This document shows positions 1 to 64,000 of a DNA stretch of 64,000 bases, one piece after another. The notes below the pieces were generated by a model. It searched no databases, was not told the origin of the DNA, and worked only from the letters and a program-made list of their open reading frames with translations. This DNA comes from Nocardioides marinus (GTDB taxonomy: Bacteria > Pseudomonadota > Alphaproteobacteria > Rhodobacterales > Rhodobacteraceae): NCBI GenBank assembly GCA_019801415.1, contig JAHVJD010000008.1, forward strand, positions 124,001-188,000, written 5' to 3'. The position numbers and the translations under genes were made by a program. Positions within the stretch are counted from its first letter, which is position 1. Every line of letters starts with the position of its first letter.

Positions 1-853
1 GCGACAGGATCACCTCATGCGCGGCGATGCGCACGCGGACGGTGGTACCGGGCGTGCGGTCAATACGCGGCAGAAAAAGCGCCACCCCGCCCGCCTCCAG
101 CTCGGTCAGACCATCGCTGTGGTGGCAGTGCACGCGCGCTTTCAAAAGCGCGCCGGCAGAGCGGACACCGGTCGGCATGACCTCGGGGTCGGCCAGAACA
201 TCGGCGGCGGCGCCCTGATGTCGGACCCGGCCATCCTGCATGACGACAACGGTCGTTGCCAGCCGGGCAACCTCGGCTGCCGAATGGCTCACATAAAGGA
301 TCGGTATGCCGATCTCATCACGCAGCCGCTCGAAATACGGCAGGATCTCCGCCTTGCGCGCCTCGTCCAGGGCTGCCAAAGGCTCATCCGCGAGCAGCAT
401 CCGCGGCGCTGACAGCAAGGCCCGGCCAATGGCCACCCTCTGTTTTTCGCCGCCAGACAGCAGACCCGGCCGCCGGTGAAGCAGCGACCCTATTCCCAAG
501 AGCTCCACCACCCGGTCCAGGCTTTCAGGCTTGCTGCCCCGGGGCGCGAATTTCTGTCCATAAAGCAGGTTCTGCCGGACAGTCAGATGCGGAAACAATC
601 GGGCGTCCTGGAACACATAGCCCATTCGCCGCTTGTGGGGGGGCAGCCAATGGCGTTGATCGGTATCGCCCAGCACCTCGCCATCCACCATGATGCGTGC
701 GCGATCGGGGCACAGCAGCCCCGCAACCGCCTGCACAACGGTGGTTTTTCCGGTTCCTGAGCGGCCGAAAAGGACCGTGACCCCCAATGGCGCTTCAAAA
801 CGCACGTCCAGAGAAAAATCGGGCAGACGGTGTTTGAGCTCGACAGACAGCAT
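1..853 (-). CDS. modC: Molybdate ABC transporter ATP-binding protein ModC (partial, 3' end outside window)
   Basis: Cytoplasmic ATPase that would power molybdate import through ModB. The visible 284 residues hold a Walker A (GRSGTGKTT), the ABC signature (LSGGEKQRVAIGRAL), a Walker B region (LLADEPLAALD) and the switch histidine (VSHS). A C-terminal MOP/TOBE-like region begins and is cut by the window edge at IAAHEVILS. The ATG at 851-853 directly follows the modB stop (TGAATG), so the two are translationally coupled. Family proteins are about 350-360 residues, so roughly 70 are missing. The identity rests mainly on the modA-modB-modC order. Confidence 0.93.
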   Translation of the reverse strand, partial: MLSVELKHRLPDFSLDVRFEAPLGVTVLFGRSGTGKTTVVQAVAGLLCPDRARIMVDGEVLGDTDQRHWLPPHKRRMGYVFQDARLFPHLTVRQNLLYGQKFAPRGSKPESLDRVVELLGIGSLLHRRPGLLSGGEKQRVAIGRALLSAPRMLLADEPLAALDEARKAEILPYFERLRDEIGIPILYVSHSAAEVARLATTVVVMQDGRVRHQGAAADVLADPEVMPTGVRSAGALLKARVHCHHSDGLTELEAGGVALFLPRIDRTPGTTVRVRIAAHEVILS

Positions 854-1558
854 TCAGCGTCCTCCGACCCGTGCCGCGACCCGGCGCGCCAGCCATTCAG
901 ACAGCAGCAAGGCGGCCAGCGCAATTGCGACCGAGATCAGCGTCAATCGCAAGGCCGCGCTTTCGCCGCCGGGCACCTGCAGGAAGGCGTATATCGCGGA
1001 AGGCAACGTCTGGGTCTGGCCCGGAATGTTGGAGACAAATGTGATCGTGGCACCAAATTCGCCCATCGCCTTGGCAAACCCCAAGACCGCCCCGGCCAGC
1101 ACCCCGGGCAGGATGAGCGGCAGGGTCACCGTGATGAACACCCAGGGGCGCGATGCCCCCAGCGTTGCCGCGGCTTCCTCCAGCTTGGGGTCGACCGCCT
1201 CGATCGACAGGCGGATGGCACGTACCATCAGGGGAAATCCCATGATCGCCGCCGCCAGCGCCGCCCCGGTCCAGCGGAAGGCAAATACCACGCCAAATTG
1301 CTGCAAGGCTGCTCCGACGGGTGCCTTGGGCGCGAAGACCATTAACAGCAGATAGCCCGTCACCACCGGCGGCAGGACAAGGGGCAGGTGCACCAAGCCA
1401 TTCAGCAGCTGCTTGCCGCGAAACTGGCGTCGGGCGAGGGCATGTGCGACGAGCAGGGCCAGCGGCAAGGCCGCAAGGGTTGCCCAGAATGACACCCGCA
1501 GCGACAGCTGTACCGCCTGCCATTCCTGCGGGCCGAGCCATGCAGTGACACCGCTCAC
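854..1558 (-). CDS. modB: Molybdate ABC transporter permease ModB
   Basis: Inner-membrane permease of 234 residues with about five hydrophobic segments, the first at residues 20-40. The permease EAA loop reads EEAAATLGASRPWVFITVTLPLILPG and is followed by the ModB-typical GFAKAMGEFGATITF and IPGQTQTLPSAIY stretches. The start is GTG at 1556-1558 and overlaps the modA stop by 4 bp (GTGA), so the two genes are coupled. Length and motifs match ModB well; tungstate permeases of the TupB type are the main alternative, less likely beside this ModA. Confidence 0.94.
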   Translation of the reverse strand: MSGVTAWLGPQEWQAVQLSLRVSFWATLAALPLALLVAHALARRQFRGKQLLNGLVHLPLVLPPVVTGYLLLMVFAPKAPVGAALQQFGVVFAFRWTGAALAAAIMGFPLMVRAIRLSIEAVDPKLEEAAATLGASRPWVFITVTLPLILPGVLAGAVLGFAKAMGEFGATITFVSNIPGQTQTLPSAIYAFLQVPGGESAALRLTLISVAIALAALLLSEWLARRVAARVGGR

Positions 1559-2355
1559 TTGCGGACCGCTCTGAAACCGTGGCGCAGGAAAATGGCCTGG
1601 CTCTCCCGCCCGCTCAGGAACTTGATGAAGGCCTCTGCTGCCTGCTGCTGGCCCGCGGTCACGGCAGCGATGGGGTAGACGATGGGCGGATGGCTGTCAG
1701 CGGCAAAGGTGGCAACGACGGACACAGTCGGCTCCGCCCGCGCGTCCGTGGCATAAACCACACCCAGCGGGGCCGCGCCCGTGGAGACCAGCGCCAGGGC
1801 TGCGCGCACGTTTGCCGCTTGCGCCACCTTGGGCGCCACAGCATCCCATTGATTGAGCGTGCTCAGCGCCGCCTTGCCGTAGATCCCGGCAGGAACCGCA
1901 TCGACCAACGCCATGGCCAGATGCCGATCGCCCAGCACCTCGGCCAGATCGGTTTGAGCAAGGTCCAACGGCGGGGCGTCAGTGCCATGCGCGATCAGAA
2001 CCAGATCGTTGGCGAGGAGGTCGCTGCGACTGCGAGGCGCGACGAGACCGTCCGTTTCCAGCACATCCATCCAGGTCGTATTCGCCGAAAGGAAGACATC
2101 CGCAGGCGCGCCGAGCTGAATCTGACGCGCCAGCGCTGAGGAGGCCGCGTAGGAGAGGATGACGTCCTCGCCGGTGGCCACGGTGAAGGCGTCTGCCGCC
2201 TCGTCGAGGGCGTTCTTCGTACTTGCAGCGGCAAAGACCGTTACCTGCGCAGTGGCAACAGAGCCGAAACCGCACAGGACAACGACCGCCAACACGGCTA
2301 CCCAATGGAGCAGTCGACGGCCCGTAACCTCTGATGATGCCTTGCGCTTGGTCAT
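1555..2355 (-). CDS. modA: Molybdate-binding periplasmic protein ModA
   Basis: Periplasmic oxyanion-binding protein of 266 residues. An N-terminal signal peptide (hydrophobic LLHWVAVLAVVVLCGFGSVATA) is followed by the characteristic VTVFAAASTKNALDE, where the AAAS serine normally binds the oxyanion. Later blocks AGIYGKAAL, GAAPLGVVYATDA and YPIAAV are also ModA-like. I chose the ATG at 2353-2355, preceded by AAGGGAC at a good distance; a longer in-frame start at 2394 would only add an odd N-terminus. First gene of modABC; no modE regulator is visible next to it. Confidence 0.94.
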   Translation of the reverse strand: MTKRKASSEVTGRRLLHWVAVLAVVVLCGFGSVATAQVTVFAAASTKNALDEAADAFTVATGEDVILSYAASSALARQIQLGAPADVFLSANTTWMDVLETDGLVAPRSRSDLLANDLVLIAHGTDAPPLDLAQTDLAEVLGDRHLAMALVDAVPAGIYGKAALSTLNQWDAVAPKVAQAANVRAALALVSTGAAPLGVVYATDARAEPTVSVVATFAADSHPPIVYPIAAVTAGQQQAAEAFIKFLSGRESQAIFLRHGFRAVRK

Positions 2356-2419
2356 GTCCCTTAAGGAATTAACCGTGCTCGCAAATACGGGCAATCAGTA
2401 ATTCACGGCGCCACGGCGT

Positions 2420-2449
2420 CTGCTGCCAGCCAGGACTGGCAGGCAGCAG
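2420..2449 (-). terminator. Strong hairpin downstream of cheD, upstream of modA
   Basis: CTGCTGCC/GGCAGCAG outer arms enclose GCCAG/CTGGC with one A-A mismatch and a GA loop. It lies between the cheD stop (2460) and the modA start (2355), both leftward. No T-run follows on the minus strand, so it may be a Rho-independent terminator of weak type or an mRNA-end stabiliser. Confidence 0.55.
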
Positions 2450-2459
2450 CTATATCTTG

Positions 2460-3023
2460 TCAGAACAGGTCGACGACACCTGCGCCTGCGGCAGCCGGGG
2501 CCGGGGCCACGGGCGGTGCTGCAACGGCACGCTGCTCCAGTTCGCCCAGCTGGCGGTCGTCCTGCACATGGGTCTGCTGCGCCGCGCCAGAGCATGGATG
2601 GAAGCGGACCCGCCGGGCAGAGGTGCCGCCAACGCTCGACGAGATGCAAGGGATGCCCTCGTCGCGCAGGAACCGTTGGACGAAGTCGGCATTCGCCGCG
2701 CCGATGTCCGACAGGTTCACCGACATCTTGGCACCGCCAAACACCTTGGCCTTGAGATTGGAGCGCACCGCGCCCTTCTTCATGATGCCGTTGATCAGCA
2801 GCTCCATCGCGTGAATGCCATAGCGGGCGTTGGCCGCCCCACCGCCCCTGGCATTGGCCAGCAGGAAGTGGTTCATGCCTCCCACCCCACGGTCGGGGTC
2901 GTAGATGCAGGCCGCGATGCAGGAGCCCAGAACCGTCGAGAACACGGTCTTGGGGTCCGTTGTCACGCGGTAATCTCCTTGCAGAACAGTCACGGGCTTC
3001 GTGTTGGCAAAAACATTGTTCAA
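2460..3023 (-). CDS. cheD: Chemoreceptor glutamine deamidase CheD
   Basis: Cytoplasmic enzyme that deamidates receptor glutamines and can interact with CheC-type phosphatases. About 187 residues; the CheD active-site block is TVLGSCIAACIYD with the catalytic cysteine in GSC, followed by GGMNHFLLA with the catalytic histidine and KVFGGAKM. The C-terminal 40 residues (APAPAAAGAG) are Ala/Pro-rich and probably disordered. No ATG lies at a sensible position; TTG at 3021-3023, about 12 nt after GGAAGG, begins just before the conserved region. It lies 28 bp after cheB in the mcp-cheB-cheD operon. No CheC is seen in the window. Confidence 0.9.
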   Translation of the reverse strand: MNNVFANTKPVTVLQGDYRVTTDPKTVFSTVLGSCIAACIYDPDRGVGGMNHFLLANARGGGAANARYGIHAMELLINGIMKKGAVRSNLKAKVFGGAKMSVNLSDIGAANADFVQRFLRDEGIPCISSSVGGTSARRVRFHPCSGAAQQTHVQDDRQLGELEQRAVAAPPVAPAPAAAGAGVVDLF

Positions 3024-3051
3024 GGCTAGTTCGTCCCTTCCTGCGATCTGT

Positions 3052-4059
3052 TCAGGCCTTGCTGGCCTGAAGGAGAGTGCTGGCCATGTGGGCCAGCGGC
3101 ACCTGCTGCTGGGCTGCCCCCATCTCCCAGGCAACCCTGGGCATGCCATAGACGACCGAAGATTTCTCATCCTGGGCAAAGGTTTTGGCGCCTGCCTTGC
3201 GCAGCTCCAGAAGGCCGCGGGCGCCGTCCTGTCCCATCCCGGTCAGAATTGTGGCTACAACGTCCTTTCCATATGGCACGGCAGAGGTGAACAGCGCGTC
3301 AACAGACGGCGTATGACCGGAAATATCCGGCCCTTCTTTCATCCGCAGCCGCCGAGGGGCGCGGTTGCTCAGCCCCATGTGGCGGCGCTGACCGGCCGCA
3401 ACATAGACATAGCCGGGTTCCAGCGTCAGCCCGTCTTCGGCGGCGCGGACCCGCGCCGGGCAGATACGATCCAGCAGCGATACCAGGCCAGAGCCGAAAT
3501 TCTTGCCGGTATGCTGCACGATCAGAGTGGGCGGGCAGTCGAACGGGAACCCCACCAGGACATTGCGCAACGCCTCGACCCCGCCGGTAGAGGACCCGAT
3601 CAGGATCATCTTCTTGCTGCCCCCGGCCGCGGCCGCAGGGCGGGCCGCAGAGCCGACCGCGGCGCCGCGACCACGGCGCGGGGCCTTCACCATCATGTCG
3701 AAATGCTGGGCGAACTGACTGGGGTGATCCGCCTTGGTCAGCTCGAAGATGCCGGCGCCGACATCCAGCAAGGGTGAAGATTTCCGGGCCGGAGTCGCGC
3801 CGAAAGTGTCCATGACCGACACCCAGCGCGTGTCCATGGCCGAAAACAGCGCCATCATCATTTCGAATTCGGGTAGCTTGGTGAACCCGTCTTCGACAAA
3901 GGCAAATACCGGCTGCGCCGCCTCGGCCTGATTGTAGGCCATCATCAAATTGTTGGCCAGATACACCTTCATGCCTGGATAGGTTTGTTCCATGTAGCTT
4001 TTCAGCGACATGGCAAAGTTTCGATCCGTGGTAATGATCAATAAGTTCTTCGAAGACAA
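3052..4059 (-). CDS. cheB: CheB-type protein-glutamate methylesterase with degenerate receiver domain
   Basis: Chemoreceptor methylesterase/deamidase, 335 residues from the chosen start. The C-terminal esterase carries the triad: S157 in GSSTGG, H183 in VQHTG, D278 in GMGQDGA. The N-terminal domain has receiver-like spacing (KNLLIITTDRNF), but the usual acidic pair is TT (10-11) and the phospho-acceptor position is E56 (PVFAFVEDG). A roughly 25-residue Ala/Arg-rich linker joins the domains. I chose TTG at 4057-4059, preceded by GGGGAA; the ATG at 4113 sits just after, and the one at 4146 inside, a 12-bp hairpin and neither has a good ribosome-binding site. Same operon as the MCP and cheD. Confidence 0.9.
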   Translation of the reverse strand: MSSKNLLIITTDRNFAMSLKSYMEQTYPGMKVYLANNLMMAYNQAEAAQPVFAFVEDGFTKLPEFEMMMALFSAMDTRWVSVMDTFGATPARKSSPLLDVGAGIFELTKADHPSQFAQHFDMMVKAPRRGRGAAVGSAARPAAAAGGSKKMILIGSSTGGVEALRNVLVGFPFDCPPTLIVQHTGKNFGSGLVSLLDRICPARVRAAEDGLTLEPGYVYVAAGQRRHMGLSNRAPRRLRMKEGPDISGHTPSVDALFTSAVPYGKDVVATILTGMGQDGARGLLELRKAGAKTFAQDEKSSVVYGMPRVAWEMGAAQQQVPLAHMASTLLQASKA

Positions 4060-4120
4060 TGGGTTCCCCAATCTCGTTTCAGTGTCGCAGAAATGGGCGA
4101 CACAGATTGCCATGGTCAGA

Positions 4121-4148
4121 GGATGCCGCCGCCGGTGCGGCGGCATCC
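4121..4148 (-). terminator. Perfect 12-bp hairpin between mcp and cheB
   Basis: Arms GGATGCCGCCGC and GCGGCGGCATCC pair perfectly around a 4-nt loop (CGGT), 11 bp after the mcp stop. There is no T-run, so partial termination, RNA end protection or control of cheB translation are all possible. It covers the upstream cheB start candidates, which supports the later TTG start. Confidence 0.6.
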
Positions 4149-4159
4149 CTGGTTAAGGT

Positions 4160-6520
4160 TCAAAAATCCTGCCAGACATCGCGCGCGGCATTGCCATCGC
4201 TCGCCATCACCACTGCGGCGGCGCCGGCCGCTTTGCTCCGTGGGTCGGGGCCTTTTCGGGCCTCGGCAAGAGGTGTGCGCTTGCCACCGGTTTCAAACGA
4301 CCCGGCAGGTTGCGCGTCACCGCCGATCACGCGGAACTGGCCGACCAGCTCAGCCAGCTTCCCGGCATCGCTGTTGAGCATATGCCCGGCCGCGGTGGCC
4401 TGTTCGACCATCGCCGCGTTCTGCTGAGTCACTTGGTCCAGCTGGGTGACGCCGGTGTTGATCTCATGCAGGCCGGTGGATTGCTCCGCCGCACCCTCAG
4501 CGATGCCGGAGACCAGCTGCGAGATATGGGTCACCTGCGACACGATGCTTTGCAGCGCCTCGCCGGCCTTGCCGACCAGATCCACGCCGCGCTCGACCTG
4601 CTTGGAGCTGTCGGAGATCAGCGTCTTGATCTCCATCGCCGCCTCGGACGAACGCTGCGCCAGCGCCCGCACCTCGCTTGCGACCACCGCAAAGCCCTTG
4701 CCGGCCTCGCCCGCCCGCGCGGCCTCGACCCCGGCGTTCAGTGCCAGGAGGTTGGTCTGGAAGGCGATGTCGTCGATGACGGAGATGATCTGGCTGATAT
4801 GGGCCGAGGATTGCTCGATCTCGGTCATCGCGGCCACGGCGCTTTGGACCACGGCGTCGCTGGTCTCGGCCTCGTCGCGGGCCTGCTGCATGGTCGCCTC
4901 GACGCTGCGCGCGCCCTCGGCGGCGGATTTCACGCTCGCGGTCAGCTCGTCCAGCGCGGCGGCGGTCTGCTCGAGGGTGGCGGCCTGGCTTTCGGTGCGG
5001 TGCGACAGGTCGTCGGAGGCCTGGCTGATCTCGGCGGCGCCGCTGCGGATGCTGCCGGAGGCCGCGATCACCTGCTGCACGGTGGCGTTCAGGTTGCTGA
5101 CGGTGCTGTTGAAATTCTGCCGCAGCTGTTCGTATTCCGGCGGGAAGGGGGTGTCGATGGGCTGCGAGAAGTCGCCCTCCGCCAGGCACATCAGGCCATT
5201 GCTGAGGTTGTCGACCACCTGCTGCTGCTGGCGCTGCATCTCGGCGCGCTCCTCCTCGGCGGCGCGGGCCAGTTTCAGGTCGTCCTGCATCGACAGGAGC
5301 GTCTTGCCGATCTTGCCGATCTCGTCGCGGCGGTGCGCGGCCTCGACCTCGGTGTCGAGATTGCCACCGGCGACCGCTTCCATGTTGTCGCAGATGCGGT
5401 TGATCGGCTTGGTGATCGAGCGCGCGAAAAGCCAGCCCAGGAGGGACATGCCAGCGGCGAAGATGGCGGAGACCAGCAGCAGCTTGTTGCGCTTGGCCAC
5501 GGCCGGGGCCATCAGCTCCTGCCAATCCTGTTCGGCAACGATCGCCCAATCTGCAAAGGCCAGCGGCAGCGGTTCGGAATAGGCCAGCACCGACTGACCG
5601 TTCAGACCTTCGACCTCCGGCAGCACGTGAATTTTACCGTCGAAGGCTTCGCGCATCTGCATGGTGTCCGGCAGGTCGGACAGAACCTGGTAACCGCCTG
5701 CAAAGCGGGAAGACGACCGTGCCTTTCCGTCCGCTCCGGCCAGGTAGACCTGGGTGGTTTCGCCCATGCCCTGTTCATTGTTGACGATGGCGCTCAGCAG
5801 GTCCACCGGGATCTGCACCGCTAGCACCCCCACGGTGAGGTTTGCATCATTCACGACCGGTGCGGCGGCAAAGGCCGCGGCTACGCCGTTGCTGGGCGCA
5901 TAGGGCTCCATGTCGGCATAGAAGACGTCGCCGCGGTTGCCTGCGACGGCCTTGCGATACACCTTCGCCAGCCCGCTGTCGCTCAGCGGGCCATTCAGCA
6001 TATTGGTGCCGAAGTCGCTTTCCTTGAACACCGAATAGACCACGTCACCTGCGAGATTGATCAGGAAGGCATCGTAATAGCCCTTGCTTTCGATCAGGGT
6101 CCGATAGGCCGGGTGAAAGCTTTCATGGTGCATGTGATAGGGGGAGTCGCCGTCGCCGCGGGCCAGCAGATGCTTCTTGCCCGTCGGGTTGGGGTTGTTC
6201 TCGATATAGGCCTTGCGCAGGATCTCACCCGGGTTTCCCTCGAGGTCGTTCCAGGTCATCGTCAGCCATTCGATCGCGGTCGCGGTCGACGGCACCGCCG
6301 CCAGGGTTCGCACATCCGCCTGGATGGCATCAAACAGGGTGGTCACCGAGTATTTTCGGTCCGCTACCATGGATCGGAACTGGTCCTCCGCGCTTTGCTT
6401 TACGCTGTTTTGAAAAGAGACCGTACTGATCGTTACAAGAGCAGCGGTCATGGCCAGGCCAAAACCGACAACAAAAAGTGGCAGCCGGTAGGCTAGCTTG
6501 AGCGATTGCAACGCTTTCAT
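4160..6520 (-). CDS. Methyl-accepting chemotaxis protein with C-terminal CheR/CheB-binding pentapeptide
   Basis: Transmembrane chemoreceptor, 786 residues. TM1 about 13-33, a periplasmic Cache-like sensor about 34-345, TM2 about 346-366. A first HAMP ([12 protein letters not shown]) follows, then a second HAMP-like unit about 436-488 ([14 protein letters not shown]), then the cytoplasmic coiled coil. The signalling tip holds [23 protein letters not shown] (split here: tip about 583-605) and [18 protein letters not shown]. The chain ends VWQDF, an aromatic-x-x-aromatic pentapeptide like the NWETF tether. ATG at 6518-6520 is preceded by GGAGAA at 5 nt. The ligand is unknown. First gene of the leftward che operon. 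Confidence 0.95.
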
Positions 6521-6941
6521 TCTGTTCTCCAAGATCGAGCGGTTCGGGCCACCGCAGATGTCGTTCGAAGCAGACTGGTCGCCAGTTCTTAATTTGCGGC
6601 TTACGCAAGTGCGATTTGCACGGTTTCGGGGCTGTTTGAGCGAGCCTCTGCCGCCCGGAAACGGGGTTTGATCGCGCCCTGGCAACCATCACGTGCAATG
6701 CCCTGACAGCGGCACGACCAGCGGTGAACTGATTCGCCGTGCGTCGGATTCGCCGCCCGTTTCGCCACCGTGAGACCCCCATAAAAATTGATCTGATTTC
6801 GCGGAATAGATCGCGCGGATTGTCCTTATGAATCCCCGCGAGCGGGCCTCGGGCGGCAATCAAATGTTAAGGCCCGCTGCCTATGACTGGCAGCACAGAA
6901 AACGAACTGATCGCCGACAACGGGGGTGCGAATCGCCGAAA
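6521..6941. promoter_or_regulatory. Divergent che promoter region (no gene seen)
   Basis: About 420 bp between the two che operons. It must hold promoters for both mcp-cheB-cheD and the STAS-cheYAWR operon. An AT-richer patch (ATAAAAATTGATCTGATTT, near 6781) is the likeliest core region. I could not identify convincing -35/-10 or sigma-28 boxes, and the short frames here have no coding character. Confidence 0.4.
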
Positions 6942-7229
6942 ATGACAACGGAAACGCAAAAGCATAAATTGGATCTGCCGAACGCCTTTGCAGAGCTCGA
7001 CCCGCTGGTCTCCTTCCTGCAGGGGGCACGCTCCAAGGCGGTCGAAATCGACTGTAGCGGCGTCGCCCTGATGCCGTCGCGCTGCCTGCAGCTCCTGCTT
7101 GGCGCCGAACAGCAGTGGCGCTCCGAGGGCGTCGGTTTCTCGGTCACCAATATCACCGAATCCTGCCGCAAGTCCCTGACGTTGCTGGGATTGGAGCCCA
7201 ACCGTTTTGAAGACGAGGAAACAGCATGA
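6942..7229 (+). CDS. STAS-domain protein of the chemotaxis operon
   Basis: Small cytoplasmic protein, 95 residues, with a STAS (anti-sigma antagonist-like) fold pattern: KAVEIDCSGVALMPSRCLQLLL, then WRSEGVGFSVTNITESCRKSL. The usual DSSGL phosphoserine loop reads PSRCL, keeping one serine but losing the aspartate and glycine. It overlaps cheY by 4 bp (ATGA). STAS genes commonly accompany alphaproteobacterial cheA, where their role is unclear; a scaffold or phospho-switch partner is possible. ATG at 6942 begins the conserved part; a longer in-frame start at 6828 looks non-coding. Confidence 0.85.
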   Translation: MTTETQKHKLDLPNAFAELDPLVSFLQGARSKAVEIDCSGVALMPSRCLQLLLGAEQQWRSEGVGFSVTNITESCRKSLTLLGLEPNRFEDEETA

Positions 7230-7600
7230 AAACCAAAGTCCTGGCAATCGACGATTCCCGCACCATTCGGAATCTTCTGGCCGCAACCCTGGAAGAGGCC
7301 GGATTTGAATACCACTGCGCTGTCGACGGCCGCGAGGGCGTGGACATGTATTCGGACGTCGATCCTGACGTCGTGATTACTGACATCAACATGCCCAACC
7401 TCGACGGTTTCGGCGTGATCGAGGAATTGCGCGGTACCGAGATCAATTCCAAGGTGCCGATCCTGGTGCTGACCACCGAAAGCGCGCCCGAGCTGAAGGC
7501 CCGCGCCCGCGGCGCCGGCGCCACCGGCTGGATCACGAAACCGTTTGACGACGCGTCGCTGATCTTCGCCCTGAAGCGTGTAACCGGAGCCGCGGCCTGA
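7226..7600 (+). CDS. cheY: Chemotaxis response regulator CheY
   Basis: Single-domain receiver, 124 residues, with all canonical residues: acidic pair D9-D10, phospho-acceptor D53 (VITDINMP), switch T83 (LVLTTES) and K105 (ITKPFDD). CheA would phosphorylate it, and phospho-CheY either binds the flagellar motor or acts as a phosphate sink. It overlaps the STAS gene by 4 bp and ends 1 bp before cheA. There is a second receiver gene in this operon, so which one contacts the motor cannot be decided here. Confidence 0.95.
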   Translation: MKTKVLAIDDSRTIRNLLAATLEEAGFEYHCAVDGREGVDMYSDVDPDVVITDINMPNLDGFGVIEELRGTEINSKVPILVLTTESAPELKARARGAGATGWITKPFDDASLIFALKRVTGAAA

Positions 7601-7601
7601 G

Positions 7602-9785
7602 ATGTCGGGGTCGATTCAGGATACCTTCTTTGAGGAGTGCGAAGAGCTCCTCGAAGCAACGGATGAGGGGCTGACCGCTATCGAAGGAGGCGATCACAAC
7701 CCTGAGGTGGTCAATGCGATCTTCCGCGCCGTGCACTCGATCAAGGGTGGCGCCGGGGCCTTTGGCCTGGATGACCTGGTGGCTTTTGCCCACCGGTTCG
7801 AGACCGTCTTCGACGAGGTGCGTTCCAACCGTCTGGACCTCGATGAAAAGCTGATCCAGCTGCTGCTGCGTTCCAGCGACCATCTGTCGGCGCTGGTCGA
7901 GGTGGCCCGCGATGGCGGCCAGGTGGACGAGGCGCACCACGATACCCTGCTGGCGGCATTGGATGAATACATCCCAGAAGAAGAGGAAGACCTGTCTTTC
8001 GAGCCGATGGGGCTCGGTGGGCCGACGCCGGTCGGCGATCTCGGCGGGTTTGCCGCTGCACCGGTGGTGCCGCAGGAGGAAACCTACCGGATTCGCTTCC
8101 ATCCCCTGAAGGAGATGTATGGCACCGGCAATGAACCGTTCTTCCTGTTCCAGGCCCTGCGGGACATGGGCGAGCTGACCGTGACGCTGGACGAGAACGA
8201 GCTGCCCGGCTTTGACGCGATGGACGTCAACGACAGCTACCTGGCCTGGGACCTGGTTTTGGTCACCAAAGAGCCGCGCTCGGTCGTGGAAGCGGTCTTC
8301 GAGTTTGTCGAAGGTCTGTGCGAGCTCTCCATCGTCGGAGATCACGACGCCGAGGCGGAAGCCAATGCGCTTGCGGCTCTGGACGCAATGTTCAGTGCTC
8401 CGCCTGCCGATGGCGCTGCCCTGCCCGACCCGTCGCCCGAAGTGGATAGCGGGACCGCTGCTGCCCCTTTTGAACCGCCGGTCCCCGCACCCGAACCCGA
8501 AGCCACACCGGCAAGCGCCGTGGAAAAGGCATCGGCCCCGAAAGCCGAGAGCGGCAAACAGGAGCAGCGCGGTGGTCCCAAGCCGACGCTCCGTGTCGAG
8601 CTTGAGCGGGTGGACCGGCTGATCAACGCTGTCGGGGAGCTCATCATCAACCATTCGATGCTGGCGCAGCAGATTGCCAATCTGAACGTGGCCGATCTGC
8701 GCGACGTCGAGACCGAGCTGGAAGGCTTCAAGAACCTGGCCCGCGACATTCAGGAAGGCGTCATGGCCATCCGTGCGCAGCCGGTGAAGCCGCTGTTTCA
8801 GCGCATGGCCCGCATCGTCCGTGAGGCTTCGGCCGCCACCGGCAAGACCTGTAAACTGGTCAACGAGGGCGAAAACACCGAAGTCGACAAGACGGTGATC
8901 GAACGGCTGTCCGACCCACTGACGCATATCCTGCGCAACGCGGTCGACCACGGCATCGAAAAGCCCGAGGACCGCGAGGCGGCGGGCAAGCCCGCCACCG
9001 GCGAGATCCGCCTGTCGGCCTCGCACCGGTCGGGGTCGGTCTGCATCGAGATCAAGGACGATGGCGCCGGTGTGAACCGCCCGCGCGTCAAGCAGATCGC
9101 GATCGAAAAGGGGCTGATCCCGGAAAACGCCGAGCTGACCGACAGCGAAATCGACAACCTGCTGTTCATGCCCGGTTTTTCTACCGCCAAGGAGATCTCG
9201 AACCTCTCCGGCCGTGGCGTCGGCATGGATGTGGTGAAGAATGCGGTCACCGGTCTCGGCGGACGCATCAACATCTCCTCCGCGCCCGGCAAGGGCTCGA
9301 CCTTCACCATCATCCTGCCGCTGACCTTGGCGGTGATGGATGGCATGGTGGTGTCGGTCGCGGACCAGACCATGGTGGTGCCGATCACCTCGATCGTCGA
9401 GACCATGCGCGGCAGCGATGACATGATCAACAACCTGGGCGCCGACGGCACCCTGCTGTCGATCCGCGGCAACTTTGTCCCGATCTGCGATGTCGCCGGT
9501 GCCCTTGGTCTGTACCGCGAGAGCGAACAGCAGGCTGGCGTCTATCTGCTGGTGGAAACCGAAACCGGCCAACGCTGCGCCCTGGCGGTGGATGACATCC
9601 ACGACCAGCGCCAGGTGGTCATCAAGAGCCTCGACGGCGTCTGCGGGGAAATTCCCGGTGTCGCCGCCGCAACCATCCTCGGAGACGGCAAGATCGCCAT
9701 GATCCTGGACCCTGAAAGCATCATTGCGGCCTCGCCAACGGCAGCCGCCTTTGACACCGAGCGGAGACTGAGCAATGCAAGCTGA
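7602..9785 (+). CDS. cheA: Chemotaxis histidine kinase CheA
   Basis: Full-length kinase, 727 residues. HPt (P1) domain about 1-105 with phospho-accepting H45 (AVHSIKGGAGAFG); a P2-like region about 155-250; an Ala/Pro/Glu linker about 265-325; P3 dimerisation from about 330 (RVELERVDRLINAVGEL). The ATPase (P4) has N-box HILRNAVDHGIEKPEDR near 442-458, G1 DDGAG at 486-490 and G2 GRGVGMDVV at 537-545. The CheW-like P5 domain runs about 570-712. It receives receptor signals with CheW and phosphorylates CheY and the second receiver. It overlaps cheW by 11 bp. Confidence 0.97.
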   Translation: MSGSIQDTFFEECEELLEATDEGLTAIEGGDHNPEVVNAIFRAVHSIKGGAGAFGLDDLVAFAHRFETVFDEVRSNRLDLDEKLIQLLLRSSDHLSALVEVARDGGQVDEAHHDTLLAALDEYIPEEEEDLSFEPMGLGGPTPVGDLGGFAAAPVVPQEETYRIRFHPLKEMYGTGNEPFFLFQALRDMGELTVTLDENELPGFDAMDVNDSYLAWDLVLVTKEPRSVVEAVFEFVEGLCELSIVGDHDAEAEANALAALDAMFSAPPADGAALPDPSPEVDSGTAAAPFEPPVPAPEPEATPASAVEKASAPKAESGKQEQRGGPKPTLRVELERVDRLINAVGELIINHSMLAQQIANLNVADLRDVETELEGFKNLARDIQEGVMAIRAQPVKPLFQRMARIVREASAATGKTCKLVNEGENTEVDKTVIERLSDPLTHILRNAVDHGIEKPEDREAAGKPATGEIRLSASHRSGSVCIEIKDDGAGVNRPRVKQIAIEKGLIPENAELTDSEIDNLLFMPGFSTAKEISNLSGRGVGMDVVKNAVTGLGGRINISSAPGKGSTFTIILPLTLAVMDGMVVSVADQTMVVPITSIVETMRGSDDMINNLGADGTLLSIRGNFVPICDVAGALGLYRESEQQAGVYLLVETETGQRCALAVDDIHDQRQVVIKSLDGVCGEIPGVAAATILGDGKIAMILDPESIIAASPTAAAFDTERRLSNAS

Positions 9786-10257
9786 AGTTAAGCAAACCGA
9801 CCAGGAAGTGAAACACGCCGAGCACAGCGAGTTTGTCAGCTTTACCGTGGCGGGCCAGGCGTTCTGCCTGAAGATCACCCAGATCCGCGAGATCCGCCGC
9901 TGGTCGCCGGTGACCATCCTGCCGCATGCGCCTGCCGACGTGCTGGGGGTGATGAACCTGCGCGGTGCGGTGATCCCGATCTACGACCTGTCCGCCCGTT
10001 TCGGCCTGCAGCAGACCGAAGCCAGCGAGCGCAACGTGGTGATCGTGGTCTCGGTGCACGGCAAGCCCGTCGGCCTGCTGGCGGAATCGGTGTCCGAGAT
10101 CATCTCGATCAATCCCGACGATATCCAGGACACGCCGCCGGTCGATAGCCGCAACACGATGGAGTACATCCAGGGCATCATCTCGCATGATGACACCATG
10201 GTGCGCATCATCAACCTCGACGCGGTGATCTCGGCTCCGGAGCAGGTACTGCCGTGA
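9775..10257 (+). CDS. cheW: Chemotaxis coupling protein CheW
   Basis: Adaptor linking the receptor tip to CheA; 160 residues. The CheW fold is clear: EFVSFTVAGQAFCLKITQIREIRRW, then the conserved VLGVMNLRGAVIPIYDLSARFGL and VGLLAESVSEIISINPDDI. About 17 charged residues precede the domain. It starts inside the end of cheA (11-bp overlap) and its stop overlaps the cheR GTG start (GTGA), so it is coupled on both sides. Confidence 0.97.
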   Translation: MQAEVKQTDQEVKHAEHSEFVSFTVAGQAFCLKITQIREIRRWSPVTILPHAPADVLGVMNLRGAVIPIYDLSARFGLQQTEASERNVVIVVSVHGKPVGLLAESVSEIISINPDDIQDTPPVDSRNTMEYIQGIISHDDTMVRIINLDAVISAPEQVLP

Positions 10258-11117
10258 GCGCGGAGGGTTCCATCTCCCCTGCGGCCGAAGGGTTTACGCT
10301 GTCGGACAAGGACTTCGAAGCGATTGCGCAGTTTGCGCACAAGCACTTCGGCCTGGCGATGGCCAAAAGCAAGAAGCCGCTGGTGTCGTCGCGCCTCGCC
10401 CGCAAGCTGCGGCAGCGCAACATCACCAACTTCAAGGACTATCTTGCCAGCCTGGATGGCCCCAACGCCGATCAGGAGCGCAGCGGCTTGTTGTCGCTTC
10501 TGACCACGAACGTGACGCACTTCTTCCGGGAGCCGCATCACTTCGAAAGCCTGCGCAACGACGTGTTGCCGGGGCTGGTCGAGCGTGCTCGCAATGGCGG
10601 ACGCGTTCGGATCTGGTCGGCGGGCTGCTCGAACGGGCAGGAACCCTACTCCATCGCCATGACGGTGCTGGAGCAATGTCCTGAAGCGGCCCGTTTGGAC
10701 TTCAAGATCCTCGGCACGGATATTGACCCGGTGGTGGTGCGTACCGCCCAGGCGGCCAAATACCCCGAGGACGAGCTGGCCCAGATCGACTCCAAGTATC
10801 GCGCGCTGTTGCCGGGCCGCGATGCCGACGGCCGGTTGCCGGACAGCCTGCGCCAGATGATCACCTTCGGGGTGCTGAACCTGATCGAGCCCTTCCCGTT
10901 CCGCGGCAAGTTCGATGTGATCTTTTGCCGGAACGTGGCGATCTATTTCGACAACCCGACCCAGCAAAAAGTCTGGAGCGCCTTTCAAAATGTCCTCAAC
11001 CCGGGCGGTTACCTCTTCATCGGTCACTCCGAGCGCATGTCAGGCCCGGCAGCGCAGCACCTGAAGACGGCCGGGATCACAACCTACCTAAACTCACCCG
11101 CAGGCAGGACAAACTGA
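10254..11117 (+). CDS. cheR: Chemotaxis methyltransferase CheR
   Basis: SAM-dependent methyltransferase that methylates receptor glutamates, the counterpart of CheB. 287 residues: an N-terminal helical CheR_N domain, then TTNVTHFFREPHHFESLR, the SAM-binding IWSAGCSNGQEPYSIAM, FKILGTDIDP and DVIFCRNVAIYF. The start is GTG at 10254, overlapping cheW by 4 bp. The VWQDF tail of the nearby MCP would be a natural docking site, but whether this CheR has the beta-subdomain loop that binds such peptides needs a structural comparison. Confidence 0.96.
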   Translation: MSAEGSISPAAEGFTLSDKDFEAIAQFAHKHFGLAMAKSKKPLVSSRLARKLRQRNITNFKDYLASLDGPNADQERSGLLSLLTTNVTHFFREPHHFESLRNDVLPGLVERARNGGRVRIWSAGCSNGQEPYSIAMTVLEQCPEAARLDFKILGTDIDPVVVRTAQAAKYPEDELAQIDSKYRALLPGRDADGRLPDSLRQMITFGVLNLIEPFPFRGKFDVIFCRNVAIYFDNPTQQKVWSAFQNVLNPGGYLFIGHSERMSGPAAQHLKTAGITTYLNSPAGRTN

Positions 11118-11150
11118 CCGCGGCTGCAAGCAGAGCAGAAGGAAAGATAA

Positions 11151-11537
11151 ATGAGCTTGAAAGACTCACTTCGCGTCATGGTGGTGGATGATATGTCGAC
11201 CAGCCGGGGGATCATCACGCAGAGCCTCGACGAGATTGGCATCAAGAACTACATGGTCGAAAATTCCGGCCAGGGCGCCTATCAGAAGCTGGTTCAGACA
11301 CCGGTCCACATGGTGCTGTCGGACTACAACATGCCAGGCATGGACGGCCTGGGCCTGCTGAAGGCCCTGCGCAGCCACCAGGTGACCCAGCGGGTCGGTT
11401 TCATCCTGGTGACCGGCAAGCCGACGCCTGAGATGATCCAGGTCGGTAAACAGCTTGGCCTGAACAACATCATCCGCAAGCCGTTCACGGTGGCGACGAT
11501 GAAGCAGGCCATCGAACAGGTCGTCGGGCGGCTGTAA
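11151..11537 (+). CDS. Second single-domain response regulator (CheY-like)
   Basis: Receiver domain of 128 residues, with intact DD pair (MVVDDMSTSRG), acceptor aspartate in VLSDYNMPGMDGLG, switch threonine in LVTGKPTPEM and lysine in IRKPFT. The DxxTSR pattern and NMPGMDG loop resemble motor-binding CheY proteins more than the first cheY does. It lies 33 bp after cheR and 2 bp before the small CheZ-like gene, so the two are probably made together. CheY is the likely role; a phosphate-sink CheY is the alternative. Confidence 0.93.
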   Translation: MSLKDSLRVMVVDDMSTSRGIITQSLDEIGIKNYMVENSGQGAYQKLVQTPVHMVLSDYNMPGMDGLGLLKALRSHQVTQRVGFILVTGKPTPEMIQVGKQLGLNNIIRKPFTVATMKQAIEQVVGRL

Positions 11538-11539
11538 AG

Positions 11540-11866
11540 ATGGAGCGTCCCGGCAAAGCCCTGAGCGAACTTTGCGCCGCCTCGGCGTGGGAAATGGAAC
11601 AGCTGGGGCGCCAGATGCAGGCCTTGGAAGACGTTGTTCTGGACATTCTGGAACGGGGCACCGCCCCAACCAGCCAGGAACTTCGATCCTTGCAGGATTT
11701 CGATCTGGTGATTCAGACCTTGGCCGGGCTCTCAGGGTTCTACAAACGCGTGCAGGCGCAGGTGGATGACGCCGGCCCTGCCGATCTGCCCGCCGCCGCC
11801 GCTGGCGTCACGCTGGAGAAACTCCGCGATCGACTGCGTGCGGCCAGCGAAATGGCCAATACCTGA
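11540..11866 (+). CDS. Small helical chemotaxis protein, possible remote CheZ-like phosphatase
   Basis: 108 residues, predicted almost entirely helical. I do not recognise a named family. Residues 51-59 read LQDFDLVIQ: a D55-x-x-x-Q59 pair inside a helix, as in the CheZ active helix QDLTGQ, where D143 and Q147 dephosphorylate CheY. It is the last gene of the operon, 2 bp after a CheY-like gene, a sensible place for a phosphatase or CheY partner. It is half the length of E. coli CheZ. The CheZ link is an inference from one short motif plus context. Confidence 0.7.
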   Translation: MERPGKALSELCAASAWEMEQLGRQMQALEDVVLDILERGTAPTSQELRSLQDFDLVIQTLAGLSGFYKRVQAQVDDAGPADLPAAAAGVTLEKLRDRLRAASEMANT

Positions 11867-11874
11867 GCATCGCG

Positions 11875-11902
11875 GTCCCACCCCGGTTCGCCGGGGAGGG
11901 AC
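11875..11902 (+). terminator. Hairpin after the rightward che operon
   Basis: GTCCC-A-CCCCGG pairs with CCGGGG-A-GGGAC around a TTCG tetraloop with a single A-A mismatch, 8 bp after the last che gene. There is no clear T-run. The remaining spacer to 12241 shows no gene that I can support. Confidence 0.55.
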
Positions 11903-12241
11903 AAGTCCTGCCGCTCGGCGGCAGCGCGTCACTTAGCACATAGCTCACACCAGTGATGCTGCCTGCGGTACCAGATCCGACCGAGCGAAGTGACCATATT
12001 TTCCTTTGGCAGACACCACCAGATGCCGGTTCACGCGCCGCCCGACAAGCAACCGTTCCCGACCTATTGCCGCCATTGGGCTGCTGAAGCGCACAGCCGC
12101 CGCGCGCCGCTGCAACGGATAGCCGCGCTTGCCGCGATCCGATCAGCGGGAACCACTTTGGGCGTCCGCGACTTATCTCCTTGCACCTGCAGCCCACTGT
12201 GACCCAAGGTGGCGAAAGCGCGCAGAGGAGAGGATGGCATC

Positions 12242-13891
12242 ATGACGCAAGCCCGGCGCCGCGTGGCGATTGTCGGCTTCGGGCCGCGTGGACTTGGCGC
12301 GCTTGAGGCGCTGGTGCGACAAGCGTTGGTCACCGGAACTTCGGTCGCTATCGATGTTTTTGATCCGTCCCGTTGGCCGGGGGCCGGCCCCAGCTTCAGC
12401 CCCGACGAGAGCGAGATCTGCCTGCTGAACCTGCCTCTGCGCAGCATCTCATTGCCACCCCCACCCCCATGCTCGTGGGTGCAGCAGGATTTTTCGACCT
12501 GGCTGAAAGACCGCCTGCAAGACGGCGCGCAGGATGGGGACGCCTATCTGCCGCGCGCGCTGCTCGGCACCTATTTGCATGAGCGGTACGAAGCCCTCTT
12601 GGCACAGTTGCCGGAGGCCGTATCAGTGGAACATCACCAGGCACGGGTCAACGCGGCGCATCAGGACCAGACCGGCTGGCGGCTGCAGTGCGCGGGCCAC
12701 TCCCACGGCCCTTATGAACATGTGCTGATGTCGCTTGGTCAGCCACAGACGGACCCGGATCCACAGCTCGAACGCTGGCGCAAACATGCGCATCGCCATG
12801 GCTTGCAGCTGTGCGCGGCCTATCCCGGCCATGCGTTGATCGAAGCGGCCGACGCATGGGCTGGGCGTATCGTCGGCATTCGCGGACTGGCCCTGTCGTC
12901 GCTGGATGTGATCCGCATGCTGACGCTTGGTCTGGGCGGTCGGTTTGAAGGCACACGCTACATCGCCTCGGGACGGGAGCCCGCCCGGATCATCCCCTTT
13001 TCACTGGATGGGCAACCGCCTGCGCCGAAACCGCTGAATGCCGCGCTGGACGCACGGTTTGACCCGCTGCCGGACGAAGATGCGGCCTTTGAGGCGGCTC
13101 TGCACGCAGCGCTTTCGGGGGCCGCAGATGCAGGGCCCTCCGCGCTTTTCGGGGCCCTTGGCGCTGCCGTGGCTCGTGTGATCCATTCTGTCGGCGGGGC
13201 AGTGGAGCAGGACGCCATCCAGGACTGGCTGCAACAAGAAGTGGCGGCCGCGGGCAGCCAGGAACAGCTCGCGACGTCCGAGGCGTTGCGCTGTGGCATC
13301 CGGCAGGCGGAGGGGCAGGATCTGCCGACGATCGGCTACACGGTCGGGCAGCTGTGGCGCAAATGGCAGCCGCTGCTCCGCCGTGTTTATGACAGCAGGC
13401 CGATCCCCCCGAACACCGCCCGCGCCTTTACCGCGTTTGACGAGGGGCTGAAGCGGTATTCCTACGGGGCCCCGATCGAGACGGCGCGCCAGCTGCTGAC
13501 GCTGATCGAAACCGGACTGGTAGACCCGCGGGCCGCAGACGATCCGGACATCAGGCTGCGCCCGGAAGGCTGGGAGATACAGGCCGAGGACACGGCTGTG
13601 ATCGCGGATGTCATGATCGACAGCGTGTTGCCGCCCCCGGCGCTTGGCCAGGTGACGGAGCCGCTGGTATCGGGCCTGCTGGAGACAAGGGTTCTCTCGG
13701 CCCTCGATGACGGATTGGGCGCACGCTGCGGATCGGATGCGGTTCTGGTCCGGGCAGACGGTACCCCGGTACAGGGGCTCGGGCTGGCCGGAAGACTGTC
13801 AAACGGCAGCAGCATCGCCAGCGACTCGATCCACGATTGCTTTGGCGACATCGGGGATCGCTGGGCCGCTACGGTGCTGCAACCGACGTGA
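12242..13891 (+). CDS. FAD/NAD(P)-binding protein of the NAD_binding_9 type
   Basis: Cytoplasmic flavoprotein-like protein of 549 residues. The N-terminus has a dinucleotide-binding glycine motif (RRVAIVGFGPRGLGALEAL) and FDPSRWPGAGPSFSP, typical of large Rossmann proteins annotated FAD-NAD(P)-binding. The reaction is unknown. ATG at 12242 follows GAGAGGATGGCATC and directly precedes the Rossmann fold; an in-frame start at 12209 is less likely. It converges on the lysR gene 10 bp downstream and so is probably its own unit. A link to the DMSP/lyase genes nearby is only positional. Confidence 0.8.
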   Translation: MTQARRRVAIVGFGPRGLGALEALVRQALVTGTSVAIDVFDPSRWPGAGPSFSPDESEICLLNLPLRSISLPPPPPCSWVQQDFSTWLKDRLQDGAQDGDAYLPRALLGTYLHERYEALLAQLPEAVSVEHHQARVNAAHQDQTGWRLQCAGHSHGPYEHVLMSLGQPQTDPDPQLERWRKHAHRHGLQLCAAYPGHALIEAADAWAGRIVGIRGLALSSLDVIRMLTLGLGGRFEGTRYIASGREPARIIPFSLDGQPPAPKPLNAALDARFDPLPDEDAAFEAALHAALSGAADAGPSALFGALGAAVARVIHSVGGAVEQDAIQDWLQQEVAAAGSQEQLATSEALRCGIRQAEGQDLPTIGYTVGQLWRKWQPLLRRVYDSRPIPPNTARAFTAFDEGLKRYSYGAPIETARQLLTLIETGLVDPRAADDPDIRLRPEGWEIQAEDTAVIADVMIDSVLPPPALGQVTEPLVSGLLETRVLSALDDGLGARCGSDAVLVRADGTPVQGLGLAGRLSNGSSIASDSIHDCFGDIGDRWAATVLQPT

Positions 13892-13901
13892 CACGCAATT
13901 G

Positions 13902-14783
13902 CTACAAGGCGTTCACCGTCAGCCCCGCGACACCTCTGAGCCAGCGAAAGAACTGCACCGAACGCCGCTTGGCTTGCTGCCCTTCGGAAATTTCCAGCCA
14001 GTAGCCGTTTGGCCCAACCACGGTTGTCGGGGAAATCTGGATCAGGCTGCCCGCGCTGAGCTCGTATTCAATCATGTTCCGGTCAACCACGGCGACACCG
14101 ACCGAGTTCTTGGCAGCCTGAATGGCAAGCTCCAGCGTCGCAAATTCCATGGACGTGCCGCTGGGAAGATCCGGGTTGTCCGGCTCAAGCGCTTGCCAGT
14201 CCTCCCACAGGGGAAACCGTACTCCCTTGTCAAAAACATGCAGAAGGCAGCTTGCCCGCATCGCTTCACGGTCTTCGAAGAGCGCTGGCGAGCAGACGGC
14301 GATGTGCTGCTCGACCAGCAGTTGCACATGTTCCGATCCCGCCGTTGGATGCGCGCCGAAATGGACGATGCAGTCCATACGGATATCCGGCCGAGCCACG
14401 GTGTGAATCGCCAGTTCGACACCGGGAAACCGTTGTGGATAGGACGACAGGCGCCGCGTCAGCCAGCGGGACGCCAAGGTCGGCGGGGCGAGCAAGTTGA
14501 TCTTCTGTCGCTTCAGAGAGCCGGCAGCTTCGCCCACGGCGTCTTCGAGCAGGCCGAAGGTTTCATACACCCTCTCATGCAGGGCCCGGCCCTCGTCCGT
14601 CAGGGAAATACTGTTGCCGACCCGATCAAACAGCTTGAGGTCCAGCGCGTCCTCCAACGCCTTGATCTGTCGGCTTACAGCGCTCTGGGTGACACCCAGC
14701 TGCTGGGCCGCTCCCGTTACGCTGAGGCAATTGCCGACAACTGAAAAAGCCCGGAGCGAAGTGAGACTTGGAAGTGATTTCAT
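13902..14783 (-). CDS. LysR-family transcriptional regulator
   Basis: DNA-binding regulator, 293 residues. Winged HTH at 5-62 (LRAFSVVGNCLSVTGAAQQLGVTQSAVSRQIKALED), then a LysR effector domain. The GcvA-like FDRVGNSISLTDEGRALHERV fits. The start is ATG at 14781-14783, immediately before the HTH, although no strong Shine-Dalgarno is visible. It is divergent from the lyase-aldehyde dehydrogenase genes, with a perfect 34-bp palindrome between them, so it most likely controls that operon. The inducer is unknown. Confidence 0.92.
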   Translation of the reverse strand: MKSLPSLTSLRAFSVVGNCLSVTGAAQQLGVTQSAVSRQIKALEDALDLKLFDRVGNSISLTDEGRALHERVYETFGLLEDAVGEAAGSLKRQKINLLAPPTLASRWLTRRLSSYPQRFPGVELAIHTVARPDIRMDCIVHFGAHPTAGSEHVQLLVEQHIAVCSPALFEDREAMRASCLLHVFDKGVRFPLWEDWQALEPDNPDLPSGTSMEFATLELAIQAAKNSVGVAVVDRNMIEYELSAGSLIQISPTTVVGPNGYWLEISEGQQAKRRSVQFFRWLRGVAGLTVNAL

Positions 14784-14847
14784 GGGGTCGATGCGCAGGT
14801 CTTTGGAACAGGTTGTCCCGGACCTAAAGGTTTTTGGCGCCGAGGTC

Positions 14848-14881
14848 ATTACAAAAAGGAATGACCATTCCTTTTTGTAAT
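14848..14881. promoter_or_regulatory. Perfect 34-bp palindrome in the lysR-lyase intergenic region
   Basis: Half-site ATTACAAAAAGGAATG is followed by AC and its exact reverse complement, a perfect 16+2+16 structure. It lies 65 bp upstream of the lysR ATG and 36 bp upstream of the lyase ATG. It is AT-rich in a GC-rich setting. A regulator operator is the best reading; as RNA it would also form a strong hairpin. Confidence 0.75.
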
Positions 14882-14916
14882 TTGCCTGAATCCCTGAATA
14901 TCCCCAAAGACACGCC

Positions 14917-16314
14917 ATGGCAGCTCGACATGAGGGAGGCGTGGGGCCAGTGGATCATTTCAGGACAGAGCATGATACGCTTGGCGCGGTCTTCGTCCCC
15001 GCGGCTGCCTGCTATGGGGCGCAAACACAGAGATCTGTTGGGATATTCCCTGTTTCTGGGGCTCAAAAGCTGTCGGCATATCCGCAGCTGATCGAAGCGA
15101 TGCTGCACGTCAAACGCGCGGCGGCGCGCACCAACGTGGCCATCGGCGCGTTGCCGAAAGACGCCGAAGCGGCGATCAGCGCGGCCATTGACCATCTGCT
15201 GTCCCGCCCCTTCGAGTCCGATTTTCCCATACATTCATTTCATGGCGGTGGCGGTATAGGCATCAACATGAACGTCAATGAGGTGCTCGCCAATCTCGCA
15301 AATCACCGCGGGTTTGGTGCGCCGTTTGGCAGCTATGCGCCACTGCACCCGAATGACCACATCAACCTCAACCATTCCACCAGCGACTGCCTGTCGACGG
15401 CGTGCCATATCGCGGCGCGTGCCGCATGGGCCGGGCTGGAGGCAGAGCTGTGCGGGCTGGTGGATGATCTGAAGCGGTTCGCGGACCGGTCGGGGGATCA
15501 GCCCAAGCTGGCGCGCACCTGTCTGCAGGATGCAGTGGATATTCGCGCGTCTGATTATTTTGGCGGGGTTGCACACAACCTGCGGCAGCTGACACAGCGC
15601 GCCCAATCCGATGCGAGCGAACTGGCGGCGGTAAACCTGGGCGGCAACATCATCGGCCGCACCGATGACTGCGATCCGGGCTTCTTCGCCCAGATCATGG
15701 ACCAGTTGAACGCGGTTCTGGAGCAAGCCGGGCTGGAGCATGATCTGCGCCGCGCCGACAATCTCTTTGCCGCTTCGCAAGCCCATGATCCGCTGCAGGC
15801 TCTGACCTCGACGCTGGAACTGATCGCCCGGACGCTTGTCCGTTTCGGCGGCGATCTGCGGCTGATGGCGTCGGGGCCGCAGGCAGGCTTCGGCGAGATC
15901 CGCTTGCCGGAAAAACAGCCCGGCTCATCGGCCATTCCCGGCAAGATCAACCCGACGATCCCGGAATACACCATGCAATGCGCAATGATGGCCTGTGGCC
16001 GCGCGGCGACCGTACGCATGACCCAGGATCACGGAGAGCTGGACTACAACCCCTGGCAGATGCTGGTGGTGATCGCCCTGCTCGACATGCTCGCGCTGTT
16101 GCAAGGCGGTGTCGCCTCGCTGCGTCGCAATTGCGTGCACGGGCTGGAACTGAACATCCAGCGCAACACGGAAAATGCGGAGGGCCTGGGGCCGAGCCTC
16201 ATGCAGCTCAAACGCAAATTTGGCTACAGCCGTGCCTCGGCCGTGGCGAAACAGGCCGCGGGCGATGTGTCCATCGTGCGCGCAGCTCTCTCCGAAATAG
16301 AGGAAGTACAATGA
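14917..16314 (+). CDS. Divergent aspartase/fumarase-superfamily lyase
   Basis: 465 residues, the usual length for aspartate ammonia-lyases. It starts like them (FRTEHDTLGAVFVPAAACYGAQTQRSV, about 15-41) and has the superfamily loop GSSAIPGKINPT at 336-347 (normally GSSxMPxKxNP). The substrate-binding signature GSGTxTNMN is altered to HGGGGIGINMN (109-119), the QSxND segment reads HSTSD (153-157), and RT(H/Q)LQDAVP reads RTCLQDAVD. C-N or C-O beta-elimination is the family chemistry, but the substrate is probably not aspartate or fumarate. GTG at 14947 is an alternative start. It overlaps the dehydrogenase gene by 4 bp. Confidence 0.85.
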   Translation: MAARHEGGVGPVDHFRTEHDTLGAVFVPAAACYGAQTQRSVGIFPVSGAQKLSAYPQLIEAMLHVKRAAARTNVAIGALPKDAEAAISAAIDHLLSRPFESDFPIHSFHGGGGIGINMNVNEVLANLANHRGFGAPFGSYAPLHPNDHINLNHSTSDCLSTACHIAARAAWAGLEAELCGLVDDLKRFADRSGDQPKLARTCLQDAVDIRASDYFGGVAHNLRQLTQRAQSDASELAAVNLGGNIIGRTDDCDPGFFAQIMDQLNAVLEQAGLEHDLRRADNLFAASQAHDPLQALTSTLELIARTLVRFGGDLRLMASGPQAGFGEIRLPEKQPGSSAIPGKINPTIPEYTMQCAMMACGRAATVRMTQDHGELDYNPWQMLVVIALLDMLALLQGGVASLRRNCVHGLELNIQRNTENAEGLGPSLMQLKRKFGYSRASAVAKQAAGDVSIVRAALSEIEEVQ

Positions 16315-17804
16315 CACTCGATGCAGATCTGAGCTGGGCCAAAACTTGGCTGAAGGCAGAAAAGAAGCAGTATATCGACGGCCAGTGGGTGACCGGCGCC
16401 GGTCAGACCTGGGACGTGAAAAATCCCGCCACGGGCGAAACGCTGAGCACCATTGCGCTGGCCGATGCGGGCCAGGCGGATGCCGCAGCAGCCGCCGCCC
16501 ACCACTGCCACCAAAGTGATGTCTGGAGTCGCAAGACCACCCGCAAGCAGCGCGCCGATGTGCTCAATGCCATTGCGCGACTGATCCGGGAGAACACGCA
16601 GAAGCTGGCCATTCTGGAAAGCCTGCCGAATGGCAAACTGCTCTCCGAGGCCATGGTGGACGATATCCCGACTTGCGCCGAGATCTTTGAATACTACGCT
16701 GGCTGGACCGACAAGTTCTACGGTGAGGTCTCCCCGGTCGAAGACGGCTTCCTGAACTTCACCAACAAGGAGCCGGTGGGCGTCTGCGCCCTGATCGCGC
16801 CTTGGAACTTCCCGCTCTACCAGGCCAGCCTGAAGATCGCCCCGGCGCTGGCCATGGGCAACACGGTGGTGATGAAACCCTCCGAATACACGCCGCTGGC
16901 CACGCAATTCCTGTTCGAGCTGATCGACCGCGAGCTGGACCTGCCCGCCGGGCTGCTGAACCTGCTGGTCTGTGACGGGCCGGTGGCCAACCACCTGACG
17001 GTCAGCCGCGACGTCCACAAGGTGTCCTTCACCGGCAGCACCAACGTGGGCCGTCAGATCGTGCAGAACTCGGGCCAGTCGAACCTCAAGGCGGTGACGC
17101 TGGAACTGGGCGGCAAGTCGCCGTGCATCTTCTTTGACGACACGCCGGATCTGGATGCTGCAATCGACCGGGCCTTTACTGTCATGTTCTCGCACAAGGG
17201 CGAGAAATGCTCCGAGCCGACCCGCTTCCTGATCCAGACGGGCAGCTATGACTATGTCATGAGCCGCCTGATCGAGAAGGCCGAGGCGGTGCGCTGCGGC
17301 GACCCGCTCTCGCCGGATGCGCAGCAAGGCCCGCAGTGCAACCCGGCGCAGTTCAAGCGGATCATGGACTACATCGAGATCGGCAAGGGCGAAGCTGAAC
17401 TCGTCGCCGGCGGCTATGCGGATCAGCAGGGTGACAATGCCAACGGCCTGTTCATTCGTCCGACGATCTTCGCGAATGTGCCGGGCTCCGCGCGCATCGC
17501 CCAGGAGGAAATCTTCGGGCCGGTTCTGTCCTGTACGCCGTTCGACACCGCCGAAGACGCGCTGAAGCTGGCCAATGACACCACCTATGGTCTGGCCGCC
17601 GGCGTCTACACCGGCAACATCAATGTCGCGCACCAGATGGCGGACCGCCTGGATGCGGGCATGATCTTTGTGAACCGCTATGGCTGCTACGGCCTGTCCA
17701 GCCCGTTCGGCGGTTTCAAGGAAAGCGGCTGGGGCAAGGAAATGGCCATCCACTCGCTCAGCTCCTACACCAAAACCAAAGGGGTCTGGATCGCCTACGG
17801 GTGA
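16311..17804 (+). CDS. NAD(P)-dependent aldehyde dehydrogenase
   Basis: ALDH-superfamily enzyme, 497 residues, oxidising an aldehyde to the acid. Catalytic N166 (APWNFPLYQ), general base E265 (TLELGGKSP) and nucleophile C300 (GEKCSEPTR) are present, with the NAD fold motif FTGSTNVGR and the C-terminal PFGGFKESGWGKE. ATG overlaps the lyase stop (ATGA), so the pair is coupled. The substrate may be the aldehyde formed by the lyase or by the downstream reductase, or malonate semialdehyde from DMSP-derived acrylate; the sequence alone does not decide. A longer in-frame reading upstream of 16311 lies inside the lyase gene and was ignored. Confidence 0.94.
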   Translation: MTLDADLSWAKTWLKAEKKQYIDGQWVTGAGQTWDVKNPATGETLSTIALADAGQADAAAAAAHHCHQSDVWSRKTTRKQRADVLNAIARLIRENTQKLAILESLPNGKLLSEAMVDDIPTCAEIFEYYAGWTDKFYGEVSPVEDGFLNFTNKEPVGVCALIAPWNFPLYQASLKIAPALAMGNTVVMKPSEYTPLATQFLFELIDRELDLPAGLLNLLVCDGPVANHLTVSRDVHKVSFTGSTNVGRQIVQNSGQSNLKAVTLELGGKSPCIFFDDTPDLDAAIDRAFTVMFSHKGEKCSEPTRFLIQTGSYDYVMSRLIEKAEAVRCGDPLSPDAQQGPQCNPAQFKRIMDYIEIGKGEAELVAGGYADQQGDNANGLFIRPTIFANVPGSARIAQEEIFGPVLSCTPFDTAEDALKLANDTTYGLAAGVYTGNINVAHQMADRLDAGMIFVNRYGCYGLSSPFGGFKESGWGKEMAIHSLSSYTKTKGVWIAYG

Positions 17805-17855
17805 TCCTCCCCTATCCTCTTCACCATCCATTCATTCACTAGGAAAGACTGTCGA

Positions 17856-18953
17856 ATGAAATACACACGCCTTGGAAACTCCGGCCTGCGCGTCTCTCGG
17901 CTGTGCCTTGGTACGATGAACATGGGGTCCAAAGACTGGAAGCCCTGGATCTTTGACGAAAGTGAAAGCGAGCCGCTGATCGGCCATGCGCTGGACAACG
18001 GCATCAACTTCATCGATCTGGCCGACTTCTACTCGGCTGGCGAAGGCGAAGCGGTGGTCGGCAACATCCTGCGCCGCCTGGCGCGCCGGGATGAGCTGAT
18101 CCTGACCACCAAGCTGGGCTACCAGATCGGTCAGGACGTGAATTCCTACGGCACCTCGCGCAAGCATATCCTGGACGCGATCGATGGTTCGTTGCAGCGT
18201 CTGAAGATGGACTACATCGACATCTACATGCTGCATTACTTTGACACCGAAACCCCGGTCGAAGAAACCATGGAAGCGCTGAACGACGTCGTGCGCAGCG
18301 GCAAGGCGCGGTATATCGGCGTGTCGACCATGTACACTTGGCAATTCGCCAAGATCCTGAATGTCTGCGAACGGCATGGCTGGTCCAAGCCGATCAACAT
18401 GCAGCTGCAGCTCAACTGCGCCTACCGCGAGGAAGAGCGCGAGATGATCCCCTTCTGCATGGACCAGGGTATCGGGGTGTCGGCGTTCAGTCCGCTGGCC
18501 CGGGGCATCCTGGCCAATGAGCCGCACTCGCTGCGCAACAAGACCGATTTCTTCACCGCGCAGATGTACAACGACCAGGCCTCTTACGACATTGCCTGTT
18601 CCGTGCAGCGCGTGGCGGAGGCCAAGGGCATCACCGCGCCGCAGGTGGCGCAGGCCTGGGTTCTGCGCAAGCCTGAAATCTCGTCGATGCTGGTCGGCGC
18701 AGACAGTGTTGCACAGCTCGACACCGCATTTGCGGCGCTTGAAACCGAGCTCGATGCAGAAGATCTGCACGAGATCGAACGCAACTATACGCCCTGTGAC
18801 CTGATCAACGATTACACCGCGGAAAAGCGCACCCCGCGCACCCCGCGCGCTGCCATCGGCAAATATGCAGATCAGGCCTCGGAACAACACGACCTGAGCA
18901 TCCCGAATTCGGAGATCGGCCAATACGTGGACCAGGCCGCGAACATAGCTTGA
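17856..18953 (+). CDS. Aldo/keto reductase
   Basis: NAD(P)H-linked (beta/alpha)8-barrel oxidoreductase, 365 residues. The opening MKYTRLGNSGLRVSRLCLGTMNMG and IDLADFYSAGEGE, TTKLGYQ (catalytic lysine) and YMLHYFDTETPVEETMEAL (active-site histidine) match the family; KARYIGVSTM and an IPGV-like LVGADSVAQL block lie later. The C-terminus (from about 320) has two imperfect repeats, IGKYADQASEQ and IGQYVDQAANIA, not typical of the family. The ribosome-binding site AGGAAAG precedes ATG. It is 51 bp after the dehydrogenase and followed by a terminator, so it probably ends the lyase operon. Confidence 0.93.
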   Translation: MKYTRLGNSGLRVSRLCLGTMNMGSKDWKPWIFDESESEPLIGHALDNGINFIDLADFYSAGEGEAVVGNILRRLARRDELILTTKLGYQIGQDVNSYGTSRKHILDAIDGSLQRLKMDYIDIYMLHYFDTETPVEETMEALNDVVRSGKARYIGVSTMYTWQFAKILNVCERHGWSKPINMQLQLNCAYREEEREMIPFCMDQGIGVSAFSPLARGILANEPHSLRNKTDFFTAQMYNDQASYDIACSVQRVAEAKGITAPQVAQAWVLRKPEISSMLVGADSVAQLDTAFAALETELDAEDLHEIERNYTPCDLINDYTAEKRTPRTPRAAIGKYADQASEQHDLSIPNSEIGQYVDQAANIA

Positions 18954-18959
18954 TCAACG

Positions 18960-18990
18960 GCCCGCGCACCGATGGTGCGCGGGCATTTTT
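18960..18990 (+). terminator. Intrinsic terminator after the aldo/keto reductase gene
   Basis: Perfect 11-bp stem GCCCGCGCACC/GGTGCGCGGGC with a 3-nt loop (GAT), followed by ATTTTT. It separates the lyase-dehydrogenase-reductase unit from dddP. Confidence 0.85.
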
Positions 18991-19024
18991 GCATGCAATC
19001 AGACCTTAGAAAGGGGATCACGTC

Positions 19025-20371
19025 ATGAATTCTCATCACAGAGATGTCCGAAAGATCGATCCCAGCCGCGGCGCAACGCTGGGCGACAACACGCCCAATG
19101 ACAATGACCGGGTCGAGATCGGCCCGACCCAGCTGGCCTTCCGCGAATGGGAAGCCGCCGGGCTGCAGCTGCCCGACCTGCAGGCGATGCGCAAGTTCCG
19201 CTGGGAGCGGCTGACGCGTTTCATCAACGATCGTGGCTACGGCGGCATCCTGCTGTTCGACCCGCTGAACATCCGGTACATCACCGACAGCACCAACATG
19301 CAGCTGTGGAACACTCACAACCCCTTCCGGGCGGTGCTGCTGTGCGCCGATGGCTACCTCGTCATCTGGGATTACAAGCAATCGCCGTTCCTCAGCGAGT
19401 TCAACCCGCTGGTGCGGGAACAGCGCGCCGGGGCGGATCTCTTCTACTTCGACCGGGGTGACAAGATCGATGTGGCGGCGGACAAGTTCTCGAACGAAGT
19501 CCGCATCCTTCTGCAAGAGCACGCCGGCGGCAACAAACGCCTGGCGGTCGACAAGGTCATGCTGCACGGGCTGCACGCGCTGCAGGCGCAAGGGCTTGAA
19601 ATCATGCCCGGCGAGGAAGTCACCGAGAAGTGCCGCGCGGTCAAGGGGCCGGACGAGATCCTGGCCATGCGCTGCGCCCATCACGCCTGCGAACAGGCGG
19701 TGGCAATCATGGAACAGGCCGCGCGCGAAGGTGTGCCGCAGGGCAACATGAGCGAAGATGACATCTGGGCGGTCCTGCACGCCGAGAACATCCGTCGCGG
19801 CGGCGAGTGGATCGAGACCCGGCTGCTCACCTCTGGCCCGCGGACCAACCCGTGGTTCCAGGAATGCGGTCCACGGATCGTCCAGAACAACGAGATCGTC
19901 AGTTTCGATACCGACCTGGTCGGCGCCTACGGCATCTGCATCGACATTTCGCGCAGCTGGTGGATCGGCGATCAACCGCCCCGCCCCGACATGGTTTACG
20001 CCATGCAGCACGGGTACGAGCATATCCAGGCAAATATGGAGCTGCTGAAACCCGGTGCGAATATCGAAGACATCAGCCGCGCCTGCCACAAACTGGATGA
20101 TCAGTTCCAGGCGCAGAAATACGGCTGCATGATGCACGGTGTCGGACTGTGTGACGAATGGCCGCTGGTCGCCTATCCGGATCAGATGGTCGAAGGCGCC
20201 TTCGACTACGAGCTGGAGCCGGGAATGGTGCTGTGTGTCGAGGCACTGGTCAGCCCCGAGGGCGGCGATTTCTCCATCAAGCTCGAAGATCAGGTGCTGA
20301 TCACCGAAGACGGTTACGAAAACCTGACCCGCTACCCCTTCGATGAGCGCCTGATGGGCCAAACTACCTGA
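19025..20371 (+). CDS. dddP: DMSP lyase DddP (M24 metallopeptidase-fold)
   Basis: Splits dimethylsulfoniopropionate into dimethyl sulfide and acrylate; a cytoplasmic homodimer built on the M24 'pita-bread' fold. At 448 residues the length fits. The metal ligands fall at D295 and D297 (SFDTD), D307 (CIDIS), H371 (MMHGVG), E406 (CVEAL) and E421 (LEDQV). Y366 and D377, proposed catalytic residues, are also present. These are the positions I recall for the Ruegeria lacuscaerulensis enzyme. AAGGGG precedes ATG. A BCCT carrier follows, as expected for DMSP uptake. The alternative is an M24 creatinase/prolidase, made unlikely by the residue match. Confidence 0.93.
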   Translation: MNSHHRDVRKIDPSRGATLGDNTPNDNDRVEIGPTQLAFREWEAAGLQLPDLQAMRKFRWERLTRFINDRGYGGILLFDPLNIRYITDSTNMQLWNTHNPFRAVLLCADGYLVIWDYKQSPFLSEFNPLVREQRAGADLFYFDRGDKIDVAADKFSNEVRILLQEHAGGNKRLAVDKVMLHGLHALQAQGLEIMPGEEVTEKCRAVKGPDEILAMRCAHHACEQAVAIMEQAAREGVPQGNMSEDDIWAVLHAENIRRGGEWIETRLLTSGPRTNPWFQECGPRIVQNNEIVSFDTDLVGAYGICIDISRSWWIGDQPPRPDMVYAMQHGYEHIQANMELLKPGANIEDISRACHKLDDQFQAQKYGCMMHGVGLCDEWPLVAYPDQMVEGAFDYELEPGMVLCVEALVSPEGGDFSIKLEDQVLITEDGYENLTRYPFDERLMGQTT

Positions 20372-20403
20372 GCAGACATTCCAGCTCACCAATTTCTCGT
20401 CAA

Positions 20404-20425
20404 CAGCCCCCAAGGCCGGGGGCTG
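20404..20425 (+). terminator. Hairpin between dddP and the BCCT carrier gene
   Basis: CAGCCCCC pairs with GGGGGCTG around AAGGCC. No T-run follows, so it may only attenuate read-through from dddP into the transporter gene 36 bp downstream. Confidence 0.45.
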
Positions 20426-20460
20426 CTGGCGGACTTGTTTCACCAACCAGGGAGGAAAGC

Positions 20461-22131
20461 GTGAAACCACCTTTAGACCAATTGGAGATTCCAGTTTCAG
20501 AGAGCGGCTTTTACGCCGGCTTCTCTAAAAACGTGGCGGTCGGAGCCAAGCTGCTCGTTTCGGCGCTGATCGTCTGGGCCGTGGCCTTCCCCGAAAGCGC
20601 ATCGACCGCTCTGGGCTCGTTCAACACGCTCATTCTTGGCGTGTTCAATTACTGGTACATCTACGCCGTCGCGTTTTTCCTCATCCTCTGCCTGGTTCTG
20701 GCGATCTTGCCTATCTCCGGCCGCTTGCGGTTGGGCCGCGATGACGAAAAGCCGGAGTTCTCTAATTTCTCCTGGTTCTCCATGATGTTCAGTGCGGGGA
20801 TCGGGATCGGCATGCTGACCTTCGCCACCGCCGAACCGATCTATCATTTCCAGAACAACCCCAACGTGATCCTCGGTGAAGTGGCCGGCATGTCGGCCGA
20901 GACGGTGCGATCGGCCTACGTCTGGTCCTTCGCGCACTGGGGCCTGTCGGCCTGGGGCGCCTATGCGATCGCCGGGTTGGCCTTTGCCTATTTCTCTTAC
21001 CGGCGCAATCTGCCGCTGACGGTGCGCACGGCGCTGATCCCGCTGTTCGGAAAATCGCTGTCCGGGCCGCTGGGTCACGTGGTGGACATCGTATCCGTGG
21101 TTGCCATCGTTCTGGGCATCGCGCAGACGCTTGGGTTCGGCGTGGAGCAATTCGTGGCCGGTCTTGCACGCATTGGTGTCGGCGACTGGCTGCTGGTCGA
21201 CGACGGAAACGGCGGCCAGAAAGCTTCCTTTGCCGCGATCCTGTTCGCCCTTCTGGTCATCGTCGGTGCTTCCACGGCGTCAGCCCTGTCCGGCGTTGGA
21301 CGCGGGATCAAATGGCTGTCGAACCTGAACATGGGGCTGAGCTTCTTCCTGCTGGCCTTCTTCTTGGTGTTCGGATCGACGCTGTTCGCTCTTGAGGTGT
21401 TCTTTGTCGGCATCTGGGATTACCTGCGCGCCCTGCCCGGCATCAGCTTTACCGTATGGTCCGATGACGGCACCGAACAGGGCGCCGCGCTGGCCGGGTG
21501 GCAAGGCGGCTGGACCGTTTTCTACTGGGCCTGGTGGATCGCGGTGACGCCATTCGTCGGCCTGTTCCTCGCCCGGATCTCGCGGGGGCGCACGGTGCGC
21601 GAATTCATCCTCGGCGCTATGATCATCCCGTCGATCATGTGCTTCATCTGGTTCGCATTCATCGGCGGCACCGCCATTGATCTGGAACTCAACGGCGCGG
21701 CGGATAACGCGATCCTCGGCGTCGGGATTTCGGATCAGCTCTATGCCACGCTTTCGGTCTTGCTCAGCGACGGGTTGACCTGGGTGTTTTCCGTTGTCGT
21801 GGTGATCCTGCTGCTGACCTACCTGGTGACGTCGGCAGACTCAGCCGTATTGATCATCAACACCATCAATGCAGCCGGAGACGATGGCCCCAAGGCACGC
21901 CCCCATATCATCTTCTGGGGATTTGCGCTGGCATTGGTCGTCGGAGCCTTGCTCGTGGTCGGCGGTCTCAAGGCCATTCAGACCGCGATGGTCATCGCCG
22001 CATTGCCGTTCAGCTTCGCAATGGTGCTGATGGGCTTTGCCCTGATCAAGGCAATCATCAACGACAGCCGCCGGAGCATGGCCGGAATCGCGTCGACCGT
22101 GGAAGACGACGAACCCTTCCCGGCCGAATAA
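20461..22131 (+). CDS. BCCT-family carrier, probable DMSP/betaine transporter
   Basis: Inner-membrane symporter, 556 residues with about 12 hydrophobic segments. Family marks: FSWFSMMFSAGIGIGMLTFATAEPI (glycine-rich TM3 region), YWAWWIAVTPFVGLFLARISRGRTVREF (tryptophan box) and YLVTSADSAVLIINTI. BCCT proteins take up betaines, choline or DMSP with Na+ or H+. The position right after dddP points to DMSP, as for DddT. The start is GTG at 20461 after a strong GGGAGGAAAGC. It is probably co-transcribed with dddP through the weak hairpin and ended by the terminator at 22150. Confidence 0.92.
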   Translation: MKPPLDQLEIPVSESGFYAGFSKNVAVGAKLLVSALIVWAVAFPESASTALGSFNTLILGVFNYWYIYAVAFFLILCLVLAILPISGRLRLGRDDEKPEFSNFSWFSMMFSAGIGIGMLTFATAEPIYHFQNNPNVILGEVAGMSAETVRSAYVWSFAHWGLSAWGAYAIAGLAFAYFSYRRNLPLTVRTALIPLFGKSLSGPLGHVVDIVSVVAIVLGIAQTLGFGVEQFVAGLARIGVGDWLLVDDGNGGQKASFAAILFALLVIVGASTASALSGVGRGIKWLSNLNMGLSFFLLAFFLVFGSTLFALEVFFVGIWDYLRALPGISFTVWSDDGTEQGAALAGWQGGWTVFYWAWWIAVTPFVGLFLARISRGRTVREFILGAMIIPSIMCFIWFAFIGGTAIDLELNGAADNAILGVGISDQLYATLSVLLSDGLTWVFSVVVVILLLTYLVTSADSAVLIINTINAAGDDGPKARPHIIFWGFALALVVGALLVVGGLKAIQTAMVIAALPFSFAMVLMGFALIKAIINDSRRSMAGIASTVEDDEPFPAE

Positions 22132-22149
22132 CACTGCTTCAAACGACCC

Positions 22150-22183
22150 GAGCGCCCGCAGGCAATTCCCGCGGGCGCTCTTT
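22150..22183. terminator. Intrinsic terminator between the BCCT gene and the exported-protein operon
   Basis: GAGCGCCCGC/GCGGGCGCTC stem of 10 bp with an 11-nt loop, followed by TTTC on the plus strand. The convergent genes end on both sides, so it probably serves both. Confidence 0.75.
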
Positions 22184-22212
22184 CAGAAATCCGTTCCTGG
22201 CAGGTCCACGGC

Positions 22213-22737
22213 CTAGTTGGCCGGAACCACAAGCAGGGGGACAGGCGTGTCTTTCCGGGGGCCGTCATCAGGAGTGGCATTCGTCGGGGTCGCCCGCCCT
22301 GCCGGGGTAATTCGCACCCCCACCAGTATCTCTTCCGGCGCTGATCCTGCTGGGATCGACACCCGGAGGAATACCGGTGCATCGGCAACCCAGCCAGCAT
22401 AGGACGCGCGCTCCATGAGGCTCGCACTGGCGACCACTTGCCCCCCAAAGCGCCGCACCAGTTCAATCGTGGCAGGGATGCGGCGGCCATCCTCCGTGGC
22501 ACCGATAAAGTCGACCCTGTCCCCGGCCTGCGGCGGCGGATCGATCCGGTAGCCATCGGCCAGATCGTCGCCCCCGAGGGAGATCAACCAGAACCCTTCG
22601 CGTCCGCTGTCCGGGCCGCCCGCGATGGGCTGGGTAATCGCCACCGGCTCGGCCGTGGCGTACTCGCCGTCATTGACCGGCGCAGCGGCGGCGGGCAGTG
22701 CGGCTGCCACCAGTAATCCTGCTGCCAACCGCTTCAT
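22213..22737 (-). CDS. Exported hypothetical protein (last gene of the VWA operon)
   Basis: 174 residues; not recognised. A signal peptide (MKRLAAGLLVAAALPAAAAP) predicts export to the periplasm. The rest looks like beta-rich sandwich protein (GFWLISLGGDDLADGY, PQAGDRVDFIGATEDGRR, EEILVGVRITPAGR) and carries no cysteines. It is the last of four leftward genes that overlap by about 4-8 bp, so it is probably made with the VWA protein. The GDRVDF and VVASASL stretches recall Flp pilus assembly protein CpaB/SAF-like sequences faintly, too faintly to name it. Confidence 0.8.
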   Translation of the reverse strand: MKRLAAGLLVAAALPAAAAPVNDGEYATAEPVAITQPIAGGPDSGREGFWLISLGGDDLADGYRIDPPPQAGDRVDFIGATEDGRRIPATIELVRRFGGQVVASASLMERASYAGWVADAPVFLRVSIPAGSAPEEILVGVRITPAGRATPTNATPDDGPRKDTPVPLLVVPAN

Positions 22738-23378
22738 TGGGCTTCACCTTTCAGACTCAGGGCAAAACGGATCTTCGCGATCTGGTAGCTATGCTCCGCG
22801 AGGGCCAGAAAGGTCGTCTGGCCAAGGTGCTGCTGCTCGCAAGTGCCAATGACGGTCAACGAGTCCCGCATGACCTCAAGCGCGTTGGCCTGCGCTTTCC
22901 CCAGGTTCTCGAAAAAAGTGCGCTTGGCCGGTTCGATATCGCGGATCTGCTGCAGCGCATAGGCGGCCTTTCCCGCCGGATGCTGCGCCGCCGCCCCTTC
23001 GGCAAGAGTGTGGAGGATCTTCGCCTTGCGCAGGGTGCGCGCCAGCAGCCTTTCGTTGTTGACCAGCACCTCAAACGCGCGGTTCGCCCGGTCGGCGGCG
23101 CCATCGGTGCAGGTCATGCAGGCCTGATGGGTCAGGCATTGTGAGCCAAGTGTCATGTCCTCCGGTTCCGGCGGCGCGGCATCATCGCTCCACTGATCCG
23201 GCATCTGCTGCCCGGCATCCCAGGCGTTCATGAAATCGGTGACCTGATCAAAGGTATTCGCGCCGGGATCAAGGAAACCCGACGCCGCAAAGACATCGGT
23301 GAGCTTGGTCGCCTGGGCGGCAGCCGGGATGGTCAGGGCGGCGGCGCAGATCAGCGCACAACGGCGTATGGCGTTCAT
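22734..23378 (-). CDS. Exported hypothetical protein with a short cysteine cluster
   Basis: 214 residues; not recognised. Signal peptide MNAIRRCALICAAALTIPAAAQA. The mature part has a cysteine cluster CLTHQACMTC (about 80-89) and a later lone cysteine (IGTCEQQHL), then long amphipathic helices (ANRAFEVLVNNERLLARTLRKAKILHTL). In the oxidising periplasm these cysteines could pair as disulfides. It overlaps both neighbours by 4 bp. A helical adaptor or scaffold working with the VWA protein is a guess. Confidence 0.8.
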   Translation of the reverse strand: MNAIRRCALICAAALTIPAAAQATKLTDVFAASGFLDPGANTFDQVTDFMNAWDAGQQMPDQWSDDAAPPEPEDMTLGSQCLTHQACMTCTDGAADRANRAFEVLVNNERLLARTLRKAKILHTLAEGAAAQHPAGKAAYALQQIRDIEPAKRTFFENLGKAQANALEVMRDSLTVIGTCEQQHLGQTTFLALAEHSYQIAKIRFALSLKGEAQ

Positions 23379-24592
23379 TCTATCAGGACCTCTCTGATCT
23401 TCGGACCGTCATCGGTAGAGATGAGGGAGAACAGCAGGCTCCGCCCATTTCCCCGGTCATCGGCATAGTGCACCCTGACACGGTCCGATCCTTCCGCCGC
23501 AATTGTCCGGCGGCTTGCGTCTCCCCCCAGCGCCGATAGCAGAAGGGGCAGGTTCATGGTCTGCGCTGCAGCCTTTCGACCGTCGCGGCTGTCGGCAAAA
23601 TGGCGGGTGAACGTGCCGGGATCGGCAAGCAGGTCGGCCTGTGATGGTGCCCCGGGACCGGTGATCGCATCAAGCAGCGAAGCAACGAGGGAAAGGCCGC
23701 TGCTGGTCTCAACCTCAAGGCTGACCGCCGCCGGGGCTGTCCCGTCCTGGCGGCGCGCCAGGGACGTAAGCTGCCATCCGTGCCGCTTGTCCCTTTCGAG
23801 GGTGGCATCGAAGATCTCCACCGCCGTGTAGGTTCGCCGCACGGTGGTGACGGTCAGTGCCCCGGAGGGCTGTTCGGGGTCAAGCCGGAAATCCGTGATC
23901 CGGACGTCAACCTCGCGCTCCCGCGCCAAGGCGGTCCACAGGCCCGCGCCCTGCAGCGGCGCAGCCATGCAATCCGCTTGCTGCTCGCGCGGGCAGTCGA
24001 CTGCGCGCCGCCAATATCCTCCTCCCCCCGCAACCCAGCGCGACTGCAGCGCTTGCGCGAGCCAGCTGTCCCGCGGCAGGTGGGCATGCCGTTCGACCGC
24101 GATCTTCAGCTCGGAAAGATAGGCCACGAGAACATCATCCGGCGCGGCATCGATCGGCAAGGCACGCCGCCGCGTCGGTGCCACCTCGCGGATTTTCCAT
24201 TCCCCTCCAAGCCACAGGAAATCCAGCGTCACGGGCCACTTCACATCGGGCAGCGCGGCATAGGAAACCTCCGCCGTCACCCGCGCGGCTTCACCCGCCA
24301 GCTGTACGTCCGAAATCTGCGCGGCTTCGGCGCCGTGAATGGCAAAGTGACCTATCAGAGGACCAATGCCGGGCTGCGCCTGCGGTGCCACCCACCTCGG
24401 ATCTCTGGCGAGCAGCTTCGGGACCTCCGGCGCACCTGCCGTGCTCTCCGCCGCGGACTGAACCCGCGCCGCATCTATCACCTCGGACAGATAGGACGCG
24501 GCGAGCTGCGGCAATGGCGCAGTATCCTGTGCCGCCGTCTGGCCAGCCAAAGTCAGGATCAGGCCCGTCAGGGCTGTCACGCGCTTACTCAT
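23375..24592 (-). CDS. Exported hypothetical protein of the VWA operon
   Basis: 405 residues; not recognised. N-terminal signal peptide (MSKRVTALTGLILTLAGQTAAQ). The body has no family motif I know; stretches such as GGEWKIREVAPTRRRALPIDAAPDDVLVAYLSELK suggest an NTF2/DUF-like 'weight of residues' fold used for small-domain secreted proteins, but this is weak. Cysteines occur as a spaced pair in VDCPREQQADC. ATG at 24590-24592 lies inside the end of the VWA gene (8-bp overlap); an in-frame start at 24736 would bury it further and lacks a signal peptide. Confidence 0.8.
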   Translation of the reverse strand: MSKRVTALTGLILTLAGQTAAQDTAPLPQLAASYLSEVIDAARVQSAAESTAGAPEVPKLLARDPRWVAPQAQPGIGPLIGHFAIHGAEAAQISDVQLAGEAARVTAEVSYAALPDVKWPVTLDFLWLGGEWKIREVAPTRRRALPIDAAPDDVLVAYLSELKIAVERHAHLPRDSWLAQALQSRWVAGGGGYWRRAVDCPREQQADCMAAPLQGAGLWTALAREREVDVRITDFRLDPEQPSGALTVTTVRRTYTAVEIFDATLERDKRHGWQLTSLARRQDGTAPAAVSLEVETSSGLSLVASLLDAITGPGAPSQADLLADPGTFTRHFADSRDGRKAAAQTMNLPLLLSALGGDASRRTIAAEGSDRVRVHYADDRGNGRSLLFSLISTDDGPKIREVLIE

Positions 24593-26888
24593 CTGACACC
24601 CGAATGGTATAGGCCCCCAGTTCCGGCCGCAGTTTCGGCGCCCGGTTCTCGACCACGATCCGGACCGCGCCGGTCGCCTCGAACTGAACCGGGCCATTGT
24701 TGCCGCGCCCGATCCGCTTGCCGCTGGCCGCGTCATAGACCGTCAGGCGGTACTTCGGCGCCCCCTCGCGGTAGGAGAGAGAGGCCGTCATCGGCCCGAG
24801 GGCCTCTGGCTCATAGTGCCAGACATCCTTCGTGTCTTCGTATCCGAAATGTCCGTCAGCAGTCCCGTTCGGGCCAATACGCGCAAAATCCTCGCCGTCA
24901 GCCACAACACCAGCGTCTCCGGGGCCGCCATCACCGAAAGGCACGATGCTAACCTCGAACAAGCTTTCTGGCGGCAGTCGGCGATAGGCGTCCCCCAGCC
25001 CAAAGACCACCCCACCACCTGTCGTGTCCACAAACGTTGTCTCCACCGGGGTTCCCGGAATGCCCACCTCGCGCGCGGATTGCGCGGCGGTGGGACGACC
25101 ATCCGGGTAGCGGGTTTCGATGGTCAGCGCGGCCGGTGCCGCGCCGGACTCCCTTGGACCATCGGCGGTGTCGACATATTGCCAGGACTGGATCAACCCG
25201 CGGATCACCGCCCGATGTCCTTCTTCCATGGAGGTGCGATAATATCGGAACTCGCCGGCCTCCAGCAGCTCACCGACGGTGTAAATGCCGGGTGGGATCT
25301 CGGTGGCGGTTTCCGGCGTCGAGCCGCCCTGCACCGGGTTCGTGCAGCTTGGGGCGATGCGCTCGGTCTTCTCGATGACCACCGAAACCAGCTCCTTGAG
25401 CGCACGCCGCAAGCCCGGTCCGTCCTTTGCGTCCAGATAGGCGGTACCGCCTGCCTCTGCCACGGCCTGCAATTCCCGGCGCTGGTCCGGGTCCAGGTCG
25501 TAACCCACTACATAGGTGTTCACGCCAATCCCCGCGTCCGCTAGCGCCGCAGCCTCACTCACCGGGTCGCCGCCGCAAGTCTCCTCTCCGTCCGAGATCA
25601 ACACCGCAACCCGGCGGCTGGCCGGGACAGATTGCAAGCGCTCGCCTGCCGCGCGCAGCGAGGCTGCCAGCGGGGTGTAGCCATAGGGCCGCAGCCCTTC
25701 GGCGAGGCGGGCGATCCGCCGCCCGTTGTTCTGGCCAAAGGGCACGATTTCCGCGGTGTTGGGACAGCTTGCTTCCGGTGTTTTGGGCAGGCTGTCATCA
25801 AAGCCATAGGCCCGCAGCGAGGCCACCGCATTCACACCATCCAACGCCTGCACCGCTTCGCCGAGAGCGTCTTTGGCGATCGCCATCTTGCTGCGCCCCC
25901 CCTGACGTCCCGCCATGGAGCCGCTGGCGTCCAGCACGAAGGCGATGGCAACGGGGTCGTCCCGAGCAACCGGCCTGTCGCTGGCGCCCCCATTTGCGTA
26001 GTCCAGCAGATTGCGCGACAGCGCGTCAAAGGCCGGACATTGGTCGATCCCCGTATCGATGCGCGTGAGGCTGCCCCCTGCTCCGGGGGCACGGAGCCGG
26101 AGCGCAGCAACATCGATACCCACATCGGCCCCTTCCGTTGCATCGGGCAGCGGAATGTTCCGCGGGGGCCGAGATCCGATGCGGCTGCCATCACCGCCTT
26201 GGGCCAGCGGAAATACCTCGTCGATCATCGGTCCGCCCGGCTCGACCCCGCCGTCGGGACCGGACCAGAGGTGAAATTCACCGCCCGAAGCCAAGGCCAG
26301 CTCCGACAGTTCATGAAGATCCTTCGCTGCGCCAATCGCGACGACGTCGATCCGGACGCTATCCGGGGCGGTCTCCGCGATCCACAGCGGGTCATCGTCG
26401 CAGCTTGACAGCGTGTCGGCAAAATAGATCACCTGCCCGCCGCCAAGCGCCGCGAGGTCAGCCACCGCTTGCCGCAGCGCGACGGCAGGTGCGGTCTGGT
26501 GCCCCTCGGCTGACAGCCGTTTCGTATAACGTTCAAGGGTGTCCGGGCCAAATGCCTGCCCGAAGGGCACGATGATCTCATGCGTCGCACAGTCGGTCGC
26601 GGCGTTACCGGCGGTGCCGGATGAGGCCAAGCGCAGCGAGACGTCCGTTCTGCCTGACAGGGACGACGCATGCGCCATCAGAGCGTTGGACACCAGCGCG
26701 ACTTTCGGGGCCTCGGAAAAGGCCCATTTGCCGGGTCGCCCTTCCTGATCGTACAGGATCACCACCGGTTCATCCGCAGTGATCTCGAACGCGAACACCG
26801 CAGGGGCAGCCAGGCTACCGAGGCAAAGCCCCGCACAAGCGGACATAAACCGTCTGGCAATGCGAAGATGGGACACGATCCAAACCAT
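24585..26888 (-). CDS. Exported von Willebrand factor type A domain protein
   Basis: 767 residues from the chosen start. A signal sequence (about 1-33, ending AAPAVFAF) precedes an N-terminal region with FADTLSSCDDDPLW. A VWA domain then opens with the MIDAS motif FVLDASGSM, continues with YTPLAASLRAAGERL (MIDAS threonine) and VLISDGEETCGGDP (MIDAS aspartate). The C-terminal third is beta-rich and ends in ENRAPKLRPELGAYTIRVSDE. MIDAS sites bind a divalent metal and a partner's acidic side chain, so this is probably the interaction hub of the operon. ATG at 26886-26888 follows TAGGA. Function unknown. Confidence 0.88.
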   Translation of the reverse strand: MVWIVSHLRIARRFMSACAGLCLGSLAAPAVFAFEITADEPVVILYDQEGRPGKWAFSEAPKVALVSNALMAHASSLSGRTDVSLRLASSGTAGNAATDCATHEIIVPFGQAFGPDTLERYTKRLSAEGHQTAPAVALRQAVADLAALGGGQVIYFADTLSSCDDDPLWIAETAPDSVRIDVVAIGAAKDLHELSELALASGGEFHLWSGPDGGVEPGGPMIDEVFPLAQGGDGSRIGSRPPRNIPLPDATEGADVGIDVAALRLRAPGAGGSLTRIDTGIDQCPAFDALSRNLLDYANGGASDRPVARDDPVAIAFVLDASGSMAGRQGGRSKMAIAKDALGEAVQALDGVNAVASLRAYGFDDSLPKTPEASCPNTAEIVPFGQNNGRRIARLAEGLRPYGYTPLAASLRAAGERLQSVPASRRVAVLISDGEETCGGDPVSEAAALADAGIGVNTYVVGYDLDPDQRRELQAVAEAGGTAYLDAKDGPGLRRALKELVSVVIEKTERIAPSCTNPVQGGSTPETATEIPPGIYTVGELLEAGEFRYYRTSMEEGHRAVIRGLIQSWQYVDTADGPRESGAAPAALTIETRYPDGRPTAAQSAREVGIPGTPVETTFVDTTGGGVVFGLGDAYRRLPPESLFEVSIVPFGDGGPGDAGVVADGEDFARIGPNGTADGHFGYEDTKDVWHYEPEALGPMTASLSYREGAPKYRLTVYDAASGKRIGRGNNGPVQFEATGAVRIVVENRAPKLRPELGAYTIRVSDE

Positions 26889-27235
26889 GAGAACAATTCC
26901 TAGCCACGTTCTTGGCAAGATTGTGACCCGGGCACGACAAGTTCAGCGGGGATGCGGCCAATTTTATCGGCTCGCACTGTCGCTCTGCGTGCTGACTGTC
27001 GCGCGCTGAACCACCGATGGCAACTGCGACGCCCCTCACGATGCATGGCTGCGCTGGTATCTCCCTGACAACTGTGCGATCTCGCCCAGATGCTGGTGGA
27101 TGCTCGCTTGGGCACGGGTAGAGGCGCCCCGATGCAACACTGCGAAGGACCAATCTGGTGCGGTATCTGGTGAAATGCGCCAGACCACACTGGACCTGTG
27201 GAATTCAGTCAACCTGCTGTAAGGAGATGAATTTA
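26889..27235. promoter_or_regulatory. Divergent spacer between the VWA operon and the racemase gene
   Basis: About 350 bp without a supportable gene. It should hold promoters for both sides. The only clear element is TAAGGAG, 9 nt before the racemase ATG. Confidence 0.4.
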
Positions 27236-27964
27236 ATGAAGGCCGAAGATATTCTGCCGCGCAGTGAACGACGCCGCATCGGACTGATTGCGGGATCCGG
27301 GCCCGAAGCCGGGGTCGACCTGTGGCAGAAGGTGATCGAGGAAACCAAGGCGCTGCTGGGCGAGCGCTATACCGGCGATCTCGACGGGCCGCGCGTGCGG
27401 ATCATTTCGTCGCCCGTGCTGGGATTGTCGATGGAGCTTGAGGCCAACGACCTCGCGGTCTGGCCCGAGCTGGAACGGGTGTTCGACGACCTTGCGGCGC
27501 AAAGCGACGTCATCGGCATCGCCTGCAACACGCTGAATTACTACGAGCGCCAGATCAAGGCCACGCCGCGCGCCGCCCAGCTGGTCTCGGTTGGCGACGT
27601 GGTCGAAGACTATCTGAAGCGCCGGGGCCTGAGCTCGGTCGCGCTGCTCGGGGCGGCACCGGTGACCAAGATGGACCGCTGGTCTGCCTATCACCGGCTT
27701 GCCGAGGCCTTCGAGGTCGAGACGCCAAAAGATCCCGGCCTGCTGCACCAGATCATCTATGACGTCAAACGCCTTGGTGGCACTGATCCCACCGTGGTGG
27801 CGCAGTTCCAGGAGCTGATCGGTACGCTGGAAAGCGAAACCGTGCTGCTGGCCTGCACCGAACTGCCGCTCATTCCCTGTGACGGGACGGGCAAGGACCT
27901 GGTGGATGTCACCCGGCTTCTGGCGCGCGGCCTCGTGGACCGCGCGGTGCTCGTGCAGAACTAG
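27236..27964 (+). CDS. Aspartate/glutamate racemase family protein
   Basis: Cofactor-independent racemase-fold enzyme, 242 residues. RIGLIAGSGPEAGVDLW opens the domain. The two catalytic cysteines are in IACNTLNYY and LLACTELPL, with a GLSSVALLGAAPVTK strand between the two halves. It would interconvert L- and D-Asp (or Glu), or act on a related substrate such as hydantoin or maleate, since the family is broad. TAAGGAG stands 9 nt before the ATG. The neighbouring asparaginase and symporter fit an aspartate/asparagine theme. It converges with the HTH gene. Confidence 0.88.
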   Translation: MKAEDILPRSERRRIGLIAGSGPEAGVDLWQKVIEETKALLGERYTGDLDGPRVRIISSPVLGLSMELEANDLAVWPELERVFDDLAAQSDVIGIACNTLNYYERQIKATPRAAQLVSVGDVVEDYLKRRGLSSVALLGAAPVTKMDRWSAYHRLAEAFEVETPKDPGLLHQIIYDVKRLGGTDPTVVAQFQELIGTLESETVLLACTELPLIPCDGTGKDLVDVTRLLARGLVDRAVLVQN

Positions 27965-27975
27965 GGCGGCCTCGC

Positions 27976-28788
27976 TCAGCCCGGCGTCGCCATCAGCAGA
28001 TGCGATGCCGGGTCGCTGTGGCCGGAAATTATCCGCTCCACCGCGTCGGGCACCTCTGAGCTGCCCGGATCGAACAGCCCGCACAACGCCAGTGACCGGC
28101 GCAGATCGATACGCCTGCCCAAAAACTCCATCGCGATCCGCGTGGCCGCCGGGGCGCGGGTGGCATGGGCCGAGACCCCCGACATGATACCGCCGAGGTA
28201 GCGGATGCGGTTGGTATAGCTGGGATAGAGGATGATCTGGATCGCCTCGTTGCGGGTCAGCGTCTCCAGCGCGGTGATGAACAACCGGTCCCCGAGCATG
28301 TAGCAGCTGCCCTGATACTTGCAGGTAAAGCCGCCATGGCCCCGCCGCCCGATCACCTCCAGCGTCTTGATGTTCATGCTGTAAGGGGTGCGGTAGATTT
28401 TGGTCAGGCCCTTCAGGATCTTTCCCGGGTTCGACATCGAGTTGTAGTAGGTGAAGTAGAACCCCGCATAGGCTTCGAGCTGGGGAATGGACGCCTGCAG
28501 GATACCCTCGGCTTCATTGCGCAGCTGGTTGCGTTCGATTTCCGCGCCGCCGCTCTGCGGTTTCAGCCGGATCAGCTCCTTGAACTGCGCATGCGGCATC
28601 AGCAGCTCGGCCTCTTCGACGCCGAAGAAGTCGCAGATCTTGCGCATCAGCCGCAGCGAAGGCTGGGTCTGCCCGCTGAGATAACGGTTGAACTGCGAAC
28701 GGTTCGCCCCGAGCTTGCGACACACCTCGGCGATCGAGGGGTAATAGCTGCACAGCAGGCGCAGGTTTTCCGGAAGTTCTCTCGACAA
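27976..28788 (-). CDS. HTH transcriptional regulator with a C-terminal sensor-like domain
   Basis: 270 residues. An N-terminal Cro/CI-type helix-turn-helix (about 9-60: SIAEVCRKLGANRSQFNRYLSGQTQPSLRLMRKICDFFGV) is followed by a roughly 190-residue uncharacterised domain (YAGFYFTYYNSMSNPGKILKG, GGFTCKYQGSCYMLGDRLF). The start is TTG at 28786-28788 right before the HTH; no ATG is available. It lies between the racemase and the symporter-asparaginase pair and probably controls one or both. The effector is unknown. Confidence 0.85.
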   Translation of the reverse strand: MSRELPENLRLLCSYYPSIAEVCRKLGANRSQFNRYLSGQTQPSLRLMRKICDFFGVEEAELLMPHAQFKELIRLKPQSGGAEIERNQLRNEAEGILQASIPQLEAYAGFYFTYYNSMSNPGKILKGLTKIYRTPYSMNIKTLEVIGRRGHGGFTCKYQGSCYMLGDRLFITALETLTRNEAIQIILYPSYTNRIRYLGGIMSGVSAHATRAPAATRIAMEFLGRRIDLRRSLALCGLFDPGSSEVPDAVERIISGHSDPASHLLMATPG

Positions 28789-28951
28789 TCGCCCGCCTGC
28801 CTAGCCGGTTTGTTTAAAGCGTTGCGGCAAATTGTACTGCAAAAGCCCTGCTTTGCAAATGGCGCCCGGCCTCGGACATGGAACAGGCCGCAGCATCGCG
28901 CCGCGGCCTGTTCGGGAGGTATTCATGCTGCGCTTTAAGGCCCGACAGCTA

Positions 28952-30379
28952 TCACGACGCCGGAACCTTCCACGCTTCGCGGTCGATATCGAGATCGGCA
29001 AAGTCGTCGGGGTTCAGCACCGGGCGCTCGACCCCGGCTTTCAGCTGGCGGCGGAAGTCGCGCAGGAGGCGCATCGCCACCGGGAACAGCATCATGATTG
29101 CCAGCAGGTTGACCAGCGCAAGGATGCCCATCATCGGATCAGAGAAGAAGAACACCGCGGTGGCGCCCGGCGCCGTGGCACCCAGGAAGACGATGCCGAT
29201 GATGGCGATCCGCAGCACCAGGATGCCCGCCGGGTTCTTGGTCAGCACCGTCATCGCGTTTTCGCCGAGGTAGTAGTTGTAGATGATCGACGAGAAGGCG
29301 AACAGCAGGATGGCGCCGGTCAGGAAGTACTGCGCCCATTCGCCAAGATGCGAAACCATGCTTTGCTGGGTCAGCGCGACACCGTCGATACCTTCGGCCC
29401 CGGGCACGTAGACATCGCCCAGCAGGATGACGAAAGCGGTGCAGGAGCAGATGACGATTGTGTCGATGAAGACCGAGAAGGACTGCGTGATGCCCTGGCT
29501 GATCGGGTGGCGTACCTCGGCTGTCGCTGCAACGTTGGGCGCCGAGCCCAAGCCCGCTTCGTTCGAGAACAGGCCGCGGCGCAGACCCTGCGCGATTGCC
29601 GCACCCATGCCACCGCCGACAGCTTCCTGCAGGCCGAAGGCATTGGTGACGATGTCATAGAGCACGCCCGGCAGGCTGGTGATGTTGATGACAATCACCA
29701 CCAGCGCCATCAGCAGATAGCCGATTGCCATGATCGGGACCACCACGTCGGAGGCCTTGGCAATGCGGTGGATGCCGCCGAAGATGATGACGCCGGAAAT
29801 GACTGCAAGGCAGATCCCGGTCCACAGCCGGTCAATGCCGAGGCTGTCCTGAACCGCGCCCGCGACAGTGTTGCCCTGGAAGGCGTTGAAGCCGAGGCCG
29901 AAAGCCGCGATCAGGCAGACCGCGTAGACCACCGCCAGCCAGCGGTACTCCTGGCCGAGGCCGTGGATGATGGCGCGGGCGGGGCCGCCACGGTAGGTCT
30001 TTTCGCCAGTCTTGCGCTTGAACAGCTGCGCAAGCGAGCATTCGACGAGGCTGGTCGCCATGCCCACCAGCGCAATTGCCCACATCCAGAACACCGCGCC
30101 CGGCCCGCCAAGCGTGATGGCCACAGCGACCCCGGCGATATTGCCGCCGCCGACGCGTCCGCCGACCGAAACCAGCAGCGCCTCACGCGCGGAGATACGG
30201 CTGGAGTCGTCGGTGTTGTTCTTGTTCGAAAGCACCCGGAACATGCGTCCGAAGAACTCGACCTGGACAAAGCCGGTTGCGATTGTGATGAAGCAGCCGA
30301 AGATCACCAGGATCGGGATCAGCGACCAGCCCCATGTCAGGTCTCCGATCTTGCCGAAGATTAACTCCAGAAATTCCAT
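28952..30379 (-). CDS. Alanine/glycine:cation symporter (AGCS) family protein
   Basis: Inner-membrane Na+-coupled amino acid carrier, 475 residues with about 10-11 hydrophobic segments. AGCS signatures: SVGGRVGGGNIAGVAVAITLGGPGAVFWMW near 80-110, FKRKTGEKTYRGGPARAII and GLRRGLFSNEAGLGSAPN near 265-285. Family members carry Ala, Gly or Ser; beside an asparaginase the cargo could be Asn/Asp or a D-amino acid. GAGGGAC precedes the ATG. It lies 147 bp after asparaginase in the same direction, so the two are probably one unit. Confidence 0.93.
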   Translation of the reverse strand: MEFLELIFGKIGDLTWGWSLIPILVIFGCFITIATGFVQVEFFGRMFRVLSNKNNTDDSSRISAREALLVSVGGRVGGGNIAGVAVAITLGGPGAVFWMWAIALVGMATSLVECSLAQLFKRKTGEKTYRGGPARAIIHGLGQEYRWLAVVYAVCLIAAFGLGFNAFQGNTVAGAVQDSLGIDRLWTGICLAVISGVIIFGGIHRIAKASDVVVPIMAIGYLLMALVVIVINITSLPGVLYDIVTNAFGLQEAVGGGMGAAIAQGLRRGLFSNEAGLGSAPNVAATAEVRHPISQGITQSFSVFIDTIVICSCTAFVILLGDVYVPGAEGIDGVALTQQSMVSHLGEWAQYFLTGAILLFAFSSIIYNYYLGENAMTVLTKNPAGILVLRIAIIGIVFLGATAPGATAVFFFSDPMMGILALVNLLAIMMLFPVAMRLLRDFRRQLKAGVERPVLNPDDFADLDIDREAWKVPAS

Positions 30380-30526
30380 GATACTTGTCCCTCAGTTGTG
30401 CGGATTCTCCGCAATTGATGCACAGACGCCAGGCGGATGCCCGGCCTGGCCTTGATTTGCCCCACACCGGTCGAGCGGACCGGCGCCGTATCAGCGTCAG
30501 GTAGCGGGGGCGGGGTTTGTTTCAAC

Positions 30527-31489
30527 TCAGCCCGGAGTGCCGAGCATTTCACCGCATTGGTTGCTGCCAAGGAAGTCACGGCGACTGTCAAAGTCACCGG
30601 ACAGACTCAGCGCGAACTGCATCTTGGCAAAGGCCATTTCCGGGCTCATGTCACGCCCGTCGACCACGCCGGTATCCTGCAGCACCTTGCCCGCCGCATA
30701 GGTGCCCAGCCGCATGCCGCCTTCGGGGCACTGGCTGACCGCCAGCACCGGCACGCCGCGGTCATGGGCCGCCTGCAGCGCCCTGCGCATTGCGGGCGTG
30801 TCGGGGGCGGTGCCGGACCCGTAGCATCGCAGCACCAGCCCGTCGCAGGCCGCCGCCGCATGCGCAAACAACTCCTCGCAGCAGCCGGGGGCGACCGAAA
30901 GGATGCCGACCTTATGGGCGCGCACGTCGTTCAATGCGGATTGGCGTGACGGCAGCAGCGGCGGCACGTCGCTGGGCGCGGCCTCGAAGGCGTCAAAGGC
31001 CGTGGAATGGGATTTGCGCACCCGTGCGCCATGCAGAAGCTGCCCACCGAACTGCACCCACACCCCCGGCGGCGCCGTCCGCGCCGCCGACAGCGCCGCG
31101 GTCAGGTTGTCCAGCCCGTCGCTGCCCGCAACCGTCAGCGGCAGCATCGCGCCGGTCACGATCACCGGTTTGCGCAGGCCCGCCAGCGACAGGCACAGCG
31201 CCGCGGCGGTATAGGCGAGCGTATCGGTGCCGTGGGTGACCACAAAGGCATCATGTACCTCTGCTGCCTGATGGATGCTGCGTGCCACCCGCCGCCAGTC
31301 GTCCGGCGTGGCCTGCGCGGAATCGATCAACGGATCAAGCCGCAGCACCTCGACCGGCCCTTCGGCCTGTCCGCTTGCAGTCAGCTCCGCCACCGCATCC
31401 TCGACGATCCCGATCCGGGGCGCAAAGCCGTGTTCGGTCCGCTCCATGCCAATGGTGCCGCCGGTGTGGATCAAGAGGATGGACATCAT
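30527..31489 (-). CDS. Asparaginase (L-asparaginase family)
   Basis: Hydrolyses asparagine (or glutamine) to aspartate (glutamate) and ammonia. About 320 residues. Both catalytic-threonine motifs are present: LIHTGGTIGM near the N-terminus and VVTHGTDTLAYTA. No signal peptide is seen, so it is cytoplasmic and resembles type I enzymes. Two ATGs in a row (31487-31489 and 31484-31486) follow AAGG; I used the first. It heads a unit with the AGCS carrier. Together with the Asp/Glu racemase this suggests use of Asn/Asp, possibly D-forms. Confidence 0.93.
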   Translation of the reverse strand: MMSILLIHTGGTIGMERTEHGFAPRIGIVEDAVAELTASGQAEGPVEVLRLDPLIDSAQATPDDWRRVARSIHQAAEVHDAFVVTHGTDTLAYTAAALCLSLAGLRKPVIVTGAMLPLTVAGSDGLDNLTAALSAARTAPPGVWVQFGGQLLHGARVRKSHSTAFDAFEAAPSDVPPLLPSRQSALNDVRAHKVGILSVAPGCCEELFAHAAAACDGLVLRCYGSGTAPDTPAMRRALQAAHDRGVPVLAVSQCPEGGMRLGTYAAGKVLQDTGVVDGRDMSPEMAFAKMQFALSLSGDFDSRRDFLGSNQCGEMLGTPG

Positions 31490-31598
31490 GCTGCCTTGGG
31501 TCTGCTGCTGCGCGCCGGGCGCCTGTTGCGGCACTATTGCCCCGGAAAAGACGGGAGGAACCAGATGCTGCAGCGTCTCCGGCAGTTGCAGGTTTTGC

Positions 31599-31787
31599 CT
31601 AAAAGAGCGTCAACCAGCACCATTTCTTGACGATGAATTCCTGTTCGGCCTGCGCGAGGGTCAAGTTCGGATCGAAGAATGGAAGCAGCCCTGAGTCAGC
31701 CAACGATCCCTGCACAGCCTGCGCCATCGCCCTTCGGCACCGAAACCTGTCCTCGCGATAGACCTGAGACTGGCCATACTCTACCAA
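31599..31787 (-). CDS. Possible small hypothetical protein in a gene-poor stretch
   Basis: The spacer between asparaginase (31489) and the HIT gene (31859) is about 370 bp. It holds a 62-codon leftward frame whose C-terminal half (LLPFFDPNLTLAQAEQEFIV) looks protein-like. No good ribosome-binding site or family is recognisable. It may be a remnant or chance frame. Confidence 0.22.
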   Translation of the reverse strand: MVEYGQSQVYREDRFRCRRAMAQAVQGSLADSGLLPFFDPNLTLAQAEQEFIVKKWCWLTLF

Positions 31788-31858
31788 TCTAGCCAGACCA
31801 CTGCGCTGGCGCAGATCTTCCGCAGCGTGATCCGATTGCGTTTAACAAGGGGGCTTGG

Positions 31859-32299
31859 ATGGCCGACACATGTATCTTCTGCCAAATTGCCAACGCCGAA
31901 TTGCCCGCGCACAAGCTGTTCGAGGACGATCTGGTGATGGCGTTTCTCGATCTCCATCCGATCCGCGAAGGTCATGCGCTGATCATTCCCAAGCAGCACT
32001 GCCCCTGGTTCGAAGATCTACCAGAACTTACCGCGGCGCGGACCATGGCCGTCGGGCAGCGGCTAGCGCGGGCAATGAAACGAGAATGGGAGGTCGAGCG
32101 GGTTTCGTTTTTCTACACCGGCATCCATGTGCCGCACGCGCATGCCCATGTGGTGCCGATGTTTCACCGCCACGATGTGTCCTCGGCACGGTATCTCGAA
32201 GAGGGGATCGAAGCATTTTCCCTGCCCCCGAACCCCGGTGACATAGCGCTCGCCCAAACGGCCGACCGCATCCGCGCGCAACTGTCGGAAGTTGGCTGA
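31859..32299 (+). CDS. HIT-family nucleotide-binding protein
   Basis: Small nucleotide hydrolase/transferase, 146 residues. CIFCQIANAELPAHKLFEDD opens with the zinc-type CxxC seen in many HIT proteins. The histidine triad is HVPHAHAHVVP near residue 96-106. EGHALIIPKQH is the typical middle block. The likely activity is hydrolysis of purine nucleoside phosphoramidates or dinucleoside polyphosphates. It is a single gene with its own start (ATG after AAGGGGG). Confidence 0.93.
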   Translation: MADTCIFCQIANAELPAHKLFEDDLVMAFLDLHPIREGHALIIPKQHCPWFEDLPELTAARTMAVGQRLARAMKREWEVERVSFFYTGIHVPHAHAHVVPMFHRHDVSSARYLEEGIEAFSLPPNPGDIALAQTADRIRAQLSEVG

Positions 32300-32501
32300 C
32301 CGGATGTGCCCGCCGGAGGATTGGCGGTCGCGCGTAGCCTTGGCAACAGTTGGCAACCGGGTGCCGGTCTGGTGTCCGATACCAGGTGCCTTGCGCCCGC
32401 TTCTTGCAACAAGTTCTCGTCCCTGCAGGTCACAGAGTGTCTGCGAAACGGCGTAAGGCTGGCTGCGCCGATGTCGGCGCAGCCCTGAAGGTTCAGTCGG
32501 G

Positions 32502-33713
<1,212 letters not shown>

Positions 33714-33744
33714 TCAGGAGGTTAATTGCCTCGTTTTGCAAATG

Positions 33745-33766
33745 ACTATTACAACATGGTAATAGT
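33745..33766. promoter_or_regulatory. Inverted repeat in the adh-lysR spacer
   Basis: ACTATTAC-AACATG-GTAATAGT, a perfect 8-bp repeat with a 6-bp gap. It lies 40 bp before the lysR ATG and about 115 bp before the adh ATG. The T-N11-A type spacing suits a LysR operator that serves both genes. Confidence 0.65.
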
Positions 33767-33805
33767 GTGCGCAGGCATATCGCACAGGTCGTGAAAGGAA
33801 CCGGG

Positions 33806-34678
33806 ATGTTCAGCTGGGAAGGGGTCACTGAATTCGTGGCGGTGGCCGAGGCCGGCAGCTTCACCGCAGCCGCGGACCGTTTGGGGATCTCCACCGCGCA
33901 GGTCAGCCGTCAGGTCGGCGCGCTGGAAGCCCGGCTGGCGGTCAAGCTGTTCTACCGCACGACACGCAAGGTATCGATCACCGAGACCGGGCAGATCTAC
34001 TACAACCACTGTCGGCAGGTTCTTGACGGGCTGGCCGAGGCCGAGCGCGCCGTCACCGACTTGCACCAGACCCCGAGGGGCCGCCTCAAGCTGACCGCGC
34101 CGGTGACCTACGGGGAAAATCGGATCGCACCGTTGATCAACGACTTCGCCGTCCAATACCCCGATCTGGAAGTGAACCTGACACTGACCAACCGAAGGCT
34201 CGATCTGGTGGCCGAGCGCTTTGACCTGGCGATCCGTCTCGGGGAGCTGGAAGACAGCACGATGATGGCCAAACGGCTGGCGTCGCGCGCGCATTACGTC
34301 TGCGCCTCACCCGGCTATCTCTCACGGCGGGGCACGCCCCAAACGCTGTCCGAGCTGGACCAGCACAACTGCCTCCAGGGAACGCTGGATTTCTGGCGCT
34401 TTCACGAGCAAGGCAAACCCCGCCACATCCGAGTCACTGGCAGCCTCCGCTGCAACAGCGGCTGGGCGCTGGTTGATGCGGCGCTGAAGGGGATCGGTAT
34501 CATCCAGTTGCCGGACTACTACGTGCAAGACCGGATCAAGGCGGCCGAGTTGGTCCCCGTGCTGGAACGATACCGCGCTCCCGATGACGGCATATGGGCG
34601 ATCTACCCTCACAACCGTCACCTGTCGCCAAAAGTTCGGCTGCTGCTGGATCACCTCAGCCAGGGATTAAGCTCCTGA
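33806..34678 (+). CDS. LysR-family transcriptional regulator
   Basis: 290 residues. Winged HTH at 3-60 (VTEFVAVAEAGSFTAAADRLGISTAQVSRQVGALE), then a LysR effector domain (RGRLKLTAPVTYGENRIAPLI, ERFDLAIRLGELEDSTMMAKRL) of the group that lacks a deep ligand pocket motif. ATG at 33806 is preceded by AAAGGAACCGGG; an earlier ATG at 33767 has no comparable site. Divergent from the glutathione-dependent formaldehyde dehydrogenase gene, so that gene is the likeliest target. Confidence 0.92.
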   Translation: MFSWEGVTEFVAVAEAGSFTAAADRLGISTAQVSRQVGALEARLAVKLFYRTTRKVSITETGQIYYNHCRQVLDGLAEAERAVTDLHQTPRGRLKLTAPVTYGENRIAPLINDFAVQYPDLEVNLTLTNRRLDLVAERFDLAIRLGELEDSTMMAKRLASRAHYVCASPGYLSRRGTPQTLSELDQHNCLQGTLDFWRFHEQGKPRHIRVTGSLRCNSGWALVDAALKGIGIIQLPDYYVQDRIKAAELVPVLERYRAPDDGIWAIYPHNRHLSPKVRLLLDHLSQGLSS

Positions 34679-34697
34679 GCCGAAGCAGTCTTCACGG

Positions 34698-36014
34698 TTA
34701 GCAGACGGCGCCAGAAGGCCCCACACGCGCCCCGGTCTTTTCAGAACCTTCGCTGACTTCAACCATTCGGACCTCGCGAAGATGCACGCCAAGGAGGATC
34801 AGACCCGGCCAGAGCATGTAGGCTTCGATTTCGATGTTTTCGCCGAAGGAAAGCAGCACCATGGTCATGAGGATGCCCAGCGGCAGACGGCCACGTGCGT
34901 GCTTTGCCGCATCCATCATGACAAATGCGATGTGCCAGACCAGAGGCACCAGAAAGGCTGCAAAGCCGACAACGCCCTTCACGAACAGCAGTCCGAACCA
35001 GGTGTGGTGGCTGCCGATGGGCATGTATTCCACCGCATGGGAGCCCGGCTGGACGGTGCCGTGGCCGAACCAGAAGGCGTCGGTTTGCCAGCGCTCGCTG
35101 GCGATCCGCTGAAGCGTTTCACGGACCCGGGTACTGTCGGCGCGGGCGCCCTTGAACGCGGCCACGGCATCTGTTGCCAGCGCCGCCAAGGTTCCACCGG
35201 TGATCGCCAGAGATGCGGTCAGCGCTGCCGTCACATGCCAGGCCCAGCCACGCAGGATCAGCGGTAGCATGCGCGGGGCCACGGTACAGGCCACCAGCCC
35301 CACCAGCCCCATGCGCGACTTGGACGCGAGGATCATCAATATGCCTGCCGCGACGCCAGCCAGCATCCATTTGCGGTTCTTCTCCTCCAGCGCAAACAAC
35401 ACCATGATAACGCCCAAAAGGGCCGCGAAGGGCGACCAGGGCGCGTAGAATTGCCAGCGCGGTGTCCAGCTGGCCGGGTCATAAGTGAAGAGGTAGACGC
35501 TGAAATACTCCGGCCCCGGTCCGCCAACCGCCTTCAGCGGTGAGGTGAAGATGCGTTCCGGCAGCCCAAGATAAGGCGCTGCCAGCAGAAGCGGCGCCAG
35601 TGCCAGCGTCCAGGCTCCGATCACGCATTGCCCCCGGATCAGGACCTCGCGGCGGATCGGCAACACCGCGCCGACCAGCGGGAACAGTGCCAGCAGCGCC
35701 CAGCCCTTGGCCCAGCCGATCGAGGACTTGATGGTCTTCTTGAGGCCAAGCCCCCAATCGAGATGCCCGATCCACAGTGCAACCAGCATGACGGCCATGC
35801 CGATGATCCAGGCCCAGACCAGCACCGGAACCGGACCGGCTGCACGCAGGTCGGACCGAAACGCCGGGCCGAGGTATAACGCCAGCACCGCCAGCGCACC
35901 CAGGACCCAGGCCAGAACCGGGCCGACAACGTAGAGCGCGCCAACAGCGTAGAAGGGCCACGTCAGCGCCATGGTCCGGTAGATCATCCACTCTGCCGGG
36001 TTCTGCGGGGTCAT
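34698..36014 (-). CDS. O-antigen ligase / Wzy-like polysaccharide polymerase
   Basis: Integral membrane protein, 438 residues, with about 10-11 hydrophobic segments. A large soluble loop (about 280-325: FKGARADSTRVRETLQRIASERWQTDAFWFGHGTV) lies between late segments, the usual layout of the Wzy_C/O-antigen ligase family; GSHHTWFGLL resembles its H(N/T)-containing motif. It would polymerise repeat units or attach glycans at the periplasmic face. It overlaps the Wzz-like gene by 4 bp. Polymerase versus ligase cannot be told from sequence. Confidence 0.85.
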   Translation of the reverse strand: MTPQNPAEWMIYRTMALTWPFYAVGALYVVGPVLAWVLGALAVLALYLGPAFRSDLRAAGPVPVLVWAWIIGMAVMLVALWIGHLDWGLGLKKTIKSSIGWAKGWALLALFPLVGAVLPIRREVLIRGQCVIGAWTLALAPLLLAAPYLGLPERIFTSPLKAVGGPGPEYFSVYLFTYDPASWTPRWQFYAPWSPFAALLGVIMVLFALEEKNRKWMLAGVAAGILMILASKSRMGLVGLVACTVAPRMLPLILRGWAWHVTAALTASLAITGGTLAALATDAVAAFKGARADSTRVRETLQRIASERWQTDAFWFGHGTVQPGSHAVEYMPIGSHHTWFGLLFVKGVVGFAAFLVPLVWHIAFVMMDAAKHARGRLPLGILMTMVLLSFGENIEIEAYMLWPGLILLGVHLREVRMVEVSEGSEKTGARVGPSGAVC

Positions 36015-37456
36015 GCTGGGGCCGCCTTCGGTGTGGCCAGCAGACGGCCGATCACCGCGGACCGGATCCAGCCCAGCACCAGCGCGATCAGCAGCATGAA
36101 GGTCGCTGCAGCCCCGGCGGCAATGGCGAGCTTGCGGTCGGGCGACGACGGGCGCTCGGGAAGCGACGGGTTTTCAAGCACCTGAACCAGCGGGTAGGAG
36201 GCGTAGACATCCGATTTCGTCGATTGGGCACGCGCGATGGCCGAGGCAAACACTGCTTCGGCAACGGAAAAGTCGCGTTGCAGATCCTTCAGCCGCGCCG
36301 CGCTGGCGGACAGCTGCTGCAGGCGCTCCCGCTCCGTCACCAGCCGCTGTACCAGGGTCTGATGCTGCCGGGCGGTGCCGAGGCGTTCTGCATCCATGCG
36401 CACAAGCTCCGCCAGCAGTTCCGCGCGCGCGCCGTCCGGAGCCAGATCGAGCAAGGCCAGCTTCTGTCGGCCAATACCGGTGACGGCCACGGCCCGTGCC
36501 ATCGCGCCGCGTTCAGCCGCGGCCTGGGCGGCGCGCGCGGTTTGAACTTTCGGGTGCCCCTCTCCATAGGAGGCGCGGGCCTCGGCCAGTTTTGCCGCAT
36601 GGGCACCGCTTTCCTCGATCAGCGCGAGGAAATCAGCATCGGCATAGAGCTTCAGGGTCGCAGCCGCGGCGGCGGCAGGAATGCCAAGCGTGCGTTCAAG
36701 CGCGGCGACGCTCTGCGTCTTCTCCCCGAGCACGCCGGAAAGATCCTCGACCCGACCTTCCAGTTCACGGGTATCTTCGACCATCGCGTCAAATTCATCG
36801 CCTGACAGCAGCCCCGAGGACATCTGCAGTTTCTCGATGTCGAACCGCGTGAGTGCCACGGAACGCTGGTAGTCCTCGATGGCGGCCAGACCGCTGTCCT
36901 CGCGGGTGGCCTGTTCATCCTTGCGCAGCGCGTCCAGCTCATCAAAGAAGGCCTGCAGCAGGGCATCCGCGCGCTGCTGCGCATTTTCGGCGCTGGGGCC
37001 CGTCATTTCGACGTGAATGAGACTGGTCTGATCCACCAGTCGGATCCGCGGCTTGCCGAAATCTCGGCGGTTCAGTCCCATGGCCTCGGCAGCCGCCGCA
37101 AGGATGCGGTCGGCGCCGATCAGGCGCTTGTAGGTTTCGGTGGGGCTGACGGAGTTGCTGGCAAAGGCGGAATTGGCGTAGGAGGACGCCTGGCCGATGC
37201 CGTTGAGGTTCATCGAGGCCGAGGCCCCGGATCCGGGCAGGATCAGCGAGGCATGGGATTTGAAGGCAAGCGGTGCGGTCCGCAGATAGCCATTGATCGG
37301 TGCCCAGATCAGCGCCAGCCCCAGCAGGAAGAAAGCAAGGTATCGGCGCAGGCGGCTGGTGTCGCCAAGTCGTCCGCCGACGATGATGCGCCGCAGGGAC
37401 AGGCGGCGCCAGAACCGGCGCGGCGCTTCAAGTTTTCCGGCAATTTTCTGCAGCAT
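36011..37456 (-). CDS. Wzz-type polysaccharide co-polymerase (chain-length/export protein)
   Basis: Inner-membrane chain-length protein, 481 residues. TM1 about 39-59, a large periplasmic coiled-coil region about 60-440 (many Ala/Glu/Arg heptads), TM2 about 443-466. The C-terminus ends about 15 residues after TM2 with no tyrosine-kinase domain or tyrosine-rich tail, so it is a Wzz-like protein, not a Wzc. It partners the Wzy-like protein (4-bp overlap) and sets or guides chain length for the cluster's product. The gene starts a leftward unit opposite the WecG fusion gene. Confidence 0.87.
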   Translation of the reverse strand: MLQKIAGKLEAPRRFWRRLSLRRIIVGGRLGDTSRLRRYLAFFLLGLALIWAPINGYLRTAPLAFKSHASLILPGSGASASMNLNGIGQASSYANSAFASNSVSPTETYKRLIGADRILAAAAEAMGLNRRDFGKPRIRLVDQTSLIHVEMTGPSAENAQQRADALLQAFFDELDALRKDEQATREDSGLAAIEDYQRSVALTRFDIEKLQMSSGLLSGDEFDAMVEDTRELEGRVEDLSGVLGEKTQSVAALERTLGIPAAAAAATLKLYADADFLALIEESGAHAAKLAEARASYGEGHPKVQTARAAQAAAERGAMARAVAVTGIGRQKLALLDLAPDGARAELLAELVRMDAERLGTARQHQTLVQRLVTERERLQQLSASAARLKDLQRDFSVAEAVFASAIARAQSTKSDVYASYPLVQVLENPSLPERPSSPDRKLAIAAGAAATFMLLIALVLGWIRSAVIGRLLATPKAAPA

Positions 37457-37770
37457 GTCAGTCTCCTTCGAGCAGAGACTACCGCGGCGGCGCGCCCGCT
37501 GCGCCGACGCGCCCGGCTAACCCGCTGCACATCCGTAGTCGCGGCTACCCAATGGAGTAGGACCACTGCTGCCGACGCGGAGGAAACGCCCTCTGTTCCG
37601 CTCGGCTCGGCAGGCCTTCGGGTAATTTCCGATCCGGGCGGATAACTTTGAAAGCCGCAAGGCAAGCCGGGGATACCAAAGAGGCCCGAACCTGTCCGCC
37701 CGCTCGGTTGAGAGGCGCCAGCATCTGCAACAGCCTGAGAGCAACCAACGACAGCTCAAGGACTTAGCAG
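37457..37770. promoter_or_regulatory. Divergent spacer in the polysaccharide cluster
   Basis: 314 bp without a gene I can support. It should carry promoters for the Wzz/Wzy genes (left) and the WecG-fusion/galU genes (right). No clear repeat or operator was found by eye. Confidence 0.4.
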
Positions 37771-39162
37771 ATGACACTTGCATATTCTCCCTCGAAGTTC
37801 GGTGCGGGCCTGGCAGTCAAATCCCGCCGCCTGCAGACGGTTTACCTCCCGGCGCTCGACCTCGAATTGGTTGACGCCAGCGCAAGCAGGGCTGCGGCCA
37901 AGCTGCTGTCACCGGGGCGGCGGCGGGTGTTCTTCATGAATGCGCATTGCTGCAACATTCACCGCCGTGATCCCCACTATGCAGAGGCCGTTGCCGGGGC
38001 GGATCTCCTGCTGCCCGACGGCATCGGGGTAGAGCTGGCGGCAAAGTTTACCGGCCACGCGCTGACGGCAAACCTGAATGGAACCGACTTCGTGCCGCAG
38101 CTGTTGCAGCGGGCGGCGGCCATGGGCAAATCGGTCTACCTGTTCGGCGGGCGGCCCGGTGTTGCGGATGCCGCGGCGGCACGGCTGCTCCGAGATATCC
38201 CGGGTCTGTGCATCGCTGGCACCCGCGACGGGTACGAGGGCGCGCAGGACAGCGATGCGGCAATTGCCGCAATCAACGCAAGCGGCGCCGACATCGTGCT
38301 GGTCGCGCTTGGCGTCCCGATGCAGGAGCTGTGGCTGCACCGCAATGCCGATCGCCTGCAGGCCGACCTGACCCTTGGCGTCGGCGCGCTGTTTGACTTC
38401 CTGTCCGGCTCCGTTGCGCGGGCACCGAAGGTCGTCAGGGCCGCCCGCATGGAATGGGTCTGGCGGCTGGCGATGGAACCGCGCCGGATGGCCCGCCGCT
38501 ACCTGGCCGGCAATGCCAGCTTTCTGGCCCATGCCGGTTTGAAGGCACTGCGGCGCCAGCAGCTGACCAACCTGCAGCAGCGCTGTCTCGACATCACGGT
38601 ATCGGTGCTGGCGCTGCTGATGCTGACGCCGCTGCTGTTGGCGGCTGCGCTGGCGGTCAGGGCGGACAGCCGGGGCCCTGCGCTTTTCAAACAGACACGG
38701 GTGGGGCTGAACGGCAAGACGTTCACCATGTTCAAGTTCCGCTCGATGACGGCAGACGCCGAAACCCGGCGCGCGGAGGTCCTGCACGCCTCGGACCGGG
38801 CCGGGCTTTGCTTCAAATCCCGCCAGGATCCGCGGATCACCCGTGTGGGACGCTGGTTGCGCCGCACTTCGATTGATGAGCTGCCGCAGCTTTTCAACGT
38901 GCTGCGCGGCGAGATGTCCATCGTCGGCCCGCGCCCGGCCCTGCCGAGCGAGGTTGCAGACTACCCGCCCCGCGCCCTCGGCCGCCTGAAAGTCAAACCC
39001 GGCATCACCGGTGTGTGGCAAGTGTCCGGTCGGGCCTCTGTCGGCTTCAAGGAAATGATCGAGATGGACCTCGGCTACATCAAGGCCCGCTCGCTCAGGC
39101 TGAACCTGCAGCTGATCCTCAGAACCTTTGGCGCGGTTGTGTCCGGCCGCGGCGCCTACTGA
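37771..39162 (+). CDS. Fused WecG/TagA-type glycosyltransferase and initiating sugar-phosphate transferase
   Basis: 463 residues with two enzymes in one chain. Residues about 23-250 are a GT26 domain: VFFMNAHCCNIHRRD, ADLLLPDGIGVELAA and LVALGVPMQELWLHRN. Residues about 270-463 are a bacterial sugar transferase (WbaP/ExoY type): a hydrophobic segment (ITVSVLALLMLTPLLLAAAL), then FKQTRVGLNGKTF, FKFRSM, RRTSIDELPQLFNVLRGEMS and VGPRP. The second half loads the first sugar-phosphate onto undecaprenyl phosphate, and the first half could add the second sugar. Joining both steps in one protein is unusual. Followed by galU after 23 bp. Confidence 0.92.
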   Translation: MTLAYSPSKFGAGLAVKSRRLQTVYLPALDLELVDASASRAAAKLLSPGRRRVFFMNAHCCNIHRRDPHYAEAVAGADLLLPDGIGVELAAKFTGHALTANLNGTDFVPQLLQRAAAMGKSVYLFGGRPGVADAAAARLLRDIPGLCIAGTRDGYEGAQDSDAAIAAINASGADIVLVALGVPMQELWLHRNADRLQADLTLGVGALFDFLSGSVARAPKVVRAARMEWVWRLAMEPRRMARRYLAGNASFLAHAGLKALRRQQLTNLQQRCLDITVSVLALLMLTPLLLAAALAVRADSRGPALFKQTRVGLNGKTFTMFKFRSMTADAETRRAEVLHASDRAGLCFKSRQDPRITRVGRWLRRTSIDELPQLFNVLRGEMSIVGPRPALPSEVADYPPRALGRLKVKPGITGVWQVSGRASVGFKEMIEMDLGYIKARSLRLNLQLILRTFGAVVSGRGAY

Positions 39163-39185
39163 TCCCCAAACACAGGAGACTAGCA

Positions 39186-40073
39186 ATGACACATATCCGC
39201 AAAGCCGTATTCCCGGTTGCCGGCATGGGAACCCGCTTTCTGCCCGCCACCAAATCCATCCCCAAGGAAATGCTGCCGCTGGTGGACCGCCCGCTGATCC
39301 AATACGCGGTGGACGAGGCGCGGGAGGCCGGGATCGAAGAATTCATCTTTGTCACCGCCGCAGGCAAGGGCGCACTGGAGGACTACTTCGACACCGCCGC
39401 CGCCCTTGAAAACACGCTGGAGGAACGGGGCAAGACCGACGCGCTGGAGGCCATCGCACGGACTCGCCTGCCCGAAGGCGCCCTGTCTTTTGTGCGCCAA
39501 AGAAATCCCCTGGGTCTGGGGCATGCGGTGGGGTTGGCTGCGCGCCTGGTCGGAGACGAACCCTTCGCGGTGCTGCTGCCGGATGATGTAATCCGCGCGC
39601 CGCGCGGCGCGCTGAGCCAGATGGTAACAGCCCACGCGCTGAACCGGGGTCACATGGTGGCCACGATGAAGGTGGCGCGCGAACAGACCTCCTCCTACGG
39701 CATCCTTGATGTTGCGCGAGAAACCGGAAAGCTCACCCGCGCCCGTGCTATGGTTGAAAAACCGGATCCTGCACTGGCACCATCCACGCATGCCGTCGTC
39801 GGTCGCTACATTCTGGAGCCTTCGATTTTTACTACCCTTGCTGCACTCGAGCCTGGCGCGGGCGGAGAGCTGCAGCTGACCGATGCCATGAACGCCGATC
39901 TTCCCGCCGCGGGGGTTACGGGCTTCCGGTTCGATGGCGAAAGGTTCGATTGCGGCAGCGTGCAAGGGTTTGTGCAGGCGACTGCTGCCTTTGCGCTGGA
40001 TCGCGCGGAACTGGCCCATGACCTGTCTGACTTTCTTGCCGCACGGGTTGCTCCGGTTCCCCAGGCAGCCTGA
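39186..40073 (+). CDS. galU: UTP-glucose-1-phosphate uridylyltransferase
   Basis: Makes UDP-glucose for the polysaccharide cluster. 295 residues; the nucleotidyltransferase signature GMGTRFLPATKSIPKEMLPLVD is near the N-terminus, followed by YAVDEAREAGIEEFIFVT, LLPDDVI and the VVGRYILEP block. The ATG at 39186 has AGGAG 8 nt before it and follows the sugar-transferase fusion in the same direction. The alternative is a dTDP-glucose or ExoN-type paralogue; ExoN is also a UTP-glucose uridylyltransferase. A longer in-frame reading upstream lies in the preceding gene and was dropped. Confidence 0.94.
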   Translation: MTHIRKAVFPVAGMGTRFLPATKSIPKEMLPLVDRPLIQYAVDEAREAGIEEFIFVTAAGKGALEDYFDTAAALENTLEERGKTDALEAIARTRLPEGALSFVRQRNPLGLGHAVGLAARLVGDEPFAVLLPDDVIRAPRGALSQMVTAHALNRGHMVATMKVAREQTSSYGILDVARETGKLTRARAMVEKPDPALAPSTHAVVGRYILEPSIFTTLAALEPGAGGELQLTDAMNADLPAAGVTGFRFDGERFDCGSVQGFVQATAAFALDRAELAHDLSDFLAARVAPVPQAA

Positions 40074-40222
40074 TCGCGGGGCCGATGCGTAACCTCTGGG
40101 GGTATCCGCCTGAGCTGCTCGCGCTTCAACGGCAGCGTTGCTGAACGACACCGCGGAGGATGGGCTGCACCCCCCGCTCCGCCGAGCCCGGTATCGCCAC
40201 CCCGATCCGGGCCGAACCAGCC

Positions 40223-41419
40223 TCAGTATTTAAAGGCACCGATCAGGCGACCGAGTTCCCCGATGTTGGTGATGGTGCTGTCATAGCAGGCGATGGCGTC
40301 GCCAGGCAGCAGGAAGGGGTCATAATCGTCCCGGTCTGCCCGCCGCAGCAAGTCTTCGATGTTCCGCTCGATGACGACCGACACCTGGGTGACCGGATTG
40401 CGGGAAAACAGAACTGAAGAGCGATGAGCGCTGGTGGCCCGGGCGCCACCGACGCAGTTGGTATCCACCACGGCTTGCAGATAGCGCGTACCATACGGAA
40501 ACTCGCGCACCTCGCGCCCGATGGCAGAGATCGCATTGCCGGTCGCAGGTTGGGTCAGGTTCGACAGGAACAAAGTCACGCCCGGCGGGCTGATGGGACT
40601 GGGCCGCATCAGATCTTCCTGGAAACATCCGCGGCTGGGCACGTTCACTTCGTCGCCGGTCAGCAACATGATATCGACGGCATTCTGGCCTTCGAAGACC
40701 CCGCGCATATCCAACCGGTAGACGCTGCTGCCACGCCGCACCTCAATCGCGGAAACATCGGCATCGGGGCGCACGCCGCCTGCCGCACGCAAGGCGGCAG
40801 ACAGGTTGCGCGCCTCGGTCGAGGCCCCCAAGGCGCCCTGTCGGCGCGAGTCCACCTGGTCGCCGGGCACACCGCCGATTTCCACCGCCTTGGGTTCAAA
40901 AACGGCTCCTGAAACCCCCACCGTGACCGAGGCGAAATCAGCGGCCCGGACCGACAAGCGCGGGCGTTCCGCGTAGAAATCTTCGGCGAGCAGCTTTGCG
41001 GCGATGTCATCCTCGATCTGGGCCGCGGTACGGCCCTGCGCGCGCACCGGCGGCAGGAAGGGCAGCTTGAGCGTGCCGTCCCGGGATATCACGTAATCGC
41101 CGTTGAAGGTCTCATCCTCGCCGACGCGCACGTTGACCAGATCATTGCGGGTAAAGCGTTCCCCGGCCAGCGCCGCCTGCGCCGTGCCGGCGCCTTTGCC
41201 ACCCGTGCCACCACCGGGCGGCCGACAGCGGGCCTCGTTCATGGCGCGGGACTGCAGAAATCCTGCCGCGTTGCGGGACACATGCGGTTCGCGGTATTGC
41301 GCCTGATACCCGTCGCCAGAGGCAATCGGCTCCAGATTGTCGGGCGGATCGATCTGCGCGCAGCTGCTCAAAGACAAGACCGCCAGAATTGCCGTTCCAT
41401 TTTTGAGGGGCTTCATCAT
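40223..41419 (-). CDS. Wza-type polysaccharide export lipoprotein
   Basis: Outer-membrane export pore component, about 398 residues. A lipobox LSLSSC is at residues 15-20 (Cys20 would be lipidated). The Poly_export domain follows (VNVRVGEDETFNGDYVISRDGTLKLPFLPPVRAQGRT), then SLBB-like repeats (VTVGVSGAVFEPKAVEIGG; LLPGDAIACYDSTITNIG). Two ATGs in tandem start the frame. It would receive polymer from the Wzz/Wzy system. Transcribed opposite to the flippase and glycosyltransferase genes across a 200-bp spacer. Confidence 0.9.
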   Translation of the reverse strand: MMKPLKNGTAILAVLSLSSCAQIDPPDNLEPIASGDGYQAQYREPHVSRNAAGFLQSRAMNEARCRPPGGGTGGKGAGTAQAALAGERFTRNDLVNVRVGEDETFNGDYVISRDGTLKLPFLPPVRAQGRTAAQIEDDIAAKLLAEDFYAERPRLSVRAADFASVTVGVSGAVFEPKAVEIGGVPGDQVDSRRQGALGASTEARNLSAALRAAGGVRPDADVSAIEVRRGSSVYRLDMRGVFEGQNAVDIMLLTGDEVNVPSRGCFQEDLMRPSPISPPGVTLFLSNLTQPATGNAISAIGREVREFPYGTRYLQAVVDTNCVGGARATSAHRSSVLFSRNPVTQVSVVIERNIEDLLRRADRDDYDPFLLPGDAIACYDSTITNIGELGRLIGAFKY

Positions 41420-41543
41420 TCAACTGCTCGCCGGATCACTGCGGTTGTACCGGTGATACGGAATTCGGTCACAGCGGTCGAGAGGGTGTTGATATCGCGG
41501 CGCTATCCGTTCGGATATGGCGCAGTTCTGTTGCACCATTGCC

Positions 41544-41566
41544 CTGTCCCGGGGGGCGAGGGACAG
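41544..41566 (+). promoter_or_regulatory. Hairpin in the leader of the flippase operon
   Basis: CTGTCCC pairs with GGGACAG around a G-rich loop, 54 bp before the flippase ATG. It may be a leader attenuator or chance; no terminator T-run follows. Confidence 0.3.
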
Positions 41567-41619
41567 CCGGAGCGGACGTCGGTAACACTTGGTCCAACAG
41601 CCCCCATGGACAGGTCCCG

Positions 41620-42855
41620 ATGCCCCGCACCCTAGAAATCCCCTCTTTCGCAAAGAACCTCTTTGCCTACGGCGCGTCCGAGGCAGCGGCCAAGGCTTCG
41701 CGGTTGCTGGTGGTGATCGCGGTGGCGCGCACGCTCGACCTGGACCAGATCGGCATTGCCGCGGCTGCGCTGGCGGCGGCCGATATCGTCAAATCGCTGA
41801 CGGAAAACGGTGTCATCCAAAAGATCATCGCGGCCCCGGCGGCGCAGCTGCAGCAGACCTGCACCACCGCGCACCGCATTTTCTGGGTCTGGTGCGTCGG
41901 GTTGTTCCTGCTTCAGTCGCTGGCGGGACTGGTGCTGTATGCCAGCGGCGGCAGCGCGATGCTGCTGGCGCTGATCCTCATTCTGGCCGGCGAATACCTG
42001 TTCATGCCCGCAGGCCTGTTGCAGGCGGGTCTTGCCATGCGGGCCGGTAAGCTGCGCCAGACGGCGGCCATTTCGGGCACGCAGATCGTGGCGTCGAACC
42101 TGATGTCGGTGGTGCTGGCGCTGATTTGGCCCTCCGCGCTGGTCCTGGTACTGCCGCGCCTGCTGACGGCACCGGTCTGGCTGGTTGCCATGCGCCGCCT
42201 GCATCCCTGGCGCCCGGACCGCTCCCAAGGCTATGCGCCGCTGCGCCCGTTCCTGTCCTATGGCTGGGCGGTGCTGGGCGTCGAGCTGGTCAAGGCGCTG
42301 CGCCTGCAGGCGGACAAGGTCATCGTCGGCGCGCTGATGGGAGCCGAAACGCTCGGCCTCTATTTCATGGCCTTCAACGCCGGGCTCAGCCTGTCCAACT
42401 CCTTCACCGTGGCATTCTCGACCGTATTATTTCCGCATCTCTGCGCCAGCACCGACAAGCTGCAGGCACTGCGTCAAAGCGTGCTGCTGGCGATCGGGAT
42501 CATTGCCCCTGCCGTCATTGCGCAGTCGCTGTTGGCCCCGCTCTACGTCCCGGTTCTGTTCGGTGACGGCTGGGCAGGCATCGAGGGCGTGGTGTCCATC
42601 CTCTGCCTGGTCGCAATTCCGACCACCCTGTGGTCTGCCACCGCCGGCTGGCTGCGCGCCAACGGCAGACCCGGCCAGGAATTCCGGGTCACGCTTGCCA
42701 CCACCGGCGCGCTGATCCTGAACACCTGCCTGCTCGCCCCCTACGGGCTGACAGCCGTTGCCATCGGCTATGCCACAGTCGCCGCGCTGATGATGACCCT
42801 GGCATCGCTGCCGACCCTTTCCATGGCCTTTCGCCACCGCACCGCAGAGGTTTGA
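41620..42855 (+). CDS. Wzx-type oligosaccharide flippase
   Basis: Polytopic inner-membrane protein, 411 residues, with about 12 hydrophobic segments and the MATE/Wzx-like opening LFAYGASEAAAKASRLLVVIAVARTLDLDQIG. Late motif FLSYGWAVLGVELVKALRLQADKVIVGALMGAETLGLYF is typical of Wzx (PST family). It would flip lipid-linked repeat units to the periplasm for the Wzy-like polymerase. The ATG at 41620 has only a weak GACAGG upstream. It is followed by three glycosyltransferase genes spaced 3, 19 and -4 bp. Confidence 0.88.
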   Translation: MPRTLEIPSFAKNLFAYGASEAAAKASRLLVVIAVARTLDLDQIGIAAAALAAADIVKSLTENGVIQKIIAAPAAQLQQTCTTAHRIFWVWCVGLFLLQSLAGLVLYASGGSAMLLALILILAGEYLFMPAGLLQAGLAMRAGKLRQTAAISGTQIVASNLMSVVLALIWPSALVLVLPRLLTAPVWLVAMRRLHPWRPDRSQGYAPLRPFLSYGWAVLGVELVKALRLQADKVIVGALMGAETLGLYFMAFNAGLSLSNSFTVAFSTVLFPHLCASTDKLQALRQSVLLAIGIIAPAVIAQSLLAPLYVPVLFGDGWAGIEGVVSILCLVAIPTTLWSATAGWLRANGRPGQEFRVTLATTGALILNTCLLAPYGLTAVAIGYATVAALMMTLASLPTLSMAFRHRTAEV

Positions 42856-42858
42856 GAC

Positions 42859-43782
42859 ATGCCCTATTTCTCCATCGTCATTCCCAGCTTCAACGCCGCT
42901 GCCACGATCCGGGACACCCTGGCCGGGCTTCAGGTGCAAACCTGCGCCGATTGGGAGGCGATCGTGGTCGATGACGGCTCCACCGATGCGACCCGCACAC
43001 TGGTCCGCGCCGCCGCCGCCACTGATGCCCGGATCCAGCTGGTGCAAAACCCCGGCAAGGGCCCCAGTGCCGCCCGCAATTTCGGCGCGATGGAGCACGC
43101 CCGCGGCGAGGTGATCGCGTTCTGCGATGCGGATGACATCTGGCATCCAGAGAAACTGTCGCAGCTCCGCGCGATCTTCCGGCAAGGCGCCGTTGATGGG
43201 GCCTATGGCCAGATCGGATTCTTCCGCGCCAGCCCGGCAGACGCCAGCGTGTTTTCGACAGTGCCCCCGCAAGATCTGAGCATCGCCATGCTGCTAGGGG
43301 AAAACCCGGTTTGCACCATGTCCAACTTTGCCGTGCGGCGCCGGGTCTTCGCGGCCAGCGGCGGCTTCGACGAGGCCATGGTCCATAACGAGGATCTCGA
43401 GTGGCTGATCCGCCTGGTCGGCGGTGGTGCCCGGGTGACGGGAGCCAACAGCCTGCACACCTACTACCGCACCTCTGTCGGCGGTTTGTCCACGGACCTC
43501 GATGCGATGCGGGCGGGCCGCCAGCAGGCAATCGCAACCGCCGCAGGCTTTGGCGTGGTTCCAAGCGCCGCCTCTCATGCCATTCACCATCGGTATCTGG
43601 CCCGCCGTTCGCTGCGCCTCAATGCAGGGCGGACCTATGCACTGAAGCAAACGGTTCTTGGCATTCTGCAAAGCCCCCGCGGCTTTTTCTCTCCGTTCCG
43701 CAGGGGTGGGCTGACCTTGGCCGGGGCAGTTCTGGCGCCGTTCCTGCCCGGACCGCTGCGCCGCACCCTGTTCTCCCGTTAA
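42859..43782 (+). CDS. Family 2 glycosyltransferase
   Basis: 307 residues, inverting GT-A fold. VIPSFNAAATIRDTLAGLQVQTCADWEAIVVDDGSTD opens the domain, followed by GPSAARNFG and the metal-binding FCDADDIWHPEKL. The active-site ED motif is HNEDLEWLIRL (about 175). A C-terminal amphipathic segment may bind the membrane. It would add one sugar to the lipid-linked repeat. It begins 3 bp after the flippase stop. Confidence 0.9.
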   Translation: MPYFSIVIPSFNAAATIRDTLAGLQVQTCADWEAIVVDDGSTDATRTLVRAAAATDARIQLVQNPGKGPSAARNFGAMEHARGEVIAFCDADDIWHPEKLSQLRAIFRQGAVDGAYGQIGFFRASPADASVFSTVPPQDLSIAMLLGENPVCTMSNFAVRRRVFAASGGFDEAMVHNEDLEWLIRLVGGGARVTGANSLHTYYRTSVGGLSTDLDAMRAGRQQAIATAAGFGVVPSAASHAIHHRYLARRSLRLNAGRTYALKQTVLGILQSPRGFFSPFRRGGLTLAGAVLAPFLPGPLRRTLFSR

Positions 43783-43801
43783 CTCCCGGAGCTATAAATT
43801 C

Positions 43802-44800
43802 ATGCTGTTCACATCGATTATCGTTCCCGCTTTCAACGCCGAGAAAACCCTCGCTGAAACGTTAACCTCCTTGCAGGCGCAGACCTGCGCAGAGTTCGAG
43901 GTCATCGTGGTCGATGATGGCTCCACGGATTCGACCGCCGCGGTGGCGGCTCGTTTCTGCAACGACCCGCGTTTTCGCGTGGTGCACCAGAAAAACCGCG
44001 GCCTGGCCGGCGCGCGCAACACGGGCATTGCCTGCGCCCAGGGCGGTGTGGTGGCCTTTTGCGATGCGGATGATCTGTGGGAGCCGGAGAAGCTGGCCCG
44101 CCACCTCTGCCATCTGGCGGCCAGCCCCCAGGTGGGGATCAGCTATGCCGGATCGGCCTTCATGTCGGAGGATGGCGCGCTGACAGGTCAGGCGCAGCGG
44201 CCACGACTGCAGAAAATCGATGCCAAGCACATCTTCAAACGCAACCCGATCGGCAACGGCTCCGCCGCCGTAATCCGGCGCGCGGTTCTGGATGAGATCG
44301 CCTTTCGCCCCCAATCCGAGACTGAGCGCGACTGGTTTTTCGACGAGACCTTCCGCCAGTCCGAGGACATCGAATGCTGGCTGCGCATTGCCCTGACCAC
44401 CAACTGGGCGTTTGAGGGGATCCCGGGCCTGCTGACACGCTACCGGGTTCACTCCGGCGGGCTGTCTGCCGCGACCGATCGCCAGCTCGCCGCGTGGGAG
44501 CGGATGGTGCGCAAGCTCGCCCGGATCAACCCTCAATTCTTCGCGCAACAGGAGAATGCCGCGCGGGCCTACCAGCTGCGCTATCTCAACCGCCGGGCCA
44601 TCAGCGGTCTGGACAGCCGCCGTTCGGTGCAACTTGCCAAGGCGTGGCTTGCCTGCTCCCTCCGCCCCCTTTGGGAAGAACCGCTGAAATCTGTAACAAC
44701 CCTCGCGGCCACCGCGCTGCTTGCCCTCACCGGGCCGAGGGTCTTGCGCCGAACCATGGACCTGGCCGCCCGGCGCAGCCGGACGGAGGTCCCATCATGA
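43802..44800 (+). CDS. Family 2 glycosyltransferase, paralogue of the preceding gene
   Basis: 332 residues. SIIVPAFNAEKTLAETLTSLQAQTCAEFEVIVVDDGSTD, GLAGARNTG, FCDADDLWEPEKLARHL and the ED motif SEDIECWLRI are close to those of the previous gene, so the two likely arose by duplication and then diverged in acceptor specificity. The C-terminus adds a basic stretch (LAARRSRTEVPS). It overlaps the next glycosyltransferase gene by 4 bp (ATGA). Confidence 0.9.
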   Translation: MLFTSIIVPAFNAEKTLAETLTSLQAQTCAEFEVIVVDDGSTDSTAAVAARFCNDPRFRVVHQKNRGLAGARNTGIACAQGGVVAFCDADDLWEPEKLARHLCHLAASPQVGISYAGSAFMSEDGALTGQAQRPRLQKIDAKHIFKRNPIGNGSAAVIRRAVLDEIAFRPQSETERDWFFDETFRQSEDIECWLRIALTTNWAFEGIPGLLTRYRVHSGGLSAATDRQLAAWERMVRKLARINPQFFAQQENAARAYQLRYLNRRAISGLDSRRSVQLAKAWLACSLRPLWEEPLKSVTTLAATALLALTGPRVLRRTMDLAARRSRTEVPS

Positions 44801-45801
44801 AGGCTGTTCGCGTCACGCACCTGGTTGATGACACCACCGCAGGCGGTGTGATGCGGGTGATCGACCACATGATGACGGCTCCCGACCTGACCCGCGACGC
44901 CGAGCACAGCCTGCTGGAGGTACGGCGGAACAGCCTGTCGGCAGGGCATCTGAAGGCAGATGTGATCATCTCGCATCTGGCGATCAGCTGGCGTCTCATG
45001 CCGGTACTGGCGGCTCTGCGCACCTTGAACCCCAGGGCCCGGTTCATTCACGTCGAACATAGCTACACCCGCAGTTTCACGGCTCTGAATGTCCGGCGGA
45101 AACGACGCTTCGGCGCGCTCCTCAGGGCGTCCTATGCCATGTTCCATGATGTCGTTGCGGTCAGCACCGCTCAGGGCGAGTGGCTGAGGACCGAGGGCTT
45201 GGTGCGGCGTGCCGCCCTGCATGTCATTCCGTCCTGTGTTGATCTGACCGCGTTCCGCGCGCTTGTGCCGCCAGTGGGCCCAGTCAGGACCATCGGCGCC
45301 ATCGGACGGCTGGAGCCGCAGAAGGGCTTCGACGTGCTGATCAAGGCCTTCCGCGCCACCCGAAACCCTGCCGTTGCCCTTCACATCCATGGTCAAGGTA
45401 GCGAGGAAACCCTGCTCCGCGAACTTGCCGCCGGTGATCCGCGCATTCATTTCAAAGGCTTTGCCGCCGACCCGGTGGCGGCGATGGCCTGCCTTGATGC
45501 AGTGGTGATGCCGTCGCGCTGGGAAGCCTACGGGCTGGTGGCCATTGAAACCCTGGCGGCAGGCCGCAGGCTGCTTGTCAACAATGTCGATGGGCTGACG
45601 GACCACGTGCCCCAAGGTGCCACATTGATTGACGCCGCGACCACCACTCGCTGGCAGAGCGCACTAGAAGACCTGACAGCAGCGCCACCTCGCGCTAGAC
45701 AGGTGGGGTCGGCCTACAGCTACGAAAAGCAGTTTGCCAATCGTTGGAATGCTCTGTGCCTGTCTTGTGGCCGCAAGACGCAGTACCTCGCGCCGGTGTA
45801 A
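44797..45801 (+). CDS. Family 4 glycosyltransferase
   Basis: 334 residues, retaining GT-B fold. VTHLVDDTTAGGVMRVIDHMM is the N-domain loop; the C-domain carries GAIGRLEPQKGFDVLIKAF and the donor-binding MPSRWEAYGLVAIETLAAG. Start ATG at 44797 overlaps the previous gene by 4 bp and has GGAGGT nearby. It is the last gene before decayed IS material. Its final 15-20 residues (LSCGRKTQYLAPV) look less conserved and may have been altered by nearby rearrangement. Confidence 0.9.
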   Translation: MKAVRVTHLVDDTTAGGVMRVIDHMMTAPDLTRDAEHSLLEVRRNSLSAGHLKADVIISHLAISWRLMPVLAALRTLNPRARFIHVEHSYTRSFTALNVRRKRRFGALLRASYAMFHDVVAVSTAQGEWLRTEGLVRRAALHVIPSCVDLTAFRALVPPVGPVRTIGAIGRLEPQKGFDVLIKAFRATRNPAVALHIHGQGSEETLLRELAAGDPRIHFKGFAADPVAAMACLDAVVMPSRWEAYGLVAIETLAAGRRLLVNNVDGLTDHVPQGATLIDAATTTRWQSALEDLTAAPPRARQVGSAYSYEKQFANRWNALCLSCGRKTQYLAPV

Positions 45802-45885
45802 CCACTGACCTGCTCGGCGGAAACGAACAAATCTGGCGGATTGCACTGCCCCTTCCAGACGGCATTCAGCTTGGTGCTCACACCC

Positions 45886-46738
45886 CGGCTCTGCTGCACA
45901 AATCCCATGTGAGATTCAGCTCATGAATCCAGCGTGATAGCTGGGATGCATGAGCAGACCTCCCCCCTGACCTAAAGGACCAGAAAATGGTCGGCCTACA
46001 ATGAAGCGCTCAAGCGCCGCGGCTCGCTGACGATCTGGGTTGCCCCCAAGATGAGCTGGGTTGCCGCGCCGTCAGGCAACCATGGTCGCCAGAAGGCCCA
46101 GGCCATCAACATCCCCTACCGAGGCGCGAAGGGCCCGCTGCACCGGTTAATCGATAGCACCGGGATCAAGGTGGAGGGCGAAGGAGAGTGGCACACCCGC
46201 AAGCATGGTGGTTCCGAGCGGCGTCTCTGGCGCAAGATCCACTTGGGAATTGATGAGGAAACCATGGAGGTTCAGGCCGTAGAGATCACAGGGACCATAT
46301 CGGCGAAGCGCTGGTGTCAGCCGACCTGCCCAACCAGATTCTGGCGTACGAGCAGATCAGCAGCGTCACTGCCGACGGTGCCTACGTCACCTGAAATTGC
46401 CACGATGCAAACGCTGACCGCAGCGCCCACGCCGTTCGTCAGGGGAAGGCTCCCGCGGACCCTTTCCGGGCCTTCCTCACTCCTGCCGCGCAAGAACGCC
46501 AAACCTTGGAAGACCGTCATCGCCGGCGCGTCGCACGAAACGAAGATGCACTGTGTGAAACGGCTGGGGCAGCGCCTCATGGCACGGGGCTTCGACCGAC
46601 AGGTCGCCGAGCTTCCGGTCCATACCGCCGTTTTGATCGGCTACACCGCGCTCGGCATCCCTGTCACAGAGCCCGTAGGATGAGTCTGTCCAAGGCCAGG
46701 GGAAGCCCGGCCATTAGCCAATTTGTGCAACAGAGCCG
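45886..46738 (+). mobile_element. Decayed IS5-family insertion sequence
   Basis: The left end reads CGGCTCTGCTGCACAAAT (45886-45903). The right end, on the reverse strand from 46738, reads CGGCTCTGTTGCACAAAT, so the terminal inverted repeats differ at one base. Between them lies a broken transposase. At about 853 bp the element has lost internal sequence. It marks the downstream border of the polysaccharide cluster. Confidence 0.85.
45988..46683 (+). pseudogene. IS5-family transposase, internally deleted and frameshifted
   Basis: The recognisable order is WSAYNEALKRRGSLTIW, AINIPYRGAKGPLH, LIDSTGIKVEGEGEWHTRKHGG (split), WRKIHLGIDEET, RKNAKPWK, ETKMHCVKRLGQRLMARGFDRQVAEL and a normal C-terminus. 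Sequence expected between GRQ and AINIPY is missing. Around 46290-46400 the reading moves to another frame (DHIGEALVSADLPNQ), and another gap lies before ETKMHC. It cannot make active transposase. Confidence 0.88.
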
Positions 46739-47305
46739 CTATTGAACCACTCAACTAATTCAGCGTTGCGTATTCCATCAACTGGCTGTTACGCAAATGG
46801 CCCTGGCGGTGCAAAGGCCCTAGATCGTCCGGGTCGGCACGTAGCCAACATAAGGTTCAAGAGCTGCTTCACCAAGTGCCCGGTACACGTCGAAGGGGAG
46901 AACGACAGTTGTATCCTTCTGAACATGTCACAAAGGGGTCTGTATGGATGGACGCGCTGAACTCCGTGGTCTAATCCTGCAATATGACGTCCCCAACTGG
47001 ACGCCTCAGCACAAGCCTCCATGGCAGTGAAAAATCAAAGAGGTTGGATGAGGGACTTGAGCAACTAAGCCCGGCCCCCCTTTCTTCCAAAAGGCATCTT
47101 GGCCATCTGTGCGAGCTCGGTAGAACTGTAACAAGCTCTCAACCAAACCGGCGCCTAGAGTCCCAACCTCAGTCTTGGATGCCCCGCCTGCGGAACGACA
47201 TTTTGCAGAACATCCACTTGGCACGCAGCAACACCGCTAGCCAAGCACAGCCAGGCCACCACTACACTCATCTGAAACAATCAGACTAGGCTCCGCAATC
47301 AGACG
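46739..47305. other. Gene-poor stretch beyond the IS remnant
   Basis: About 570 bp between the IS right end and the ABC transporter. Short open frames exist on both strands but none has coding character or a family I recognise. It is probably degenerate sequence left by rearrangement. Confidence 0.4.
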
Positions 47306-48109
47306 TCAAGCCCAGTCCTGTTCCGGGTCCGGCAGGGGGATCGCGGACAGCAGCTCGCGGGTGTAGGCGGCCTGCGGGGCGGCAAACAGCGCGGCCGTCT
47401 CCGCGTTCTCCACGATTTCGCCGCGGTAGAGCACCAGGAGCCGGCTGCACAGCCGCCGGATTACCGAAAGGTCATGGCTGATGAAGGCCAGCGTCAGCCC
47501 GAGCTCGCGCACCAGCTCCTCCAGCAGGTTCAGCACCTGCGCCTGGCTCGACACGTCGAGGCCCGAGACGATCTCATCGGCGAGGATGAACTCCGGTCTG
47601 AGTGCGATGGCGCGGGCGATACCGACGCGCTGGCGCTGGCCGCCCGAAAGCTCATGCGGGTAGCGGCTGGCGAAGCTTTGCGGCAGGCCCACCATGTCCA
47701 GCGCCTCGCGCACCCGGGCTGGGATGTTGTCCCTACCCTGCACCCGCAAGGGCCCCGCGATGATACCGCCGACCTGCCGCCGCGGATTGAGCGAGGACAT
47801 CGGGTCCTGGAAGATCATCTGGAGCCTCGCGCGCAGCGGGCGCAGCGTGTCCTCGCTTGCGTGGGTGATGTCGCGGCCCTCAAAGGTGATGCCGCCGCTG
47901 TCGGGTTCGATCAGCCGCACCAGCGCACGGCCGAGTGTTGACTTGCCCGAGCCGGAGCCGCCGACGATGCCCAGCACCTCGCCCTTCGGGATCTGGAAGC
48001 TGAGGCCCTTCAGCACGTCCACCCGCGGCGCCGGGCCCAGTAAAGGCTTCTTCGACATGTCCGGGAAGCTCAGGCGCAGATCGCGCACATCGTAGATCAC
48101 CTCGCTCAT
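47306..48109 (-). CDS. Peptide/opine-type ABC transporter ATP-binding protein (DppF/OppF-like)
   Basis: 267 residues, second ATPase of the importer. Walker A GGSGSGKST, Q-loop IFQDPMSSLNPRRQVG, signature LSGGQRQRVGIARA, Walker B FILADEIVSGLD and switch ISHDLSV are intact. The usual oligopeptide C-terminal tail is short, ending LLSAIPLPDPEQDWA. It overlaps the DppD-like gene by 4 bp. Last gene of the leftward SBP-B-C-D-F operon. Confidence 0.93.
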   Translation of the reverse strand: MSEVIYDVRDLRLSFPDMSKKPLLGPAPRVDVLKGLSFQIPKGEVLGIVGGSGSGKSTLGRALVRLIEPDSGGITFEGRDITHASEDTLRPLRARLQMIFQDPMSSLNPRRQVGGIIAGPLRVQGRDNIPARVREALDMVGLPQSFASRYPHELSGGQRQRVGIARAIALRPEFILADEIVSGLDVSSQAQVLNLLEELVRELGLTLAFISHDLSVIRRLCSRLLVLYRGEIVENAETAALFAAPQAAYTRELLSAIPLPDPEQDWA

Positions 48110-48978
48110 TCCGCGGCCTCCCGCCTGCGGTCGCTGAGGGCGACCTCGGCCTCAACCGCGGCAATCACCCCGGGCGGCACCGGCGTCAGGCTGCCCTCCG
48201 GGTCGGTGTACTTCGGGGTCGCGGCCAGAAGCGCCGCGGAATAGGGATGGCCCGGCTGGCGGAAGAATTCGCGCACGCCGGTGTCCTCCACCATCTTGCC
48301 CGCGTAAAGCACGCTCATCGTCTGGCAGACCTTGGAGACCACGCCGAGGTCATGGGTCACGAACAGGAGCGCGGTGCCATGCCGCTCCTGCATCTGGCGG
48401 ATCAGCCGCAGGATCTGCTTCTGCACCGTCACGTCCAGCGCGGTGGTCGGCTCGTCGGCGATGATGAGCTTCGGCTCCGCGGCAAAGGCGGCGGCGATCA
48501 GGATGCGCTGGCGCATGCCGCCCGACAGCTCATGCGGATAGGCGCGCATCACCCGCGCGGGCTCGTGGATCTGCACCTCCTCCAGCAGCTCCAGCGCGCG
48601 GTCCGTGGCGGCCTTGCGGGACCAGCCGAGGAAATCGACCAGGCGGCTGGTGATCTGCGGGCCGATCCGGCGCGAGGGGTTAAGCGCGGTGAGCGGGTCC
48701 TGCGGGATCAGCGCCACCTTGGCGCCGATGCGCTGGCGCCTTGTGCGGGGCGGCAGCGCCTGCAGGTCCTCGCCGTCCACCACGATGCGCCCGCCCGTGA
48801 CCTGAAGCGCGCGCGGCAGGATGCCCAGCACCGACTTGCCGATCATCGACTTGCCCGCGCCGCTTTCCCCCACCAGCGCGCGGGATTCCCCCGCCGCCAC
48901 GTTCAGCGACACACCGCGCAGCACCGGCACGCCGGTGTGCAGCCGCACGTCGAGATTTTCAATGCTCAGGTAACTCAT
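48106..48978 (-). CDS. Peptide/opine-type ABC transporter ATP-binding protein (DppD/OppD-like)
   Basis: 290 residues. Walker A GESGAGKSM, Q-loop LIPQDPLTALNPSRRIG, signature LSGGMRQRILIAAA, Walker B LIIADEPTTALD and switch VTHDLGV, plus the HPYSAALLAATP oligopeptide tail. The Walker A ends in KSM rather than KST, a mild change. The ATG at 48976-48978 overlaps the permease stop (ATGA). An in-frame extension upstream to 49779 runs through the permease in another frame and is not real. Confidence 0.93.
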   Translation of the reverse strand: MSYLSIENLDVRLHTGVPVLRGVSLNVAAGESRALVGESGAGKSMIGKSVLGILPRALQVTGGRIVVDGEDLQALPPRTRRQRIGAKVALIPQDPLTALNPSRRIGPQITSRLVDFLGWSRKAATDRALELLEEVQIHEPARVMRAYPHELSGGMRQRILIAAAFAAEPKLIIADEPTTALDVTVQKQILRLIRQMQERHGTALLFVTHDLGVVSKVCQTMSVLYAGKMVEDTGVREFFRQPGHPYSAALLAATPKYTDPEGSLTPVPPGVIAAVEAEVALSDRRREAAE

Positions 48979-49826
48979 CGCAGCACCGGGTCGAAATGGT
49001 CCTTCAGCCCCTCGCCAAGCTGGGAGAAGCTGAGGACGGTGAGAAACAGGGCTGCCAGCGGGAACACCAGCACCCACCAGGCCTGATGCACCGAGGCGCG
49101 GCCCTCGGCGATCATCCCGCCCCAAGTCGGCGCGTCGGTGGAGACCGAGAGGTTCACGAAGCTCAGGATCGCCTCGACGATCACGGCGATGCCCATCTCC
49201 AGCGTCAGCAGGGCCACGATGGCGGGCAGCACGTTGGGCAGGATCTCGGCCAGTACCGTGCCGAAGCGGCTGCGGCCCGCTACTTGCGCAGAGGCGACAT
49301 AGTCCATCTGCGCCTGGCCCATCGCCTCGGCCCGAACCACGCGGGCAAAGCGGGTCCAGTCGATCACCACGATGGCGATGATGATGGAGGTTACGCCGGT
49401 GCCAAGCACAGCAATCAGCAGGATAGCAAACAGCACCGGCGGGAAGGCCATCCAGATATCGACCAGCCGCGAGACGGCAAGGTCCACCCAGCCGCCGTAG
49501 TAGCCCGCAATCAGCCCCAGCGTGGCGCCGATCAGGCAGGTGAGCGTGCCCGCGATGAGCGCGATGCTGAGTGCCAAGCGCGCGCCGTGCAGGATGCGGC
49601 TCAGCACATCGCGGCCGAGGCTGTCGGTGCCCAGCAGGTAGTTCGGATCGGCGCCCGCCTCCCAGACCGGCGGCAGGCGGCCCGCAAACAGGTCCTGTGC
49701 CAGCGGATCGTGCGGGCTGATCCAGGGCGCGAGCAGCGCCGCCAGCACCAGAATTGCCAGCCAGCCGCCCGCAAGCCACAGCCGCGGGCCCGGCAGGCGG
49801 CGGATCTCTCCCCTTGCGTCACGCAT
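48975..49826 (-). CDS. ABC transporter permease (DppC/OppC-like)
   Basis: 283 residues, about six membrane segments, first near 17-37 (WLAILVLAALLAPWI). DPLAQDLFAGRLPPVWEAG and LLGTDSLGRDVLSRILHGARLAL are the classic DppC N-terminal block; the EAA loop region is AMGQAQMDYVASAQVAG and ILPNVLPAIVALLTLEM. It overlaps both neighbours (8 bp with the DppB-like gene, 4 bp with the ATPase). Confidence 0.93.
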   Translation of the reverse strand: MRDARGEIRRLPGPRLWLAGGWLAILVLAALLAPWISPHDPLAQDLFAGRLPPVWEAGADPNYLLGTDSLGRDVLSRILHGARLALSIALIAGTLTCLIGATLGLIAGYYGGWVDLAVSRLVDIWMAFPPVLFAILLIAVLGTGVTSIIIAIVVIDWTRFARVVRAEAMGQAQMDYVASAQVAGRSRFGTVLAEILPNVLPAIVALLTLEMGIAVIVEAILSFVNLSVSTDAPTWGGMIAEGRASVHQAWWVLVFPLAALFLTVLSFSQLGEGLKDHFDPVLR

Positions 49827-50829
49827 GGCGCAGCCTCGGGTTCAGGGCGGCGTAGGTCATGTCGACCAGAAAGTTCACGACGGTGAACAGGAGCGCAAAC
49901 AGGATCACGATGCCCTGAATCAGCGGCAGGTCGCGGTTGATCACCGCGTCGATCGCCATGTTGCCGAGGCCCTCGTAAGAGAACAGCCGCTCGATGATGA
50001 CCGTGCCGCCGATCAGGAAGGTGAACTGCACCCCGATCAGCGTCAGCGTCGGCAGGATCGCATTGGGCAGCGCCTCGCGCAGGATGATGCTGGTCTCGGA
50101 ATAGCCCTTGGTGCGGGCAAGCGTCACGTAGTCGAGGTGCAAGGTTTCCTTCAGCGATTGTTTCAGAAGCTGGGAGATGATCGCCGCCAGCGGAATGGCC
50201 AGCGCCAGCGCGGGCATGAACATATGGGCGACGATGTCGGCCCAGACGTCGAAGCGCAGGCGCAGCAGGCTTTCCCAGAGGTAGAAATTGGTGTGGAACT
50301 CGAAGCCTTGCGCAGGCGAAATCCGGCCCGAGATGTGGAACAGCGGCCAGAGCACCCCGAACAGCAGGATCAGCACCAGCCCCCAAAGGAAATCCGGCAC
50401 CGACAGCGCCATGCCGCCCGCAACGTCGATGGCGCCCTCGGTCCTTGTGCCGCGCCACAACGTTGCGGTGAGCGCCATCGCGCCGCCCAAGCCTACCGCG
50501 ATCACCAGCGCCATCACCGACAGTTCCAGCGTGGCGGGCAGCCGCCCGAGCACCAGCTCCGCCACCGGCTGGCGCAGCGAGATCGAGGTGCCGAAATCGC
50601 CCTGCAGCACGCCGGTGAGCCAGATCAGGAACTGCTGGAAGATGGATTTGTCGAGCCCGTAGAGCTCTTGCAGCCGCTGGATGTCCTCGGCGGTGGCGCC
50701 GGGCGGCAGCATCATGGCAACCGGGTTGCCCGGCACCACGCGGATCACCACAAAGACGATCACGGCAGCGCCGGCCAGGGTCACCAGGGAGGCGGCCAGC
50801 CGGATGAGTATTCGGCGCAGGATCTGCAT
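49819..50829 (-). CDS. ABC transporter permease (DppB/OppB-like)
   Basis: 336 residues, about six membrane segments. It has the DppB N-terminus (RRILIRLAASLVTLAGAAVIVFVVIRVVPGNP), the LGLDKSI-like LYGLDKSIFQQF loop and the EAA region (DYVTLARTKGYSETSIILREALPNAILP). Pairs with the DppC-like protein. It lies 121 bp after the binding-protein gene, beyond an intrinsic terminator. Confidence 0.93.
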   Translation of the reverse strand: MQILRRILIRLAASLVTLAGAAVIVFVVIRVVPGNPVAMMLPPGATAEDIQRLQELYGLDKSIFQQFLIWLTGVLQGDFGTSISLRQPVAELVLGRLPATLELSVMALVIAVGLGGAMALTATLWRGTRTEGAIDVAGGMALSVPDFLWGLVLILLFGVLWPLFHISGRISPAQGFEFHTNFYLWESLLRLRFDVWADIVAHMFMPALALAIPLAAIISQLLKQSLKETLHLDYVTLARTKGYSETSIILREALPNAILPTLTLIGVQFTFLIGGTVIIERLFSYEGLGNMAIDAVINRDLPLIQGIVILFALLFTVVNFLVDMTYAALNPRLRHA

Positions 50830-50864
50830 TTCCGTGCCCTTGATAGTGTTGGTTCTTGAAAAAG

Positions 50865-50904
50865 GGCCGCGGGGGCTGGCATCGCTGCCGCGGCCCCCGC
50901 GGCC
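50865..50904 (-). terminator. Intrinsic terminator between the binding-protein gene and the permease genes
   Basis: Perfect 12-bp arms GGCCGCGGGGGC and GCCCCCGCGGCC. On the minus strand the stem is followed by CTTTTTC. It would stop most transcripts after the solute-binding protein gene and let a fraction read into the permease and ATPase genes, the usual way to make more binding protein than transporter. Confidence 0.8.
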
Positions 50905-50950
50905 AGGACAGGCCAGGGGTCCGGCCCTATCCCGGTGCGCGCGCCCCGCG

Positions 50951-52477
50951 TCAGGCCCGCGTCATCAGATGCGGCAGCAGCGCGCCGGAGGCATGCGGCG
51001 TCACCTTCACCGCATCGCTGTGCAGGATCGGCTGGACGTATTGCAGCAGCGGGATCACCAGCGCGTTTTCGGCGATGTGGCGGTCGACGTCCTTCCAGCC
51101 CGCGATGCGCTTCTCCTCGTCCGGCTCGCCCCAGAGCGGGATGATCTTCTGCACCAGCTCCTCCCCGTCCCAGACCGCATGCGGCGAGGGGCCGAACATG
51201 GCAAAGCCGGTTGAGGTCGCCGGATCGCCGATGGCGTTGCCCCAGTTGTAGAAGGCCGCCGGCGCCAGCGTGTCGGCGGCGCGCAGCTCGTAGTGCTTGG
51301 CGATCTCGTAGACCTCGATCTCCGCCTCGATCCCGACCTTGCGCCAGAGGCCGACGATGGCCTGGATGATCTCGTAATCCTTGGGCTTGAAGCCGCGGGT
51401 GGTCTGGATGGTGAACTTGACCGGGTTGTCCGGCCCGTAGCCCGAGTCGGCGAGCAGCTCCTTGGCCTTCTCCGGGTCGTAGGCCACCTTGATCGAGCCG
51501 TCGAAGGCCGAGTAATCCGGCGTCTGCAGCGTGTCGATGGCCACGCCATAGCCCGACAGGAGCCGGTCGATGATGAGCTGCTTGTCGATCGCATGGGCCA
51601 TCGCCTTGCGTACGTTGGGATCGGTCATCGCCTCGACATCGTTGATGAAGATCATGCCGATGTCCGACACAGGCGCGGCGGTGCCCTCGATGCCTGCCTT
51701 GCCCTTCAGGCGGTCAAACTCCTCGTAGGGCATTTCCAGCGTCACATGGGCGTTGCCGGATTCCACCTCGGCGACACGGCTGGCGGCGTCGGTAACGAAC
51801 TTGATGGTCACCGATTTGAACTCCGGCGCGCCGCCCCAGTAATTGTCATTCGCCTTCAGCCGCACAAAGGCGTTGCGCTCGAACTTCTCCACCATGTAGG
51901 GGCCGGTGCCGACCGGATTGGCCTCGAAGCCCGCGGCGCCCACCTCCTCGTAGTAGTTCTTCGGCAGCACATAGCCGGTGAGGAAGCTCATCCACTTGAA
52001 GATCGTGGGCTCGTATTCATTCACATCCGCCGTCACCCGGTTGCCGTCGATGGCGTAGTTGCCGACCTTGCCCCAGATGAACTGGATCGGGTTGCCGGTC
52101 TCGGGCGCGCCTGCGCGTTCTAGCGACCAGACCACATCCTCGGGCGTGAGCGGATCGCCGTTGTGCCAGGTGACGCCCTCGCGCACCTCCATCCAGATCT
52201 GCGACTTGTCCTCGTTCCAGCCGTAATCCGTGATGATGCCCTTATCGAAGGACAGGTCCGGGTTCTGGTGGATGAACATGTCGAAGACCGACTGGTAGAG
52301 GCCCTGGATGGTCGGGTTCACCGCCGAGGGGCCCACCGTGGGGTCCCAGCTCGGCAGGTTGACGTTGTAGGCAATCACCAGCTCCTCGATCCCGTTGGCG
52401 AGCGCGGGCAATCCGCTGGCCGCGAGGGCGGCGCCGGCGGCGGTGGACTGCAATACCATGCGTCTTGTCAGTTTCAT
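50951..52477 (-). CDS. ABC transporter substrate-binding protein (family 5)
   Basis: Periplasmic binding protein, 508 residues. A Tat-like signal peptide (MKLTRRMVLQSTAAGAALAASGLPALA) is likely. SBP_bac_5 features include LPSWDPTVGPSAVNPTIQGLYQ, REGVTWHNGDPLTPEDVVWSLER, NPVGTGPYMVEKFERNAF and NDNYWGG. Family members bind peptides, nickel, opines, glycosides or other small organic molecules, so the cargo is open. The adjacent flavoprotein and aromatic oxidoreductase genes hint at a non-peptide ligand. AGGGAAAG precedes the ATG. Confidence 0.93.
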   Translation of the reverse strand: MKLTRRMVLQSTAAGAALAASGLPALANGIEELVIAYNVNLPSWDPTVGPSAVNPTIQGLYQSVFDMFIHQNPDLSFDKGIITDYGWNEDKSQIWMEVREGVTWHNGDPLTPEDVVWSLERAGAPETGNPIQFIWGKVGNYAIDGNRVTADVNEYEPTIFKWMSFLTGYVLPKNYYEEVGAAGFEANPVGTGPYMVEKFERNAFVRLKANDNYWGGAPEFKSVTIKFVTDAASRVAEVESGNAHVTLEMPYEEFDRLKGKAGIEGTAAPVSDIGMIFINDVEAMTDPNVRKAMAHAIDKQLIIDRLLSGYGVAIDTLQTPDYSAFDGSIKVAYDPEKAKELLADSGYGPDNPVKFTIQTTRGFKPKDYEIIQAIVGLWRKVGIEAEIEVYEIAKHYELRAADTLAPAAFYNWGNAIGDPATSTGFAMFGPSPHAVWDGEELVQKIIPLWGEPDEEKRIAGWKDVDRHIAENALVIPLLQYVQPILHSDAVKVTPHASGALLPHLMTRA

Positions 52478-52533
52478 CTTGCTTTCCCTGTTGTTGGCGG
52501 CCGGCGCTTGTTGTTTAGCGAGGTCTTTTGCCC

Positions 52534-54105
52534 CTATGCGCCGGCCAGTTTCTGCCCGAGCAGGTATCCCGCCCCGGCTCCGGTTCCTGCCCCCGGCCAG
52601 ACCGCGGCCCCGGTGTGGTAGAGATCACGCACCGGGGTGGTGCCATCGGCAAACCCGCGCAGGGGCCGGAACATGAAGTGCTGCGAGAGGTGGTGGCTGC
52701 CGCAGACCTGGTCGCCGCCGACGAGGTTGGGGTTGTCGGCCTCCAGCATCGCGGGGCTCACCACGTGGCGGCCGAGGATCTTCGCCCGCACTCCCGGCGC
52801 GTAGCGGTCGAGGATATCCAGCGCGCGCTCGGCCATTGGCTCCGCCGCGTCCTCCCAGTCCTTCGCGGTGATCTGCCCGGCCGCGTCGCCCGTGATCTCT
52901 CCCGGCACCATGCGAACCTGGAGCCACAGCACATGCTTGCCCGCCGGCGCGCGGGAGGGGTCGACGGCGGTGGGCTGACCGCAGACGATCACCGGCTCGC
53001 TTGGCAGCAGGCCCGCCTTGGCCTGAGCATAGGTCGCGGCCATCTGGTCGAGGCTTGGGGCCATGTGGACATAGGCGAAGCGCTTGAGATCCTCTCCAGT
53101 GGCCCAGTCCGGCAGGCTGTCCATCGCCAGGTGGATCATCATGGTGCCCGGGGCGTGGGCAAAGCGGGCGAGCCCCTTGTCATAGCGCGCATCGGGCGTG
53201 CCGCCGGTCAGCCGCAGCAGCGCCGCGGGCGCGACATTAGCGATCACCGCCCTGTTCGCGCGCACTACCTCGCCGCCGACAAGCTCGATACCGGTGGCAC
53301 GGCCGCCCTCATGCAGGATGCGGGCTACTTCGGCGTTGCAGGTAACCGAGCCGCCACGCGCCTCGATCATCGCCACCATGGCGCGGATCATGCCATCGGC
53401 CCCGCCCTGCCCCAACACCATGCCGAAAGCCTGGTTCACCTGGCCTTCGAGGTAGGGAAACAGCGCGCCGCCCGCGACATCGGGGGCAAAGTCCAGGTGC
53501 ATCCCCCAAGCCGCCAGGAGCGCCCGCACCTTGGGCGCGCGGAAGGTCTCCTCCAGCCAGCCGCGCGGCGAGGCGGCGAGGAAGCGGCCGAGGTCGAGCA
53601 TCCCCGCCCCGCCCATGCGGCGGAAGGATTTCCAGCACAAGGATGCAAATGCACGTTTGCTGATGGCGGAGCCGAGCAGGCCAAAGAGCGTCTCCGCCTG
53701 TTTCGGGAACGCCTCGGTCAGCTCCGCCCAGGCGGCGCCGTCGGCGGCATCCTCGGCCGCGATGCGTTGGGTGGTGACGGCGGCGTCATTGCTCACCCCC
53801 AGCCAGCTGCCATCGGGAAAGACCGAGGCGAAACAGTCGGACGCGGGGGCAAAGGACAGGCCGTGGCGGGCCAGCTCCTCGCCATAGACTTTGTTAAAAG
53901 CAGAGCCCGCAAAGAGCGACAGGTTCATCGCGCCCCAATCGTGGCGGAAGCCAGGCAAGGTGTACTCCCCCGTTTTCACCGCCCCGCCGGGCTGCCCCGC
54001 GCGTTCGTAAACGGCAACGCTCCAGCCCTTGGCGGCCAGATGCGCCGCGCAGGCCAGGGAGTTGTGGCCGCTGCCGATAATCACTGCGTCCGCGCTTGCG
54101 GGCAT
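52534..54105 (-). CDS. FAD-dependent oxidoreductase, phytoene-dehydrogenase-like
   Basis: 523 residues. The N-terminus has the GxGxxG dinucleotide fold DAVIIGSGHNSLACAAHLAAKGWSVAVYER followed by AGQPGGAVKTGEYTLPGFRHDWGAM; late blocks GQGGADGMIRAMVAMIEARGG and YHTGAAVWPGAGTGAGAGYLLGQKLAGA are the FAD-binding ends. Related to the second flavoprotein at 55023, but leftward with the importer. It would desaturate or oxidise an imported organic compound. It ends 57 bp before the binding-protein gene. The substrate is unknown. Confidence 0.9.
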   Translation of the reverse strand: MPASADAVIIGSGHNSLACAAHLAAKGWSVAVYERAGQPGGAVKTGEYTLPGFRHDWGAMNLSLFAGSAFNKVYGEELARHGLSFAPASDCFASVFPDGSWLGVSNDAAVTTQRIAAEDAADGAAWAELTEAFPKQAETLFGLLGSAISKRAFASLCWKSFRRMGGAGMLDLGRFLAASPRGWLEETFRAPKVRALLAAWGMHLDFAPDVAGGALFPYLEGQVNQAFGMVLGQGGADGMIRAMVAMIEARGGSVTCNAEVARILHEGGRATGIELVGGEVVRANRAVIANVAPAALLRLTGGTPDARYDKGLARFAHAPGTMMIHLAMDSLPDWATGEDLKRFAYVHMAPSLDQMAATYAQAKAGLLPSEPVIVCGQPTAVDPSRAPAGKHVLWLQVRMVPGEITGDAAGQITAKDWEDAAEPMAERALDILDRYAPGVRAKILGRHVVSPAMLEADNPNLVGGDQVCGSHHLSQHFMFRPLRGFADGTTPVRDLYHTGAAVWPGAGTGAGAGYLLGQKLAGA

Positions 54106-54137
54106 CGCTTACATCCTTCAACTCAATAAGGATTGAT

Positions 54138-54147
54138 ATTTGCAAAT
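54138..54147. promoter_or_regulatory. AT-rich divergent promoter region with a palindrome
   Basis: The 119-bp spacer between the two operons (54106-54224) is much AT-richer than its surroundings. It holds a perfect ATTTGCAAAT palindrome and TATAAAT-like boxes. It is a candidate operator for the MarR protein encoded at 56579 and would let one site control both directions. Confidence 0.55.
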
Positions 54148-54224
54148 GCATATAAATCTGTCTAGTGTTTCTTTATTGCGATGCAAAAAAGCGGCGCCAG
54201 ACCGCGGGCAACAGGAGAGATAAA

Positions 54225-55016
54225 ATGACTTCAAACAACGCGTTGGCGGAATTTGGCGCCAAGATTCTTTCGGGTGAAATCGAAGTGGTGGACTGCTCCG
54301 GCACCTTGGGGCCGGACACACCGATCCTGCAGCTGCCGGAGGATTTCGCCAGGAACACCCCCAAGGTCGAGATCCACAAGATCAGCGAATACGATGCAGA
54401 CGGCCCGTTCTTCGCCTGGAACTGGCTGAAGCTGGGCGAGCACTCGGGCACGCATTTCGACGCGCCGCACCATTGGATCACCGGCAAGGACTATGCCGAC
54501 GGCTACACCGACACGCTGGACGTGCAGCGGCTGGTGGCGCCGGTGAACGTGATCGACTGTTCGACGGAAAGCGCGGAGAACGCGGATTTCCTGCTCACCG
54601 CCGATCTCATCAAGGCCTGGGAAGCCGAGCACGGGGAGATCGGCAAAGGCGAATGGGTGGTGATGCGCACCGACTGGGACAAGCGCGCGGACGACGAGGC
54701 GCTGTTCCTCAACGCCGATGTCGAAGGGCCGCACAGCCCCGGGCCGACGCCGGACGCGGTGGAGTACATGCTGTCCAGGGGCATCGTCGGCTGGGGCAGC
54801 CAGTGCATCGGCACTGATGCGGGCCAGGCCGGGCTGATGGATCCGCCCTACCCGGCGCACAACCTCTTGCACCGCGACAACTGCTTCGGGCTCGCCTCGC
54901 TTGCCAATCTCGACAAGCTGCCCGCCAAGGGCGCGATCCTGATTGCCGCGCCCCTGAAGATCGCCCGCGGCACCGGAAGCCCGATCCGCGCGCTGGCGCT
55001 GGTGCCCAAGGGCTGA
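54225..55016 (+). CDS. Cyclase-family metal hydrolase, similar to isatin hydrolase/kynurenine formamidase
   Basis: 263 residues. The metal-binding motif HSGTHFDAPHHW (H73, H77, D79, H83) is the cyclase-family signature. VEGPHSPGPTPDAVEYM, GTDAGQAGLMDPPYPAHNLLH and GLASLANLDKLP continue like isatin hydrolases as I remember them. These enzymes open cyclic amides such as isatin, or hydrolyse N-formylkynurenine. The start is ATG at 54225 after AGGAGAG; an in-frame ATG at 54165 is poorer. It heads the rightward operon and lies 6 bp before the flavoprotein gene. The substrate is inferred only. Confidence 0.87.
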   Translation: MTSNNALAEFGAKILSGEIEVVDCSGTLGPDTPILQLPEDFARNTPKVEIHKISEYDADGPFFAWNWLKLGEHSGTHFDAPHHWITGKDYADGYTDTLDVQRLVAPVNVIDCSTESAENADFLLTADLIKAWEAEHGEIGKGEWVVMRTDWDKRADDEALFLNADVEGPHSPGPTPDAVEYMLSRGIVGWGSQCIGTDAGQAGLMDPPYPAHNLLHRDNCFGLASLANLDKLPAKGAILIAAPLKIARGTGSPIRALALVPKG

Positions 55017-55022
55017 CGCCGG

Positions 55023-56582
55023 ATGGCCGCCGCCCCGCATATCATCATCGGCTCCGGCATCAATGCGCTGGTGGCCGCGGCACTGCTGTCCCGCAAGGGG
55101 CAGCGGGTGCTGATGCTGGAACGCTCGGACCGGATCGGCGGCTGCATGCGCACCGATGAGATCACGGTGCCGGGCTTCCACCATGACGTGATGGCGGCAA
55201 CCTTCGTGCTGTTCCTCACCTCGCCTGCCTATGCCGAGCTGGCAGAGGATCTGGGCAAGCACGGGCTGGAGTTCTGCCATACCTCCCGCCCCACCGCGGT
55301 GCTGCGCCCGGACGGGCGGGCAACAGTGCTGACGACGGACCGCGCCGCCAATGTCGCGGGCTTCGACGCGCTCGCCCCCGGCGATGGCGATGCCCACGCC
55401 CGCGACGTGGGCGGGATCGAGGCGGATGCGGAGTTCCTCTTCGGCCTCCTCGGCGGGCCGCTGTGGTCGCGGCAGACCGCAAAACTGCTGGCGAAACAGG
55501 CGTGGAAACGGGGTCTCACCGGGCTGAAGGCCTGGGGCGGCGCGGCGCTGCAGCCCGCGCGCGGCTGGCTGGAGGCCTCCTACAGCAGCGCCGATGTCCA
55601 GGCGCTCTGGGCGCCTTGGGTGCTGCATTGCGGGCTGACGCCGGAAAACACCTATTCCGGCCAGATGGGCCGGGTCATCGCCTTTGCCCTGGAAGCGGCT
55701 GGCGCGCCGGTGGTGAAGGGCGGCGCGGGCGCCGCGGCGGCGGCGTTCCAGCGGCTGATCGAGGCCAACGGCGGCGAGATCCGCACCGGCACCGATGTCA
55801 CCCGCATCCTCACCGAACGCGGCCGCGCCTGCGGGGTGGAGACCGCGGAAGGCGGGACGATCCGCGGCGCCTCGGTCATCGCCTCGGTCACGCCGGGGCA
55901 GCTTTATGGCCGCCTGCTGCCCGACGAAATGGCCCCGGAACCGCTGCGCAGCTTCCGCCACGGGCGCGGCAACTTCCAGCTCCACTACGCGCTCGACGCG
56001 GAGCCTGAGTGGCGCGCCGAGGGGCTGGAGGACGTCGCGCTCATTCACCTCGCCGATGGGATCGACAGCGTGTCGAAATCCGCAAACGAGGCCGAGCGCG
56101 GCATGCTGCCGGAAACCCCGACCATCTGCGTGGGACAGCCGCACAGGCTCGACCCCTCCCGCTGCCCGGAGGGCAAGGCCATCCTCTGGCTGCAGATCCC
56201 GGATGCGCCGCGCGTGATCAAGGGCGATGCGGCCGGCGAAATCGCCACAAGCCCCGAGTGGACCGAGCCCACCCGCGAAGCCTTTGCCGACCGCATCGAG
56301 GCGATCCTCGCCCGCCACATCGCCAATTTCGACCAAATCAAGCTGGCCCGGCGCGCCTATTCGCCCGCTGACCTGCAATCGCTCAACATGAACCTCGCAG
56401 GCGGCGACCCCTATGGCGGTGCCTGCACGCTCGACCAGTTCTTTGTCTGGCGCCCCTTCCCGCAATCGGTCAATAACGCCACGGGTGTGAAGGGCCTTTC
56501 GCTGATCGGGGCCTCGACCCACCCGGGGCCCGGCCTTGGCGGCGGGTCCGGGTACAACCTGGCAAAGAGGATGGGCGCATGA
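55023..56582 (+). CDS. FAD-dependent oxidoreductase, phytoene-dehydrogenase-like (second paralogue)
   Basis: 519 residues. HIIIGSGINALVAAALLSRKGQRVLMLERSDRIGG gives the FAD fold; the C-terminal GASTHPGPGLGGGSGYNLAKRMGA is the second FAD-contacting block. It has the same architecture as the gene at 52534, so the locus holds two related flavoproteins, one per operon. It begins 6 bp after the cyclase gene and overlaps marR by 4 bp (ATGA). Confidence 0.9.
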   Translation: MAAAPHIIIGSGINALVAAALLSRKGQRVLMLERSDRIGGCMRTDEITVPGFHHDVMAATFVLFLTSPAYAELAEDLGKHGLEFCHTSRPTAVLRPDGRATVLTTDRAANVAGFDALAPGDGDAHARDVGGIEADAEFLFGLLGGPLWSRQTAKLLAKQAWKRGLTGLKAWGGAALQPARGWLEASYSSADVQALWAPWVLHCGLTPENTYSGQMGRVIAFALEAAGAPVVKGGAGAAAAAFQRLIEANGGEIRTGTDVTRILTERGRACGVETAEGGTIRGASVIASVTPGQLYGRLLPDEMAPEPLRSFRHGRGNFQLHYALDAEPEWRAEGLEDVALIHLADGIDSVSKSANEAERGMLPETPTICVGQPHRLDPSRCPEGKAILWLQIPDAPRVIKGDAAGEIATSPEWTEPTREAFADRIEAILARHIANFDQIKLARRAYSPADLQSLNMNLAGGDPYGGACTLDQFFVWRPFPQSVNNATGVKGLSLIGASTHPGPGLGGGSGYNLAKRMGA

Positions 56583-57088
56583 ACGAGAACACCAAGGGCA
56601 AACCGTCGGACCAGCCAGAGGCGCTGCAGCAGGAGCCGCTGCCGCGGCTGGGCGAAATCGGGCTGGAGAACTTCCCACCCTACCTGATGAACCGCATCAT
56701 GGGGCGCTACAACGCCAGCTTGCGCACCGAAATGGCAGCGCTGGGGCTGACCACCGCGCAGATGCGGACGCTGGCGGTGCTGTCGGTGCTGGACGGGCTG
56801 TTGATCCGCGAACTGGCAGTCTATGCGGTGGTGGAGCAATCGACGCTCAGCCGCTCGCTCGACCAGCTGGCACGCGACGGGCTGATCGAACGCCGCCCGG
56901 ACCCGGACGACAGCCGCGCCACCCGCGTCTTCCTCACCGCTGACGGCCGCGCCACCCATGACAAGCTGTGGCCGCATGTCGCCGCTGCCTACCAGCAGAT
57001 GTTCGAAGGCATCGGGCTGGAGGAACGGCGCCAGTTCACCGCCACGCTGCAAACCATCCTGCGCAACGTGCGGGTGCACCAGATTTAA
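56579..57088 (+). CDS. MarR-family transcriptional regulator
   Basis: 169 residues. A winged HTH (TTAQMRTLAVLSVLDGLLIRELAVYAVVEQSTLSRSLDQLARDGLIERRPDPDDSRATRVFLT) is MarR-type, with the D(D/E)xR wing present as DPDDSRA. An N-terminal 35-residue charged extension precedes it. It lies in the operon it probably controls, together with the divergent flavoprotein-importer genes, through the palindrome at 54138. The ligand is likely the pathway substrate. Confidence 0.92.
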   Translation: MNENTKGKPSDQPEALQQEPLPRLGEIGLENFPPYLMNRIMGRYNASLRTEMAALGLTTAQMRTLAVLSVLDGLLIRELAVYAVVEQSTLSRSLDQLARDGLIERRPDPDDSRATRVFLTADGRATHDKLWPHVAAAYQQMFEGIGLEERRQFTATLQTILRNVRVHQI

Positions 57089-57118
57089 GAGAACACCAAA
57101 CTACCCAGGGAGGAGCCG

Positions 57119-59281
57119 ATGGCCGAAAGGTCGTTCAAGGCAGAGGTCGAACATCTGCGCAAGGGTGAGGGGCATACCTTCACCGGTGAGGGCATCCTGG
57201 CTATCACCAAGGCTCTTCTGGAGAATGGCGTGGGCTATGTCGGCGGCTACCAGGGTGCGCCGATCTCGCATCTGATGGATGTGCTGGCCGATGCCGAGGA
57301 GCTGCTGGGCGAGCTGGGCGTGCGTTACGAGGCCAATGCCTCCGAGGCCGCCGCCGCGGCGATGCTTGCAGCTTCGGTGCATTACCCGATCCGCGGCGCG
57401 GTGACCTTCAAGGGCTCGGTCGGCGTCAACGTGGCGTCCGACGCGCTGGCAAACCTCGCCTCCTCCGGCGTGACCGGCGGCGCACTGGTGATCGTAGGGG
57501 AGGATTACGGCGAAGGCTCCTCGATCATGCAGGAGCGGTCTTATGCCTTTGCGATGAAGTCGCAGTTCTGGCTGCTGGACCCGCGCCCCAACCTGCCCTC
57601 CATCGTGAAGTCGGTTGGCGACGGCTTTGCCCTGTCGGAGGCGTCCAACACGCCGGTGATGCTGATGGTGCGGATCCGCTCCTGCCACGTGACCGGCAGT
57701 TTCGAGTGCCGCGACAACCTGCGCCCGCCACTCACCGTGCGCGACGCCCTGGCCAATCCGCAGCGCGACTTCGCCCGCGTGGTGCTGCCGCCGATGTCCT
57801 ACCAGCACGAGCACGACAAGATCGAAAACCGCTGGCCCGCGGCGGAGAAACACATCCTCGATCACGGGCTGAACGAGCGTTTCGGGCCGAAGGAGGGCAA
57901 GGTCGGGCTGATCTGCCTTGGCGGCATGTACAACAGCGTGATCCGCGCGCTGCAGCGGCTGGGGCTTGCCGATCTCAGCGGCAATACCGAGGTGCCGCTT
58001 TACGTGATGAACGTGGCCTACCCGCTGGTGCACAGCGACCTGCTGGACTTCTGCGAAGGCAAGGACGCAGTCCTTATGATTGAGGAAGGCCAGCCGGAGT
58101 TCATCGAGCAGCAGCTTGGCGCGATGCTCTACAAAGAGGGCAGCTCCACCAAGCTCGAAGGCAAGGGCATCTTCCCCAAGGCGGGCGAATACACCGGCCA
58201 GGTGATGATGGACGGGCTGGATGATTTCTTCCGCAAATACGCCGCCCACCTCTTGCCCGGCCAGGTGCGCGCGCCCAATGCGCCCGCGCCCGAGATCCCG
58301 GACCTGAGCCAGACCGTGCCGATCCGCCCGCCGGGGTTCTGCACCGGGTGTCCGGAGCGGCCGATCTTTGCCTCGATGAAGCTGGTCGAACAGGAACTGG
58401 GCAAGCACCAGATCTCGGCCGATATCGGCTGCCACCTGTTTGCCGCGCTGCCGCCGTTTGAAATCGGCGGGCAGACCATGGGTTACGGGCTGGGGCCTGC
58501 CTCCAACGCCGCATTCGACGGCGGCGGAGAAAAGCGCGCGATCTCTATCCTCGGCGACGGCGGCTTCTGGCACAATGGCTTGAGCAGCTCGATCGGCAAC
58601 ATGGTGTTCAACAAGTCGGACAGCGTGGCGATCATCGTCGACAACTACTATTCCGCCGCGACCGGCGGGCAGGATATCCCGTCAAGCCGCGCGAAAAACG
58701 CCAGCAAGTCCACCAACAACCCGATCACCAAGGCGCTTGAGGGTGCGGGCGTCAAATGGATCCGGCAGATCGACCGGACCTATGATGTCACCAAGATGCG
58801 CGCCACCATCCGCGAGGCACTGACCACCGATTACGACGGGCCCAAGGTGATCGTCGCCTCCTCGGAATGCATGCTGAACCGGCAGCGCCGCGAGAAGCCC
58901 CAGCGCAACAAGGCGATCAAGGACGGCGCGCGGGTGGAGATCCCCCGCTTCGGCGTCGATGAGGACGTCTGCACCGGCGATCACGCCTGCATCCGGCTTT
59001 CGGGCTGCCCGTCGCTGTCGCTGAAGAAGCTGGACGACCCGCTGCGCGACGACCCGGTGGCGCATATCGACCAAACCTGTGTCGGCTGCGGCAACTGCGG
59101 CGAGGTGGCCGATGCGGCGATCCTCTGCCCGTCGTTCTACGAGGCGCGGGTGGTGCATAACCCCACCGAGCGGGAGCGCCGCCGGGCGGGCCTGCGCAGC
59201 CGGGTGATCGCCTGGCTGCAGGCGCGCCGCAGCGCGCGGCAGCTCACCTTCGTCGGCAATGACGCGGGGGAGGCCGCCTGA
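57119..59281 (+). CDS. Indolepyruvate:ferredoxin oxidoreductase-like large (alpha) subunit
   Basis: 720 residues. Thiamine-diphosphate enzyme that oxidatively decarboxylates an aryl-pyruvate to the acyl-CoA. N-terminal PFOR-type domain I (ITKALLENGVGYVGGYQGAPISHLMDVL). The TPP-binding motif is GDGGFWHNGLSSSIGNMVFN. A C-terminal ferredoxin-like domain has CTGDHACIRLSGCP and CVGCGNCGEVADAAILCP, giving two [4Fe-4S] clusters. GGGAGGAG precedes the ATG. It pairs with the next gene by a 1-bp overlap. The substrate, indolepyruvate or another 2-oxo acid, is open. Confidence 0.9.
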   Translation: MAERSFKAEVEHLRKGEGHTFTGEGILAITKALLENGVGYVGGYQGAPISHLMDVLADAEELLGELGVRYEANASEAAAAAMLAASVHYPIRGAVTFKGSVGVNVASDALANLASSGVTGGALVIVGEDYGEGSSIMQERSYAFAMKSQFWLLDPRPNLPSIVKSVGDGFALSEASNTPVMLMVRIRSCHVTGSFECRDNLRPPLTVRDALANPQRDFARVVLPPMSYQHEHDKIENRWPAAEKHILDHGLNERFGPKEGKVGLICLGGMYNSVIRALQRLGLADLSGNTEVPLYVMNVAYPLVHSDLLDFCEGKDAVLMIEEGQPEFIEQQLGAMLYKEGSSTKLEGKGIFPKAGEYTGQVMMDGLDDFFRKYAAHLLPGQVRAPNAPAPEIPDLSQTVPIRPPGFCTGCPERPIFASMKLVEQELGKHQISADIGCHLFAALPPFEIGGQTMGYGLGPASNAAFDGGGEKRAISILGDGGFWHNGLSSSIGNMVFNKSDSVAIIVDNYYSAATGGQDIPSSRAKNASKSTNNPITKALEGAGVKWIRQIDRTYDVTKMRATIREALTTDYDGPKVIVASSECMLNRQRREKPQRNKAIKDGARVEIPRFGVDEDVCTGDHACIRLSGCPSLSLKKLDDPLRDDPVAHIDQTCVGCGNCGEVADAAILCPSFYEARVVHNPTERERRRAGLRSRVIAWLQARRSARQLTFVGNDAGEAA

Positions 59282-60822
59282 TGACTTTGGAACTGCCCAT
59301 CAACCCGCAAGGCAGTCGGCCCGCGGCCGCCGAGGTGATCAAGCTCGCCATCCTTGCCGTTGGCGGCCAGGGCGGCGGGGTGCTGACAAGCTGGATCGAA
59401 GCACTCGCCCGCGCCCAAGGCTACAGCGCACAGGCGACCAGCGTCGCGGGCGTTGCCCAGCGAACCGGGGCCACGATCTACTACATCGAGATGGCGCCGG
59501 GCACGGTCGAAAACCCGGTGTTCTCCCTCGCGCCTGCGCCCGGCGACGTCGACATCATGATCGCGGCGGAGATGATGGAGGCCGGCCGCTCGATCCTGCG
59601 CGGCTTCGTTACGCCCGACCGCACCACGCTGATCGCCTCCACCCACCGCGCGCTGGCTGTGTCGGAGAAGATGGTGCCGGGCGACGGTATGGCCGATGCC
59701 TCGGAAGTGCGCGCGGCGGCGGAGACCGCGGCGCGCAAGCTGGTGATGGCCGACATGGAACGTGCCGCTACGGAAGCGGGCTCGGTGATTTCCGCCTCGC
59801 TCTTCGGCGCGCTTGCAGGCTCCGGCGCCCTGCCCTTCCCGCGATCGGCCTTCGAGGATGCGATCCGCGCTGCGGGCAAGGGCGTGGAACCCAGCCTGCG
59901 CGCCTTTGCCGCCGGGTTCGACCTGGCGCAGCAGGGCGAGCCGCGGCCCGCGGAAACCCCCGCACCCGCCTCCCTCGCGCAGCCGCAAGGCCCCGAGGGC
60001 AAGCTGCGCAAATGGCAGAAGCTTGCCGCGCGCGTGGCGGAGATGCCGGAGGCGGTGCAGGAGATGGCCCTGCCCGGCCTGCAGAAGGTGGTGGAGTTCC
60101 AGGACCTGGCTTATGGCCGCGAATACCTCTCCCGCCTTGATCAGGTGATGGCGCTGGACAGCGCGAACCATGGATATGAGCTGAGCCGCGAGGCTGCGAA
60201 GTACATCGCCAATGCCATGGCTTATGATGACGTGATCCGGGTTGCCGACCTCAAGACCCGGTCCAGCCGCTTCGGCCGGATCGAGGAGGAGATGAAGGCG
60301 GACGGCAAGCTTATGACGCTTACCGACTACCTGCATCCGCGGGCCGAGGAGATCGCAAGCCTGCTGCCCGCCGGGCTGGGCGCCAGAGTGGAGGCCAGTC
60401 CGCGGCACATGGCGCGGCTGGAGAAACTCTTCAGCAAGGGCCGCCGCATCCGCACCGACAGCCTGCGCGGCTTCCTGATGCTCTACATGCTGGGCGGGCT
60501 CAAGTTCTGGCGCCGCGGCACCCGCCGCCACGCGGTGGAGCAGGCGCATCTGGAGGAATGGCTCGCGATGGCGATGGGCTACCTGCCAGACCGCTACGGC
60601 ATGGCGGTGGAGGTGATCCGCTGCCGCCGCCTGATCAAGGGCTACTCCGACACTCACGCCCGGGGCCTGAGCAAGTTTGCCCGCGTGCTGGAGGGCGCCC
60701 GCATGGTGGAGGCGCGCGAGGACGGCCCCGAATGGATCGCCCGGCTGCGCGAAGCCGCCTTGCAGGACGAAAAGGGAGAGGCGCTGGACGGCGCGCTGAA
60801 AACCATCGCCAGCTTCACCTGA
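59281..60822 (+). CDS. Indolepyruvate oxidoreductase beta-like subunit with an extra C-terminal domain
   Basis: 513 residues, much longer than archaeal IorB (about 200). Residues about 18-200 are the PFOR gamma-type domain (LAILAVGGQGGGVLTSWIEALARAQGYSAQATSVAGVAQRTGATIYYIEM). The rest is a roughly 300-residue helical domain of the DUF6537 type (HPRAEEIASLLPAGLG, LMLYMLGGLKFWRRGTRRH) whose role is not established. ATG overlaps the alpha gene stop by 1 bp (TGATG). It is the end of the operon. Confidence 0.9.
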   Translation: MTLELPINPQGSRPAAAEVIKLAILAVGGQGGGVLTSWIEALARAQGYSAQATSVAGVAQRTGATIYYIEMAPGTVENPVFSLAPAPGDVDIMIAAEMMEAGRSILRGFVTPDRTTLIASTHRALAVSEKMVPGDGMADASEVRAAAETAARKLVMADMERAATEAGSVISASLFGALAGSGALPFPRSAFEDAIRAAGKGVEPSLRAFAAGFDLAQQGEPRPAETPAPASLAQPQGPEGKLRKWQKLAARVAEMPEAVQEMALPGLQKVVEFQDLAYGREYLSRLDQVMALDSANHGYELSREAAKYIANAMAYDDVIRVADLKTRSSRFGRIEEEMKADGKLMTLTDYLHPRAEEIASLLPAGLGARVEASPRHMARLEKLFSKGRRIRTDSLRGFLMLYMLGGLKFWRRGTRRHAVEQAHLEEWLAMAMGYLPDRYGMAVEVIRCRRLIKGYSDTHARGLSKFARVLEGARMVEAREDGPEWIARLREAALQDEKGEALDGALKTIASFT

Positions 60823-60980
60823 ACCGCCCGCCACTCGGCGATCCCCATTCGCGGTACCGGCTTCATGGCAGTGGTCCACAAAAAGGTCAGCCAAACCTCA
60901 TTGGTCGTGTATGCCCGGCTTTGATCAGACAGGGAGGACGCCACAACGAGCAGGCCAACGGGCAATTATTCCACTTGACC

Positions 60981-61017
60981 AGCCGCACCTGAGTGGTCCG
61001 GTTTGATTGTTAATGCA
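60981..61017 (+). repeat. 37-bp imperfect direct repeat, copy 1
   Basis: The repeat has the core TGGTCCGGTTTGATTGTTA (60994-61012) followed by ATGCA, with AGCC at its left edge. The other copy is at 63923-63959 (one mismatch over the 24-bp core). The recombinase remnant starts immediately to its right. Confidence 0.7.
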
Positions 61018-61745
61018 CGGCCGACCTGGTGCGCTGCGGGCAGTGCGGCGGCAACATGACCGTGGTCGGCTCTGGGACGCGCCGGGCCTACTACTGTGCC
61101 AACGCCAAGGAGAAGGGGCCGACGGTATGCGTCGGCCTGCCCGGCAATCGCCTTGATCTGCTTCAGCCGCTGGTACTGGACGGGCTCAGGGACGATTGAT
61201 GACGCCCGAGGCTGTCGAGCGGTTCCGGCGCCAGTTCGCGGCGCGCCAAGCTGCAGAAGGTCGCGATCGACGGACGAGCGACCTGCGCAAGCCCCTCGCC
61301 CACGAGCAGAAGGCCATCGACGGCTGCATGTGGGCCATCCGCGACGATCACGCGACGCCCTCGATCTACGCCGCGCTCAGGGAGGCCGAGGAGAAGAAGG
61401 CCGCGGTGGAGGAGGAGATCGCCAACCTCTCGGCGGCGGCTCCGGAGATCGCGCCGGCCACCGCCGAACTCTACCGCGCAGGTCGAGGCGCTTTCCGAAT
61501 CGCTGTCGAAACCGGAGATCGTGCAACGTGCCTCGGAAATCCTCGGCGAGCTGATCGAGCGCATCACAGTGCGCCACGACGCGGAACTCGGCCACACGAC
61601 GCTGGTCGAGGGCCAGCTTCTGGGATTGCTGGGGTTTGCTGAAAGCAAAAACACCGCAGCTCTTCCGGGTGCGGCGTGTTCGGTAAAAGTGGTCGCGGGA
61701 GCGGGCAACCGCCGTATCCTACCTGCCCTCTCCGCAATCATCTAA
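61018..61745 (+). pseudogene. Remnant of a large serine recombinase (C-terminal part, frameshifted)
   Basis: It starts in TADLVRCGQCGGNMTVV, the zinc-ribbon region of large serine recombinases, and continues CANAKEKGPTVCVGLPGN. At about 61196 a base is missing (GACGAT-TGATG), moving to another frame for MTPEAVERFRRQFAARQ. Around 61480 the frame returns (QVEALSESLSKPEIVQRASEILGEL) to a stop near 61745. The catalytic N-terminal domain is absent and the break lies exactly at the repeat. Confidence 0.85.
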
Positions 61746-61959
61746 ACCCATGATAGCGCAAAGCTAACGGCACCTTTGCGCAGGAAGTGACCTTTGCAAA
61801 GACGACAGATCTTGCGATTTTGCGGACGATCCATGCCGCAGGTGCAATAAGAAGAGCTGACCTTTGCCGCAGGTGCAGCCACCGACGACCCTCGAAGGTC
61901 AGTAGTGCGGGGCGAAGCGGCCGTTGGCGGCGTCCGCTCAATGGCCGCATTGGTGGATG

Positions 61960-62355
61960 TCAGGCCGCTGCTGTCGCTTCGATCTCGAAGAGCAGTCCAG
62001 GAATGGCAAGGCGTGTCACGCCCAACAGTGTCATGGGCGGGGCAACCTGATGGGGTCCGAACCGCATGCCCATCAGGTCGAAGTTCTTAAGGGCCTCGTC
62101 GACGTCTGTTGCGTAAACCCCGAGCTTGATCACATTGCTCAGGTCCATCCCTGCGCGCTCCAGAACCGCTTCGAGGTTGTCGAGCGCAAGGGTGATCTGC
62201 GCACGCATGTCGCCGGGATGTTGCGGGTTGCCTTCGCCATCCACGGCGGTCTGGCCCGCGCAGATCACTTGCCGCGTTGCGCCGTCGATCACTTCGGCCT
62301 GATTGTAGCCCAGCTTGATCGACCAGTCCCATGGGTTCACCGCAGTCCGTTCCAT
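61960..62355 (-). CDS. RidA/YjgF-family protein
   Basis: 131 residues. Family marks: VICAGQTAVDGEGNPQHPGDMRAQITLALDNLEAVLERAGMDLSNVIKLGVYATDVDEALKNFD and a late GVTRLAIPGLLFEIEATA, with the conserved RLAxPxLLxEIE arginine context for the deaminase site. RidA enzymes deaminate reactive enamines/imines; many homologues have other or unknown roles. AAGGAG precedes the ATG. Divergent from a WYL regulator gene that probably controls it. Confidence 0.9.
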   Translation of the reverse strand: MERTAVNPWDWSIKLGYNQAEVIDGATRQVICAGQTAVDGEGNPQHPGDMRAQITLALDNLEAVLERAGMDLSNVIKLGVYATDVDEALKNFDLMGMRFGPHQVAPPMTLLGVTRLAIPGLLFEIEATAAA

Positions 62356-62403
62356 ATCGCAAACTCCTTGTTTTCAGTTGCAGGAATCGGTGTAGAAAGA
62401 AAC

Positions 62404-62422
62404 GGTGCCAAAATATGGCACC
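62404..62422. promoter_or_regulatory. Operator-like inverted repeat between ridA-type and WYL genes
   Basis: GGTGCCA-AAATA-TGGCACC, a perfect 7-bp inverted repeat with a 5-bp gap, centred in the 87-bp divergent spacer. It is 20 bp before the WYL ATG and a likely binding site for the WYL protein. Confidence 0.7.
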
Positions 62423-62442
62423 TTTTCTGGTAGCGTGCCGAA

Positions 62443-63168
62443 ATGAATGTAAGACTCAGACATGACGCGATCGTGCGGACGCTTCGCCGCAACGGCACAG
62501 CCACTATAGATACTCTGGCCCAAGAGGTCGGTGCGTCCCGCCGCACTGTTCTGCGCGACATCTCTGCCCTTCGTGACGCGGGTTTTGTCATCCATTCCGA
62601 TGTTGGGCGCGGCGGCGGACTGCAACTTGATCCGCAGTCCGTTCAGACGAGCGCGAAGCTGACGGTCCCGGAGGTCTTTGCCCTTTTGATCAGTGTCGCG
62701 GCGATGCGTGCCGCCGGGAACCTGCCGTTTTCTGATCTCGCGGATGCGGGGCTTGCCAAGATCGAGAAGGCGCTGCCGCCGGACAAGGTAAAGGATCTTC
62801 GAACGTTCCTGGAGTGCTTGCACATCGGTCAGGTGTCGCCGCTTCAGGATTTATCAGACATGGGCCGAATGGACCCGGATCTGCTCCCGACTTTTGAGCG
62901 GGCCTTTCTGGGTCGCCACCTCATCCGGTTTGACTATCGAGACGCAAAAGGGCGCGCGACCCGGCGCGAGTTGGAACCGCAAGCCATGCTGATCCTGCAG
63001 CCCCTGTGGTATCTTGTCGGCTGGGACCCGGCGCGCGCCGATTTTCGGCATTTCAGAATGGACAGGATCAGCCACCCGGAGGTGATGGAAGACACAGGGT
63101 TTCGCCGCCGGCATGTGCCCTTCGAAGACGATGTCTGCCCCTACGACGCATTGCAGAGCCGGACGTAG
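62443..63168 (+). CDS. WYL-domain transcriptional regulator (YafY-like)
   Basis: 241 residues. N-terminal HTH_11 (IVRTLRRNGTATIDTLAQEVGASRRTVLRDISALRDAGFVI) and a WYL domain whose name-giving motif is present as LWYLVGWDP, followed by FRMDRISHPEV. WYL proteins sense small ligands or nucleic acids. It is divergent from the RidA-type gene with a perfect operator between them, so the pair looks like a self-contained regulated module. It is flanked on both sides by mobile-element debris. Confidence 0.9.
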   Translation: MNVRLRHDAIVRTLRRNGTATIDTLAQEVGASRRTVLRDISALRDAGFVIHSDVGRGGGLQLDPQSVQTSAKLTVPEVFALLISVAAMRAAGNLPFSDLADAGLAKIEKALPPDKVKDLRTFLECLHIGQVSPLQDLSDMGRMDPDLLPTFERAFLGRHLIRFDYRDAKGRATRRELEPQAMLILQPLWYLVGWDPARADFRHFRMDRISHPEVMEDTGFRRRHVPFEDDVCPYDALQSRT

Positions 63169-63623
63169 AGGGTGCCCGCATGATGACCCGCGTCTGGTAG
63201 AAATGGCTCAATGCGGACTTGCGGCGATGCGGCGCCTGGATTTTGGCAAGCAGATGCTTGCATGAGCCACGGGATGACGCCAGTCAGCCCAATTCAGACG
63301 TTAGCACGATGCGCGGCGACGCCCTCGTCGCAAGCGCGAAGGATCCAGCCAGATTTCCCGAAAGCAGACCTCCAGGGCTGCAAAGTTGACCAGGACGATG
63401 CTGCGCCCCGCTCGAAGGTCGGAAGGGCGCAGATAGCGACATTTGAAAATCCAGTCTTTCGCCCGCCTAAAGCGGGCAACCTCGTAGCGTTGTTACCGCC
63501 AAAAGCTGCCCTTCGCCGCGGTTGCCGTTGCAAAGCAACATCCAGATTCGGCTCAGTGAACAGAGCCACCGTTCGTCCTGTGCGGCGAGAGATCAAAGCG
63601 TGTCCTTAAGGGGGGGGGCAGAA
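63169..63623. other. Gene-poor stretch before the AT-rich tail
   Basis: About 455 bp after the WYL gene. Open frames of 100-132 codons exist on both strands (63211-63609 plus, 63294-63596 minus) but neither has a ribosome-binding site or a family resemblance. A run of nine G residues lies at 63610-63618. I see no real gene here. Confidence 0.4.
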
Positions 63624-63646
63624 AGTTGTATAAAATGAATACAACT
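63624..63646. promoter_or_regulatory. Inverted repeat upstream of the AT-rich gene fragment
   Basis: AGTTGTAT-AAAATGA-ATACAACT, a perfect 8-bp repeat with a 7-bp gap, 83 bp upstream of the truncated AT-rich gene. It is a candidate operator or promoter element that came with that gene. Confidence 0.5.
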
Positions 63647-63729
63647 CACTTGTAGTAGGTTGTCACTAGATAAATACGCGGTATCTATCTGTGCATTCCT
63701 TTTCTGGATCTAAGCTTAGGGTTCCATGC

Positions 63730-63837
63730 ATGAATAGATACAAGTTTGTAACGGGGTATTCAGGTGGAGCTGAATTTTACGTTGACAAAGAAATGTTTCA
63801 AGGTGTCGTAGGGTCAGGATTCATAATTAGTAGATGA
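63730..63837 (+). pseudogene. 5' fragment of an AT-rich foreign gene, cut by an IS end
   Basis: From ATG 63730 the frame reads MNRYKFVTGYSGGAEFYVDK and continues EMFQGVV, then enters the IS end (about 63811) and stops at 63837. Codons are AT-rich (AAT, TTT, GAA, AAA), unlike the rest of the window. About 27 native codons survive. The family is not recognisable. It lies with its own AT-rich upstream region, so it is probably a horizontally acquired gene later broken by insertion. Confidence 0.55.
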
Positions 63838-63922
63838 CGGTTGCTGCGAGGGCGAGGGCTGAGAGGAAGACTTTCGGACAGCGGTCAAAGCGGGTAGCCA
63901 CGCGCCTCCAGTCCTTGTGGGG
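63811..63922 (-). mobile_element. End of an IS5-family element with transposase C-terminus
   Basis: The element end starts GGGTCAGGATTCATAATTAG. On the minus strand the last transposase codons read HKDWRRVATRFDRCPK followed by VFLSALALAATVIY and a TAA stop at 63827-63829. This is the C-terminal end of IS5-type transposases. Recognisable sequence stops at about 63922, where the second copy of the 37-bp repeat begins. Confidence 0.78.
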
Positions 63923-63959
63923 AGCCTGATCCGACTGGTCCGGTTTGATTGTTAGTGCA
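63923..63959 (+). repeat. 37-bp imperfect direct repeat, copy 2
   Basis: Second copy of the repeat at 60981-61017, same orientation. The core TGGTCCGGTTTGATTGTTA at 63936-63954 is followed by GTGCA. The 41 bases after it, to the window edge, hold no feature I can name. Confidence 0.7.
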
Positions 63960-64000
63960 TGACTGGCCTTTGGTCCATCGGGACGATGGTTTCTGGCGCA

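Follow-up and report, generated by a model that had tools for sequence, protein, structure and literature searches.

An eleven-gene cluster around an isatin hydrolase gene, with a predicted route from an imported indolic compound to 2-aminobenzoyl-CoA

Genes and layout of the locus

Within the window (the whole stretch of 64,000 nucleotides that was analysed), eleven genes at positions 47306-60822 form two operons that diverge from a single AT-rich gap (Table 1). The gap (54106-54224) has a G+C content of 41%, compared with 63-72% in the surrounding region; together with the reading frames, this confirms the layout proposed in an earlier, sequence-only reading, in which two operons diverge from one AT-rich promoter region. 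Ten of the eleven reading frames have the same two ends in the list of open reading frames, and the DppD gene begins at an in-frame ATG within a longer listed frame. Pfam and NCBIfam family searches were consistent with the eleven gene assignments.

Table 1. Genes and putative regulatory element of the cluster (positions in the window)
Feature	Position	Strand	Evidence
ABC importer ATPase, DppF/OppF-like	47306..48109	-	PF00005; under cut-off in the 25 NCBIfam models listed
ABC importer ATPase, DppD-like	48106..48975	-	PF00005
ABC importer permease, DppC-like	48975..49826	-	PF00528, PF12911
ABC importer permease, DppB-like	49819..50829	-	PF00528, PF19300
Periplasmic binding protein, family 5	50951..52477	-	PF00496; twin-arginine-like signal (by eye)
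FAD1, CrtI/CrtO-like flavoprotein	52534..54105	-	PF01593, PF13450; top NCBIfam CrtO, 185 bits vs cut-off 1000
Operator-like element, core TTTGCAAATGCAT at 54139-54151	54135..54170	+	Matrix scan; putative MarR site
Isatin hydrolase (cyclase)	54225..55016	+	225/262 identity to isatin hydrolase B, 4j0n; metal motif
FAD2, CrtI/CrtO-like flavoprotein, FAD1 paralogue (37%)	55023..56582	+	PF01593
MarR-family regulator	56579..57088	+	PF12802/PF01047; closest solved 3cjn
IorA-like TPP subunit	57119..59281	+	PF02775; TIGR03336, 271 bits vs cut-off 651; ferredoxin-type cysteines near C-terminus (by eye)
IorB-like subunit with DUF6537	59281..60822	+	PF01558, PF20169; NF006179, 682 bits vs cut-off 348

The solved chains nearest to the binding protein include binders of peptides, opines and nickel. 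A true dipeptide importer DppABCDF was rejected because the equivalog cut-offs, compared for DppF, DppB and DppA, were all missed (scores and cut-offs of 222/660, 213/590 and 90/1005, respectively). The curated cut-offs for a carotenoid gene pair (CrtI, CrtO) were missed by both flavoproteins, and this assignment was also set aside: FAD1 scored 122 bits against a cut-off of 238 for crtI_fam, while FAD2 reached 160 of 1000 bits for CrtO and 90 of 238 for crtI_fam.

Conservation of the gene set

A search with the cyclase gave 80 named loci, of which 42 have all eleven genes together, and the same set is present in further Rhodobacterales genomes. This recurrence rules out a chance neighbourhood. 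Co-occurrence of the two operons elsewhere had been set beforehand as the test of whether they belong to one system, and the 42 loci bear that proposal out; the eleven genes are one conserved system. A full cluster also surrounds the isatin hydrolase gene of Roseibium aggregatum IAM 12614. In 21 of the 80 loci the arrangement is cyclase-MarR-IorA(-IorB), lacking adjacent flavoproteins or binding protein; in four of these less than 3 kb lies upstream of the cyclase, so that FAD1 may have been cut off.

For comparisons among genomes, cluster genomes were defined as the 24 of 292 that have FAD1 and FAD2 side by side. They include G105, in which FAD1 crosses a contig end, and G139, which has one stop in the FAD1 frame. 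Split arrangements occur: the cyclase and IorB of G165 and G105 are encoded at other places in the genome, and in G139 the cyclase is beside the flavoproteins with IorB elsewhere. Counted as being without the cluster were G108 (an intact lone FAD1), G253 (a split FAD1) and G170 (a broken FAD1, with the isatin half intact).

The isatin hydrolase

The window cyclase is 86% identical to the crystallised isatin hydrolase B, whose source gene lies in the same cluster: the translation of the R. aggregatum IAM 12614 gene equals the 4j0n chain (262/262). A cyclohydrolase of phloroglucinol breakdown has the same fold. According to the available text of PMC6117287, the fold is also used by kynurenine formamidase; the same source gives the isatin hydrolase metal motif HxG[T/A]HxDxPxH, the pocket residues of isatin hydrolase B (Phe63, Trp65, Trp84 and Phe209) and kinetic values for that enzyme, and in this text the words "operon" and "gene cluster" are absent. 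The motif is found in the window protein as HSGTHFDAPHH, and three of the four pocket residues are identical in the alignment, Phe209 being replaced by Tyr. By sequence, the window cyclase is an orthologue of Labrenzia (Roseibium) aggregata isatin hydrolase B and is predicted to hydrolyse isatin. Since it is so closely homologous to a characterised isatin hydrolase, the earlier proposal that a cyclic amide is opened can be sharpened: the amide opened is probably of the indole type.

The MarR regulator and its putative site

The operator-like element is present in all 26 sequences that built the matrix. Of another 47 MarR-bearing loci, 45 gave a score of more than 10 bits in the region upstream of the cyclase. 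Bradyrhizobium-like clusters gave 31-44 bits in the four scanned, out of nine. In both scanned loci with split-off flavoproteins, L034 and L075 (the latter of Sulfitobacter indolifex), the element precedes the flavoproteins (57.6 bits each). The element thus lies both between the operons and before flavoproteins that have been separated from them, and therefore one regulator probably serves both halves of the cluster; the copy in the window is probably a MarR site. The solved structures nearest to the MarR protein are, in order, 3cjn, 7kym, 7kua, 3e6m and 3cdh, of which 7kym and 7kua come from an auxin-locus study. A second operator-like core lies elsewhere in the genome, near a frame judged by eye to be of the MBL fold, and looks like a chance occurrence.

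The IorAB-like oxidoreductase

The IorB-like subunit exceeds the cut-off of NF006179 (indolepyruvate oxidoreductase beta, PRK08312 type), and the IorA-like subunit has the TPP domain of such enzymes. However, IorA falls far below the cut-off of TIGR03336 (indolepyruvate ferredoxin oxidoreductase alpha, equivalog), and the genomic tie to isatin hydrolase points to isatinate. The sequence-only reading had singled out an extra helical domain in IorB. This domain exists, as DUF6537 (PF20169), but it is not peculiar to the protein: IorB residues 11-468 align to positions 720-1148 of NF009589, a single-chain oxidoreductase model, so the domain is common to known single-chain enzymes.

IorB scored above the cut-off at 33 places, and 31 were fetched, the remaining two (the window's own and that of G002) being already known. 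An isatin hydrolase relative (at least 47% identity) was found in 15 of the 23 fetched loci with IorA at 60% or more, and in none of the eight with IorA at 50-52%. One such relative, at 47% in L077, lies about 5 kb from a Rieske oxygenase gene. The other 8 of the 23 have no isatin hydrolase in the fetched stretch, which counts against the pathway proposed below; three of them (L078, L096 and L097) carry an IadD-type oxygenase gene. The oxidative decarboxylation of a 2-oxo acid envisaged earlier fits these genes, as isatinate is a 2-oxo acid and suits an IorAB-type enzyme, and the product can be narrowed to one likely compound, 2-aminobenzoyl-CoA.

A candidate ring-attacking operon on another contig

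The window's genome encodes, on another contig, a two-domain protein that scores 1302.6 bits against a cut-off of 1078 with NF006101, named by NCBI bifunctional salicylyl-CoA 5-hydroxylase/oxidoreductase. Its gene is grouped with SDR, enoyl-CoA hydratase, acyl-CoA dehydrogenase and benzoate-CoA-ligase-like genes; this enzyme together with beta-oxidation-type genes recalls the 2-aminobenzoyl-CoA (anthranilate) pathway. NF006101 was over cut-off in 23 of the 24 cluster genomes and in 93 of 268 others (p 2e-9, which is too small because related genomes are not independent), or in 23 of 25 when G108 is counted in. Within genera the figures were 14/15 and 13/35 (p 0.0015, again made too small by kinship). 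Protocatechuate dioxygenase, used as a control, was found in 16/24 cluster genomes and 160/268 others (p 0.66). The figures for the genus strata and for the 16 control genomes are manual counts from tables.

In 6 of the 24 genomes the NF006101 gene and FAD1 are no more than 20 kb apart, with a chance of 2e-7 to 6e-6 under random placement. The gene, or members of its sequence cluster, also adjoins IorAB in L079, L089, L090, L092, L093 and L098 (two of them scored) and in L121, L148 and L191 (L121 scored). Enzymes for 2-aminobenzoyl-CoA and for salicylyl-CoA are not told apart by this model, which is also over cut-off in 93 genomes that lack the cluster; we infer that the protein of the window's genome is a putative 2-aminobenzoyl-CoA monooxygenase/reductase. 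Control of its operon by the same operator was rejected for this genome, where the matrix scan found no operator-like element (best score -9.0).

Relation to iad auxin loci

The iad auxin loci of Variovorax, Bradyrhizobium and Achromobacter resemble the cluster in having iorAB, regulators of the MarR family and a hydrolase that carries a kynurenine formamidase annotation (available text of PMC9613470 and PMC12633357). Unlike them, the window cluster lacks the Rieske proteins IadCDE, the CoA ligase IadF and the thiolase IadG, and has two CrtO-like flavoproteins, a Dpp-type importer and another operator-like element. No close IadD-type Rieske oxygenase was found in the cluster or the genome (best match 28% over about half of the query), and on this comparison an iad auxin locus was rejected. 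The earlier view that no known pathway combines these genes holds in part: iad loci already hold iorAB, MarR and the hydrolase, yet three fetched iad-type loci (L078, L096 and L097) gave no flavoprotein or importer matches. No description of the eleven-gene cluster was found in the open-licence literature, a body that excludes the 2014 isatin hydrolase structure paper, and the terms sought had no occurrence in the available text of an R. pomeroyi transporter paper (PMC10130141).

Proposed pathway and alternatives

We propose, with a probability of about 0.6, that the cluster is a MarR-controlled system for import and degradation via isatin, with 2-aminobenzoyl-CoA made by IorAB and the ring attacked by enzymes encoded elsewhere. 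The Dpp-type ABC importer would bring in an indolic compound, which the two paralogous CrtO-like flavoproteins may oxidise to isatin. Isatin hydrolase would open this to isatinate (2-aminophenylglyoxylate), a step known for the 86%-identical homologue, and the IorAB-like enzyme would convert isatinate and CoA to 2-aminobenzoyl-CoA and reduced ferredoxin by oxidative decarboxylation. The CoA thioester would thus be obtained without the ATP-driven ligation of the anthranilate pathway. The monooxygenase/reductase operon would then de-aromatise the product, leading to a beta-oxidation-like route, and MarR would sit on the operator-like element until released by a pathway compound. The iaa pathway of Aromatoleum is anaerobic and uses genes other than those of the window cluster. 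Its end point, too, is 2-aminobenzoyl-CoA (PMC9613470, in the text available).

Isatin might instead be made and opened as proposed, with isatinate reaching free anthranilate by another route and IorAB a side enzyme for an aryl-pyruvate from the imported compound. The IorAB families do carry indolepyruvate names, and the benzoate-CoA-ligase-like gene adjoining the NF006101 gene could activate free anthranilate. According to the available text of PMC12633357, the Variovorax segment iadC-K2, without iadA/iadB, restores anthranilate fully, so that IorAB is dispensable for anthranilate there; C8H7NO3, the formula of isatinic acid, builds up strongly only in strains overexpressing iadC-K2, which fits the loss of IorAB but is explained by overexpression too. 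We nevertheless think this alternative unlikely: the 21 loci in which IorAB is joined to isatin hydrolase and neither flavoproteins nor a binding protein lie next to them tie its substrate to isatin and not to the imported compound, and two other POR-domain proteins of the window's genome (frame lengths 1156 and 1148 aa) could handle aryl-pyruvates.

That the cluster is a lineage variant of iad for degradation of auxin (IAA) appears improbable. The two share iorAB, the MarR protein has relatives among the regulators of the auxin-locus study, the hydrolase fold includes kynurenine formamidase, and isatin and isatinic acid are reported iad intermediates (PMC9613470 and PMC12633357, available text). 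However, the cluster has no Rieske oxygenase; 3cdh, reported as the strongest IAA binder, is the weakest of the five MarR matches; and the operator-like element was not found in the iad-type loci L096 and L097 (best scores -5.3 and -4.1). We give just as little credence to a non-indole natural substrate, another cyclic amide or diketone for which isatin would be a lucky assay substitute. The breadth of the hydrolase fold would allow it, and FAD1 homologues also occur in stretches without isatin genes, but in several loci the hydrolase module has an aminobenzoyl/salicylyl-CoA monooxygenase gene at its side, and the L077 relative has a Rieske oxygenase gene for a neighbour.

A joint reading extends the proposed import-and-degrade scheme, and we put it forward as doubtful but possible. 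IorAB of this subfamily would be an isatinate:ferredoxin oxidoreductase making 2-aminobenzoyl-CoA, the enzyme after isatin hydrolase both here and in iad loci. The importer and the two CrtO-like flavoproteins would form a new, Rieske-free entry to isatin, with ketolase-type chemistry placing both carbonyls on an imported oxidised-tryptophan or indole conjugate. A kynureninase-like PLP protein might contribute in many relatives by cutting the side chain of a dioxindolyl-alanine to give isatin and alanine. Such a protein (at least 53% identity) is present in 17 of the 24 cluster genomes. The best match in the window's genome is 28%, and the protein was rejected as part of the window's pathway and kept as a lead only.

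Significance

Published work places isatin and isatinic acid on the route from auxin and indole to anthranilate, and a review regards it as worthwhile to identify the isatin hydrolase gene functionally (PMC9613470, PMC6221969, available text). Through this cluster the crystallised enzyme gains a regulator and a proposed pathway, along with a predicted partner enzyme. Should isatinate prove to be a substrate of IorAB, a name could be put to the reaction that follows the hydrolase in marine roseobacters, in Bradyrhizobium-like bacteria and, perhaps, in auxin degraders, and the ring would enter a CoA pathway without ATP cost. Caution is due with iadA/iadB (iorAB), which a survey of auxin degraders treats as a marker exclusive to iad-like operons (PMC9613470, available text): the pair is present in the window cluster, as the IorB family match indicates, and in many non-iad loci.

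Gene content and borders of the cluster

The sequence-only reading had placed eleven genes in two operons facing away from one promoter, and their coordinates were borne out by a listing of reading frames, with DppD using an inner ATG start within a longer frame. In the Dpp/Opp-type importer, the three subunits scanned all scored under the equivalog cut-offs shown. The extra domain noted in the IorB-like protein is present as DUF6537, but it is not new, since the matched single-chain oxidoreductase model spans the same stretch. Divergent genes for a RidA-type protein and a WYL-domain regulator lie directly past the cluster; L096, a locus from the IorB search, likewise has a RidA-type gene close to IorA. 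A DDE transposase fragment lies near the importer end, which suggests possible rearrangement at this border. Left of the cluster are a sugar transferase and polysaccharide-synthesis genes and, further left, BCCT transporter and alanine symporter genes.

Coordinates of features in the window and, where a locus or contig is named, elsewhere
Feature	Position	Strand	Basis
FAD1, binding protein, two permeases, two ATPases (gap outwards)		-	frames and family searches
Cyclase, FAD2, MarR, IorA-like, IorB-like (gap outwards)		+	frames and family searches
Operator-like element	54135-54170
RidA-type protein	61960-62355
WYL-domain regulator	62443-63168
DDE transposase fragment	46051-46683
Sugar transferase, polysaccharide synthesis	37771-42855
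Second exact operator core, window's genome (L193)	G000 C2:105877-105889		core search
PLP protein	L162:2040-3158
PLP protein	L038:17022-18140
PLP protein	L118:16942-18108
Broken FAD1 and importer fragments	L059 (G170) 8656-10900
FAD1 in two pieces	L058 (G253) 9171-10700
TRAP genes, Leisingera	L119:15233		profile
TRAP genes, Leisingera	L127:15325		similarity

The isatin hydrolase and its conservation

Among solved structures the cyclase is closest to isatin hydrolase B (4j0n, E 5.6e-160), with which it shares 225 of 262 residues, and the metal motif HxGTHxDxPxH was found. Among the pocket residues named for isatin hydrolase B in the sections of PMC6117287 consulted, which also cite its kinetic values with isatin, Phe63, Trp65 and Trp84 are shared by the window cyclase, which has Tyr in place of Phe209. 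Judged by sequence, assignment of the isatin-hydrolysis step to the window cyclase appears close to certain. The cyclase translated from Roseibium aggregatum IAM 12614 (L118) equals the printed 4j0n chain (262/262) and all eleven cluster genes are found at that locus; thus, the crystallised enzyme is part of this cluster.

A single scan of genome contigs gave 366 cyclase relatives, of which the best 80 were taken as loci. The complete set of eleven genes was found in 42 of these 80; 21 had cyclase-MarR-IorA, some with IorB, and were free of flavoprotein and binding-protein genes in the fetched stretch (4 of them end within 3 kb upstream of the cyclase), and the remaining 17 showed other arrangements or contig-end cuts. 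FAD1 and FAD2 occur together in 24 of the 292 genomes of the window's order, hereafter the cluster genomes. Nine loci that share this gene order, all from one other family (L080-L086, L092, L093), came out of a phylum-wide IorB search (398 genomes, 29 above cut-off); the chosen stretch ends their importer at DppB or the binding protein, and our guess is that this family is that of Bradyrhizobium. The cluster is therefore a real, widely conserved catabolic system centred on a known isatin hydrolase, and no description of it as a cluster was found in the open-licence literature searched.

Arrangements vary across loci. Three (L054, L055, L057) have a single run, cyclase-FAD2-MarR-IorAB-FAD1-importer; genomes G165 and G105 carry the flavoprotein half separately, with cyclase and IorB elsewhere on the same contig; in G139 the cyclase is joined to the flavoproteins and IorB is on a different contig; Mesorhizobium and Neorhizobium plasmids have FAD1 and importer, the other cluster genes being absent from the stretch read. 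Because of this variation, we describe the cluster as two halves, A (importer/flavoprotein) and B (isatin), which are joined, split or, locally, alone. Decay was seen at two loci, where broken FAD1 and importer fragments adjoin the isatin half (L059) or FAD1 stands alone in two pieces (L058). FAD1 homologues (42-49%) occur in Agrobacterium, Cedecea and haloarchaeal plasmids (L069-L072), the rest of the cluster being absent from the stretch shown; both haloarchaea have a VOC-family gene close upstream.

Predicted fate of isatinate

Isatinate bears an alpha-keto acid group on its aromatic ring and would be the substrate type for IorAB-like decarboxylation to an acyl-CoA, here 2-aminobenzoyl-CoA. 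This predicted step is likely, because three lines agree with it: linkage of the hydrolase to IorA, and the co-occurrence and the gene proximity of NF006101, a large two-domain flavoprotein family that we take to cover 2-aminobenzoyl-CoA monooxygenase/reductase and whose NCBI name refers to salicylyl-CoA. An isatin hydrolase relative (47-71% identical) lay in the fetched stretch of 15/23 loci with IorA at least 60% identical vs 0/8 with IorA at 50-52% (Fisher p 0.002, the loci not being independent). NF006101 scored above cut-off in 23/24 cluster genomes vs 93/268 others (p 2e-9), in 23/25 once G108, with a lone intact FAD1, is counted, and in 14/15 vs 13/35 by genus strata (p 0.0015); the one exception, G002, has a full-length match at 1013 vs the cut-off of 1078 bits. 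The control, protocatechuate dioxygenase, gave 16/24 vs 160/268 (p 0.66). In 6/24 cluster genomes, 10-18 kb separate the NF006101 gene from FAD1, and in G139 it is 3.2 kb away from IorB. Genes from the same sequence cluster adjoin IorAB in L079, L089, L090, L092, L093 and L098 (L090 and L092 scored, the rest by sequence cluster) and isatin genes in L121, L148 and L191; in L121 they are accompanied by SDR, NF006107 enoyl-CoA hydratase and acyl-CoA dehydrogenase genes. The corresponding operon of the window's genome lies on a different contig and includes a benzoate-CoA-ligase-like gene.

The cluster was also compared with auxin-degradation (iad) loci. The L096 oxygenase has 9o71 and 7yls as nearest solved chains (E about 1e-188), both presumably IadD, and its gene family recurs in L077, L078 and L097. 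The best match to this oxygenase in the window's genome is distant (28% over half the length), so by this oxygenase test the window cluster is not an iad locus. The parts of PMC9613470 consulted treat iorAB as markers exclusive to iad-like operons, and report isatin, isatinic acid and anthranilate detected on IAA. According to the portions of PMC12633357 used here, anthranilate was fully restored by a Variovorax segment without iadA and iadB, which speaks against an essential IorAB role there. In the same portions, C8H7NO3, whose formula matches isatinic acid, builds up strongly only when that segment is overexpressed; this pattern is expected from loss of an isatinate-consuming enzyme, but overexpression alone could also explain it.

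Flavoproteins and the entry compound

The paralogues FAD1 and FAD2 share 37% identity and are of the CrtI/CrtO type, far under carotenoid cut-offs. Since the closest curated relative of both is a ketolase (CrtO), they might, speculatively, introduce the isatin carbonyls at C2 and C3. A PLP family with kynureninase-like proteins (closest solved structure: kynureninase 1qz9, E 1e-14; far under the kynureninase cut-off) is represented in 23 of 128 clustered loci, with four members checked by profile, and in 17/24 cluster genomes; it was not found in the window's genome. Its gene lies close to the importer or isatin hydrolase, with an aminotransferase too in some loci. The PLP protein hints at an amino-acid-like precursor, e.g. 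oxidised tryptophan, in the relatives that bear it.

Operator-like element

The 119-base gap between the operons contains one element, GATATTTGCAAATGCATATAAATCTGTCTAGTGTTT. Visual comparison of the window with 25 loci gave the pattern; all 26 sequences went into a matrix, which was then tried on the other 55 named loci. Upstream of the cyclase, the element exceeded 10 bits in all 26 trial loci where MarR accompanies a flavoprotein gene, in 19/21 that have MarR but lack a flavoprotein gene, and in 2 of the 8 without detected MarR, where two others scored 3.5 and 4.7 and L179, L184, L188 and L189 fell below -20. L184 and L189 are isatin hydrolase-IorA-IorB runs with neither MarR detected nor the element; thus, the enzyme set occurs under other control. 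In L034 and Sulfitobacter indolifex (L075) the element lies between FAD1 and FAD2 (57.6 bits each), with cyclase and MarR not near. We infer that the element is a putative MarR operator that would place both halves under one inducer. The solved chain nearest to this MarR, 3cjn, is presumably from Ruegeria pomeroyi.

An exact core search of the window's genome gave two sites, the element itself and one close to a frame resembling (by eye) an MBL-fold protein, which is probably a chance match; in the matrix scan no operator was seen at the NF006101 operon. In Leisingera (L119, scored, and L127, L117 and L125, assigned by similarity), TRAP genes follow the isatin hydrolase-MarR-IorAB run. A TRAP-type gene is preceded by an operator-like site scoring 20.8 bits in L127 and a weak 4.4 bits in L119; this transporter is perhaps a second importer of the same regulon.
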